40,218 bases of DNA, taken from positions 14,875 through 55,092 of the forward strand of contig PLGF01000035.1 of the NCBI GenBank assembly GCA_003138485.1, read 5' to 3'. The stretch is from Verrucomicrobiales bacterium. Lineage in GTDB: Bacteria; Verrucomicrobiota; Verrucomicrobiia; Limisphaerales; Palsa-1400. How positions within the stretch are numbered: position 1 is the stretch's first letter; every line of letters starts with the position of its first letter. The translations under genes and the position numbers were made by a program. Shown here piece after piece: positions 1-40,218 of this stretch. The notes below the pieces were generated by a model that worked only from the letters and a program-made list of their open reading frames with translations, was not told the origin of the DNA and made no database searches.

Positions 1-205
1 CCCGCGCGCAAGCGTCTGCCCAACAATCTGTTCACTTGTGCATCGACTATCCAGTTCCGTCTGCAGCTTCGCCCTGCCAAGCTATGAAATATGCGGGCCA
101 GGGCGCTCCCAGTCTGGAAAAGGCTGATTATTTTCATAGATCGCGCCGCAACGGCGTCGCAAACGGCCAGACGCGCGCTCAGAGGGCGCCGGAGCCACCA
201 GGCTT

Positions 206-481
206 TCACGCGTTTGCCTCCTCCCGGAGCACGAAACCCACGCCGCGAACGGTATGAATGAGATTGATGCCCTGGCCTTCATTGAGAATCTCGATGCCGG
301 ATCGGCCCGGCAGCATCCAATCAAGCACCACAAGATCGAATGTTTCGGCGTTGAGGAGGAAAAAGCCCTCCTCGCCGGTATGCGCCGTGGCAGTGGAGAA
401 TCCGCCGCGCTCTAGGCCCGATGCAAGCGCGGCGGCGGTCTTCAGGTCGTCTTCGACAATCAATAAACGCGCGGCAGCCAT
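206..481 (-). pseudogene. OmpR-family response regulator with internal deletion
   Basis: The 91-residue product starts as a normal receiver domain: acidic pair in IVEDD at residues 8-12, then the phospho-acceptor region VVLDWMLPG around residue 54. After residue 66 it jumps straight to INLIHTVRGVGF, which is the C-terminal wing of an OmpR/PhoB winged-helix DNA-binding domain. A complete family member is about 220-230 residues, so roughly 130-140 residues are missing: the end of the receiver, the linker and most of the DNA-binding domain. The reading frame stays open across the junction. Loss of the receiver's last strands and the recognition helix makes regulator function unlikely. The start chosen is the ATG at 481, directly before the receiver. 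No kinase partner lies in the window; it may lie beyond base 1. An assembly collapse or a true deletion would look the same here. Confidence 0.75.
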
Positions 482-552
482 GAGGAGGAGTCTGCCAGAA
501 CGCCTCTCCCGGAGCGAGCCGCAAACGGTTGAAAATTCAGGATCGGGTGTGA

Positions 553-582
553 GACAGAATTCTTCGGGTCTCGACCTCACCC
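553..582 (+). repeat. Partial copy of the 23981 repeat arm
   Basis: These 30 bases match 23985-24014 at about 28 of 30 positions by eye (GACAGAATTCTTCGGG followed by TCGACCTCACCC). It is a solo end of the MITE-like element described at 23981-24182. The surrounding gap 482-770 holds no convincing gene. Confidence 0.6.
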
Positions 583-770
583 GGAGTGAGCAGGTCTTGC
601 TTTGTCTTGATTCCGAGGACCCTTTCGCCTCATTATGGCTGTGCCGGGAGAAGGTGATGGCGGAACTCGGTCTGGACAAACCGTCAAAGGATATGAGTCG
701 TATATGGAAGGGCGGGTGCTGAAGTTGGGAATGAGGGCCGGGCGGACTGAATGGGAGACAAAATGGGGAG

Positions 771-1703
771 ATGGGGCATTACAGCCGGGTGCGCAAGGCG
801 GTCAGCCGGATGGCTCGAAGGCCCGGCCGGAAGCTGGAGAAGAACATCTACGCCAGCGGGGAATTGACCCTGGCGGCAACTGTTTCCAAAATGGAAACAG
901 TTCAAATCGAGGGTGGCCACGAAACTTCGCGCGAAATCGAGTTTTACAATCTGGACGCGGTGATTGCCGTGGGATACCGGGTCAATTCCATCAAGGCGAC
1001 ACATTTTCGGATTTGGGCGACAAACACCTTGCGGGAATACATCGTCAAGGGGTTTGTCCTCAACGATGAACTGCTCAAGAACGGGCGGCAATTCGGCAAG
1101 GATTATTTCGACGAGTTGTTGGAAAGAATCCGGGAAATCCGGGCCAGCGAGCGGCGGGCTTATCAGAAAATCGCGGACGTGTTTGAGCTATGCAGCAGCG
1201 ATTATCGGGGCAACAGCGAGGAAACGCAGTTGTTTTGCAAAATCGTCCAAAACCAGCTTCACTTTGCGACCACCGGCAAAACCGCAGCCGAGATCATTCA
1301 TCAGCGGGTGGGCAGCGAGAAGCCGTTCATGGGGCTGACGACGTGGAAGAATTCGCCCCAAGGCAAGATTCTCAAGAGCGATGTCACCATAGCGAAGAAT
1401 TATCTGAACCAAGTTGAAGTTTCACAACTAAACCGGCTGGTGGGCATGTTTATTGACTACGCGGAGGTGCGGGCGTTGAACCGCCAGGTGATGACGATGA
1501 AGGACTGGTTGAAGCAGGTCGAAAAGTTTCTGAACTACACGGATCAGCAGGTGCTTCGTCATGCCGGGGAAATCTCGCACGAAATGGCGGTGGCGAGGGC
1601 GCATGGGGAATTCGAGAAATACCGGGTAAAACAGGACGTGGAGTACATCTCGGACTTCGACAAGGCATTGGCGCGATACTTGAAAGGGAAAGACGAACCA
1701 TGA
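771..1703 (+). CDS. RhuM family protein, N-terminus missing or divergent
   Basis: The 310-residue product carries the conserved RhuM core: NIYASGEL near residue 25, then EFYNLDAVIAVGYRVNS, FRIWATNTLREYIVKGF and the long helical C-terminal half. RhuM proteins are found in pathogenicity islands, prophages and next to restriction or helicase genes; their biochemical role is not settled. Usual members have a further 40-60 N-terminal residues forming a helix-turn-helix-like segment before NIY.EGEL. Here that segment is replaced by a basic, low-complexity stretch (residues 1-22), and no upstream frame restores it. The ATG at 771 is the first in-frame Met, so either the gene is 5'-truncated or its start region has drifted. 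The stop overlaps the ATG of a gene remnant at 1700, an arrangement typical of a former operon. Confidence 0.75.
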   Translation: MGHYSRVRKAVSRMARRPGRKLEKNIYASGELTLAATVSKMETVQIEGGHETSREIEFYNLDAVIAVGYRVNSIKATHFRIWATNTLREYIVKGFVLNDELLKNGRQFGKDYFDELLERIREIRASERRAYQKIADVFELCSSDYRGNSEETQLFCKIVQNQLHFATTGKTAAEIIHQRVGSEKPFMGLTTWKNSPQGKILKSDVTIAKNYLNQVEVSQLNRLVGMFIDYAEVRALNRQVMTMKDWLKQVEKFLNYTDQQVLRHAGEISHEMAVARAHGEFEKYRVKQDVEYISDFDKALARYLKGKDEP

Positions 1704-1868
1704 ACCAACACGTCAACGCCATTGCCGGACGGCTCAACTTGCGTCCGCCTCACGCAGGTCATTCTCGATCCGGCAACGGATTTACAGCCGACCAGAACGG
1801 TCATTGCCCAGCCGACCATCTTGGCCAAGCTTGGCCCGCTTGAGAGTCGTATAGACTTTCATATCTAA
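1700..1868 (+). pseudogene. Remnant of a gene following rhuM, possibly helicase-like
   Basis: An ATG at 1700 overlaps the rhuM stop (ATGA) and starts MNQHVNAIAGRLNLRPP, which resembles the start of DEAD/DEAH or type III restriction helicase subunits often found beside RhuM. This frame loses sense after about 17 codons and stops at 1843. A second frame then reads protein-like sequence (LTQVILDPATDLQPT, then TILAKLGPLESRIDFHI) to a TAA at 1866-1868. The simplest reading is a gene with start and end kept and the middle deleted with a frame change. The helicase identity is from memory of similar N-termini and is weak; the existence of a remnant is better supported. Confidence 0.35.
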
Positions 1869-1886
1869 ATGCCGGGCGCGCAGAGA

Positions 1887-1982
1887 AAAGCGGCGCTGGC
1901 GAGCACTCCAAGACGCTTCGCGTTGAGGGTACGCTCCCGTTGCGCCGACAGGTTTTGGAGTGCGGCGCGACAGCGCCGCTTT
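1887..1982. repeat. Long inverted-repeat element
   Basis: Arms 1887-1911 (AAAGCGGCGCTGGCGAGCAC, then TCCAA) and 1955-1982 (TTGGAGTGCGGCGCGACAGC, then GCCGCTTT) are near-perfect reverse complements of 25-28 bp around a loop of about 43 bases. It lies between the rhuM remnants and the end of the Ehr operon. It looks like a dispersed REP-type palindrome and could also act as a bidirectional hairpin terminator, although it lacks a T run. Confidence 0.6.
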
Positions 1983-2030
1983 GGCCCCGAACACAAGACA
2001 AGCTCGACAAAGCTGGGATGCGCCCTTCTT

Positions 2031-2876
2031 TCAGGTTTTCGCTTCAATGCGGCCCATCGCCAGGAGGATGCCCTGGAGGAGGGCGTGGGGGTTGGGCGGG
2101 CAGCCGGGGATGTAAACATCGACGGGGATGACGGAATCAACGCCGCCGCAGGTGGCGTAGTTGCGGCCGAAGATGCCGCCGCTGCAACCACACGCGCCGA
2201 CGGCCACGACCAGGCGCGGTTCGGGCATGGCGTCGCGGGTCTTGCGCAGGGCCAGTTCCATGTTGCGGGTCACCGGGCCGGTCACCAGCAGCAGGTCGGC
2301 GTGGCGCGGGGAGGCGACGAAGTGGACGCCGAAGCGTTCAATGTCATAGACGGGGCTGTTCAGGCCGTTGATTTCCACTTCGCAGCCGTTGCAGGAGCCG
2401 GCATCGACTTCGCGGATGTGCAGGGAACGGCCAAACATTTTGGCGGCGCGTTCCTGGATTTGCCGGCCAATGGAATCGAGGGCTTCGGGTTGACCGGGGG
2501 CAGGGGCGGGCGGCGAAATGAGCCGCTCGTGCGCGCCGTCGGGGCCGAGGGCGTAAGTGGCGGTGGCGACCAACGCGTCGCGGCGGGAGGCGGCGCATTG
2601 GCAATCGTGTGTCATGCGAATGGCCGGGTCGGCGTCGGCGCAGAGGCCGCAGAAAGTGCAGGCGGCCAGATCGAGGCGGGCGACGCGCCGGCCGGCGTGG
2701 TCGTGGTGGGAGAGGGCGCCGGTGGGGCAGGCGGCGGCGGCGGGGCGGGCGTCCCTCCAGTGGTCCCAATCAATGGCGGGGCGGCCGCGGGCGGGGCTGG
2801 AAGAGGAAGGGGGCGGGGCGGGATAGGGCGTGGTGACGACGCCCGTCTTCAAACTATGCCGAATGATGTCAAACAT
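2031..2876 (-). CDS. hyfI: HyfI/NuoB-like small subunit fused to a one-cluster ferredoxin domain (Ehr-type)
   Basis: The 281-residue protein has two parts. Residues 155-281 are a NuoB/HyfI-type subunit with the N2-cluster cysteines (SCNGC at 161-165, GACGCSGG near 228-234, PGCPPNP at 258-263) and the conserved GLNSPVYDIERFG region. Residues 1-100 derive from a 2x[4Fe-4S] ferredoxin but keep ligands for only one cluster: C50 of CPTGA, and C73, C76 and C79 of CTFCGLC. The first three cysteines of motif 1 and the CP cysteine of motif 2 (now D83 in ADADP) are gone. In such ferredoxins those four bind the other cluster, so one cluster has been lost cleanly. In E. coli Hyf the ferredoxin (HyfH) and HyfI are separate proteins. 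It is the last gene of the operon, 2 bases after hyfG. It should carry electrons on the cytoplasmic side of the complex. Confidence 0.9.
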   Translation of the reverse strand: MFDIIRHSLKTGVVTTPYPAPPPSSSSPARGRPAIDWDHWRDARPAAAACPTGALSHHDHAGRRVARLDLAACTFCGLCADADPAIRMTHDCQCAASRRDALVATATYALGPDGAHERLISPPAPAPGQPEALDSIGRQIQERAAKMFGRSLHIREVDAGSCNGCEVEINGLNSPVYDIERFGVHFVASPRHADLLLVTGPVTRNMELALRKTRDAMPEPRLVVAVGACGCSGGIFGRNYATCGGVDSVIPVDVYIPGCPPNPHALLQGILLAMGRIEAKT

Positions 2877-2878
2877 AA

Positions 2879-4474
2879 TCAGCGGTCGGTTCCGGAATAG
2901 GAGAGGTTGAAGCTCTTATTGACAACCGGGAAATCCGGGATGATGTTGCCCAGGATGGCCTCGGCCAGCGCCGGCCAGTTTTGGAGCGACGGGTCCTTGA
3001 CCTTGCAGCGGGCCAGGCGGTTGCCCGGCGCGGTGTGGACCCAGTGGAAGATTTCGCCGCGCCAGCCTTCGACGTAGCCCAGCGCCGCGCGGTCCGGCGG
3101 CAGGTCGCCCAAATCCACCCGAATCCCGCCCGCGGGCAGTTTCTCAATCGTCTGGCGGATGATGCCCAAAGACTGGAAGATTTCCGCCCGGCGCACGACC
3201 AGGCGGCGGCGGGCGTCGCCTTCGGTGAAGACGGGCACGGTGAATTGCACCTGGTCGTAGAAGGCGTGGGGAACGTCGCGGCGCAGGTCGTGGTCGAAGC
3301 CGGAGGCGCGGCCCGCAAGGCCAACGACGCCCAGATCGCGGGCGACCTCGGGCGTGAGGACGCCGGTGGTTTCCAGGCGGTCGCGGAGGCCGGAGTTATT
3401 GCGAATCAAACCGATCAACTGGACGAATTCCTTCTCGAACTCGTCGGCAAATTCGGCCAGGGCGCGGAGCTGGGGCGGGTCGAAGTCCAGGCGTGCGCCG
3501 CCCAGGCAGGCCATGCCGCGCAAGAGGCGGTTGCCGGTCAGGAGTTCATTCAAACACAACGCGCGCTCTTTGAGGCGCATGGCGTGCATGTTGGCGGTGA
3601 CGAAGGCGACGTCGGTGCAAATCGCGCCGATGTCGGCGACGTGGTTGTAGAGGCGCTCCAGTTCCAGGCAGAGAGTGCGGAGGGCGCGGGCGCGCGGCGG
3701 CGGCTGGACTCCGGCGGCGCGCTCGACGGCGTGGCAGAAGGCGGTGGCGTGGGCGAAGCTGGAGTCGCCGGAGATGCTCTCCGCCAGCCGCACGCAATGA
3801 GCGACGGGTATGCTTTCAAAAAGCTTCTCAATGCCTTTATGGACGTAGAACAGGCGGAGTTGCAAGTAGAGCACCGGCTCGCCCGCGACGCTGAAAAGGA
3901 AATGGCCCGGTTCGATGATGCCGGCGTGGACGGGGCCAACGGGCACTTGGAAGACGCCTTCGCCCTCGACCTCGCGGAACTTGTGCCGCGGACCGGTGAA
4001 GGGCGGGAGCTGGGCGCGCAGGTTGAAATCTTTGCGGAGGGGATACACCTCCGGCCAATCGTCGTGCAGGACGCAACGGCGGGGGTTGGGATGGCCCAGA
4101 AGAGAGATGCCGAACATGTCCTGGATTTCGCGCTCCTGCCAGTCCACGCCGTGGACGGCGTTGGTGACGGAGGGCAATTCCGGGTGGTCCGGCGGCAGGG
4201 CAACGCGGACCAGGACGAATCCATGCGCCCAATCCAGGACGTAGAGGTAATAAACGAAGTAAGCGTTGTGCTCCGTCCGGGCGTCCTCGGCGAAGACGCC
4301 CACCAGGCGTCCATTGTGGATTTTGTGGAACGCGGAGCAGAGGGCGCCGGCCAATTCGACTTTGGCGTGCAGGTGCAGCTCGTTGGGCTGCGTCGCCGGA
4401 GCCCATTTGAGTTGGGCGCCGAAGCGGCGCGTCAATTCCTCGAGCACGGATTCCAATTCGGGGATCAAGTTCAT
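2879..4474 (-). CDS. hyfG: HyfG/HycE-like large subunit lacking all NiFe ligands (Ehr-type)
   Basis: The 531-residue protein is a fusion, as in HycE/HyfG. Residues 1-150 are NuoC-like (WQEREIQDMFGI at 112-123, YPLRKDF at 144-150); residues 175-531 are NuoD/large-subunit-like (VGPVHAGIIEPGHF, then LERLYNHVADIGAI). In group 4 [NiFe]-hydrogenases, nickel is held by CGIC in motif L1 and DPCxxC in motif L2. L1 here reads SISGDSSFAH (233-242), with S235 and S238 at the cysteine positions. L2 reads NLSYSGTDR at the C-terminus (523-531), with S525 and G528 there. No C-terminal extension for maturation protease cleavage follows. The subunit therefore cannot bind a NiFe centre, as in energy-converting hydrogenase-related (Ehr) complexes and complex I. 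It probably still couples redox change at the small-subunit cluster to the membrane arm. Its start overlaps the upstream stop by 4 bases. Confidence 0.93.
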   Translation of the reverse strand: MNLIPELESVLEELTRRFGAQLKWAPATQPNELHLHAKVELAGALCSAFHKIHNGRLVGVFAEDARTEHNAYFVYYLYVLDWAHGFVLVRVALPPDHPELPSVTNAVHGVDWQEREIQDMFGISLLGHPNPRRCVLHDDWPEVYPLRKDFNLRAQLPPFTGPRHKFREVEGEGVFQVPVGPVHAGIIEPGHFLFSVAGEPVLYLQLRLFYVHKGIEKLFESIPVAHCVRLAESISGDSSFAHATAFCHAVERAAGVQPPPRARALRTLCLELERLYNHVADIGAICTDVAFVTANMHAMRLKERALCLNELLTGNRLLRGMACLGGARLDFDPPQLRALAEFADEFEKEFVQLIGLIRNNSGLRDRLETTGVLTPEVARDLGVVGLAGRASGFDHDLRRDVPHAFYDQVQFTVPVFTEGDARRRLVVRRAEIFQSLGIIRQTIEKLPAGGIRVDLGDLPPDRAALGYVEGWRGEIFHWVHTAPGNRLARCKVKDPSLQNWPALAEAILGNIIPDFPVVNKSFNLSYSGTDR

Positions 4475-5943
4475 GGAGAGCCTCCCATCAATTGCGCGGC
4501 GCGCCGGGCGAGTTCAAAGACCGGCTGGGGCAGGGCCACGCCGAGCGCGACAACCGGCACCGCGACCAGGAGCATCGCGCCGAATTTCCACGGGCATTCC
4601 AGGCCGGGGGCGGCCTGGTGGGCGGGCTGGCCGAGAACCATCTTGGAAACTCCCACCAGGAAGCCGGCGAAAATCATGACGATGCCCGCGACGCACATTC
4701 CCGCCGCCCATATATGATGCGCGGCGGCCGCGGCGCTCAGGGCCGTGAACTCGCTTTGAAACAGGCTGAAGGGCGGCACGCCCGTGACGGCGAAGGCGGC
4801 CACCAGAAACAGCCCGCCGGTCCAGGGCAGGACGTGGATGACGCCGGTGACTTTGCGGAGATAGGGCGTGCCGAAATGCTGCTGCACGTTGCCGGCGCAA
4901 AAGAACAGCAGCGGTTTGGCCACAGCGTGAAAAATCATGTGAAGCACCGCGCCAAACGCACCGAGCCTGCCGCCGAAGCCCAGCGCCGCCACCATGATGC
5001 CCGCATGGTCAATACTCGAATAGGCCAGGAGACGCCGGAAGTTTCGCTGCACGAGCACAAAGGGCGCGGCGACGAGGATGGAGGCGACTCCGAAAAGGAT
5101 GAGCAGCGAGCCGGTGTATTGGTGGCCCAGGCATTGGTCCGCCAACGCGGAGAAACGCATGATACCGTAAATCGCGCAGTTGATGAAGCCGGCGCCCAGG
5201 AGCGCCGCGGACGGGACGGGCGCCTCGGCATAGGCGTCGGGTTTCCATGTGTGCATGGGAACCAGGCCGGCCTTGGTGCCGTAGCCGACGAGCACCATGA
5301 CGAATGCCAGGCGCATGGCGGCGGGCTGGAATTTGTCCGCCACTTTGATGAGCACCGACCAGTTGAACCCGCCAGCGGTGTGGTCTCCGATGACCTGCAC
5401 TGCGGAGAAGTAGGTCAACACGGTTCCGAACAGGGCCAGGGCGATGCCAGCGCTGCCAATGATGATGTATTTCCAGGCCGCCTCAAGGGAACTTTTTTGG
5501 TTGTAGAAACGAACCAGCAGGACCGAGGCGAGCGTGGTGGACTCGATGGCCACCCACATCAGACCCAGGTTGTTGACCAGCGGCACGGCCATCATGGCGC
5601 CGACAAATATCGGCGTGAGCACGTAATAGCGGTGAAGCAGGCGCGCATTGATTTTTCCCGCCCGCTCTTCCTCGCGCAGATAGCCGACGGCGTAAAGACC
5701 GCAGGCCAGCGTGACGAACGCGGTCAATCCGGCGACCAGTGCGCTGAGGGCATCAGCTCGCAGGAAACCGCCGAACGCCTCGACGACGCGATGAGCGAGA
5801 ACTTCCGCGCCCAAGACGGTGGCGAGAATGGCAAGGAGTGCGAAGGCCAGCAGGTTGAGCCGCTCCAGCACAACGCGCTCCCGCACCGGCCAGCAGAGCA
5901 GCCCGGTGAGCAAGGGGACAAGAATCAGGAGCGTCAGAAGCAT
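4471..5943 (-). CDS. hyfF: Second HyfF-like antiporter-type membrane subunit
   Basis: This 490-residue polytopic protein belongs to the Mrp/NuoL-M-N antiporter-like family (proton_antipo_M domain). The ion-channel residues are kept: E134 in MWVAIEST (TM5) and K224 in VGYGTKAGLVPMHTW (TM7). The QRNFRRLLAYSSIDHAG and HAVAKPLLFFCAGN signatures of the HyfF/HycC type are clear. It aligns along its length with the preceding gene product (5934-7421) and looks like a duplicate of it, filling the place that HyfD or HyfF has in E. coli. Its start overlaps that gene's end by 10 bases and its end overlaps hyfG by 4, so translation is probably coupled. Confidence 0.92.
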   Translation of the reverse strand: MLLTLLILVPLLTGLLCWPVRERVVLERLNLLAFALLAILATVLGAEVLAHRVVEAFGGFLRADALSALVAGLTAFVTLACGLYAVGYLREEERAGKINARLLHRYYVLTPIFVGAMMAVPLVNNLGLMWVAIESTTLASVLLVRFYNQKSSLEAAWKYIIIGSAGIALALFGTVLTYFSAVQVIGDHTAGGFNWSVLIKVADKFQPAAMRLAFVMVLVGYGTKAGLVPMHTWKPDAYAEAPVPSAALLGAGFINCAIYGIMRFSALADQCLGHQYTGSLLILFGVASILVAAPFVLVQRNFRRLLAYSSIDHAGIMVAALGFGGRLGAFGAVLHMIFHAVAKPLLFFCAGNVQQHFGTPYLRKVTGVIHVLPWTGGLFLVAAFAVTGVPPFSLFQSEFTALSAAAAAHHIWAAGMCVAGIVMIFAGFLVGVSKMVLGQPAHQAAPGLECPWKFGAMLLVAVPVVALGVALPQPVFELARRAAQLMGGSP

Positions 5944-7421
5944 GGCACCCCGCGAATGATGCAGGCGGCTTGTTCCATGAGTTGGCGCAGGGAACCGGGC
6001 AGCCAGAATGTCAACAACAGCAACGCCCCCAGCGGCAGGCTCATCGCCGCCATGTTGCCCGCCGAAAGGGTCTCGCGCGGGCGCGTGGCCCCGGCCGGGC
6101 CAAGCAAAAGTCTCGAAATCTTGTCAAGCAGGCCGCAGAAGACGAAGATGAGAGCCGTCAGCATCACGATGGCGACCCATGCGTGGCGCGAGGTGAAGCC
6201 GCCCGCAATCACCGTCAATTCGCTCACAAACAGCCCGAATGGGGGAAGGCCGCTGACGGCGACGGCGGCCAGTCCCAGGCAGAGGGCGGTGACGGGCATG
6301 GTTCGCGCCAGGCCGCCGCCCAAGCGCTGAAAGGCCAGAGTGTGAAAGTGCTGGTGGACGTTGCCGGCGGCGAAGAAGAGCACGGGTTTGGCCAGGGCGT
6401 GGTAGCCCATGTGGAGCATCGCGCCGAAAACCGTCAGAGGCGCGTTCAGGCCGATGGCGGCGCAAATCAGGCCGATGTGTTCGAGGCTGGAATAAGCGAG
6501 CATGCGCTTGAGATTCCTCTGCACGAGAATGAAAGGCCCGGCCAGCAGCATGGAAAAGAGGCCAAAGCCCAGCAGCAGGTGGCGGCTGAAACCGGAGCCC
6601 AGGCAGGCGGTGGCCAGGATGTGAAAGCGGAGCAGGGCATAGAGGGCGATTTTCAGGGAGACGCCCGAGAGCATCGCGCTGGTCGGGGAGGGCGCTTCGC
6701 TGTGGGCGTCTGGCAGCCAGGTGTGCATGGGGGCCAGGCCGGCCTTGGCGCCGTAGCCGATGAGTACGAAGATGAAGGCCAGCGCCATGAGATGGTGATC
6801 CAATTGCGGCGCCATGGCCAGGAGACGCGACCAGTTGAAACTGGGCAGGGTTTCTCCGCCCGTTTTGCCCACCGCCGCCGCGTAGGTGAAGATGGTGCCG
6901 AAGAGCGCGAGCACCAGACCCAATCCGCCCAGGATGACATATTTCCACGCCGCTTCGAGCGAAGTGCGCTGGTTGTAAAGGGCGACCAGCAGCACCGAAG
7001 ACATGGCCACGCCTTCCACCGCGATCCACATGACGCCCAGGCTGTTGGCCAGCACCACCAACAACATGCCGGTGGCAAAGAACGGCGTGAGCACGTAAAA
7101 CTCGCGAAAACGCCGCTCGCTTACGACGCCATTGGCCAGGTCGCGGCGGAAGTACTGAACCGCATAAATCGAGGTGGCCAGCGACACCGCCGCGATCAGC
7201 AGCACCATCCACGCGCTCAGGGCGTCGGCCCGAAGGAACTCGCCCCACTCGGTCAACGCCGTCCCCTTCCTCCCCACGACGGTTTGGCACAGCTTGACTC
7301 CAAGGGCCAGCACGGCGGCAAATCCCGCGATGTTCAGCCATTCCAGCAGCGGCCGGGGCCGGACGAAGAGGCAAGCCAGCCCGACGAGGAACGGCACGCA
7401 GAGGATGGAAGTCAGCAGCAT
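5934..7421 (-). CDS. hyfF: HyfF-like antiporter-type membrane subunit
   Basis: This 495-residue membrane protein is an antiporter-like subunit of the Ehr complex. Conserved E136 in MWIAVEGVAMSS and K226 in IGYGAKAGLAPMHTW occupy the positions used for proton movement in NuoL/M/N. Further HyfF marks are WLPDAHSEAPSP, QRNLKRMLAYSSLEHIG and HALAKPVLFFAAGN. About 13-14 hydrophobic segments can be counted. It starts 4 bases after hyfE and runs 10 bases into the second hyfF copy. Expected role: a proton or sodium translocating module of the inner membrane arm. Confidence 0.92.
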   Translation of the reverse strand: MLLTSILCVPFLVGLACLFVRPRPLLEWLNIAGFAAVLALGVKLCQTVVGRKGTALTEWGEFLRADALSAWMVLLIAAVSLATSIYAVQYFRRDLANGVVSERRFREFYVLTPFFATGMLLVVLANSLGVMWIAVEGVAMSSVLLVALYNQRTSLEAAWKYVILGGLGLVLALFGTIFTYAAAVGKTGGETLPSFNWSRLLAMAPQLDHHLMALAFIFVLIGYGAKAGLAPMHTWLPDAHSEAPSPTSAMLSGVSLKIALYALLRFHILATACLGSGFSRHLLLGFGLFSMLLAGPFILVQRNLKRMLAYSSLEHIGLICAAIGLNAPLTVFGAMLHMGYHALAKPVLFFAAGNVHQHFHTLAFQRLGGGLARTMPVTALCLGLAAVAVSGLPPFGLFVSELTVIAGGFTSRHAWVAIVMLTALIFVFCGLLDKISRLLLGPAGATRPRETLSAGNMAAMSLPLGALLLLTFWLPGSLRQLMEQAACIIRGVPCF

Positions 7422-7425
7422 GAGG

Positions 7426-8094
7426 TTACCATTTGAGTTCGTTGAGCTTGCTGACGTCCATCGAGGCGAACGTCTCGCGGATGCGGAAGACCAGAATGCC
7501 CAGCACCATGACGGCGACGACGACGTCGAAGAAGATGCCGATCTCGACGACCAGCGGCATGCCGTAGGTGGTCAGGGCGATGGCGGCGAGCATGACGCCG
7601 TTTTCCATTGTCAGGAGCGCGAGCACCTGGGTGAGGGCTTTGCGGCGGTTAATCATGAGGAAAAAGCCGGTGAGCAGGAGGGCGATGGCGACGGCCAGAG
7701 TGTTGCTGCCCAGGCGTTCGAGCGAGGTGATGGGGCGGGCGACAACATAGGCAAGGACGGTCAACGCGCCGCAAACGAGCATGGAGGCGGGCATGTTGAG
7801 GAAGGGATGGATTTCCTGCTCAATCTTGATCTGTCGCACCAGGCGTTCGAGGCGCCAGGGCAGGAAAAGGACTTTGCCCAGGAGCGTGAGCACGGCGACC
7901 ACCACAACGTGCCAGGCGCCATAAGCGTAGCCGACGACTCCGGCGATGGCGGCCAGCAGGAGCGATTGGATCGCGAACAATCGGATGTTGGTGATGAGCA
8001 TGGACTGCACGGCCAGGAGGAGTTGCAGCACCAGCATGAGCGAGGCCAGGAGGGTGATGAGGTGCGAGGCGGCTTGGGAATCGGGTATGCTCAT
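7426..8094 (-). CDS. hyfE: HyfE-like small membrane subunit
   Basis: The 222-residue protein is hydrophobic throughout. It has the HyfE pattern: an NuoK-like helical bundle with ALLTMENGVMLAAI in the middle, an acidic residue in a transmembrane stretch (MPLVVEIGIFFDVVVAVMV), and the conserved basic loop between helices. The chosen ATG at 8094 (MSIPDSQAAS) lies 2 bases before the hyfC stop; a longer frame upstream only shadows hyfC. In the complex, this NuoK equivalent links the antiporter-like subunits to the HyfC heel. Confidence 0.85.
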   Translation of the reverse strand: MSIPDSQAASHLITLLASLMLVLQLLLAVQSMLITNIRLFAIQSLLLAAIAGVVGYAYGAWHVVVVAVLTLLGKVLFLPWRLERLVRQIKIEQEIHPFLNMPASMLVCGALTVLAYVVARPITSLERLGSNTLAVAIALLLTGFFLMINRRKALTQVLALLTMENGVMLAAIALTTYGMPLVVEIGIFFDVVVAVMVLGILVFRIRETFASMDVSKLNELKW

Positions 8095-8096
8095 GG

Positions 8097-9041
8097 CTAT
8101 CGAAACAGAAAGGTGGAGACCAGCGCCAGCATGGCGAGGATGAAGGCCGCGCTCAACAAGTCCGGGACGCGAAACAGGCGCAGCTTGGCGTTGGTGGTTT
8201 CCACCACCACCACGGCGCCGGCCAGCACGGCCAGTTTCACAATGAGGAACAGCAGGCCCAGGGCAAAGGCCGCCGGCGTTGTGTGCGCCGCAAGGCCGGC
8301 CGGGAAAAAGATGTTGGCCAGCAGCGCCATCAGGACAAGTTGCTTGATGGAAGCGCCCCACTCGATGAGTGCCAGATACCGGCCTGAATACTCCAGAAGC
8401 ATGGCCTCGTGGATCATGGTCAACTCCAGGTGCGTGGCCGGGTTGTCAATGGGCAGGCGGCCTGTTTCGGCCAGCAGCACGATGAACATGGCGGCGAACG
8501 CCAGCGCGTGGGAGGGATCGAGGAACTTCCAGCCCGGCATCTGGCTGGCCAGGACGATCTGACTCAGATTGGTGGAACCGGCGGCAATGGCCACCGTGAA
8601 AATGGCGAGCATCATCGCCGGTTCGGCGATGGCCGAGAGGGTCATTTCCCGGCTGCTGCCCATGCCGCCGAACGCGCTGGCCGGATCAAGTCCCCCCAGC
8701 GCCAGGAAGAACCGGCCCAGTCCCAGAAGGCCGATGAGCGCCAGGGCGCCGCCCAAGAGGCTCATGGGCGCCAGCGCTGTGACCATCGGCGTCATCAGCC
8801 CGGCGGAGAGCGCTGTCAAGAATAGCACATAGGGCGTGATCGAAAAAACCCACGATGCGTGCTCGGAGATCACCATGTCCTTGCGCAGGAATTTGGCGAG
8901 GTCAAAGTAAGGCTGCCAGACGCGCGGGCCGCGGCGATTTTGCAGCTTGGCCTTCCAGTTCCTGATGAGGCCCGTCAGGAGCGGCGAGAGCGCCAGCAGA
9001 AGGGCCGTCTGCGCAAGAATGGCTGTCAGATCGAGGTTCAT
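8097..9041 (-). CDS. hyfC: HyfC/NuoH-like membrane anchor subunit
   Basis: The 314-residue protein is the NuoH/HyfC homologue that connects the soluble arm to the membrane arm. Visible marks are QNRRGPRVWQPYFDLAKF (residues 35-52), ETGRLPIDNPATHLELTMIH around 195-215, and EYSGRYLALIEW. These are the charged cytoplasmic loops that form the quinone- or cluster-facing pocket in complex I relatives. About eight transmembrane helices are present. The start overlaps the hyfB stop by 4 bases (ATGA). It ends with TAG, which is therefore an ordinary stop codon in this genome. Confidence 0.93.
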   Translation of the reverse strand: MNLDLTAILAQTALLLALSPLLTGLIRNWKAKLQNRRGPRVWQPYFDLAKFLRKDMVISEHASWVFSITPYVLFLTALSAGLMTPMVTALAPMSLLGGALALIGLLGLGRFFLALGGLDPASAFGGMGSSREMTLSAIAEPAMMLAIFTVAIAAGSTNLSQIVLASQMPGWKFLDPSHALAFAAMFIVLLAETGRLPIDNPATHLELTMIHEAMLLEYSGRYLALIEWGASIKQLVLMALLANIFFPAGLAAHTTPAAFALGLLFLIVKLAVLAGAVVVVETTNAKLRLFRVPDLLSAAFILAMLALVSTFLFR

Positions 9042-11080
9042 AAGGCAAAGATCAGGAGCAGCAGGAGGGTGGCGAAGATGTAGAGCAGGTAGGCGTGAAT
9101 GCTGCCGGCCTGGAGGGCGCGAATGCGGCGGGACACCCGCAGAATCAGGATGCGCAGCGGCCGGTAAAGACGTCGCACAAAAACCTCCTCAACATGGCTC
9201 TCGAAACGCAGTTTCCGGGCAAAGTGCGGCGAGAAGTCGTATTCGCGCTGCACGTCGCGCCGCGGGCGGAACAGAGCCTTGAAGATCATGCGGATGGGTT
9301 TGGAAAAGCCGGTGGCGGTGTATTCCATTTGGGGCGTCAGCCCGCGCTGGCCGCAGTCCCAGGTTGGGCCGCGCCGGGTTTTTGCCTTCCGGCCAAAGAC
9401 CAGCCACAAGCCCAGCGGGATGGGCAGCAGGCACGCGGCCATGAGCACCATGCCGACGGTCGAGATGGTGCCCGCCTTCCCGGAGAGGGCTGATAGCACC
9501 AGGCCGTTGTTGAGGCTGACGCGCGGCCCGAGTTCCAGGCCGGTGAGTTGCTGGGTGACCGGATCGAGCAACCGGATAAGCTGGGTCGGAAACAATCCCA
9601 GCGCCACACAGGCCAGCGTGAGCAGGGCCATGCCAAGGCGCATGGAAGGGCCAACCTCATGCGCGCGGGCGGCGGGTTCACTGCGGGGTTGGGCCAGGAA
9701 TGTGATGCCGAACGCTTTCACAAAACATGCCGCCGCCAGGGTGCCTGTCAGGGCCAGCATCGCGCCGCTCAAGGGAAACATCAGCCGCATCAGGCTCTCG
9801 GTGGTGCCGAAACCCTGAAGGAGCGCCTGGTAGGTGAGCCACTCGCTGACGAAGCCGTTGAGCGGGGGCAGCGCGGAGATGGCCACCGCGCCGACGAGGA
9901 AAAACATCGCGGTGTCCGGCATGCGTTTGGCCAGCCCGCCCATTTCCTCCATGTTGCGGGTGTGGGTGGCGTGGAGCACGGAGCCCGCGCCCATGAAGAG
10001 CAGCCCCTTGAAGGAGGCGTGGTTGATCGTGTGGTAAAGTCCGGCCACCAAACCCAGGGCGGCCAGCAGGGGATGGCCGGAGTGGAGAAAGAGCAGGGCG
10101 GCTCCCAAACCCATCAGTATGATGCCGATATTTTCGATGCTGTGATAGGCCAGCAGGCGCTTGAGGTCGTGTTCCATCAGCGCGTAAAGGACGCCCAGCA
10201 CCGCGGAGACCGTGCCGGCGGTCAGGACGGTCACGCCCCACCAGAGCGGCGGCGGCCCCATGAAATCGAACAGCACGCGGATCAACCCATAGATGCCGCA
10301 CTTGATAATCACGCCGGAGAGGAGCGCCGAGACGTTGCTGGGCGCGACTGGATGCGCGACCGGCAGCCATATATGCAACGGCACAATGCCCGCCTTGATG
10401 CCGAAGCCGAGCAGGAACAGGATGAACGCCGCGTCCCGCTTGCCGGCCGCCATTTTCGCTCCGATATGGTGCAGGCTGGCGAAATTGTAATCGCCGGAGG
10501 CCTGGTAGAGCAGGAGAAAACCCAGGATGATGCATCCCGCGTCGATGTGGGCCATGATGAAGTAGAGCACGCCGGCGTCGCGCGTTTCGGGTTGCTCATG
10601 CTCGAAGCTTACCAGGCAATAGGCCGTCAACGCCGTCAGTTCCCAGGAGATGAGAAAGAGCCAGATGTTGTCCGCCACGAAAAGCAATGTTGTGGCCAGC
10701 AGCAGCGCGTTGAAAAACGCGCCCAGCACGCCGACGTTCTTGCGTCCGAAGTAACTTTTCGCATACCCGATTGAATAAATCGAAAGCGCCAAGCCGAGCA
10801 GGGAGACAATGACAAGAAAGAACGCGCCCAGCGGGTCGGGCCGGATGCTCAACTGGATGTAGGGGACCAGGGGTGGCAGCAGCGTGATTTGAGGCCCCGC
10901 CGCGCCGGCGGACAGAAAGAGTAGGGCCGCCAGCAGGCCGATCAGAGCGGAGAGGGCCGCCGCGCCGAAGGAGAAAGCGTTGGCCAGTTTTTCGCGGCGC
11001 ATGAACAGCAACCCGCCCACGGCCCCGATGCCGTAGCCGCACAGAGCCAAAACAAGCAGCGTGTCAGGTTGAAGGTTCAT
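9038..11080 (-). CDS. hyfB: HyfB-like antiporter-type membrane subunit
   Basis: The 680-residue product is a HyfB-type subunit: an antiporter-like core (E147 in SWELTALTAYCL, K229 in GFGIKAGIVPLHIW, WLPVAHPVAPSNVSALL) followed by an extension typical of HyfB/HycC. It has a loop with WDCGQRGLTPQMEYTATGF and a final helix. The large third ORF in this frame extends upstream to 11383, but that part overlaps the EIIA gene and is non-coding. The ATG at 11080 (MNLQPDTLLVLALC) begins directly with the first helix. It follows the EIIA gene by 32 bases and is the first membrane-arm gene of the operon. Confidence 0.92.
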   Translation of the reverse strand: MNLQPDTLLVLALCGYGIGAVGGLLFMRREKLANAFSFGAAALSALIGLLAALLFLSAGAAGPQITLLPPLVPYIQLSIRPDPLGAFFLVIVSLLGLALSIYSIGYAKSYFGRKNVGVLGAFFNALLLATTLLFVADNIWLFLISWELTALTAYCLVSFEHEQPETRDAGVLYFIMAHIDAGCIILGFLLLYQASGDYNFASLHHIGAKMAAGKRDAAFILFLLGFGIKAGIVPLHIWLPVAHPVAPSNVSALLSGVIIKCGIYGLIRVLFDFMGPPPLWWGVTVLTAGTVSAVLGVLYALMEHDLKRLLAYHSIENIGIILMGLGAALLFLHSGHPLLAALGLVAGLYHTINHASFKGLLFMGAGSVLHATHTRNMEEMGGLAKRMPDTAMFFLVGAVAISALPPLNGFVSEWLTYQALLQGFGTTESLMRLMFPLSGAMLALTGTLAAACFVKAFGITFLAQPRSEPAARAHEVGPSMRLGMALLTLACVALGLFPTQLIRLLDPVTQQLTGLELGPRVSLNNGLVLSALSGKAGTISTVGMVLMAACLLPIPLGLWLVFGRKAKTRRGPTWDCGQRGLTPQMEYTATGFSKPIRMIFKALFRPRRDVQREYDFSPHFARKLRFESHVEEVFVRRLYRPLRILILRVSRRIRALQAGSIHAYLLYIFATLLLLLIFAL

Positions 11081-11112
11081 GGCGATGCCAGTTGATGAGC
11101 GCGTCGCAAAGT

Positions 11113-11610
11113 TCAGGCGACGGCTCTCTTGAGCAGATCGGGCTTCGCCTCGGATCGCAGGGTGATGCGTTGAAGCACTTCGAGCATCCGGGCGGCGTCC
11201 GGGGCGGCGTGGAGTTTTTCCACCAGACGGGTGTCTTCGGCCAGGCGCGCCAGGCCGGAATTGAGTTGCAAGTACTGTGTCGCATCGGTCGCCGGAACCG
11301 CGATGAGAAAGACCATGCGGACCGGGCGCGTGGCTTTGGCGCTCCACCCCAGCGGACCGTCGCCGCGGCCGAGGGCGAAACAAACCTCCTTCAATCCCGG
11401 CACGCGCGCGTGCGGAAAAGCCATTCCGGCCTCCATGTCGGTGTTGACGAGGAATTCCCTGTTGAGTGCCGCGTGGTAAAAGGGAAGCAAGTCCGGCACG
11501 CGCTTCTCGCGCTGCATCGCCTGGCTAAGCTCCTGGATGACGCCGGCAACGTCCCGGCCGCGCAAGCACGGCACAATCAGTCCCAGACTGGTAAAGTCGG
11601 CCAGAGTCAT
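11113..11610 (-). CDS. PTS EIIA domain protein (fructose/nitrogen type)
   Basis: The 165-residue protein is a single EIIA type-2 domain. The phosphorylatable histidine is H67 in the conserved AFPHARV motif, followed by the usual strand ALGRGDGPLGW and VFLIAVPA. No EIIB or EIIC domain follows, so it is regulatory rather than sugar-transporting; single EIIA proteins of the Ntr type report PTS phosphorylation state to transporters, kinases or sigma-54-linked systems. It sits 25 bases after the zinc-ribbon gene and 32 bases before hyfB, on the same strand, which places it in the Ehr operon. A role in controlling the ion-pumping complex or its expression is an inference from position. Confidence 0.85.
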   Translation of the reverse strand: MTLADFTSLGLIVPCLRGRDVAGVIQELSQAMQREKRVPDLLPFYHAALNREFLVNTDMEAGMAFPHARVPGLKEVCFALGRGDGPLGWSAKATRPVRMVFLIAVPATDATQYLQLNSGLARLAEDTRLVEKLHAAPDAARMLEVLQRITLRSEAKPDLLKRAVA

Positions 11611-11635
11611 GGTGGTGTTCGGATCGGCTGTGAAA

Positions 11636-12031
11636 CTAAGAGGCTTGCGCGACCGCTCTTTGGCGGGTTCCCGCGCCGCGTGCTTTCACGGGCGCTTTCC
11701 TGGCGGGCGGGGCCTCGATCACGGGGAGCAGTTCGCTGTCCGGCAGGTAAAGATAGCGTCCGCAGTTGTCGCAGATGTGAACTTCGTCCGTGTAAGCCAG
11801 ACTGGCCTTGGTCCCGGAACTGATCTGCAAATGACATTCGGTGCAGACGCCGTGAACAGCCCTGGCCACGCCTTTTTTGCCGCGCGCGATGAGGCGGTCG
11901 AAGTGGGCGAGAATGGGCGCGGGCACTTTTTCGCGCAGTTTCAGGATTTCCGCTTCGTCCTCAAGGGACAGAGCAATGGCTTGCAATTGGAGTTTCTGCA
12001 AATCGAGCATGACCTGTATCATTTGTTTCAT
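11636..12031 (-). CDS. C4-type zinc-ribbon protein heading the Ehr operon
   Basis: The 131-residue protein has a helical N-terminal part (residues 1-55) and a zinc ribbon formed by C63, C66, C87 and C90 (CTEC, then CDNC), as in the zf-RING_7/C4 zinc-ribbon family. Those family members usually have a longer coiled coil (about 230 residues), so this is a short version. The C-terminal 30 residues are Ala/Pro/Arg-rich. The start is uncertain: ATG at 12031 is chosen, but ATG at 12010 would leave a 22-base leader from the predicted sigma-54 transcript start near 12033. Longer frames upstream would span the promoter and are not favoured. Function is unknown; nucleic-acid or protein binding is plausible. 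Confidence 0.7.
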   Translation of the reverse strand: MKQMIQVMLDLQKLQLQAIALSLEDEAEILKLREKVPAPILAHFDRLIARGKKGVARAVHGVCTECHLQISSGTKASLAYTDEVHICDNCGRYLYLPDSELLPVIEAPPARKAPVKARGAGTRQRAVAQAS

Positions 12032-12043
12032 CGCGCCATACAA

Positions 12044-12059
12044 TGCAGGCGCCGTGCCA
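12044..12059 (-). promoter_or_regulatory. Sigma-54 (RpoN) promoter of the Ehr operon
   Basis: The minus strand reads C-TGGCACG-GCGC-CTGCA-T. Against the RpoN consensus YTGGCACGrNNNTTGCW only the first T of the -12 element differs. GG and GC dinucleotides are at exact -25/-24 and -13/-12 spacing. The predicted transcript start is near 12033, immediately before the zinc-ribbon gene. A GAFTGA-containing sigma-54 activator is encoded just upstream on the same strand, which supports use of this promoter. It was found by eye; no genome-wide background was calculated. Confidence 0.7.
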
Positions 12060-12157
12060 GAAAATGGGGTCCATGTTGTAAGTCGCTGGCGCAGAGACGG
12101 TTTGTGCGCGCAAATAGATCCAGCGCCGCGTCCGCCGCGCCCCTCATTGGCCGCCTT

Positions 12158-12172
12158 GTGCAATCTTTGCAC
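12158..12172. promoter_or_regulatory. Candidate upstream activator site
   Basis: GTGCAA-TCT-TTGCAC is a perfect 6-bp inverted repeat centred about 130 bases upstream of the predicted sigma-54 start, within the usual distance of NtrC-family enhancer sites. The half-element TTGTGCAA recurs at 12187-12194, and its reverse complement TTGCACAA lies at 12396-12403. Binding by the neighbouring activator is inferred only from position. Confidence 0.35.
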
Positions 12173-12233
12173 TCATCCGCCGGCGTTTGTGCAAGCCGCC
12201 AGGGCAATGAGTCCGGCCAGATGGCGCAGGCAA

Positions 12234-12273
12234 GGTTGAGGGCGATCCCCGAAGAATTCTATCCTGCGCACCC
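12234..12273. repeat. Partial copy of the MITE-like element end
   Basis: The bases around GAGGGCGATCCCCGAAGAAT match the right arm of the element at 24147-24182 (GAGGGCGATCCCCCAAGAGT). It is the opposite end to the solo copy at 553-582. Confidence 0.5.
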
Positions 12274-12335
12274 AGCACGGCGGGTTTGGAACACAGAAGT
12301 GACGATTGAAGTGCTTTGGGAACCTCCGGCCTATT

Positions 12336-12494
12336 GTCCCGCAGGGACACTCCGACAACAGCCCAACGTTTCAACGTTGGGGCGCACATCCGGCGTTGCA
12401 CAAGTCCCGAAGGGAGGGCTGAGACCACTCCAAAAAGTCAGCCGTCCCTACGGGACAGGGTCGCAGGCGCATCTACCCAGAGCGGCAAAGCCGC
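12336..12494. repeat. Composite of palindromic repeats
   Basis: The gap 12060-12614 contains no convincing gene besides the promoter region. This stretch is a chain of hairpins: GTCCC-GCA-GGGAC (12336-12348), CCCAACGTT-TC-AACGTTGGG (12362-12381), a larger stem of 20-base arms at 12404-12423 and 12437-12456 (about 17 of 20 paired), and GCGGC-AAA-GCCGC (12482-12494). Chains of this kind are typical of dispersed REP-like elements. It separates the regulator genes from the Ehr operon and could also weaken read-through. Confidence 0.55.
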
Positions 12495-12614
12495 AATCAA
12501 AAGGGTTTTGAACAAAAGCAAACGAAGGAAACGAAGAGGAAAAGGCGGCCTGGAAAATCTTCGCGGAAATGCGCGATTCTTTACTATAGTGGCAAATATC
12601 GCGCTCGCCGGGGG

Positions 12615-14000
12615 TCAGTCCGCCGCGGGCGTTTCCCGTTCGTCGATCAGGCCGTATTGCCTGAGTTTGTATTGGAGGGAGCGGCGGCTGATGCCCAGAA
12701 GTTTGGCGGCCTCCTCCCGATTGGAGGTGGAATGCGTCAGGGTCTGGCGGATGAGCAGCTTCTCCACTTCCGCCAGCGTCATGCCGGGGCGGATGGCAAA
12801 GGACGCGGCGGTTTGGTCGTGTTCGCGGAGAAAATCCGGCAGGTCTTTCACCTCAATGGCGCCGTCGCGGCAGGTGAGGACCAACCGCTCAACGACGTTG
12901 CGCAGTTGGCGCACGTTGCCCGGCCAGGGGAATCGCTGGCAAAGCCGCATGGCTTCGGCGGAGAGCTTCTTGCGCCGCCGTTTGTGTTTGGCGGTGAAAT
13001 GTTCCAGGAACGAGGCCACGAGCAGGGGCACGTCTTCGGGGTGCTCGCGCAGGGGCGGAATCGCAATGGGCACGATCTGCAAACGATACCAAAGGTCTTC
13101 GCGGAACTTCCCCGCCGCGACGATCTCCTGAAGCTTCTTGTTTGTCGCCGCGACGATGCGGACGTTGACGCGGATGAGTTTTGTGCCGCCAACCATGCGG
13201 AAGGCGCCGTCTTCCAGCACGCGCAGAAGGTCGCCCTGTCCCTTGGCGGAGAGATCGCCGATCTCGTCCAGGAAAAGCGTGCCGCCATCGGCCAGTTGAA
13301 AGCGCCCCGGCTTGTCCGCGACCGCGCCCGTGAAGGCGCCTTTGACGTGGCCGAACAATTCGGCTTCGAGCAACTGCTCGTGAAGGGCGGCGCAATTGAC
13401 GGAGATGAAGGGCTGGCCGGCGCGCGCGCTCTTGATGTGGATGGTGCGGGCGACAATTTCCTTGCCCGTGCCGCTTTCGCCTTCGATCAAGACGGTGACA
13501 TCGCTGCGGGCCAACTCGTCGGCGAGTTGCGCGACCGAGCGCATCGCCTGGCTGTCGCCGACCAGCAGGCCCGTCTCGGAGCGTGTTTGCACCCGCAGGC
13601 GCAATTCACTGTTTTCCGCGACGAGGGCCTGGAATTCCAGGGCCTTGAGCACGACGGCCCGCAAGCGGCGCATGTCAAGCGGTTTTGACAAATAATCGTA
13701 GGCGTCCTCCTTCATTGCCTCGACCGCGCTTTCGATGGTGCCGTAAGCGGTCATGAGGAGGAAGACGGTGTCGCGGCTTTTTTGCTTGGCTTCCTTGAGC
13801 AATTGGAGGCCGCTCATGTCAGGCATCTTGACGTCCGTGAGGACCAGGTTGTAGAGGCGCTGGCTCATCAACTGGAGAGCGGAGCGGGCGTCGTTGGCGG
13901 CATCGACGGAATAACCTTCGCGCGTGAGCGCTTCCTGGAGGCCGGCGCAAAGGCCGCGTTCGTCATCGACGACGAGGATATGGATTCCGGATTTAACCAT
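12615..14000 (-). CDS. NtrC-family sigma-54-dependent response regulator
   Basis: The 461-residue protein has the full three-domain plan. The receiver has D12/D13 and phospho-acceptor D56 in VLTDVKMPD, with K106 in YLSKP. The AAA+ domain has Walker A GESGTGKE at 174-181, the sigma-54-contacting GAFTGA at 221-226, and FLDEIGDL. The C-terminus is a Fis-type helix-turn-helix (NREEAAKLLGISRRSLQYKL). It is therefore an activator of RpoN promoters. The ATG at 14000 lies inside the kinase gene's last codons (8-base overlap), so the two are translationally coupled; the longer upstream frame is kinase coding sequence. The only sigma-54 promoter recognised in this window is that of the Ehr operon 550 bases downstream, making the operon the likeliest target. 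Confidence 0.93.
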   Translation of the reverse strand: MVKSGIHILVVDDERGLCAGLQEALTREGYSVDAANDARSALQLMSQRLYNLVLTDVKMPDMSGLQLLKEAKQKSRDTVFLLMTAYGTIESAVEAMKEDAYDYLSKPLDMRRLRAVVLKALEFQALVAENSELRLRVQTRSETGLLVGDSQAMRSVAQLADELARSDVTVLIEGESGTGKEIVARTIHIKSARAGQPFISVNCAALHEQLLEAELFGHVKGAFTGAVADKPGRFQLADGGTLFLDEIGDLSAKGQGDLLRVLEDGAFRMVGGTKLIRVNVRIVAATNKKLQEIVAAGKFREDLWYRLQIVPIAIPPLREHPEDVPLLVASFLEHFTAKHKRRRKKLSAEAMRLCQRFPWPGNVRQLRNVVERLVLTCRDGAIEVKDLPDFLREHDQTAASFAIRPGMTLAEVEKLLIRQTLTHSTSNREEAAKLLGISRRSLQYKLRQYGLIDERETPAAD

Positions 14001-14748
14001 CGGGGGCGGCCTTTCCGCGCAGCGGGAGATGCAACACAAAGAGGGCGCCGCCGCCGGGGGCGTTGGCGGCCTCGACCGCGCCGCCATGCGCGGAGATGAT
14101 TTGCTGCACTATCCACAGGCCCAGGCCGCTGCCTTCCTCCTTGGTCGTGAAGAAAGGCTCGAAGATGGCCGATTGTTTGTCCGCGGGAATCCCAGGCCCG
14201 GTGTCCCGCACTTCGATTGACAGGGTGTCGGGCCGCCGGTCGCTTGCGGCGTTGACCTCGACGCGGCCGTCGCGTCCGACGGCTTGGATGGCGTTGATGA
14301 GCAGATTGAGCAGGGCCTGGGTGAGTTGCGCGGCGTCGGCGCTCACCTGGGGCAGGGCGTCGGGCCATTTCATCCGGATGTCGATGCCGCGCGCGGCGGC
14401 TTCCGGGCGGAGCAATTCGCAGACGTGGCCGATGACCGTGGCGGGTTGGACCGGGCGCAAATCCAGGGCCGACGGCCCGGCGAGGCTGAGGAAATGTTTG
14501 ACGATGTTTTCCAGGCGGTGCAATTCGCCGTGGATGATTTCCAGGCGGCTGGCGGTTTTCTGGCGGATTTGAGGGGCGGCGCGGGCCAAATCCTCCTCCA
14601 GCAATTGCACATGGATGTCCAGGGAACTGAGGGGATTGCGGACCTCGTGAGCGAACCGGGCCAGGAGGCGGGAGAGCAGGAGTTGTTTCTCCTGCGCCGC
14701 CAGTTGGCTCACATCTTGTCCGAGGGCCGTTGCCAGAATCCGTTCCAC
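13993..14748 (-). CDS. Soluble sensor histidine kinase, partner of the NtrC-type regulator
   Basis: The 251-residue protein holds only the transmitter: H34 in the H-box ARFAHEVRNPLSSLD, the N-box NLLINAIQAV, G1 DTGPGIP, F-box FEPFFTTK and G2 GSGLGL. There is no membrane segment and no PAS, GAF or HAMP domain, so the signal input is not visible. The start is a GTG at 14748; the frame is open only about 18 codons further upstream (to a TAA) and offers no better start. It may be a short cytosolic kinase like some NtrB relatives, or a 5'-truncated gene. A hairpin repeat lies just upstream at 14770-14789. It overlaps the regulator gene by 8 bases. Confidence 0.85.
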   Translation of the reverse strand: MERILATALGQDVSQLAAQEKQLLLSRLLARFAHEVRNPLSSLDIHVQLLEEDLARAAPQIRQKTASRLEIIHGELHRLENIVKHFLSLAGPSALDLRPVQPATVIGHVCELLRPEAAARGIDIRMKWPDALPQVSADAAQLTQALLNLLINAIQAVGRDGRVEVNAASDRRPDTLSIEVRDTGPGIPADKQSAIFEPFFTTKEEGSGLGLWIVQQIISAHGGAVEAANAPGGGALFVLHLPLRGKAAPDG

Positions 14749-14769
14749 GCTGGCGACGGTATCGGAAAG

Positions 14770-14789
14770 CCGGCTGGAAATCCAGCCGG
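14770..14789. repeat. Perfect short palindrome
   Basis: CCGGCTGGA-AA-TCCAGCCGG is a perfect 9-bp stem between the divergently transcribed kinase and antitoxin genes. There is no T run, so it is not a classic terminator; it may be a short REP unit or an operator for the toxin-antitoxin pair. Confidence 0.45.
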
Positions 14790-14844
14790 GAGGAGCGAAT
14801 TATTCTGGCTTGACTGGCTAGAATTTGGCTTTTACTTTATCCAC

Positions 14845-15087
14845 ATGAGAAATTGGCCCGTCCAGGACGCGAAGAATCAATTGAGCCAGGTGATCGAACT
14901 TGCCCGCAGCGAAGGACCGCAAACCATCACGCGTCATGGACGCCCGGTGGTGGTGGTGACCTCGGCGGAGGATTACAAAAAGCTCCGTTCTCACAAGGAA
15001 ACGCCCCTGCAATTCTTCTCGCGGTTCAAGGGGTTTGGCCTGGACCTTGTTCGCGGCAAGGATTTGCCCCGCAAGATCGAGGCTTGA
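14845..15087 (+). CDS. Phd/YefM-type antitoxin
   Basis: The 80-residue protein matches the prevent-host-death family: WPVQDAKNQLSQVIELA at the N-terminus (DNA-binding and dimer part), then GPQTITRHGRPVVVVTSAEDYKKL. The C-terminal tail (FFSRFKGFGLDL) would wrap around the toxin. The stop overlaps the toxin ATG by one base (TGATG), typical of coupled type II modules. Such antitoxins usually repress their own promoter; the palindrome at 14770-14789 is a possible operator. Confidence 0.9.
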   Translation: MRNWPVQDAKNQLSQVIELARSEGPQTITRHGRPVVVVTSAEDYKKLRSHKETPLQFFSRFKGFGLDLVRGKDLPRKIEA

Positions 15088-15488
15088 TGTTTCTCCTCGA
15101 CACAGCGGCCATTTCAGAACTGGACCGGCCTTGTCCGAATCCCGGGGTGGTCGCCTGGTATTCGACGGCGGACTGGAGCGATCTTTACCTGAGCGTCATC
15201 ACCGTCGCGGAAATCTGGCAGGGGATTGCCCGGCTTCCCGCCAGCAAGAAACGAAGATCATTGGAGGCTTCCTTTGATTTGATTCAAGAGAGGTTCGCGG
15301 AACGCATCCTGGCGGTGAATTTCGCAATCGCGATGAAATATGGCGCAATTCAGGCACAGGCCGGTCCGTTGCCGGTGCTGGACACCCTCATCGGCGCAAC
15401 CGCAATCGTCAATGGCCTTACGGTCGTTACGCGCAACGCGGCCGACATCGCCCGCACCGGCGCTCTCATTCTCGATCCCTGGCATTGA
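15087..15488 (+). CDS. vapC: VapC-type PIN-domain toxin
   Basis: The 133-residue PIN-domain ribonuclease has the expected acidic site: D5 in FLLDT, E42 in VAEIW, D99 in LDTLIGATA, and N117/D120 in TRNAAD. It should cleave RNA (tRNA or rRNA in known VapC proteins) when released from the antitoxin. Length is normal and no defect is visible, so the module appears intact. It is paired with a Phd-type rather than a VapB-type antitoxin, a common mixed combination. Confidence 0.9.
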   Translation: MFLLDTAAISELDRPCPNPGVVAWYSTADWSDLYLSVITVAEIWQGIARLPASKKRRSLEASFDLIQERFAERILAVNFAIAMKYGAIQAQAGPLPVLDTLIGATAIVNGLTVVTRNAADIARTGALILDPWH

Positions 15489-15558
15489 GGCGCGGCGGCT
15501 GCCCGGGCCAATTCGCAGTTGCGTTGCGCGCGGGTGAATCCCGATTTATGCTGACGCC

Positions 15559-16761
15559 GTGTTATCGCGTTTTTTGGTGATCGTCGGGCTGATGATCGTG
15601 TTGGATGCGGCCTGGTGGATGGCGGCCATGCGCCTGTTGAAAAGAAGGCTTTGGCGGGTCCTGGCGACTCTTTTCATCGCGGGCCAGATCGCGGGGCTGC
15701 TTTCGATCATTTGCGGGCGATGGTGGCAGGTGGACTGGCTCCGCCAGACACCCAAGGCCGTGCTCACGGCGGTCATCATCTGGCATTTCTTTGGTCTGGC
15801 TGTTTTTCTGCCCATTGGATTCGTGCGCGTTTGCGCGTGGGCGGCGCGGAGTCTGGGCCGGCTCATCGGAGCGCGCCCCGTCCGTCCGGCGGCGCCTGCC
15901 GGCGGCGGGCATGCGTTGACGCGCCGGGAGTTCATCGGCGCCGGCGCGGCGCTGGCCCCGCCGCTGTTTACAATAGGTTTGACAGGAGTGGCGCTGGCGC
16001 AATTGAGCCGTTTCCGCGTGCGGCGGTTTACGCTTTCAATCCCGGCGCTGCCCCCCGCGCTGGACGGTCTCACGCTGGCGCACGTCAGCGATATTCACGT
16101 GGGCACGCTGACTTCGGGCCGGGTGTTGCGCGAGATGGTCAACGCGACCAACGCGCTGAGGGCCGATCTGGTGCTATTGACAGGCGACCTGATTAACGAC
16201 GCGCTGTCCGACCTCTCCGAGGGCATCTCCATTGTCAAAGCGATGGAGGCTCGTTACGGCCGATGGATGATCGAAGGCAACCATGATTTGTTCGAGAACG
16301 CCGCTGAATTCGAGCGGCGCGTCAAGGCCGCCGGCGTGCCCCTTCTGTTGAATGAGTCGGCGGTGGCGTCAGTTCGCGGGCATCCGGTTCAATTCCTGGG
16401 CTTGCGCTGGATGCGCGGCGACAACCAGCGGCGCGACCAGGTCACCGCCGGCTGGGTGCGCGAACTGATGAGGCAGCGCCAGTCGGACGCCTTCCCCATC
16501 CTGCTGGCGCATCATCCGCACGCGTTCGACGCCGCGGCGGCGGCGGACCTGCCGTTGACGCTCTCCGGGCACACGCATGGCGGGCAAGTGATGTTGGACA
16601 GCGAGCACGGATTCGGCCCGGCGATGTTCCGTTACTGGTCGGGCCTTTACGCGCGCGGACGTTCGCAATTGGTCGTGTCCAACGGCGTTGGCAACTGGTT
16701 CCCCATCCGGATCAACGCCCCGGCGGAAATCATCCACCTCACCCTGCGCCGCGAAAATTGA
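15559..16761 (+). CDS. Membrane-anchored metallophosphoesterase (YkuE/YaeI-like)
   Basis: The 400-residue protein has three or four N-terminal transmembrane helices (residues 1-95), a TAT-like TRREFIGAGAALA stretch at 121-133, and a calcineurin-like phosphoesterase domain. Its metal-binding motifs are D178-x-H180 (VSDIH), LLTGD (D210), GNHD (241-243), LAHHP and GHTHGG. Relatives act on phospholipid or lipid A-type pyrophosphate substrates at the membrane; the substrate here is not known. The start is a GTG at 15559. It stands alone between the toxin-antitoxin genes and the MNT gene. Confidence 0.88.
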   Translation: MLSRFLVIVGLMIVLDAAWWMAAMRLLKRRLWRVLATLFIAGQIAGLLSIICGRWWQVDWLRQTPKAVLTAVIIWHFFGLAVFLPIGFVRVCAWAARSLGRLIGARPVRPAAPAGGGHALTRREFIGAGAALAPPLFTIGLTGVALAQLSRFRVRRFTLSIPALPPALDGLTLAHVSDIHVGTLTSGRVLREMVNATNALRADLVLLTGDLINDALSDLSEGISIVKAMEARYGRWMIEGNHDLFENAAEFERRVKAAGVPLLLNESAVASVRGHPVQFLGLRWMRGDNQRRDQVTAGWVRELMRQRQSDAFPILLAHHPHAFDAAAAADLPLTLSGHTHGGQVMLDSEHGFGPAMFRYWSGLYARGRSQLVVSNGVGNWFPIRINAPAEIIHLTLRREN

Positions 16762-16860
16762 AAAGGGGCGGTGAAAAAAGGCAAAGATCAACGCAAAGAG
16801 CATAAGGCGCTTTGGGAAATCCCTTGATTTACAGGCTCGAATGACGCATCATTACTCATA

Positions 16861-17145
16861 ATGGTGAGCACCGAGACAGACATTCTAATCAAGCGTGCCG
16901 CCGCCGAACTCAAGTCTGCCGGCGCGATGGAGATATACATCTTTGGCTCCGCTGCCAAGGGGACGTGTGATGCCACATCCGATCTCGACGTTGCGGTTTC
17001 CGGCCTGCCCCCGTCGATCTTCTATCGCATGGGCGCGCGCGTCAGCGATTTGGTCGGTCGTTCGGTGGATTTGATTGATCTGGACAGGGAAACGCCCTTC
17101 ACCCGCTACCTCCGCGCGGAGAATGAACTCGTTCGCGTTGGATAA
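16861..17145 (+). CDS. MntA-like minimal nucleotidyltransferase (antitoxin of HEPN/MNT pair)
   Basis: The 94-residue protein is a minimal nucleotidyltransferase: G29-S30 with the spaced SDLDV motif (D41, D43) in GSAAKGTCDATSDLDVAV, followed by VDLIDLDRETPF. In characterised MntA/HepT pairs this enzyme AMPylates the HEPN ribonuclease and silences it. It overlaps the HEPN gene by 23 bases, the usual arrangement. The active-site residues are all kept although the partner is broken. Confidence 0.88.
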   Translation: MVSTETDILIKRAAAELKSAGAMEIYIFGSAAKGTCDATSDLDVAVSGLPPSIFYRMGARVSDLVGRSVDLIDLDRETPFTRYLRAENELVRVG

Positions 17146-17581
17146 ATTTCGCAAACAGCAGGCTGCGGAACGCGAACAATTGCGGCGTCTGTTCTCGGGA
17201 ATCCACCCGCTCCTCGCCAAATGCCGTGACACGGCTCCCACGGAAATCGAACTGTCCGCGCTGGCGGCCACGCTCCATTCCTTTTACACGGGCGCGGAAA
17301 ACATCCTCAAGCGCGTGGCAATGGAACTGGATGGCGAGCCGGTGCGCGGTGATGCCTGGCATCGGCAGCTTCTGCTGCGCATGAAAACGCCGACGGCACG
17401 ACGGCCGGCGTTGCTTTCGGAAAAACTTCACGACACGTTGAATGAATAGCTGCGCTTCCGCCATGTGTTTCGTAATGCCTATTCATTTGACTTGGATTGG
17501 CAGAAAATGTCTCCTTTGGTGCTGCGCTTGGAAGACACATTTCAAAAGTTGGAAAATGCGTTGGACGATTTTCTGAAATAA
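17123..17581 (+). pseudogene. HEPN-domain toxin gene interrupted by an in-frame amber codon
   Basis: From ATG 17123 (MNSFALDKFRKQQ) the frame reads a HepT-like HEPN helical domain to TAG at 17447-17449 (codon 109). It then continues in the same frame with LRFRHVFRNAYSFDLDW and a further C-terminal part, ending at TAA 17579-17581, in total 152 codons. The part after the TAG carries the R-x4-6-H-like RFRHVFRNAY region that forms the RNase site of HEPN toxins, so the 108-residue product should be inactive. The rest is undamaged, so the mutation is recent or the codon is read through. TAG is a normal stop elsewhere here (hyfC and the NfeD-like gene). Confidence 0.8.
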
Positions 17582-17740
17582 ACCGCGACTCGTTTTTGGC
17601 CCCCTTTGCATTTCTCGAAAGGAAAGTGCGCTTTCATTTATTGTGTACAGCATCCTCCGCGCCCTTTTCATTTTGATCCGCCGGGCGGTTGGCGCGATGG
17701 CGGAAACTGTGCTCAAATGGAGACGTGCCTATCCGCAAGG

Positions 17741-19924
17741 CTAAACCAGTCCGGCCCATTTGCGGCCCACCCAATAAAGAGTCAGCAAAGCCAGGAGAAG
17801 GCCGCCCCAGGCGGGTTCGCTCCAGAGACGGATGCGTTTGTCCACCGGCTTGGGATCGGGCAGGAGCGAAATCTGGCGCACCATTTTGTCGAGGTCGGCC
17901 GCCGGGAAAACCGCCCCGCGCGTGATCGCGGCGATCTCGTTGAGGACCTGCGCATTGACAGGCTGGCCCAACTTTTCGATCAGGGGCCTGGCGACCAGCA
18001 GTTCCGTCGTCAATTGCCTGCCGTCAGGTTCGGAGGCGACTTCGATTCTGTATTTGCCCGCTTCCCGCGCGGTGAAGCCGGACTTGAAGGCGCCCCATCC
18101 ACCCTCGACTTGCGCGAAGTCCAATCGTTCCATCCGGCCGGAGGGGGCGGTGACCATGCCGGCGACCGGGCCTTTGTCAATAGGAAATCCAGAGGTGTCG
18201 AGGATGGTGGTTTGCAGGAAGACAAAGTCGCCCGCGGCGGGCGTCTCCGGGCTGTAGGCCAGGCGGATGCCGTCCTTCTCGGAGAGGTGCCGCTGGTGGG
18301 CCATCCAGCGGACGACCTGGCCCCAGAAGCGGTAATGGAATTTGTCCTCGACGCCGCGGCGCCAGCGCCAGGCGCTGTCCGTGCCCAGGAAGAGAACCTT
18401 GCCGTTGCCGGCGGCGCGGGTGGCGAGCAGGGGCAGGCGGCCCCACTGATTGCGCATGGTGGAATGCACCGCCAGCACTTCCGAGCCGGGCCGGCTTTTC
18501 TCGACTGCCGCGGACCAGAAGAAGCCCGGCAATTGCTTCCACAGCTCGTCATTTTTCGATTCGTCGGAATCGAAGCGTGTCAGCCAATGCCGTTTGCCGG
18601 CGGTGGTCAGGGTCAGTTGCGATTCATTTTCCAGGGCAACGCCGCCCGGTTTGGAAGCATCCAGCTCGACCGGATACAAATCCTTGAGCGGACCGTTCAG
18701 GAGCGTGTTCTCGCGCCCGCGCCGGCCCGGCACAAAAACCAGGCCGCTGCCCTGCTCCTCAACCAACCCCTTGAGCAGCGCCGCGTCGGTGTCCGTTAAT
18801 TCGCCGTCCCCCATTCCGACATCGCCCAGAAAAACGACATCGTAAGGAGCCAGGGCTTGCTTGGTGTCGGGGAAGGCGGAGAGGTAGCCGGCGCCCTGGC
18901 CCGGCCCCAAATCGGGATGCCAGAGCAAAGAACTCAGCTCGACGCCCGGATCGCGCGCGAGGGCGTTGCGCAAGTAGCGGTATTCCCAACGGGGCAGCGA
19001 ATCGACCACCAGCACCTTGAGCTTCTCGACCCGCACCGCCATGTGAAAGACGCTCTGATTGTTGTCCGCGATGGCTTCATCGGGTTCAACGGGGAGCTTG
19101 ACGGTGGCGGTGACATCGCCCGCCTGACGGGGCGACCAAAGAATGGCGTCCTCGACCTCGCCGTTGGGCGGGATAATGATCGGCTTGACAGCGGATTCCC
19201 CGAAATTGTCCGTGATGGACACGGCGGTTTTGACCTCGCGCGGGAGATGGCTGGAGACTTTGAAGGAAACGGCCATTTCCTCTCCCAAAAGTCCGTAAGC
19301 CGGGGCCGAAACCGTTTCCAAAATCAAGTCCGGCACCGGCGTCTCGCGTCCGACTGGCACGGCGAAGACGGGGATGTTCAGCTCTCGATACCGCGTGGCT
19401 GTTCCCAGGGGCGATTTGCCGAGGTTCCAATCGCCGTCGCTCAAGAGCAGGACGGATTTGAGGTTTTTGTAGCGGCGCAACGCGTCTTCCAGGGCAAGAT
19501 CGAGGTCGGTGCCGTTCAGGGCGTTTTCATTGGTTGAAGGCGCGGCGAAGGCGTCCAGGGAAATTTTGGCGCGAGCCTGCAAGGGCAGCCAGAACTGCCG
19601 CCTCATCTGGTGCTCCAGCCATTGCCGCCGGCTGATGACGCCGTTTGTGGCGGCCATGTCGCGCGTGTTCATGCTGTCCGAGGCGTCGGCCAGAATGGCG
19701 ATTTCCGGCAGCGCCGCCGGCGGCAAAGTCTTCACGTACTCGGGACGCAGCAAGGTCAGGGCAAGGAGGGAAACCAACACCAGACGCAATCCTTCCAGCC
19801 GCCCGGCGACGGAGCGATTGGCGGCGCGCCGCCAATTGGCCCAGCACAACCAGACCGCGACCGCCCAGAGCACCACGGTGGGAATAAGGACCGAAACGGG
19901 CGCGGCCAGGGAAAGACGGTTCAT
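17741..19924 (-). CDS. VWA-domain membrane protein, last gene of the MoxR cluster
   Basis: The 727-residue protein starts with two transmembrane helices (about 8-28 and 45-60), then a von Willebrand A domain with the MIDAS motif D80-A-S82-D-S84. A CARDB/Ig-like section and a GATase1-like section (VLVVDSLPRWEYRYLRNAL, YDVVFLGDVG) follow, and a final helix (LLLALLTLYWVG). It is the BatB/large-VWA type seen after BatA in MoxR-DUF58 operons of Verrucomicrobiota and Planctomycetota. Its start overlaps the BatA-like stop by 4 bases. Probable role: periplasmic or membrane metal-dependent protein interaction under MoxR control; the specific process is unknown. Confidence 0.88.
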   Translation of the reverse strand: MNRLSLAAPVSVLIPTVVLWAVAVWLCWANWRRAANRSVAGRLEGLRLVLVSLLALTLLRPEYVKTLPPAALPEIAILADASDSMNTRDMAATNGVISRRQWLEHQMRRQFWLPLQARAKISLDAFAAPSTNENALNGTDLDLALEDALRRYKNLKSVLLLSDGDWNLGKSPLGTATRYRELNIPVFAVPVGRETPVPDLILETVSAPAYGLLGEEMAVSFKVSSHLPREVKTAVSITDNFGESAVKPIIIPPNGEVEDAILWSPRQAGDVTATVKLPVEPDEAIADNNQSVFHMAVRVEKLKVLVVDSLPRWEYRYLRNALARDPGVELSSLLWHPDLGPGQGAGYLSAFPDTKQALAPYDVVFLGDVGMGDGELTDTDAALLKGLVEEQGSGLVFVPGRRGRENTLLNGPLKDLYPVELDASKPGGVALENESQLTLTTAGKRHWLTRFDSDESKNDELWKQLPGFFWSAAVEKSRPGSEVLAVHSTMRNQWGRLPLLATRAAGNGKVLFLGTDSAWRWRRGVEDKFHYRFWGQVVRWMAHQRHLSEKDGIRLAYSPETPAAGDFVFLQTTILDTSGFPIDKGPVAGMVTAPSGRMERLDFAQVEGGWGAFKSGFTAREAGKYRIEVASEPDGRQLTTELLVARPLIEKLGQPVNAQVLNEIAAITRGAVFPAADLDKMVRQISLLPDPKPVDKRIRLWSEPAWGGLLLALLTLYWVGRKWAGLV

Positions 19925-21915
19925 GCCCTTTGCTCCTGGCGGCGCGAGGTTTTCGAAGCCGGACGGGCCGCGTCCGCCCGGGGCCTGGCCGGCGGGAGAA
20001 TCAAGAATCCTTCCGCAATCAGGAGCATGAACATGGCAAAGGCGAAAAGCCGCCAGATTTCACCCTGGAAACGGCCCGCGCCGAAGGAGCGCTCCTGCCA
20101 TGTTTGCACCGGCAGACCGCCAAAAAGCTTCCGGGCTTCGTCGCTGTCAATCATTTCGGTATCATCCTCCGCCGGCGGGCGGTTGACGGCGATGAGGCGG
20201 CTGTCCGAGCGATACACTCCGGCCTGCCAGCGAATGTCCCTGGGCGCGATGGAATCGACCGAAACCCACTGGCGCTGCTGATCGGTCGCGCTCAACTCGC
20301 CGCAATTGACGGTGGAAACTTGTTGCAACCGGCGGCCGCCGGCCAGCAGCAGCCGTTGCACCATCGGCACGAGCACCGGCCCTTCGCCCAGGCTGGACCA
20401 GTCCGACTGCGGCCGCGCGGCGCAAAAATAAACCTCGCCCATGCCGGCGCTTTGCCGCGTCAGAAAAGCCGCGCCGTCCTCGAAGGCGGCCATGACATTC
20501 TTGGGGCCTGTGATGGCCTGCCGTCGCGCGAAGGAGGTTTGGGAGAGCGGCAGGCTGAAATGTTCGTCGCTTCGGGCCAGCGGCCCTTCGTCCTCGTTCC
20601 AGCGCACGATGCGAAAGCCCTCCGGCTCCGCGGAAGCCTGGGTATCGCCCCATCCCGCGCCGTTGAACCGCCGCCCGTCCGCGTGGCCTGGCGGAAAGAA
20701 GATCACGACGCCCCCCTCGGCTGCAAACGACTGCACGCGCTGCGCGTCCGCCGCGTCGGGCAACGGCGCCTGCCAGATGAGCAGTGAGACGCCGTCGAGA
20801 ACGGCTTTGGAGAACTCCAGATTCGACACCCATTGCGCCGGCTCGTTGCCGCGGGCCGCGCCGGCGTATCGCAACGCGCGCGCCTCTTCCTTCTCCGCGC
20901 TCACCGTCAGGGCTTGCATCGGCGTGTCCGGCCCATAGACGAAATAAGTCGAATTGTCTCGTTCGTTGGCGTCCGCCGGCAGGCTGAAGCTTCCCCAGCC
21001 CCCCTCGCGGTGCGCGCCCAAGTCAATCCTGCGCCGCCAGCGCAAAGCCGGCCCGTCCAGCGCGACCTCCGTCTCCGAGCGGCTGCCGTCCAGGGTGAGA
21101 GTGACCGGCAGAGAGGCCGGGGCGTTGCGATTGCGCGCGACGTCCAGCACCACTTGCAACTCGGACGCCGCGCCGAGCGGACGGCGCACCAGTTCCTGGA
21201 TGGAAATGGAGGCGTTGGCTTCCGGGGGCTGATTGAGTTCGAGCAGGCGGAAGCGGACCTTTTGCGACAGGCCGCCGAATTGGGCGAGGATGCTTTTCCA
21301 CCGGGCATCCTCCGGCATCCAGTTGCTGCGCTGGTTGTCGGACGCGATCCAGATTTCGGATGCGCCCGCGCGGTTTTCGACCAGCCAGTCGAAGGCGGCC
21401 CGGAGCATCGCGGGCAGGTCGGCGGCGGTATCGGTCGGCCCGGTGACGGGCAATTGAGCCAGGCTGGAGGCGCGGGCGATTTCTTGCGGGGCCCGCGTGG
21501 CGCTGTCAATAAGGACGAGATGGCTGGTTTCCTCGAATTCCCGCGCCGCCTGCGTCAACATCTGGATGGCCTGCTGGCGCTTGCTGATGCCGCTCGCGCG
21601 CGTTTCCATGCTCGCCGAGCGGTCCAGCAGGATGACGATGGCGTCCGGCGCGGGCGAAAGCGCCCAACCGACCCAGCCGCCCGCCAGGGGCCGCGCCAGG
21701 AACAGAATGAGCGCGGCCACTGCAAGGACGCGGCAGGCCAGGAGGAGGAACTGGCGCAGCTTGGTGTGCGCGGTCGAACTGCGCGTGGCCGAGAGCAGGA
21801 ACCGCATGGCCGCCCACGGTTTGGGGCGATGCCGCAGGCGATTGAGCAGGTGGATGAGGATCGGGGCAAGCACCAGCGGCAAACCCAGCAGCACGTATGG
21901 TTGCAGAAACGTCAT
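19921..21915 (-). CDS. BatA-like membrane protein with VWA domain
   Basis: The 664-residue protein opens with the BatA N-terminal domain (MTFLQPYVLLGLPLVLAPIL, HLLNRLRHRPKPWAAMRFL) and two helices. A VWA domain follows with MIDAS D98-R-S100-A-S102, then a long extracytoplasmic part, and a C-terminal helix (LFAFAMFMLLIAEGFLIL). It follows the DUF58 gene by 34 bases and overlaps the VWA gene. Proteins of this type are needed for stress tolerance or envelope integrity in other phyla; the role here is inferred from the cluster only. Confidence 0.88.
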   Translation of the reverse strand: MTFLQPYVLLGLPLVLAPILIHLLNRLRHRPKPWAAMRFLLSATRSSTAHTKLRQFLLLACRVLAVAALILFLARPLAGGWVGWALSPAPDAIVILLDRSASMETRASGISKRQQAIQMLTQAAREFEETSHLVLIDSATRAPQEIARASSLAQLPVTGPTDTAADLPAMLRAAFDWLVENRAGASEIWIASDNQRSNWMPEDARWKSILAQFGGLSQKVRFRLLELNQPPEANASISIQELVRRPLGAASELQVVLDVARNRNAPASLPVTLTLDGSRSETEVALDGPALRWRRRIDLGAHREGGWGSFSLPADANERDNSTYFVYGPDTPMQALTVSAEKEEARALRYAGAARGNEPAQWVSNLEFSKAVLDGVSLLIWQAPLPDAADAQRVQSFAAEGGVVIFFPPGHADGRRFNGAGWGDTQASAEPEGFRIVRWNEDEGPLARSDEHFSLPLSQTSFARRQAITGPKNVMAAFEDGAAFLTRQSAGMGEVYFCAARPQSDWSSLGEGPVLVPMVQRLLLAGGRRLQQVSTVNCGELSATDQQRQWVSVDSIAPRDIRWQAGVYRSDSRLIAVNRPPAEDDTEMIDSDEARKLFGGLPVQTWQERSFGAGRFQGEIWRLFAFAMFMLLIAEGFLILPPARPRADAARPASKTSRRQEQRA

Positions 21916-21949
21916 GGGCTAAACGTGGCCGGGCATTTGCCTTGCGCTC

Positions 21950-22855
21950 CTATTGATGCGACGCCGCCAGCGCGGCGCGCTCGACCAGGAAATCCGCCAG
22001 CACCTTCTCGTAATCCTCGTCGGTCACGACCCGCCGGTAATCGGCGCCGAATTCGTGGCAGCCGGACCGCAGCCCTTCGAGAAACAGCCCGATCTGCCGC
22101 AGATACTCCTCGCGAATTCCGGCCGGCTCGGTGACGATGCTGGCGGAACTTTCCAGATCAACAAACCGCAGCGGGCGGTCGAATTGGAATTCCAGCTCCG
22201 AGCGGTCCAGCAGTTGGAACAGCGCCAGGTCGTGCTTTTGAAAACGCAAATGCTGAAAGCAATTCAACAGCGGGTCCAATTCGCAAAAAAAATCCGAAAG
22301 CACGATGACCAGCGCCCGCCGCCTGACTTTCTCCGCGACGCCATGCAGCGCGGCGATCAAACCCGTCGGGCCATGTGCCCGCGCCTTTTCCAGCGCCTCA
22401 AAAAATGTGCGCAGGTGGGCCGGATTCCGCCGGGGCGGCACCTCCAGGAACGTCTTGCCCGCCGCGCACACCAGGCCCACGGCGTCCCCCTGATGGGCGG
22501 TGATGTAGGCCAGAGTCGCCGCCAGGCGCTTGGCGTAATCGAGCTTGTTGAAAAGGCCGCTGCCAAAATTCATCGACCCGCTGCAATCCAGCACGAAATA
22601 GCACCGCAAATTGGTTTCCGCCTCGAATTCCTTGAGGAAGAACCGGTCCGTCCGCGCGAACACCCGCCAATCCAGCCGGCGGATGTCGTCACCCGGCACG
22701 TAATTGCGGTACTCCGCGAACTCGACGCTGGAGCCGCGATGGGGGCTTTTGTGGAGGCCGGAGACCGAGCCTTCCATGGGCGAGCGCGCCTGCAACGTCA
22801 GGTGCATCAGGCGATTGAGCGCCTGCGAATCCAGATACTGGGCCGCCTCAGCCAC
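21950..22855 (-). CDS. DUF58 / VWA-like protein
   Basis: The protein has the DUF58 signature EFAEYRNYVPGDDIRRLDW at residues 45-63 and a MIDAS-like D90-C-S92-G-S94 in FVLDCSGSMNFG. It is soluble, unlike the neighbouring VWA proteins. The start chosen is GTG 22855, preceded by GGGGGAG nine bases upstream, giving 301 residues and an 8-base overlap with the moxR stop; a TTG at 22873 is the other option. DUF58 proteins are partners of MoxR AAA+ ATPases in chaperone-like complexes. Confidence 0.9.
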   Translation of the reverse strand: MAEAAQYLDSQALNRLMHLTLQARSPMEGSVSGLHKSPHRGSSVEFAEYRNYVPGDDIRRLDWRVFARTDRFFLKEFEAETNLRCYFVLDCSGSMNFGSGLFNKLDYAKRLAATLAYITAHQGDAVGLVCAAGKTFLEVPPRRNPAHLRTFFEALEKARAHGPTGLIAALHGVAEKVRRRALVIVLSDFFCELDPLLNCFQHLRFQKHDLALFQLLDRSELEFQFDRPLRFVDLESSASIVTEPAGIREEYLRQIGLFLEGLRSGCHEFGADYRRVVTDEDYEKVLADFLVERAALAASHQ

Positions 22856-23909
22856 GATGCTTCTCTCCCCCAATCTCCTCCAGCAGCCGCGTGATGATTT
22901 GCGGGCTGCCGACCCCTTCGGATTGCGCCTGGAAATTGGTCAGGATGCGATGCGTCAGCACCGGCGCGGCCACCGCTTCCAAATCCTCCATCCGCACCAG
23001 GTAACTGCCGTGCAGCACCGCGCGGGCCTTGGCCCCGCGAATCAAATACTGCACCGCCCGCGGTCCCGCTCCCCACGTCACCCATTTCTTGATCCACTCC
23101 GGCGACTCCGCCTCCTGCGGCCGCGTCCGCCGCGCCAGATCGACCGCCAGATCGTAGATGTGATCGGGCACCGGCACCCGTTGCACCACTTCCTGGAACG
23201 CCGTGATCTGCGCGCCGTCGATCTGCTTGCTCAACTCCCCGGGCGCCGCGCCCGTCGTCTCCCGCGCGATCCTCCGCTCCTCCTCCCGCTTGGGATAATC
23301 CACCTGGATGAAAAACATGAACCGGTCCAACTGCGCCTCCGGCAACGGATACGTCCCCTCCTGCTCAATGGGGTTCTGCGTCGCCAGTACAAAAAACGGC
23401 GACGGCAGCGGAAAAAACCGCCCCGCCACCGTCACCCGATGCTCCTGCATCGCCTCCAAAAGCGCCGATTGCGTCTTGGGCGGCGTCCGGTTGATCTCGT
23501 CCGCCAGGATGATGTTCGCGAACAGCGGCCCCTTGACGAACACGAACGCGCGCCGTCCGGGCTGATCGGTTTCCTGGAGAATATCCGTCCCCGTAATGTC
23601 CGAGGGCATCAGGTCCGGCGTAAACTGGATGCGATTAAACTGGAGCGACATCGCCTGGGCGAGGCAGTTGACGATGGTGGTCTTGGCCAGGCCGGGCACG
23701 CCCATCAACAAGCCGTGACCGCGCGCGAGCACGCAGATCAGCAGACGTTCGATCACGGCATCCTGGCCGATGATCACCTTGGCCAATTCCGCCCGCAGCT
23801 TCCTGTGCGTCTCCCGCAACCGGTCGATCGCGCTCACGTCATCATCGGAAAGTGCTCCGGGCGCGGCGGTGGCTGGACGGGAAAGATTAGCCGGCGATTG
23901 ATCGGTCAT
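22848..23909 (-). CDS. MoxR family AAA+ ATPase
   Basis: The 353-residue ATPase has Walker A GVPGLAKTT at 70-78, Walker B ILADEINR at 134-141, sensor 1 VLATQNPIEQEGTYPLPEAQ, and the C-terminal lid typical of MoxR. It would remodel or activate the VWA proteins encoded downstream, probably with metal cofactor insertion or complex assembly as in other MoxR systems. It is the first gene of the cluster and has a near-ideal ribosome binding site. Confidence 0.94.
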   Translation of the reverse strand: MTDQSPANLSRPATAAPGALSDDDVSAIDRLRETHRKLRAELAKVIIGQDAVIERLLICVLARGHGLLMGVPGLAKTTIVNCLAQAMSLQFNRIQFTPDLMPSDITGTDILQETDQPGRRAFVFVKGPLFANIILADEINRTPPKTQSALLEAMQEHRVTVAGRFFPLPSPFFVLATQNPIEQEGTYPLPEAQLDRFMFFIQVDYPKREEERRIARETTGAAPGELSKQIDGAQITAFQEVVQRVPVPDHIYDLAVDLARRTRPQEAESPEWIKKWVTWGAGPRAVQYLIRGAKARAVLHGSYLVRMEDLEAVAAPVLTHRILTNFQAQSEGVGSPQIITRLLEEIGGEKHRG

Positions 23910-23914
23910 AAATG

Positions 23915-23920
23915 CCTCCT
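23915..23920 (-). promoter_or_regulatory. Ribosome binding site of moxR
   Basis: The minus strand reads AGGAGG-CATTT-ATG, a perfect Shine-Dalgarno at 5-base spacing. This fixes the start of the MoxR gene at 23909. It is unusually strong compared with most genes in this window, which show weak or no such site. Confidence 0.85.
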
Positions 23921-23980
23921 AGTGAAGACGCCGCCAAGCGGGAGGTCAATTCCAGAATGAAATTATTGGGAGACGCGGGT

Positions 23981-24182
23981 GCGGGACAGAGTTCTTCGGG
24001 GCTCGACCTCACCCCGACCCTCTCCTCCAGGAGAGGGAGAATCATCGGCCGTCCACTTGAGATTCCGACGACTGCATTGGCCGGGCACGCCACGCAAAAC
24101 CAAGGCCGTGCGATACCTGTTCCTTCTCCCAAGGGGCGAAGGCTAGGATGAGGGCGATCCCCCAAGAGTTCTGTCATCCGCT
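23981..24182. mobile_element. MITE-like element with imperfect terminal inverted repeats
   Basis: A segment of about 200 bases is bounded by imperfect inverted arms: 23981-24014 (GCGGGACAGAGTTCTTCGGG...) and 24147-24182, whose reverse complement begins GCGGATGACAGAACTCTTGG. Inside lies a perfect stem CCCTCTCCT-CC-AGGAGAGGG (24018-24037). It has no coding capacity. Solo ends of the same family occur at 553-582 and 12234-12273. No clear target-site duplication was found by eye, so mobility is inferred from copy number and structure. Confidence 0.55.
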
Positions 24183-24514
24183 TCCGCTCTTGCCCTATTC
24201 CGGCCCGTTCGGCTCCTTCTGGACGCGCTTCTGTTCCAGCGCGGCAACATAGTCAAACACGATTCTGGCGCATCGGTTACACGCCACAATCCAAAAAATG
24301 TTTCAATAAAGAATGAACGGAAATTTCCCAAAGCTGGCGAAACATCGGCGGAAGGAACCAGAAAAGACGCGGCTGCCGCGGGGGTCGCGGAATGGTTCAA
24401 AAAGGGCCGTCAAACAGACTCAAAAAAAGTGTTGTCACCGGGCAGTTGAAAACCGGCCACTCCAAGATTGTTTATGCGCATCAGGTTTCCTGGCGCAAGC
24501 AAGCGATTTTTCAA

Positions 24515-25102
24515 CTACTTTTTGTCTGGTGACGCAGCCGCTGACGACGCCTTATTTGTATCTGAGCGAATCGGCTGGCTCCCGTTCGCTGTTCCGCTTT
24601 GTCCGCCCGCATTCGTCGCCGGCTTCGAGGCGTTCCAATTGAGGCTCTCAAGCAGTTGCTGCAGGCGTTGCAAGTCTGCCGGATCCTTCAGGAGCTAGGT
24701 CAAACCTTCAAAAGCCATGTTGAAATCCAATCGCGGCACAACGATGACGTTCGTATGCGCCGCCAGGTAGTCCAAATAATTGCGAGCGATCACGGTGGCT
24801 TCGTCAAGCTGCTTTTTAGAAATTTTCCCCCGCTTTTGAAACTCAGGAAGAAATCCAGTATCCGTATTCAGAGTGGTCAAGAGCATCTGCCTGGCCCTGT
24901 TCGTGTCGCCATGGTCCAGAGCATGGGGGATTCGAAGATGTATCCCCGCTTCAGTCACCGCATTCAAGTGTGCTTGCGCATAATCAGAAGTGTCCTTCCG
25001 TCCCTCCCGATGGTTCCTATCGTCAATAATCGAGCCTATTCCCTCGGGGTCATCGAAACCTTGCCATAACGACTTAGAATGCTGAACTCGAGGCGGAATT
25101 GC
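24515..25102 (-). pseudogene. Decayed gene of unknown function
   Basis: One minus-strand frame is open from 25102 to TAG 24695-24697 and then continues in frame, still protein-like (LLKDPADLQRLQQLLESLNW, Ser/Ala-rich tail ending SPDKK), to TAG 24515-24517. The clearest part is residues such as ARQMLLTTLNTDTGFLPEFQ and KKQLDEATVIARNYLDYLAA. No good start codon exists: the only option near the clear part is TTG 24967. Another frame upstream (FRRIWRKRTLDTLEQFRLEF, about 25150-25040) is also protein-like, suggesting a frameshift near 25045. With an amber codon, a probable frameshift and no start, I read it as a pseudogene. The family was not recognised. The flank 24183-24514 shows no gene. Confidence 0.45.
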
Positions 25103-25179
25103 TCAAGGGTGTCGAGGGTTCGTTTACGCCATATTCGTCGGAAGTTTTGATAATAGGGGAAAAGGGTATCGGGAAGTTA

Positions 25180-25242
25180 GGGACTCGCGGCGCTCGCCCG
25201 ATAGCACCTTAGTTGCGGGAGGGGCGAGCGCCTGCGAGACCC
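25180..25242. repeat. Hairpin repeat
   Basis: Arms GGGACTCGCGGCGCTCGCCC (25180-25199) and the segment GGGCGAGCGCCTGCGAGACC at 25222-25241 pair with one bulge and one mismatch around a 22-base loop. It looks like a dispersed palindromic element; no T run follows. Confidence 0.5.
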
Positions 25243-25310
25243 TGAATCATCGGATCAAGTAATCCCAAAACCCTGTAAGGCGACTCAACATCTTTAGAAG
25301 AGGACTTAAC

Positions 25311-25340
25311 CACGGATGAACACGGATGGACACGGATAAA
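25311..25340. repeat. Three 10-bp tandem repeats in a non-coding gap
   Basis: CACGGATGAA, CACGGATGGA and CACGGATAAA follow each other directly. The motif is a widespread dispersed repeat type in environmental bacterial genomes. The rest of 25243-25601 holds a stretch resembling another common repeat (CTCTGCGCCTCCGTGACTCT around 25398-25417) and a run of nine C at 25491-25499, with no gene. Confidence 0.6.
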
Positions 25341-25601
25341 AGAGTTCCCATCTGTGAAATCAAACTGCGCTCACGCAAAGCCGCAAAATAAATGTCTTCC
25401 TCTGCGCCTCCGTGACTCTGCGCGAGAAAGGCTGTTTGGTCTTGGGCTGGTGTTCCGGGGTTTTATCCTCTGGCAAGCTCTGGCAAGTTACCCCCCCCCT
25501 CATCATTCCTCGTTGTGGCGGCTTGGACGGCCTTTGTCCAACCGCGCGGGTCATAATCGGGTCAAAGTTATGGCAGGGCCGGGGCAAACCGGCTATGTTA
25601 A

Positions 25602-26300
25602 ATGGTAACGGCACCTTATATGAAACCGGCCGGCGCCAGCGGCATCATCGAATTGCGACGCCTCTTGACGGAACGCTTCCCCCAGGCGCGAACCTGGGCG
25701 GAAAGCGCGCCGCTCAAGACGCCCTCCTTTCTGCCCACGGGTCTGCCGCGCCTGGATGCGTTGCTGCAAGGAGGCTGGCTCAAAGGCGCCGTCACCGAGG
25801 TGAGCGCCTCCGGGCCGGGGGCGGGCAGCGCCTTGTTGCTGCGCGCCTTGTTGCGTCAGTCCCACCGGGCGCGCCAGTGGATGGCTTTGATCGACGGCCG
25901 GGATTCCTTCGATCCTGCCGGGGTGGAGGCGCCGGTTTTGTCGCGGCTTTTTTGGGTGCGGTGCCAGACGGCGGAAGAGGCGTTGAAGGCGGCCGATTTG
26001 CTGCTGCGCGACCGCAATTTCCCGCTCGTCGTTCTGGACCTTAAAATCAATCCCGCAGTCCAATTCCGCAAAATCTCCGGCGCCACCTGGTTTCGATTGC
26101 AACGGCTGGCCCGGCAAAACGGGACGCCCCTGGTCGCCCTGACGCCGCGCGCGATGATCGCCGGCGCCGAGACGCGCCTGACGCTGGAAAGCCGTTTCAC
26201 GCTCGCTGCCTGGCCCCTGAGCGAGGAGGGCCTGATGGGCCAGTTGAAATTTGAACTGGCCCGCGCCGCCGAAACCGGGGTCGTCCAAGCCGCCGGGTAG
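25602..26300 (+). CDS. imuA: ImuA, RecA-like accessory protein of the mutasome
   Basis: The 232-residue protein resembles ImuA/SulA-like RecA relatives: LPTGLPRLDALLQGGWLKG and then a degenerate P-loop GPGAGS at 71-76, and LVVLDLK as the Walker B-like strand. It lacks a canonical GxxxxGKT, as ImuA often does. It is the first gene of imuA-imuB-dnaE2, whose products carry out damage-induced mutagenic synthesis. ATG 25602 is chosen; ATG 25620 (MKPAGASG) is possible. No full LexA-type operator was recognised upstream. Confidence 0.85.
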   Translation: MVTAPYMKPAGASGIIELRRLLTERFPQARTWAESAPLKTPSFLPTGLPRLDALLQGGWLKGAVTEVSASGPGAGSALLLRALLRQSHRARQWMALIDGRDSFDPAGVEAPVLSRLFWVRCQTAEEALKAADLLLRDRNFPLVVLDLKINPAVQFRKISGATWFRLQRLARQNGTPLVALTPRAMIAGAETRLTLESRFTLAAWPLSEEGLMGQLKFELARAAETGVVQAAG

Positions 26301-26318
26301 GCCATATAATATAAAACC

Positions 26319-27788
26319 ATGTTCGCCGTCATCCACCTTCCCGATTTCCAGTTGCAGGCCGCCTTGCGGCTTGAACCGGAGTTGTGGTCGCAGCCGGTGG
26401 CGCTGCTGGAGGAGCCGCCGGCCAAGGCGGTTGTCTGGCAAATGACCGAACCGGCCCGACAGGCGGGCGTCGTCCGCGGGCAGACGGCCACCCAGGCGGC
26501 GGCCCGGCGCTCCGGGCTGCTCATCAAATCCCGCGCGCGCGCCCAGGAACAAACCGTCGCCGGCCTGCTCCTTCAATGCGCCGCCTGTTTTTCCCCGGCC
26601 GTCGAGGCGACGGCGGAGGGGGTTTGCACGCTGGACCTCAAGGGCCTGCCATTGGAGGGCGAGCCGGAGAGGTGGGCGCAAACGATTATTGACTCCCTGG
26701 CCCGGCTGCAACTCCAGGCACGGCTGGGCGTCGGCGACACCCCGCAAATCGCCGCTCTGGCGGCCCGGCGGGCGCGGCCTTTCTTGCGCGCGCGCGACGC
26801 GGGCGAATTCATCGCGGCGCTCCCTCTGGCGGACCTGGAGCCGTCCCCGGACATCCTGGAAATCCTTCAACTTTGGGGCATCCGCACCGTCGGCGGGTTC
26901 CTCGCCCTGGGCCGGGAAAACCTGGCCGAGCGTCTCGGCCCCGAAGCGGTGGAACTTTTCGAGCGGGCGGCCAGCCGCCAGGCGCGTCCGCTCCATCTGG
27001 CCGTACCCGATGAGACGTTCGCGGAAGCGATGGATTTCGAGCCGCCGGTCGAAACGCTCGAACCGTTGCTCTTCGTCCTGCGCCGCTTTGTCGGACAATT
27101 GGCCCGGCGCTTGGAGATGGTCTATCAGGTCGCGGCGGAACTGAAATTGCATTTGGACCTCTCTTCGGGCGCGGCCTGGGAGCGCCTTTTCCTCGTGCCC
27201 GCTCCGACCAGCGACGTGGAAACGCTCTTCCGCATGTTGCAAACCCATCTGGAAAATGTCCGCACCGACGCGCCGATCGTGGCGTTGCGGCTGTGCGCCA
27301 AACCAGGCCGGGCGGCGCGCCATCAATTTGGTTTGTTTGAGGCCGCCCTGCGCGATCCGAATCAATTTCACGAAACCCTGGCCCGTCTCACCGCCCTGCT
27401 GGGACCCCGGCGCGTCGGCACGCCACTTTTGGAGGAGACGTACCGGCCGGATAGTTTCCGGATGGAGTTGGAGGGCCTGGTGGCGCCGCGCCCAGACGAA
27501 CCCGCGTCCGGCGCGGACGACCCGCCGCCGGCCGGCCCGCCCCTGAGGCGATTCCGGCCTCCCGCGCCCGCCGTGGTGGAGATGCGCTCCGAGCGGCCGG
27601 CGCTGTTGCGCAGCGGGCCTTTCACCGGCCCGATCTCGCGGGCCAGCGGGCCGTGGCGGGCGTCGGGCCAGTGGTGGGACGCCCAGGGATGGGCGCGCGA
27701 GGAATGGGACGTGCAAACCTGGCGGGGCGATTTGTTCCGCCTGGCGCGTCAGGACGAACAATGGTTCGTGGATGGGATATTTGATTGA
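26319..27788 (+). CDS. imuB: ImuB, inactive Y-family polymerase-like protein
   Basis: The 489-residue protein is a Y-family fold without polymerase chemistry. The N-terminal strand FAVIHLPDFQLQAAL keeps only one acid of the usual DMD site, and the SIDEAYLD motif of Pol IV is replaced by VCTLDLKGLP. A helix-hairpin-helix thumb (ILQLWGIRTVGGFLAL) and little finger follow, then a Pro-rich region and a conserved C-terminal tail (DLFRLARQDEQWFVDGIFD). In known systems ImuB binds the beta clamp and recruits ImuA and DnaE2. It starts 18 bases after imuA and ends 2 bases before the dnaE2 ATG. Confidence 0.92.
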   Translation: MFAVIHLPDFQLQAALRLEPELWSQPVALLEEPPAKAVVWQMTEPARQAGVVRGQTATQAAARRSGLLIKSRARAQEQTVAGLLLQCAACFSPAVEATAEGVCTLDLKGLPLEGEPERWAQTIIDSLARLQLQARLGVGDTPQIAALAARRARPFLRARDAGEFIAALPLADLEPSPDILEILQLWGIRTVGGFLALGRENLAERLGPEAVELFERAASRQARPLHLAVPDETFAEAMDFEPPVETLEPLLFVLRRFVGQLARRLEMVYQVAAELKLHLDLSSGAAWERLFLVPAPTSDVETLFRMLQTHLENVRTDAPIVALRLCAKPGRAARHQFGLFEAALRDPNQFHETLARLTALLGPRRVGTPLLEETYRPDSFRMELEGLVAPRPDEPASGADDPPPAGPPLRRFRPPAPAVVEMRSERPALLRSGPFTGPISRASGPWRASGQWWDAQGWAREEWDVQTWRGDLFRLARQDEQWFVDGIFD

Positions 27789-27790
27789 CA

Positions 27791-30700
27791 ATGTACGCCG
27801 AACTCCACGCGCGCAGCGCCTTTAGTTTTCTGCGGGCTTCCTCTTCACCGGAGGACCTCGCCGCGGCCGCCGCCGGGCTGGGGCTGCGCGCCCTGGCCCT
27901 GTGTGACCGGGACGGCCTTTATGGCGCCCCGCGTTTCTGCCAGGCGGCCCGCGAACAGGGCCTGCGTCCGATTCTGGGCGCGGAAGTCACCATGGAAGAC
28001 GGCGCGGTCCTGCCGGTGCTGGTGGAAAACCGCGCCGGCTACCAAAACCTCTGCCGCCTGCTCACCCGCGCCCACTTGCGCGCCCCCAAGGGCCAAAGCC
28101 GCGTCCTCTGGAGCGAATGGCCTGAGTTCGCCGCCGGATTGATCGCGCTGACGGGCGACGACGAAGGTCCTCTGACTCGCGCGATTCGGGCGGACCGGGC
28201 GGGCTTGCGGGGTGTTCCCAAGCCGGCGGGGGTCATGGAGCAACTTCTGCGCATCTTCGGACGGGACCGGCTCCACGTTGAAATCCACCGCCACCGCCGG
28301 CGCGGTGAGGATGTTGTCAATTCCATGCTGGCGGGCGTGGCGGAATCCTTTTCAGTGCCGCTGCTGGCCGCCAACGGCCCGCTCTACGCCCAGGCCGCCG
28401 GGCGGCAGGCGCTGGACGTGTTGACCTGCATCCGGCATCACAGCCATTTGGACGCCGCGGGCAAATTGCTGGCCCCCAACGCCGAGCGCCGTTTGAAAAG
28501 CGCGGAGGAAATGGCCGCCTTGTTTTCGGACCTGCCGGAGGCGGTGGAAAATACCGCCCGGCTGGCGGAGCGTCTGACCTTCAGCTTGTCGGAGTTGGGC
28601 TACGAGTTTCCGCGCTACCCCGTGGCGGCGGGCGAAACGATGGAAGGGGTCTTGCGGCGTCAAACGCTGGCCGGGGCGCGCGGGCGTTACGACGGGGCCA
28701 TCCCTGCCAAAGTGGGGCGGCAAATCGAGCAGGAGTTGGCCGTCATCGAAAGACTCGGATTCGCCGGATACTTTTTGATCGTGGCCGACTTGGTGCGATT
28801 CTGCCGGGACCAGGACATCATGGCGCAGGGCAGGGGAAGCGCGGCCAACAGCACGGTCTGTTTCTGCCTGGGCATCACGGCGGTTGACCCGCTCAAATAC
28901 CATACGCTCTTCGAGCGTTTTCTGAGCGAGGGACGCAAAGGCTGGCCGGACATTGATCTGGACCTGCCCAGCGGCGAGCGGCGCGAAAAGGTGATCCAGG
29001 AGGTGTATCGGCGCTACGGCCCGCACGGGGCGGCCATGACGGCCAATGTCATCACCTACCGCGGCAGGAGCGCCGCGCGCGAAATTGGCAAGGCGCTCAA
29101 TTTTTCGACCAGCCTGCTCGACCGCTTTTCCAGTCTCTTTGGCAGCGGCGATTATCCCCACACCCTGGACCTGACCGAGCAAATGGCGCGGGCCGGATTG
29201 CCCCGGGAACATCCGCGCGCCGCCGCCTTTGCCGCGCTCTACGCGCAAATTCATGGCCTGCCCCGGCATTTGGGCCAGCATTCCGGCGGCATGATAATAT
29301 GCCAGGGCAAATTGAATTCCATTGTCCCGCTGGAAAACGCCGCGATGCCCGGACGCGTCGTGGCGCAATGGGACAAGGACGATTGCCAGGACCTGGGCAT
29401 CATCAAGGTCGATTTGCTGGGCCTGGGGATGATGTCCGTGTTGCAGGAGGCAATATCCTTGACAGTACGGCGCGGCCATCCCGTCGATCTGGCAAAAATA
29501 CCCAACGACGACCCCGCCACCTTTCAATTGATGTGCCAGGCGGACACCATAGGCGTCTTCCAAATCGAGAGCCGCGCCCAAATGGCCACCTTGCCCCGCC
29601 TCAAACCCAGATGTTTCTACGACCTTGTCATTGAGGTCGCCATCATCCGCCCCGGCCCGATCCAGGGCGACATGGTGCATCCCTATCTGGCGCGGCGGGC
29701 GGGGCGGCAAGCGGTGGTGTATGACGACGCCCGGCTGCGGCCGGTCCTGGAGCGCACCCTGGGCGTGCCGCTTTTCCAGGAGCAACTTCTGCAAATCGCC
29801 ATGGTCATGGCCGGCTTTTCCGGCGACGAGGCGGAGGATTTGCGCCGCGCCGTCAGCTCCTGGCGCTCCGGCGAGCGGATGAGGAAGGTGACGGCCAAAA
29901 TGCGCGCCAACATGGCGGCCCGGGGCGTCGCGCCAGATGTTATTGACAGAATATTGAAGGCGGTGGCGTCCTTTGCCCTTTACGGCTTTCCCGAATCGCA
30001 CGCCATCAGTTTCGCGATCCTGGCTTATGGCAGCGCGTGGTTGAAGGCGCACCGCGCGCCCGAATTCTACACCGCCCTCCTCAATAATCAGCCGATGGGT
30101 TTCTACGCCCCGGCCACCCTCGTCCGCGATGCCAAACGGCACGGCGTCAAAATACGGCCCGTCTGCGCGGCGCGCTCGGAATGGCCGTGCGTCATCGAGG
30201 CTGATGACGCCATCCGCCTGGGGTTTTGCATGGCGCAAGGAGTGGCCCGCGAACAGGTCCAGCGCCTCCTGGAGGAGCGCGGCCGCCGCCCCTTCGTTTC
30301 GATTGAGGATTTTAAGAGGCGGAGCGGATTGAGCAAAGCCGGCGCGCGCGTCCTGGCGGAAATCGGCGCCCTCAATTGCCTGGCCCGCCACCGCCGCGAC
30401 GCTTTGTGGCAGGTGGAGAAAGAGGTGTTGGAGGAGGACCTGTTTTCCTGGGCCGCACGGCAGGGCGGCGCCGCGCCCGCGGAGGAGGATTCTCCCTTGG
30501 AGATGATGGCGGCAACGGAGCGGCTGCGGGCGGATTACAAGCGCCTGCAATTAAGCACCGGCCCGCATCCGATGGCGCTGGCGCGTCCGCAACTGGCCGG
30601 CGTCTGGCGGGCGGGCGACCTCCCGGCGGCGCGGCACGGCCAGACCGTGCGCATCGCCGGCAACGTGATCTGCCGGCAGCGTCCCGGCACCGCCAAGGGA

Positions 30701-30919
30701 TTTGTCTTCATCAGCCTGGAGGATGAAACCGGCGTGAGCAACGCCATTGTCACTCCCCAGTTATTCGAGGAACTGCGCCTGGTCATCACGCAGGAACCCT
30801 TCCTGGAAATTGAAGGCCCGGTGCAAAACACCGACAACGTCATAGTAATCAAAGCCCGCCGCATCGCCGCCCTGGCGTCCGGCAAACTGGCCGCCGCGGC
30901 CTCCCACGATTTTCATTGA
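27791..30919 (+). CDS. dnaE2: DnaE2 error-prone DNA polymerase III alpha subunit
   Basis: The 1042-residue protein has a PHP domain at the N-terminus (ELHARSAFSFLRASSSPEDL, ALCDRDGLYG). The C-family polymerase core has GRGSAANSTVCF around residue 345 and catalytic PDIDLDLPSGER around 386, then the clamp- and DNA-binding parts, and an OB fold near 950 (VRIAGNVICRQRPGTAKGF). Length is that of DnaE2 (about 1050) rather than replicative DnaE1 (about 1160-1180). The order imuA-imuB-dnaE2 confirms the assignment. A TTG at 27785 could start 2 residues earlier; ATG 27791 is preferred. Confidence 0.95.
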   Translation: MYAELHARSAFSFLRASSSPEDLAAAAAGLGLRALALCDRDGLYGAPRFCQAAREQGLRPILGAEVTMEDGAVLPVLVENRAGYQNLCRLLTRAHLRAPKGQSRVLWSEWPEFAAGLIALTGDDEGPLTRAIRADRAGLRGVPKPAGVMEQLLRIFGRDRLHVEIHRHRRRGEDVVNSMLAGVAESFSVPLLAANGPLYAQAAGRQALDVLTCIRHHSHLDAAGKLLAPNAERRLKSAEEMAALFSDLPEAVENTARLAERLTFSLSELGYEFPRYPVAAGETMEGVLRRQTLAGARGRYDGAIPAKVGRQIEQELAVIERLGFAGYFLIVADLVRFCRDQDIMAQGRGSAANSTVCFCLGITAVDPLKYHTLFERFLSEGRKGWPDIDLDLPSGERREKVIQEVYRRYGPHGAAMTANVITYRGRSAAREIGKALNFSTSLLDRFSSLFGSGDYPHTLDLTEQMARAGLPREHPRAAAFAALYAQIHGLPRHLGQHSGGMIICQGKLNSIVPLENAAMPGRVVAQWDKDDCQDLGIIKVDLLGLGMMSVLQEAISLTVRRGHPVDLAKIPNDDPATFQLMCQADTIGVFQIESRAQMATLPRLKPRCFYDLVIEVAIIRPGPIQGDMVHPYLARRAGRQAVVYDDARLRPVLERTLGVPLFQEQLLQIAMVMAGFSGDEAEDLRRAVSSWRSGERMRKVTAKMRANMAARGVAPDVIDRILKAVASFALYGFPESHAISFAILAYGSAWLKAHRAPEFYTALLNNQPMGFYAPATLVRDAKRHGVKIRPVCAARSEWPCVIEADDAIRLGFCMAQGVAREQVQRLLEERGRRPFVSIEDFKRRSGLSKAGARVLAEIGALNCLARHRRDALWQVEKEVLEEDLFSWAARQGGAAPAEEDSPLEMMAATERLRADYKRLQLSTGPHPMALARPQLAGVWRAGDLPAARHGQTVRIAGNVICRQRPGTAKGFVFISLEDETGVSNAIVTPQLFEELRLVITQEPFLEIEGPVQNTDNVIVIKARRIAALASGKLAAAASHDFH

Positions 30920-30968
30920 GAGAGAAATAGCTTTAAACTCCGGGCGGGACGGAGTACTAAAGGCGCCC

Positions 30969-32027
30969 ATGCGATTTATCGCGCGAATTATTGAGAAGTT
31001 GCAGCGGCATCCCAAACGGGTGGTTTTTCCCGAAGGGACGGAGCCGCGGGTGTTGCAGGCGGCGCGGCAGTTTTATTCGCTGCGCCTGGGAACGCCGGTG
31101 CTGCTGGGAGACCGCACGCAGGTCAAACAGGCGGCGGCGGCGTTGAATGTTTCCCTCGAGGGCGTCCGCATCATCAACCCCGGTGAAAGCGAGGATCAGC
31201 CGGCGTTCATCAAGCGCTACGAACTGCTGCGGCGTTACAAGGGCGTGGAAGAAAAAGAGGCGCGCGAGACGATGCTCAACCCCAACTATTACGGCGCAAT
31301 GATGCTGGCGATGCACCAGGTGGACGGCTTTATCTCCGGCGCCAATCAGAGTTCCGGGAGCGTGTTGCGGCCCTTGTTCCAGATTGTCAAGGTCGCCCCC
31401 GAGACGACGACGGCCTCCAGTTGCATGGTGATGGAAGTGGAAGACACGCGCTTTGGAACCGACGGGGTGCTGTTCATGGGGGACTGCGGCGTCATCCCCG
31501 AGCCGACGGTTCAGCAACTGGCCGAGATCGCCGTTTCCACGGCCCAGCTTGCCAACCAGTTGCTGGGCGTGCGGCCGCGCGTGGCTTTGCTGTCCTATTC
31601 CACCAAGGGCAGCGCGACCCATCCGTCGATTGGCAAAGTCCAGGCGGCGACGGCGCTGGCGCAGAAGATCGCGCACGACAAGAGGATGGAGGCGGATTTC
31701 GACGGGGAATTGCAGGTCGATGCGGCGCTGGTGCCGGAGATCGCGGCGCGCAAGCTGCCCGAAAGCCAGGTGGCGGGACGGGCCAATGTGCTGATATTCC
31801 CGGACTTGAACGCCGGGAACATCGCCAGCAAATTGATCCAGCACGTCGCCAAGGCGCACGCTTACGGGCAGATACTTCTGGGACTGGACCGTCCGGCCGC
31901 CGACGTGTCGCGCGGAGCCAACGCGCATGACGTGCTGGGCGTGGCGGCCATTGTCGGTTTGCAATCCATCGCCTACAAAGAACTCTACCCGCCCGATAAG
32001 GCGCAGGTTCCCCTTCCGTTACAATGA
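30969..32027 (+). CDS. pta: Phosphate acetyltransferase (catalytic domain only)
   Basis: The 352-residue protein is a stand-alone PTA/PTB domain: RVVFPEGTEPRVLQAA at the N-terminus, VDGFISGANQSSGSVLRP in the centre, SYSTKGSATHPS, and NVLIFPDLNAGNIASKL near the end. It converts acetyl-CoA and phosphate to acetyl phosphate and CoA. The ATG has AAAGG five bases ahead. It lacks the N-terminal BioD-like/DRTGG half of the long E. coli-type Pta, but that half is encoded by the next gene with an ATGA overlap. No ackA lies in the window. Confidence 0.94.
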   Translation: MRFIARIIEKLQRHPKRVVFPEGTEPRVLQAARQFYSLRLGTPVLLGDRTQVKQAAAALNVSLEGVRIINPGESEDQPAFIKRYELLRRYKGVEEKEARETMLNPNYYGAMMLAMHQVDGFISGANQSSGSVLRPLFQIVKVAPETTTASSCMVMEVEDTRFGTDGVLFMGDCGVIPEPTVQQLAEIAVSTAQLANQLLGVRPRVALLSYSTKGSATHPSIGKVQAATALAQKIAHDKRMEADFDGELQVDAALVPEIAARKLPESQVAGRANVLIFPDLNAGNIASKLIQHVAKAHAYGQILLGLDRPAADVSRGANAHDVLGVAAIVGLQSIAYKELYPPDKAQVPLPLQ

Positions 32028-33151
32028 CAGACTCCGAGCATTCCCGATCGGCGCCGACCTTGAACACCACCACGCCGCGCATTTTCATCGCGGCCACCCG
32101 GCAGAACGAGGGCAAGACGACGACCTCGCTGGGGTTGCTCGCCGCGTTGCAACAGTTTTATCCGCGCATCGGCTACATCAAACCGGTCGGGCAGCGCTTT
32201 GTCGAAATCGAGGAGCAGAAGATCGACGAGGACACCGTGCTCATGGACCAGGTGTACCGGCTGAATTGTCCCCTCGTGGATATGAGCCCGATCGCGGTGG
32301 AGCCGGATTTCACGCGCAAGTATTTGCAGTCGTCCAATAACGACGTTCTGGTCAAGAAGATTGTGCGGGCCTTTGACCGCGTCGCCTGGGAAAAGGACTT
32401 TGTTCTATGCGAAGGTTCCGGGCACGCCGGGGTCGGGTCGGTTTTCGACCTCTCCAATGCCCATGTGGCCAAGATCATGGGCGCAAAAGTGGTGATCGTC
32501 AGCCAGGGCGGCATCGGCAAACCCATTGACGAGGTCTATCTCAACCAGGCGGTCTTTGACCGGGAGGGTGTCGAGATCATCGGGGTCATCTTGAACAAGG
32601 TCACTCCCGACAAGCTGGAGTATGTCACGGAGTTCGCGCGGCGCGGACTCAAGCGCAAGGGGCTGGAGTTGCTGGGGGTCCTGCCCTATCGCCAGATTCT
32701 TTGCAACCCCACTTTCGCCGCCATCCAGGCGGAGACCCGCGCCTGCCCCCTCAACGCCTGGCAGGGCGACGACAATTTGATCAAGAACGTCGTCATCGGA
32801 GCGATGGGCGCGCAAACCGCCATCGGCCATTTCAAACGCGGCACGCTGGTCATCACCCCAGGCGACCGTGAGGACATCATCCGGGCCGCGGTCGCCAGCG
32901 CCAGCGAAGAAGGCCGGTGTCTGGCCGGGATGGTCCTGACCGAGAAGCTGATGCCCGATGAGGGCGTCCTGGGATTGATCGAGAAAGCCCCGTTCCCGGT
33001 GCTGCTGTCCGAGGACGACAGCTACGAAGTGGCCTCGCGCGTCCAGAATCTCATCGTCAAGACGCGCGCGGCGGACACGGAGAAGATTTCCGTCATCCGC
33101 GACCTCATCGCGGAGCACGTCGATGTCAATAAAATTTTACGCGCGCTTTGA
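32024..33151 (+). CDS. BioD-like/DRTGG-domain protein, Pta partner
   Basis: The 375-residue protein has a dethiobiotin-synthetase-like P-loop domain (ATRQNEGKTTT at 24-34, YIKPVGQRF, CEGSGHAGVGSVF, VVIVSQGGIGKPIDEV). A DRTGG domain follows (residues about 230-340, VITPGDREDIIRAAV). This is the arrangement of the N-terminal regulatory half of long Pta enzymes. It overlaps pta by 4 bases, so the two probably form one regulated enzyme from separate chains. It is unlikely to be biotin synthesis enzyme BioD because of the extra domain and context. Confidence 0.85.
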   Translation: MTDSEHSRSAPTLNTTTPRIFIAATRQNEGKTTTSLGLLAALQQFYPRIGYIKPVGQRFVEIEEQKIDEDTVLMDQVYRLNCPLVDMSPIAVEPDFTRKYLQSSNNDVLVKKIVRAFDRVAWEKDFVLCEGSGHAGVGSVFDLSNAHVAKIMGAKVVIVSQGGIGKPIDEVYLNQAVFDREGVEIIGVILNKVTPDKLEYVTEFARRGLKRKGLELLGVLPYRQILCNPTFAAIQAETRACPLNAWQGDDNLIKNVVIGAMGAQTAIGHFKRGTLVITPGDREDIIRAAVASASEEGRCLAGMVLTEKLMPDEGVLGLIEKAPFPVLLSEDDSYEVASRVQNLIVKTRAADTEKISVIRDLIAEHVDVNKILRAL

Positions 33152-33256
33152 CTGGGTGTCGGGATCAGGATTGGAATCAGGAGGAGCCGCCGGGAAAAAT
33201 AGAAGTTGAATCGCGCGGGAAACCGATTAGTTATTGCCGAGGAAAATGCAAACAAA

Positions 33257-34540
33257 GTGAAACTCACCGACCTGAGAGGCATTCTGCAGTACATCCCGCG
33301 ATTTCGCGAGAAGACGTTCGTCATCAGCGTCGATGGAGCGATAGTGACGAGCGAAAACTTCGCGAATATCCTGCTGGACGTGGCGGTGCTGCGCTCCTTG
33401 AGCATCAAGGTGCTGCTGGTCCACGGGGCGTCGGCGCAGATCGAAACGCTGGCCCGGGAACAAAACTTCCAGCCCTCCGATCTGGAGGGCAGCGGTATCA
33501 CTGACGAGGGGACCCTCAAACTGGCCCTGACCGCCGCCAACCGGCTGACCCACGAGATTCTGGAGGGCCTCAGCGCCAACGATATCCGCGCGGCCAGTTG
33601 CAACGCGCTTATCGCGCATCCGATGGGTATTATTCACGGCCAGGACCATCTGTTTACCGGCAAGGTCGAGCGCATCGACGTGGAATTGCTGCAAGGCTTG
33701 CTGGCGCAGGGAGTGGTGCCGGTCCTGCCGCCGCTGGGGTTCGACGGTGACGGCAAGACCTACCGGGTCAATTCCGACGCGGTGGCCCTGGAGGTGGCCA
33801 AGGCCCTGAACGCGACCAAGCTCATTTATATCACGACAATCGACGGCTTGATTTACCAGGGGCGGCTCATCCCGCAGATCCTGGTGGCGGACCTGGATCA
33901 GTTGTTGAGCCACAACAAGAGCGGCTTCCCGGCGGAGGGCTATTCCAAGGCGCGCAATGCCGCCGCCGCGTGTCTGGCGGGCGTGCCGCGGGTTCACATC
34001 ATCAACGGGCGGGTCGATGAGGCGCTGCTCACGGAGGTGTTTTCCAACGAGGGCATCGGCACCCTGGTTTACGCCAACGAGTACCAGCAAATCCGCCGCG
34101 CCTTGAAGAAGGACATCCGCGCCATATTACTGTTGACTAAAAACTCGGTGGCGACTGAGGAGCTGGTCAAGCGCACCCGCGCCGGCATCGAGAAGACGAT
34201 CAACGAGTTCTACATATTTGAAACGGACAAGAATCCCGTGGCGTGCGTCGCGCTGCATCAACTGGACGCGACCAAGGGCGAACTGGCCTGTCTCTACGTG
34301 AGTCCCTCGCATGAGAACCAGGGCATCGGAACGAAGCTCATTGCGTTTGTCGAAGCCAAGGCGCGGGAACTGGGCTGCACGGAACTTGTCACCCTGTCCA
34401 CGCAGGCTTTCACCTATTTCCAGTCCAAAGGCGGCTTCAGCGAAGGCGCTCCCGAAGACTTGCCGCCGGAGCGGCGCGAGAAGTACGAGCAGAGCGGGCG
34501 CAATTCAAAAATTCTCGTCAAAAAACTGGCGCCCAAATGA
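33257..34540 (+). CDS. argA: N-acetylglutamate synthase, ArgA type
   Basis: The protein combines an amino-acid kinase fold (residues 1 to about 290: FVISVDGAIV, KVLLVHGASAQIETL, YRVNSDAVALEVAKAL) with a C-terminal GNAT acetyltransferase (acetyl-CoA motif ENQGIGTKL, LSTQAFTYFQSKGGF). This is the bacterial ArgA architecture, which makes N-acetylglutamate as the first step of arginine synthesis; feedback control by arginine would act through the kinase-like part. GTG 33257 (MKLTDLRGIL) is chosen because family members begin near here; a TTG at 33206 would add 17 residues that do not look domain-like. Its end overlaps the transpeptidase gene. Confidence 0.88.
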   Translation: MKLTDLRGILQYIPRFREKTFVISVDGAIVTSENFANILLDVAVLRSLSIKVLLVHGASAQIETLAREQNFQPSDLEGSGITDEGTLKLALTAANRLTHEILEGLSANDIRAASCNALIAHPMGIIHGQDHLFTGKVERIDVELLQGLLAQGVVPVLPPLGFDGDGKTYRVNSDAVALEVAKALNATKLIYITTIDGLIYQGRLIPQILVADLDQLLSHNKSGFPAEGYSKARNAAAACLAGVPRVHIINGRVDEALLTEVFSNEGIGTLVYANEYQQIRRALKKDIRAILLLTKNSVATEELVKRTRAGIEKTINEFYIFETDKNPVACVALHQLDATKGELACLYVSPSHENQGIGTKLIAFVEAKARELGCTELVTLSTQAFTYFQSKGGFSEGAPEDLPPERREKYEQSGRNSKILVKKLAPK

Positions 34541-35094
34541 AATGCCGCCACGCCTCATTCCCCGCCGCGGCCCTGCGCGCCTGCGCCCGCCACGGTGTCA
34601 GGCCGGCCCGGTATTTTCTGGTCGTCAACATTGCGCGGCAAACGACCTCGCTTTTCGAGCGGCGGGGCGGGGGATATGAGTTGCGGAAAATCTTCCGTTG
34701 CTCGACCTCAAAGTATGGCGTTGGCGAAAGGGCTGGGTCCAACAAGACGCCGCGCGGCCTGCATCGGGTGCGCGAGAAGATCGGGGGAGGCTGGCCGGTC
34801 GGCGCGGTCTTCAGGGGTCGATTGGTGGTGGGCTTCACCTGGAAAGGGCAGCCGCTGGCGCCCATTGCCCATCGCATTCTGTGGCTGGACGGTTTGGAGG
34901 AGGGTTTCAATCGCGGCGGCCATGTCGATTCGCGCCTGCGTTACATCTACATTCATGGCACGGGCCAGGAGGCCAATTTGGGCCGGCCCGATTCGCACGG
35001 GTGCATTCAATTATCCGCTGACGATCTTTTGCCTCTTTACGACAGGCTGCCGGAAGGCACGCTGGTGTGGATAGCCGAACCCGGCGCGGTTTGA
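34537..35094 (+). CDS. L,D-transpeptidase (YkuD domain)
   Basis: The 185-residue protein has a YkuD catalytic domain: YLHGT-like IYIHGTGQEANLG with H140, and the active-site S153-H154-G155-C156 in SHGCIQLSADD. These enzymes form 3-3 peptidoglycan cross-links or attach proteins to the wall. No signal peptide or anchor is evident in the chosen N-terminus, which is odd for a periplasmic enzyme. The ATG at 34537 overlaps the argA stop (ATGA); no better start is seen upstream. Confidence 0.87.
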   Translation: MKCRHASFPAAALRACARHGVRPARYFLVVNIARQTTSLFERRGGGYELRKIFRCSTSKYGVGERAGSNKTPRGLHRVREKIGGGWPVGAVFRGRLVVGFTWKGQPLAPIAHRILWLDGLEEGFNRGGHVDSRLRYIYIHGTGQEANLGRPDSHGCIQLSADDLLPLYDRLPEGTLVWIAEPGAV

Positions 35095-35139
35095 CATTCG
35101 GACGCGCTGGGCGTATGTATCCGGGCGTATTTATTATCT

Positions 35140-35691
35140 ATGAAAACACTTCACCGCTGCCTTTGCTGGATTTCCGCCGCCGTGTTCGCGGCCGCCGCCA
35201 CTCCGATCCTGGCCGAATCCCTCCCCCTGAAAGTGGGCGACACCGCCCCGCGCGTCGCCGGCCGCGACCAGGATGGCGCGAAGTGGAAACTCAAGGACGA
35301 CCTCGGCAAGCAGTTCGTGCTTCTCTACTTTTATCCCAAGGACGACACGATCGGATGCACCGCCGAAGCGTGCGGTTTGCGGGACAGGATTGGCGATCTG
35401 AAGCAGAAGGGAGTCGCGGTCGTGGGTGTCAGTTTCGATTCCGTTGAGAGCCATAAGAAGTTCGCCTTCAAATATGACCTGAGTTTTCCGTTGATCGCCG
35501 ACACCTCCGGCGGCATCGCCAAAGCCTATGGCGCCCAGGCGGATGAGACCCTTAAAATCGACCGCCGCGTCAGTTTCCTCATCGGATTGGATGGCAAAAT
35601 CATTCACATCACCGATTCGCCGGACCCGTCGGCGCATTTGCGCGAGATGCAGGCCGCCATCGCGAGCCTGGGAGCAAGACCCGCTCCATAA
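35140..35691 (+). CDS. Exported peroxiredoxin, Bcp/PrxQ type
   Basis: The 183-residue protein has an N-terminal signal peptide (basic start, hydrophobic 8-24, cleavage likely after AEA-like ILAES near 25) and an AhpC/TSA domain. The peroxidatic C73 and resolving C78 lie five residues apart in KDDTIGCTAEAC, the PrxQ/Bcp pattern. It would reduce peroxides in the periplasm. It has its own short upstream gap of 45 bases and ends 3 bases from the convergent mnmA stop, leaving no room for a separate terminator. Confidence 0.9.
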   Translation: MKTLHRCLCWISAAVFAAAATPILAESLPLKVGDTAPRVAGRDQDGAKWKLKDDLGKQFVLLYFYPKDDTIGCTAEACGLRDRIGDLKQKGVAVVGVSFDSVESHKKFAFKYDLSFPLIADTSGGIAKAYGAQADETLKIDRRVSFLIGLDGKIIHITDSPDPSAHLREMQAAIASLGARPAP

Positions 35692-35694
35692 GGC

Positions 35695-36786
35695 TCACGG
35701 TTGAGCGGTGATCCATCCGCCGCCCAGAACCAAATCAGCGTCGTAAAAAACGCAGGCCTGTCCCGGCGTGATCGCCCGTTGCGGGACGTGCAATTTGACG
35801 GTCGCCGTCCCGTCGCCCGTTGCCCGGATGGTCGCGGGTGTGCCGGGGTGGTTATACCGGATTTTGGCCGTCACCGCCATTTCCGCCGGCGGCGCATCGA
35901 AGGGAATCCAGTTGCACCGCTCAACATTGAAGGCGTCGCGATCCAAGGCGGCGTCGTCTCCGACCACGACGCGATTGCGGGCCGCATCGAGTTCGATGAC
36001 GTAGAGGGGTTTGGGCGCGGAAATGCGCAGTCCCTTGCGCTGGCCAATCGTAAAATACTCGACTCCTTCGTGCCGGCCAAGCACCCGGCCTTGCAGATCG
36101 ACGACCTCGCCCTCATGCGGCTGGGCGAGCTTGGCGGCGGAGAGGAATTTGCCGTAATCGTTGTCCGGCACAAAACAGATTTCCATGCTCTCCTCTTTCT
36201 CGGCCGTTTTCAACTGGCGTTCGCGGGCGGCTTGCCGCGTCTCCTGCTTGGATTTCTCGCCGAGTGGGAAGAGGGCGCGCGCGAGCTGGTGCTGCCGCAG
36301 CGAAAAGAGAAAGTAACTCTGGTCCTTGCGCGGGTCGCGGCCTTTTTTCAGGAGCGTGCGCTGGCCATCGGCGCTTTTTTCCAGCCGGGCGAAATGTCCG
36401 GTGGCAATGAAGTCTCCGCCCAATCGGCGGGCGCGGTCGAGCAACGCGCCGAACTTCAATTTCTCATTGCACATCACGCACGGATTGGGCGTGCGCCCGG
36501 CCTTGTATTCCTGGGCGAAATAGGCGATGACCTGCTTTTGGAACGTCTCCGCTTCATCGACAAGGTAGTAAGGAATGCCCAGCTTGTGGCAGACGGCGCG
36601 CGCGTCGCTCACCGCCTGCGGGCCGCAACATTTGTCCTCCGCCCGCGACACGCAATCCTGCGGCCACAGCTTGAGGGTGATGCCGACAACGTCGTAGCCC
36701 TGCTCCAAAAGCAATGCCGCCGCCGCGGACGAATCCACGCCGCCACTCATCCCGACAATCACCCGCGTTTTGGCCACAGCCGGCAT
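35695..36786 (-). CDS. mnmA: tRNA-specific 2-thiouridylase MnmA
   Basis: The 363-residue enzyme makes the 2-thiouridine at position 34 of Lys, Glu and Gln tRNAs. It has the PP-loop SGGVDSS at 14-20, catalytic cysteines C103 (NPCVMCNEKLKF) and C204 (MEICFVPD), and the tRNA-binding and beta-barrel C-terminal parts (YFTIGQRKGL, VKLHVPQRAITPGQACVFYD). A Cys-rich insert (DKCCGPQAVSDARAVC) after the PP-loop is of a type seen in several phyla. It lies 55 bases after the carbonic anhydrase gene on the same strand and may be co-transcribed. Confidence 0.95.
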   Translation of the reverse strand: MPAVAKTRVIVGMSGGVDSSAAAALLLEQGYDVVGITLKLWPQDCVSRAEDKCCGPQAVSDARAVCHKLGIPYYLVDEAETFQKQVIAYFAQEYKAGRTPNPCVMCNEKLKFGALLDRARRLGGDFIATGHFARLEKSADGQRTLLKKGRDPRKDQSYFLFSLRQHQLARALFPLGEKSKQETRQAARERQLKTAEKEESMEICFVPDNDYGKFLSAAKLAQPHEGEVVDLQGRVLGRHEGVEYFTIGQRKGLRISAPKPLYVIELDAARNRVVVGDDAALDRDAFNVERCNWIPFDAPPAEMAVTAKIRYNHPGTPATIRATGDGTATVKLHVPQRAITPGQACVFYDADLVLGGGWITAQP

Positions 36787-36841
36787 CGGATGCCAACATA
36801 CGAGCGAAGCGGGAGGCTGTAAACCGGCGATTTGGTTTCCC

Positions 36842-37714
36842 CTATCGCCTCCTGCCGGGTTGCACGCGAATGGGCGGAGGGACGGGAATCCCGCGCGGTC
36901 GCGGAAGCGGGGGCGGAATCGGCGGCGGAACGGGCGGGGAAACGGACGGCGGGGCCGGGGGCGCGCCGTGCGCCGCGCTCGAAAAAGCGCCTGAAATCTC
37001 CCGTTTCATATCGGAGAGGAATTGTCCCGCTTGCGTGACAGTTTCGCCGATCTTGGAGTCGGGGAATTTCATTTCGCCAATGTCGAAAGCGCCGCGGGCC
37101 GAGGAGGAACCCACCGTCGAACCGACCTCGGGCAAATCCAACGCGGGCTGGACGGTGCCTCGATCCAGAGCGTCGTAGCCGTTGACCACCCAATCCAGTT
37201 TCCCGTTCTGAATATCGACCATCAGGCCATGCACGGGGATTTTGGGGCCGATCAAGGGGCTGTGTCGGACCAGGTCCACGCCGCGAATGACGTTGGCCTG
37301 TTCGCTTGCGAAGAGGCCGAAATACTCCGAGAGGTTGTCCGGCAGATGGAGGCGGTCAACGCCGAGGGCCTTGAAGCGGGCTGTCAAGTCCGCAACGGTC
37401 GTCTTCCGCACCTGGCAGTCGGTGTGGCCGATGACGGCGATCTCGCGCCCGCCCTTCACCGCGCACGCCAGCGCCAGCGAACGCATCGTGCTGCTCAACG
37501 GACCCGTCAGGATGTTGCCCGCGTTGCGCAGCCAGATGAAATGCTCCTCCGGCAGGGCCAGGACTCCGGGGAAGAACCGGTTCAGGCGCGGGTCGATGCA
37601 CGTCAGGGCGATGACCGGCAGTTCGCCCGTAAAATCCGCCACATGCACGCCGGCCGACTGGTCTCCGGCCAGCGCGCGGTGATTCGCGTCAATTATGGCA
37701 TCAAACAGGCGCAT
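36842..37714 (-). CDS. Beta-type carbonic anhydrase with Pro-rich tail
   Basis: The 290-residue protein has the zinc and catalytic residues of the beta class: C39, D41 and R43 in TCIDPR, and H97 and C100 in GHTDC. It interconverts CO2 and bicarbonate. The catalytic domain ends near residue 185; the remainder includes a helix-like stretch and a long proline-rich C-terminus (from about 250, PPAPPS and PPVPPPIPPPL). The tail is not part of the family domain and may bind a partner or be disordered. It starts 38 bases downstream of the flotillin gene. Confidence 0.88.
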   Translation of the reverse strand: MRLFDAIIDANHRALAGDQSAGVHVADFTGELPVIALTCIDPRLNRFFPGVLALPEEHFIWLRNAGNILTGPLSSTMRSLALACAVKGGREIAVIGHTDCQVRKTTVADLTARFKALGVDRLHLPDNLSEYFGLFASEQANVIRGVDLVRHSPLIGPKIPVHGLMVDIQNGKLDWVVNGYDALDRGTVQPALDLPEVGSTVGSSSARGAFDIGEMKFPDSKIGETVTQAGQFLSDMKREISGAFSSAAHGAPPAPPSVSPPVPPPIPPPLPRPRGIPVPPPIRVQPGRRR

Positions 37715-37752
37715 ACGCGGTCTTCATCAAATTCAGTGGCGGCGCGTCCATG

Positions 37753-39291
37753 CTAAGCCTGGCCCGCCGGTTTGCCGGACGACTCGCTCATGGCCCTCTT
37801 GAGAGCGGGAACCTGTTCCAGGAGTTTCTCGAAGCGGATGCCGGTGAGGCTCTCGATGACGGGCGGAAGCTGGCTGATGATTTGGGTGATATCGCCGGTC
37901 AGCTTGCTGGCGCCGCCGCCGGGGCCGCTGCCGCTGTTGATGATGACGATCTTGTCCGTCTTGGACAACGGCTCGCTGATCTTGCCGGCGACTTCCGGCA
38001 GGATGCGCACGATCATTTCGATCACGGCGGCTTCGTTGTATTGTTTGAACGAATCGGCCTTGAGCTTCATCGCCTGCGCCGTCGCCGCGCCTTGCGCCTC
38101 GATGATCGAGGCCTCGGCCAAACCGCGCGCCTTGTTGGCGTCCGCCTCGGCCAGGCCGGTGGCTTTGACAACGTCGGCGGATGCGAAGCCCTTGGCTTTG
38201 GCGGCGGAGGCCGCGCCGGCCGCTTCGGTTTCCAATTGGAACTTGGTCGCGTTGGCCAGTGTTTCGACGCGGTAGCGTTCGGCATCGGCGGGCTTCTGCA
38301 CGTTGGCTTCCAGTTCGCGCTGTTTGCGAAGGATTTCCTGCTGTTGCAACTCGATCTGCTTTTGCTTCTCGATGATGTTGACCTGGATTTCCTCGGCCTT
38401 GACCAATTGGCCCGTCTTGAATTTTTGCAGGTCGTAGGCGAGGTCCGCCTCCGCTTTCTTCTGGTTGACAGCCGCCTGGTACATCGCCACGTTCGTCTGG
38501 TAGTCGCGCTGGGCCTCGGCGATTTTGGTGTCCGCCACGAACTTGGCTTCCTGCCCGGCCTGGGTCGCCTGCGCCGAGCGGATCATCGCGTCGCGGTCCG
38601 CCTCGGCCTGGGCGATGGTCGCGTCGCGTTTCACCTGCGCGATCCGCGGTTTGCCCAGGGCGTCCAGGTAACCCTGGCCGTCCCGAATGTCGCGAATGGT
38701 GAAACTGACGATGCCCATTCCCATGTTGGCCATGTCGCCCGCGGCCACTTCCTGCACCTTCGAGGCGAAGGCGTCGCGGTTCTGGTAAATGTCCTCCACC
38801 GTCATCGTGCCCAGAATGGCGCGCAAATGGCCTTCCAGCGTCTGCGTCGCCACGCTCTTGATCTCGTCGATGGTCTTGCTCAAAACCTGCTCGGAAGCGG
38901 TGGCGATGGATACATCGTCGCCCTTGATCTTGATTTGCGCCACGCCATCCACTTTGACCGGCACGCCCTTGCTGGTATAGACCTCGGGCGTTTGCACGTC
39001 GATGGTGAGCAATTCGAGGGAAAGGACATCAACCTTTTCAAAAACGGGCCAGACGAACGTGCCGCCGCCCTTGACAATCCGGAAGCCGCGCGATTGCACG
39101 GTGCCGTCCGCCTCGACAAATTTATGTTTGTTGCCCGAGACGACCAGCACTTGATTGGGGCCGACTTTGGTGTAGCGGCTGGCCCATATGGCGGCCAGCA
39201 GGAAAATGACCAGGACAATGCCGACGGAGGCGATGACCACCGTGCCGACTTTTCCGACGTTTTCAAGTAGGGCGAACATGACAGGGTGCAT
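37753..39291 (-). CDS. Flotillin-like membrane scaffold protein
   Basis: The 512-residue protein has one N-terminal transmembrane helix (about 17-36), an SPFH/band 7 domain (residues 40-210, GPNQVLVVSG, DIYQNRDAFA) and a long Ala/Glu/Lys-rich coiled coil (about 210-420). It ends with a short C-terminal part containing PEVAGKISEPLSKTDKIVI. This is the flotillin (FloT/YuaG) plan, which organises membrane microdomains. The ATG at 39291 is one base after the stop of the NfeD-like gene; ATG 39279 is an alternative. The pair flotillin plus NfeD-like is a conserved bacterial operon. Confidence 0.92.
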   Translation of the reverse strand: MHPVMFALLENVGKVGTVVIASVGIVLVIFLLAAIWASRYTKVGPNQVLVVSGNKHKFVEADGTVQSRGFRIVKGGGTFVWPVFEKVDVLSLELLTIDVQTPEVYTSKGVPVKVDGVAQIKIKGDDVSIATASEQVLSKTIDEIKSVATQTLEGHLRAILGTMTVEDIYQNRDAFASKVQEVAAGDMANMGMGIVSFTIRDIRDGQGYLDALGKPRIAQVKRDATIAQAEADRDAMIRSAQATQAGQEAKFVADTKIAEAQRDYQTNVAMYQAAVNQKKAEADLAYDLQKFKTGQLVKAEEIQVNIIEKQKQIELQQQEILRKQRELEANVQKPADAERYRVETLANATKFQLETEAAGAASAAKAKGFASADVVKATGLAEADANKARGLAEASIIEAQGAATAQAMKLKADSFKQYNEAAVIEMIVRILPEVAGKISEPLSKTDKIVIINSGSGPGGGASKLTGDITQIISQLPPVIESLTGIRFEKLLEQVPALKRAMSESSGKPAGQA

Positions 39292-39292
39292 T

Positions 39293-39895
39293 CTATACCT
39301 TTGGGTTGGGGGTGGATGAAGGAGATGGCTCCACAAAGTCTGTTGAAACGAAAAACTGGGATTCGGCAATGCGCGTGATTTTGACGGTCTGGCCCGTGGC
39401 CACCGCCACGCCTTTTTGCTCCCGCGCGGGCGCCGTGTAACGGCTGCCGCCCTGCACATAAGCGATCTCTCCCACGCCCGATACCGGGATGGGTGAAATC
39501 ACCGTGGCCATGTGCCCGACCAGCGAGCCGATGTGCCCTTCGCTCGAACTTTGGGTCTTATTAAACATGAGGGTGAACACGTACAACACCGCCCCGGCGA
39601 TCACCGCCCCGCCCAAGAGCGACAAGGGCGTGGAGATCCACACGTTGCTCGTCGCCGGAATGCGCGAGAAAATCAAACCAAATCCCCCGAATGCCGTGAT
39701 GAACGAGCAAATCGTCGTCGGACTGAACATGGAGATGCCCGGCATGCCCGAATGTTCATAACCCGCCTCCGCGTGGCCGCCGGTGCCCAGATCAAAGTGG
39801 GCGTCGTGGCCGCCCAGATGGTGCCCGAAGAAGACGCTGAAAAGGGTAAAGACCAAGCCGAATAGAAAACAGCCTAAATAAACATACTGTTCCAT
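39293..39895 (-). CDS. NfeD-like membrane protein, flotillin partner
   Basis: The 200-residue protein has an N-terminal helix (residues 5-24), a His/Gly-rich loop (HHLGGHDAHFDLGTGGHAE), two further helices, and a C-terminal OB-fold-like part (SLVGHMATVISPIPVSGVGE, then TGQTVKITRIAESQFFV). This is the short NfeD1b/YuaF type that accompanies flotillins. ATG 39895 has AGGAAAG upstream at 9-base spacing; a longer frame to 39943 lacks support. It is the first gene of the flotillin, carbonic anhydrase and mnmA run. Confidence 0.82.
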   Translation of the reverse strand: MEQYVYLGCFLFGLVFTLFSVFFGHHLGGHDAHFDLGTGGHAEAGYEHSGMPGISMFSPTTICSFITAFGGFGLIFSRIPATSNVWISTPLSLLGGAVIAGAVLYVFTLMFNKTQSSSEGHIGSLVGHMATVISPIPVSGVGEIAYVQGGSRYTAPAREQKGVAVATGQTVKITRIAESQFFVSTDFVEPSPSSTPNPKV

Positions 39896-40218
39896 AAGAG
39901 CATCTTTCCTGCGCGGCAGGACAACCGTCCCACCACGCGCCAAGCCTGCCAGAACGCCCCGCCCAAGTCACTTACAAAGTGACGCTCCTTTTTGTAACGG
40001 CTCCGGCTCGCTTGGCGACCCGCGAGCCAACGGCCAGGCGTGCCCCCAAGATTAAAGGTGCAACAGGGTGCAACTGCCTGCAATTTTGCGAGCAATCCGA
40101 CCGCATGGTCGCGTCCTGAAGCGGGCTTGCCCGCCAACGCCTTGGGGCGGCGGCGGGTGCAATTTTGTCGAGTTGCCGGGGCGGGAACGGGGTCGCCGCG
40201 CGCATTTTATCATGCACA
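39896..40218. other. Non-coding end region with palindromes
   Basis: No convincing gene is seen. The region holds GTCACTT-ACA-AAGTGAC (39967-39983), GCGGGC-TT-GCCCGC (40121-40134) and two nearby GGTGCAAC words around 40050-40070. Short frames here only reflect the repeats. A promoter for the NfeD-like gene should lie in the first part but no clear -35/-10 pair was recognised. Confidence 0.5.

Follow-up and report, generated by a model that had tools for sequence, protein, structure and literature searches.

An Ehr-type complex with a predicted nickel-free pocket encoded in a Verrucomicrobiales genome

Gene organization of the locus

The stretch of DNA analysed here (40,218 nt; hereafter, the window) comes from a Verrucomicrobiales bacterium (GCA_003138485.1, contig PLGF01000035.1, positions 14,875-55,092 of the forward strand). 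The minus strand of the window carries, from position 11080 down to 2031, seven tightly packed genes in the order hyfB-C-E-F-F-G-I-like, preceded on the same strand by genes for an EIIA-type protein and a zinc-ribbon protein. The features, listed in the direction of transcription, are as follows.

11636..12172, minus strand: C4-type zinc-ribbon protein (Zn_ribbon_9), start approximate, 25 bp upstream of the EIIA gene
11113..11610, minus strand: PTS_EIIA_2 domain protein, 165 aa, with a PHAR phospho-His motif (H67), 32 bp upstream of hyfB
9038..11080, minus strand: HyfB-like antiporter-like subunit, start taken as the ATG at 11080, scoring above the NCBIfam cut-off for HyfB, with the pump residues conserved
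8097..9041, minus strand: HyfC/NuoH-like membrane anchor, 314 aa
7426..8094, minus strand: HyfE-like subunit with a NuoK-like domain, the ATG at 8094 chosen as the start
5934..7421, minus strand: HyfF-like antiporter-like subunit F1, 495 aa, pump residues E136, K226 and K345
4471..5943, minus strand: HyfF-like antiporter-like subunit F2, 490 aa, 45% identical to F1, with the pump Glu/Lys conserved
2879..4474, minus strand: HyfG/HycE-like large subunit, fused NuoC and NuoD types, 531 aa, four [NiFe] cysteines replaced, E188 kept, C-terminus at TDR
2031..2876, minus strand: small subunit, 281 aa, N-terminal NuoI/HycF-like ferredoxin domain fused to a NuoB/HycG-like domain, with CNGC, GAC and PGC proximal-cluster ligands

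The seven genes of the operon overlap slightly or lie within a few bases of one another, which is consistent with a single transcription unit. The TTG start at 11383 given for hyfB in the list of open reading frames was set aside because it overlaps the EIIA gene, and the plus-strand open reading frames over 2879-4474 were rejected as genes, being antisense frames only. No genes for an NADH module (NuoEFG) are present within or beside the operon.

The characteristic glutamate of TM5 and the lysines of TM7 and TM10 are conserved in all three antiporter-like subunits (HyfB, F1 and F2), and judging from these residues, the complex is likely to pump ions. F1 and F2 are old duplicates that form two clades. 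Several relatives retain just one of the two, and Vicinamibacteria carry two HyfB copies instead, so the number of pumps has changed more than once.

The large subunit, its relatives and the maturation genes

The closest solved relative of the large subunit is HycE of the Escherichia coli formate hydrogenlyase (7z0s_E, E=1e-84). The same chain is the best structural match of the AlphaFold2 model (TM 0.88, 33% identity over the structural alignment), in which pLDDT falls below 50 at residues 164-199 and at the end of the L2 motif (526-531), making the local geometry of the predicted pocket unreliable there. The L1 motif reads AESI-S235-GD-S238-SFAH, and the L2 motif FNL-S525-YS-G528-TDR-stop; the CGIC of HycE aligns with S235-G-D-S238 and its DPCYSC with N-L-S525-Y-S-G528. 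None of the four positions that hold the [NiFe] ligands is a cysteine (S235, S238, S525 and G528), and the loss of all four that the first-pass annotation had read from the sequence is thus borne out. Furthermore, the protein ends at TDR, the same point at which a mature group-4 hydrogenase is cleaved. HycE and HyfG continue for 32 residues beyond this point and a hydrogenase encoded elsewhere in the same genome for 40, and alignment with HycE and with this hydrogenase reveals no trace in the window protein of the maturation tail that is cut by an endopeptidase after nickel insertion. Having neither cysteine ligands nor a tail, the large subunit therefore lacks what nickel insertion needs.

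A scan of species-level genomes yielded 55 relatives of this locus in independent, named assemblies, and all those in which the region is intact show a cysteine-less replacement of the same kind. In a 40-row alignment, from which plasmid-borne sequences were left out, S235, G236, D237, E188, N519, K520, S521, F522, S525, Y526, G528 and D530 are invariant across Verrucomicrobiota, Acidobacteriota and Bacillota; a near-identical motif was found on plasmids of Rhizobium, Rhodococcus, Methylocalor and Cupriavidus. Comparison of the large-subunit gene with five relatives gave dN/dS ratios of 0.10-0.21. Taken together, these sequence comparisons indicate that the gene is under strong purifying selection and is neither an error nor a pseudogene; sequencing error as the source of the lost cysteines, which had been named as a way in which the claim could fall, is untenable.

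We constructed a maximum-likelihood tree from the NuoD-type part of the large subunit, leaving out the L1 and L2 columns so that the trait of cysteine loss does not itself make the tree. The window protein falls into a clade of 46 cysteine-less proteins (support 100/100, stem 1.61) that is separate from HycE and HyfG, from two cysteine-bearing group-4 hydrogenases that this genome encodes and from NuoD of complex I, and that includes proteins from Verrucomicrobiota, Acidobacteriota and Bacillota along with plasmid-encoded ones from Rhizobium, Rhodococcus, Methylocalor and Cupriavidus metallidurans. Relatives are present in the laboratory strains Anaerobacterium chartisolvens DSM 27016 and C. 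metallidurans CH34. The plasmid operons of Rhizobium, Rhodococcus and Cupriavidus, described as 'hydrogenase-4-like', share the cysteine-less signature with the window; those of Rhizobium and Rhodococcus differ in having one HyfF and a small subunit of about 177-180 aa that has no fused ferredoxin domain.

Group-4 relatives that lack the CxxC motifs have been published under the name of energy-converting hydrogenase-related (Ehr) complexes, and the accessible portions of these papers state their function as unknown or unproven. They have been described in Geobacter sulfurreducens (EhrA-EhrS/L, GSU0739-45; PMC7894505), Sulfobacillus (PMC4378227), comammox Nitrospira (PMC10284858), Margulisbacteria (PMC6349859), ammonia-oxidising archaea (PMC10432482) and CPR bacteria (PMC7304191); our literature search, within the accessible text of these sources, found a substrate, donor or activity reported for no Ehr. 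By this definition and by its gene composition, which we liken to that of the Geobacter complex, the window operon very probably encodes an Ehr complex, a member of a known family. The earlier proposal of an ion-translocating complex of this type is supported by the fully supported cysteine-less clade, the intact pump subunits and the absence of nickel ligands and tail. For the large subunit, a hydrogenase annotation ('formate hydrogenlyase/hydrogenase-4') is almost certainly wrong given the residue-level and phylogenetic evidence, as had been asserted at the outset. The E. coli formate hydrogenlyase-1 and hydrogenase-4 (HycE, HyfG) include the best solved relative and share the gene set HyfB, C, E, F, G and I, but the window operon lacks the four nickel cysteines, the tail, HyfA/HycB and FdhF, and its large subunit belongs to a separate clade.

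No second large subunit with CGIC/DPCxxC, which would have spoken for a hydrogenase, is encoded in the operon; the genome encodes two elsewhere, both in genuine group-4 [NiFe] hydrogenases. One, on contig C166 (G000:C166:79000-98000, L009), has CGICGC, DPCFSC and the 40-residue tail mentioned above, and the other, on contig C94 (G000:C94:80000-97000, L010), has CGICS/DPCISC. The C166 hydrogenase adjoins the HycI protease, an FdhF-like molybdoprotein and a pyruvate:ferredoxin-oxidoreductase-like gene, the latter two assigned by sequence appearance only. The first-pass annotation had expected an absence of hypABCDEF and hycI to support its claim, and this fails as a discriminator: HypD is encoded on contig C112 and HycI on C166, probably, in the simplest explanation, because the genome has the two genuine hydrogenases. 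Among the 31 sampled Ehr-bearing genomes of the order, nine lack HypD, four of these being 93-96% complete, which means that Ehr persists where the maturation machinery is absent. Nevertheless, 22/31 Ehr carriers have HypD, a higher proportion than the 103/293 of the whole sample. This suggests that Ehr and hydrogenases have an anaerobic lifestyle in common, if not a cofactor. Complex I is encoded in the window genome too, alongside the real hydrogenases, which counts against an obvious physiological need for Ehr.

Electron input and neighbouring genes

In two-cluster ferredoxins, the ligands of the two clusters are supplied by cysteines 1-3 and 8 and by cysteines 5-7 and 4, respectively. The ferredoxin domain of the small subunit is predicted to retain one [4Fe-4S] cluster (C50, C73, C76 and C79). 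Of the two-cluster motif it has lost C1-C3 and C8, precisely the set of cysteines that ligates one of the clusters. Relatives from Verrucomicrobiota and Bryobacterales show the joint loss of these four, with C4 and C5-C7 kept, and in those from Clostridia and Vicinamibacteria, all eight are present. Such a loss of one cluster as a unit, with the other retained, is the expected outcome of selection for a functioning wire. The small subunit also keeps a CNGC motif with the spacing typical of hydrogenases (MBH) and two other proximal-cluster cysteines.

No gene for a dehydrogenase (of NADH, formate or another substrate) is linked to the operon in the window, and clustering of neighbours found none that recurs among the 55 relative loci, making a diffusible carrier such as ferredoxin the most economical candidate for the donor. 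We put ferredoxin as the donor at slightly short of even odds; the one-cluster domain could equally accept electrons from, or hand them to, another protein. A search with PF17147 (pyruvate:ferredoxin oxidoreductase) provided no discrimination of Ehr carriers, with matches in 281/293 genomes of the order and 14/14 controls.

Clustering of recurrent same-strand neighbours of the relatives' Ehr genes identified EIIA, the zinc-ribbon protein, SulP and ArsR. In 13 relatives, a gene for EIIA or for an HTH-EIIA fusion lies upstream of the Ehr operon in the same orientation, and the zinc-ribbon gene is a recurrent upstream neighbour as well. A transporter of the SulP (sulfate/bicarbonate-type) family is adjacent in seven relatives, in three different positions: directly before hyfB in L064, L066, L070 and L071, truncated in L098, and after the operon in L090 and L093. 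The window operon contains no SulP gene, and our literature search found no paper linking EIIA or SulP with Ehr. According to the accessible part of one study, unphosphorylated EIIA-Ntr (PtsN) binds and inhibits the K+/H+ antiporter YcgO in E. coli (PMC11808508); on this precedent, control of ion pumping by the upstream EIIA is plausible.

The relatives differ in other features of the locus. An ArsR-family regulator flanks the operon in Acidobacteriota (L101, L102, L106 and L091-L107). A second Ehr large/small pair of the AGDT/NLSYCG type, about 40% identical, is encoded in the same locus of at least eight relatives (L061, L065, L068, L072, L073, L075, L079 and L090); the L065-like loci contain two Ehr sets in tandem, and in L061, the set with the SGDS motif is flanked by an F-like gene on one side and by the second large/small pair on the other.

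Candidate mechanism and alternatives

We consider it most probable (roughly 60%, which like our other gradings is a judgement rather than a computed value) that the operon encodes an Ehr complex in which electrons pass from a donor through the fused ferredoxin domain and the proximal cluster to a small acceptor in a nickel-free pocket, driving the pumping of H+ or Na+. The donor would be a soluble, low-potential carrier, most likely reduced ferredoxin because no NADH or formate module is encoded, and would feed the fused ferredoxin domain. The acceptor would bind in the former [NiFe] pocket, formed by S235/D237/S238, N519-K520-S521 and S525-Y526, with E188 supplying protons, and the redox reaction would drive translocation by HyfB, F1 and F2. 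The EIIA-type protein encoded upstream probably tunes expression or activity with the phosphotransferase state of the cell. In this model, a conserved polar pocket without cysteines takes the place of the [NiFe] centre, and a new set of invariant residues (S/D/S, N-K-S and S-Y-G-D) is predicted to line it.

A more specific proposal, which we regard as tentative and rather unlikely as a whole, is that the clade from Verrucomicrobiota and Bryobacterales represents a distinct Ehr subtype, in which a one-cluster, ferredoxin-fused wire connects to a new redox pocket free of nickel (SGD...E188...NKS-SY-G-D), with an adjustable number of pumps (HyfB and one or two HyfF), in part of the clade with PTS EIIA control and co-operation with SulP, and often with the second Ehr (AGDT/NLSYCG) in the same locus. 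The published Ehr complexes of Geobacter, comammox Nitrospira, Sulfobacillus and Margulisbacteria resemble that of the window, as far as the accessible text describes them, in the HyfB/HyfE/NuoH/HyfF-like arm, the large and small subunits and the lack of CxxC in the large subunit, whereas the fused one-cluster ferredoxin, the duplicated HyfF and the EIIA gene (with SulP in some relatives) go unmentioned in that text. The one-cluster fused ferredoxin and the EIIA/SulP linkage are, on that portion of the Ehr literature, features specific to this lineage. If the distinct-subtype reading is true, the complex I superfamily would gain a new acceptor chemistry.

It is improbable that the complex is a short version of complex I that reduces quinone in the pocket, acting without an electron-input module as a ferredoxin:quinone oxidoreductase of the NDH-1 or Fpo kind. 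The best Pfam matches of the large subunit are Complex1_49kDa and 30kDa, the fold is shared, and its C-terminus falls where that of NuoD does; the complexes also share the superfamily (NuoB, NuoCD, NuoH, NuoK and NuoL/M/N), the fused NuoCD fold, the end of the chain at DR and the antiporter subunits. Complex I differs in having an NADH module. Against a quinone site, the quinone-binding residues H38 and Y87 of Thermus Nqo4 align with I187 and G236, both conserved here, the small subunit has the CxxC of hydrogenases rather than the adjacent cysteine pair of complex I (PMC7684303), and the tree sets the cysteine-less clade apart from NuoD. The statement made at the outset that complex I, too, lacks the nickel cysteines therefore stands as regards the cysteines, but the active site is not complex I-like, given that the quinone residues are absent as well.

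An equally improbable reading takes the operon for an EIIA-regulated ion-transport module that performs no catalysis at the old site, its hydrophilic arm being a redox sensor or gate, and that is possibly tied to the uptake of an anion (bicarbonate or sulfate) via SulP. The recurrence of EIIA and SulP genes next to the relatives' operons, the regulation of an antiporter by EIIA-Ntr in E. coli and the variable number of pumps on a constant arm are all compatible with such a module. On the other side, the ligands of the proximal and ferredoxin clusters are strictly kept, implying electron flow, the window operon is without SulP, and the minimal Ehr operons of Rhizobium and Rhodococcus have neither EIIA nor SulP annotated.

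Still lower is the probability of a formate-linked channel that, similar to formate hydrogenlyase, passes electrons from formate into the pump. In the accessible text of the respective papers, Ehr subunits of G. sulfurreducens are reported as more abundant on formate (PMC7894505), and a pairing of formate dehydrogenase with Ehr is proposed in Margulisbacteria (PMC6349859). Against this, no formate dehydrogenase or HycB-like subunit is encoded in the window operon or recurs among the 55 loci, the FdhF-like gene of the genome adjoins a real hydrogenase on C166, and a site devoid of nickel ligands cannot produce H2.

Very improbable is a reductase of sulfane sulfur (polysulfide) like the Pyrococcus MBS (6u8y), with the proximal cluster itself being catalytic. 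MBS belongs to the same superfamily and is a nickel-free, ferredoxin-driven ion pump that has also lost nickel ligands, its shortened loop removing one cysteine ligand to produce the catalytic proximal cluster, with one iron that has no cysteine (PMC7684303). The shortened loop, on which MBS activity depends, is absent from the small subunit of the window, where the motif has four cysteines and MBH spacing; MBS retains two of the four nickel cysteines and the large subunit described here none; and MBS has no equivalent of MbhL E21, whereas the position aligned with it here, as judged from the alignment boundaries, is the invariant E188. Finally, a cryptic or decaying [NiFe] hydrogenase is hardly credible: the hydrogenase fold, the EPGHF motif and the presence of HypD and HycI in the genome are set against the missing thiolate ligands and cleavable tail, the invariant replacement residues, the low dN/dS and the conservation of the complex also in genomes without HypD.

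Each of the three known acceptor chemistries (NiFe, complex I quinone and MBS cluster) is contradicted by at least one such residue-level test at this locus, which offers a small set of invariant pocket residues as targets for mutagenesis. The locus also shows that, in one lineage, the electron path into Ehr has been narrowed to a single ferredoxin cluster, and its context of EIIA and, in relatives, SulP, indicative of regulation and transport, points to ion homeostasis. Within the complex I superfamily, Ehr complexes are a widespread group of intact members, and the host of the window is a soil- or sediment-type bacterium with an intact Ehr operon under selection; automated annotation names such complexes hydrogenases, so predictions of H2 metabolism for soil and sediment bacteria are inflated.

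Several other genes of the window deserve mention. An open reading frame of the RhuM family (771-1703, plus strand) lies just past the 3' end of the Ehr operon and is adjoined by a short response-regulator-like fragment (206-679, minus strand). Genes for a MoxR AAA ATPase, a DUF58/VWA protein and BatA-domain proteins are encoded in a row at 19921-23909 (minus strand), a typical MoxR-VWA set. An ImuB-like Y-family polymerase is immediately followed by a DNA polymerase III alpha subunit (DnaE2-like) at 26319-30919 (plus strand), a pair of the mutasome type. A partial match to beta-carbonic anhydrase was found at 36842-37714 (minus strand; E=1e-8), covering positions 2-74 of 156.
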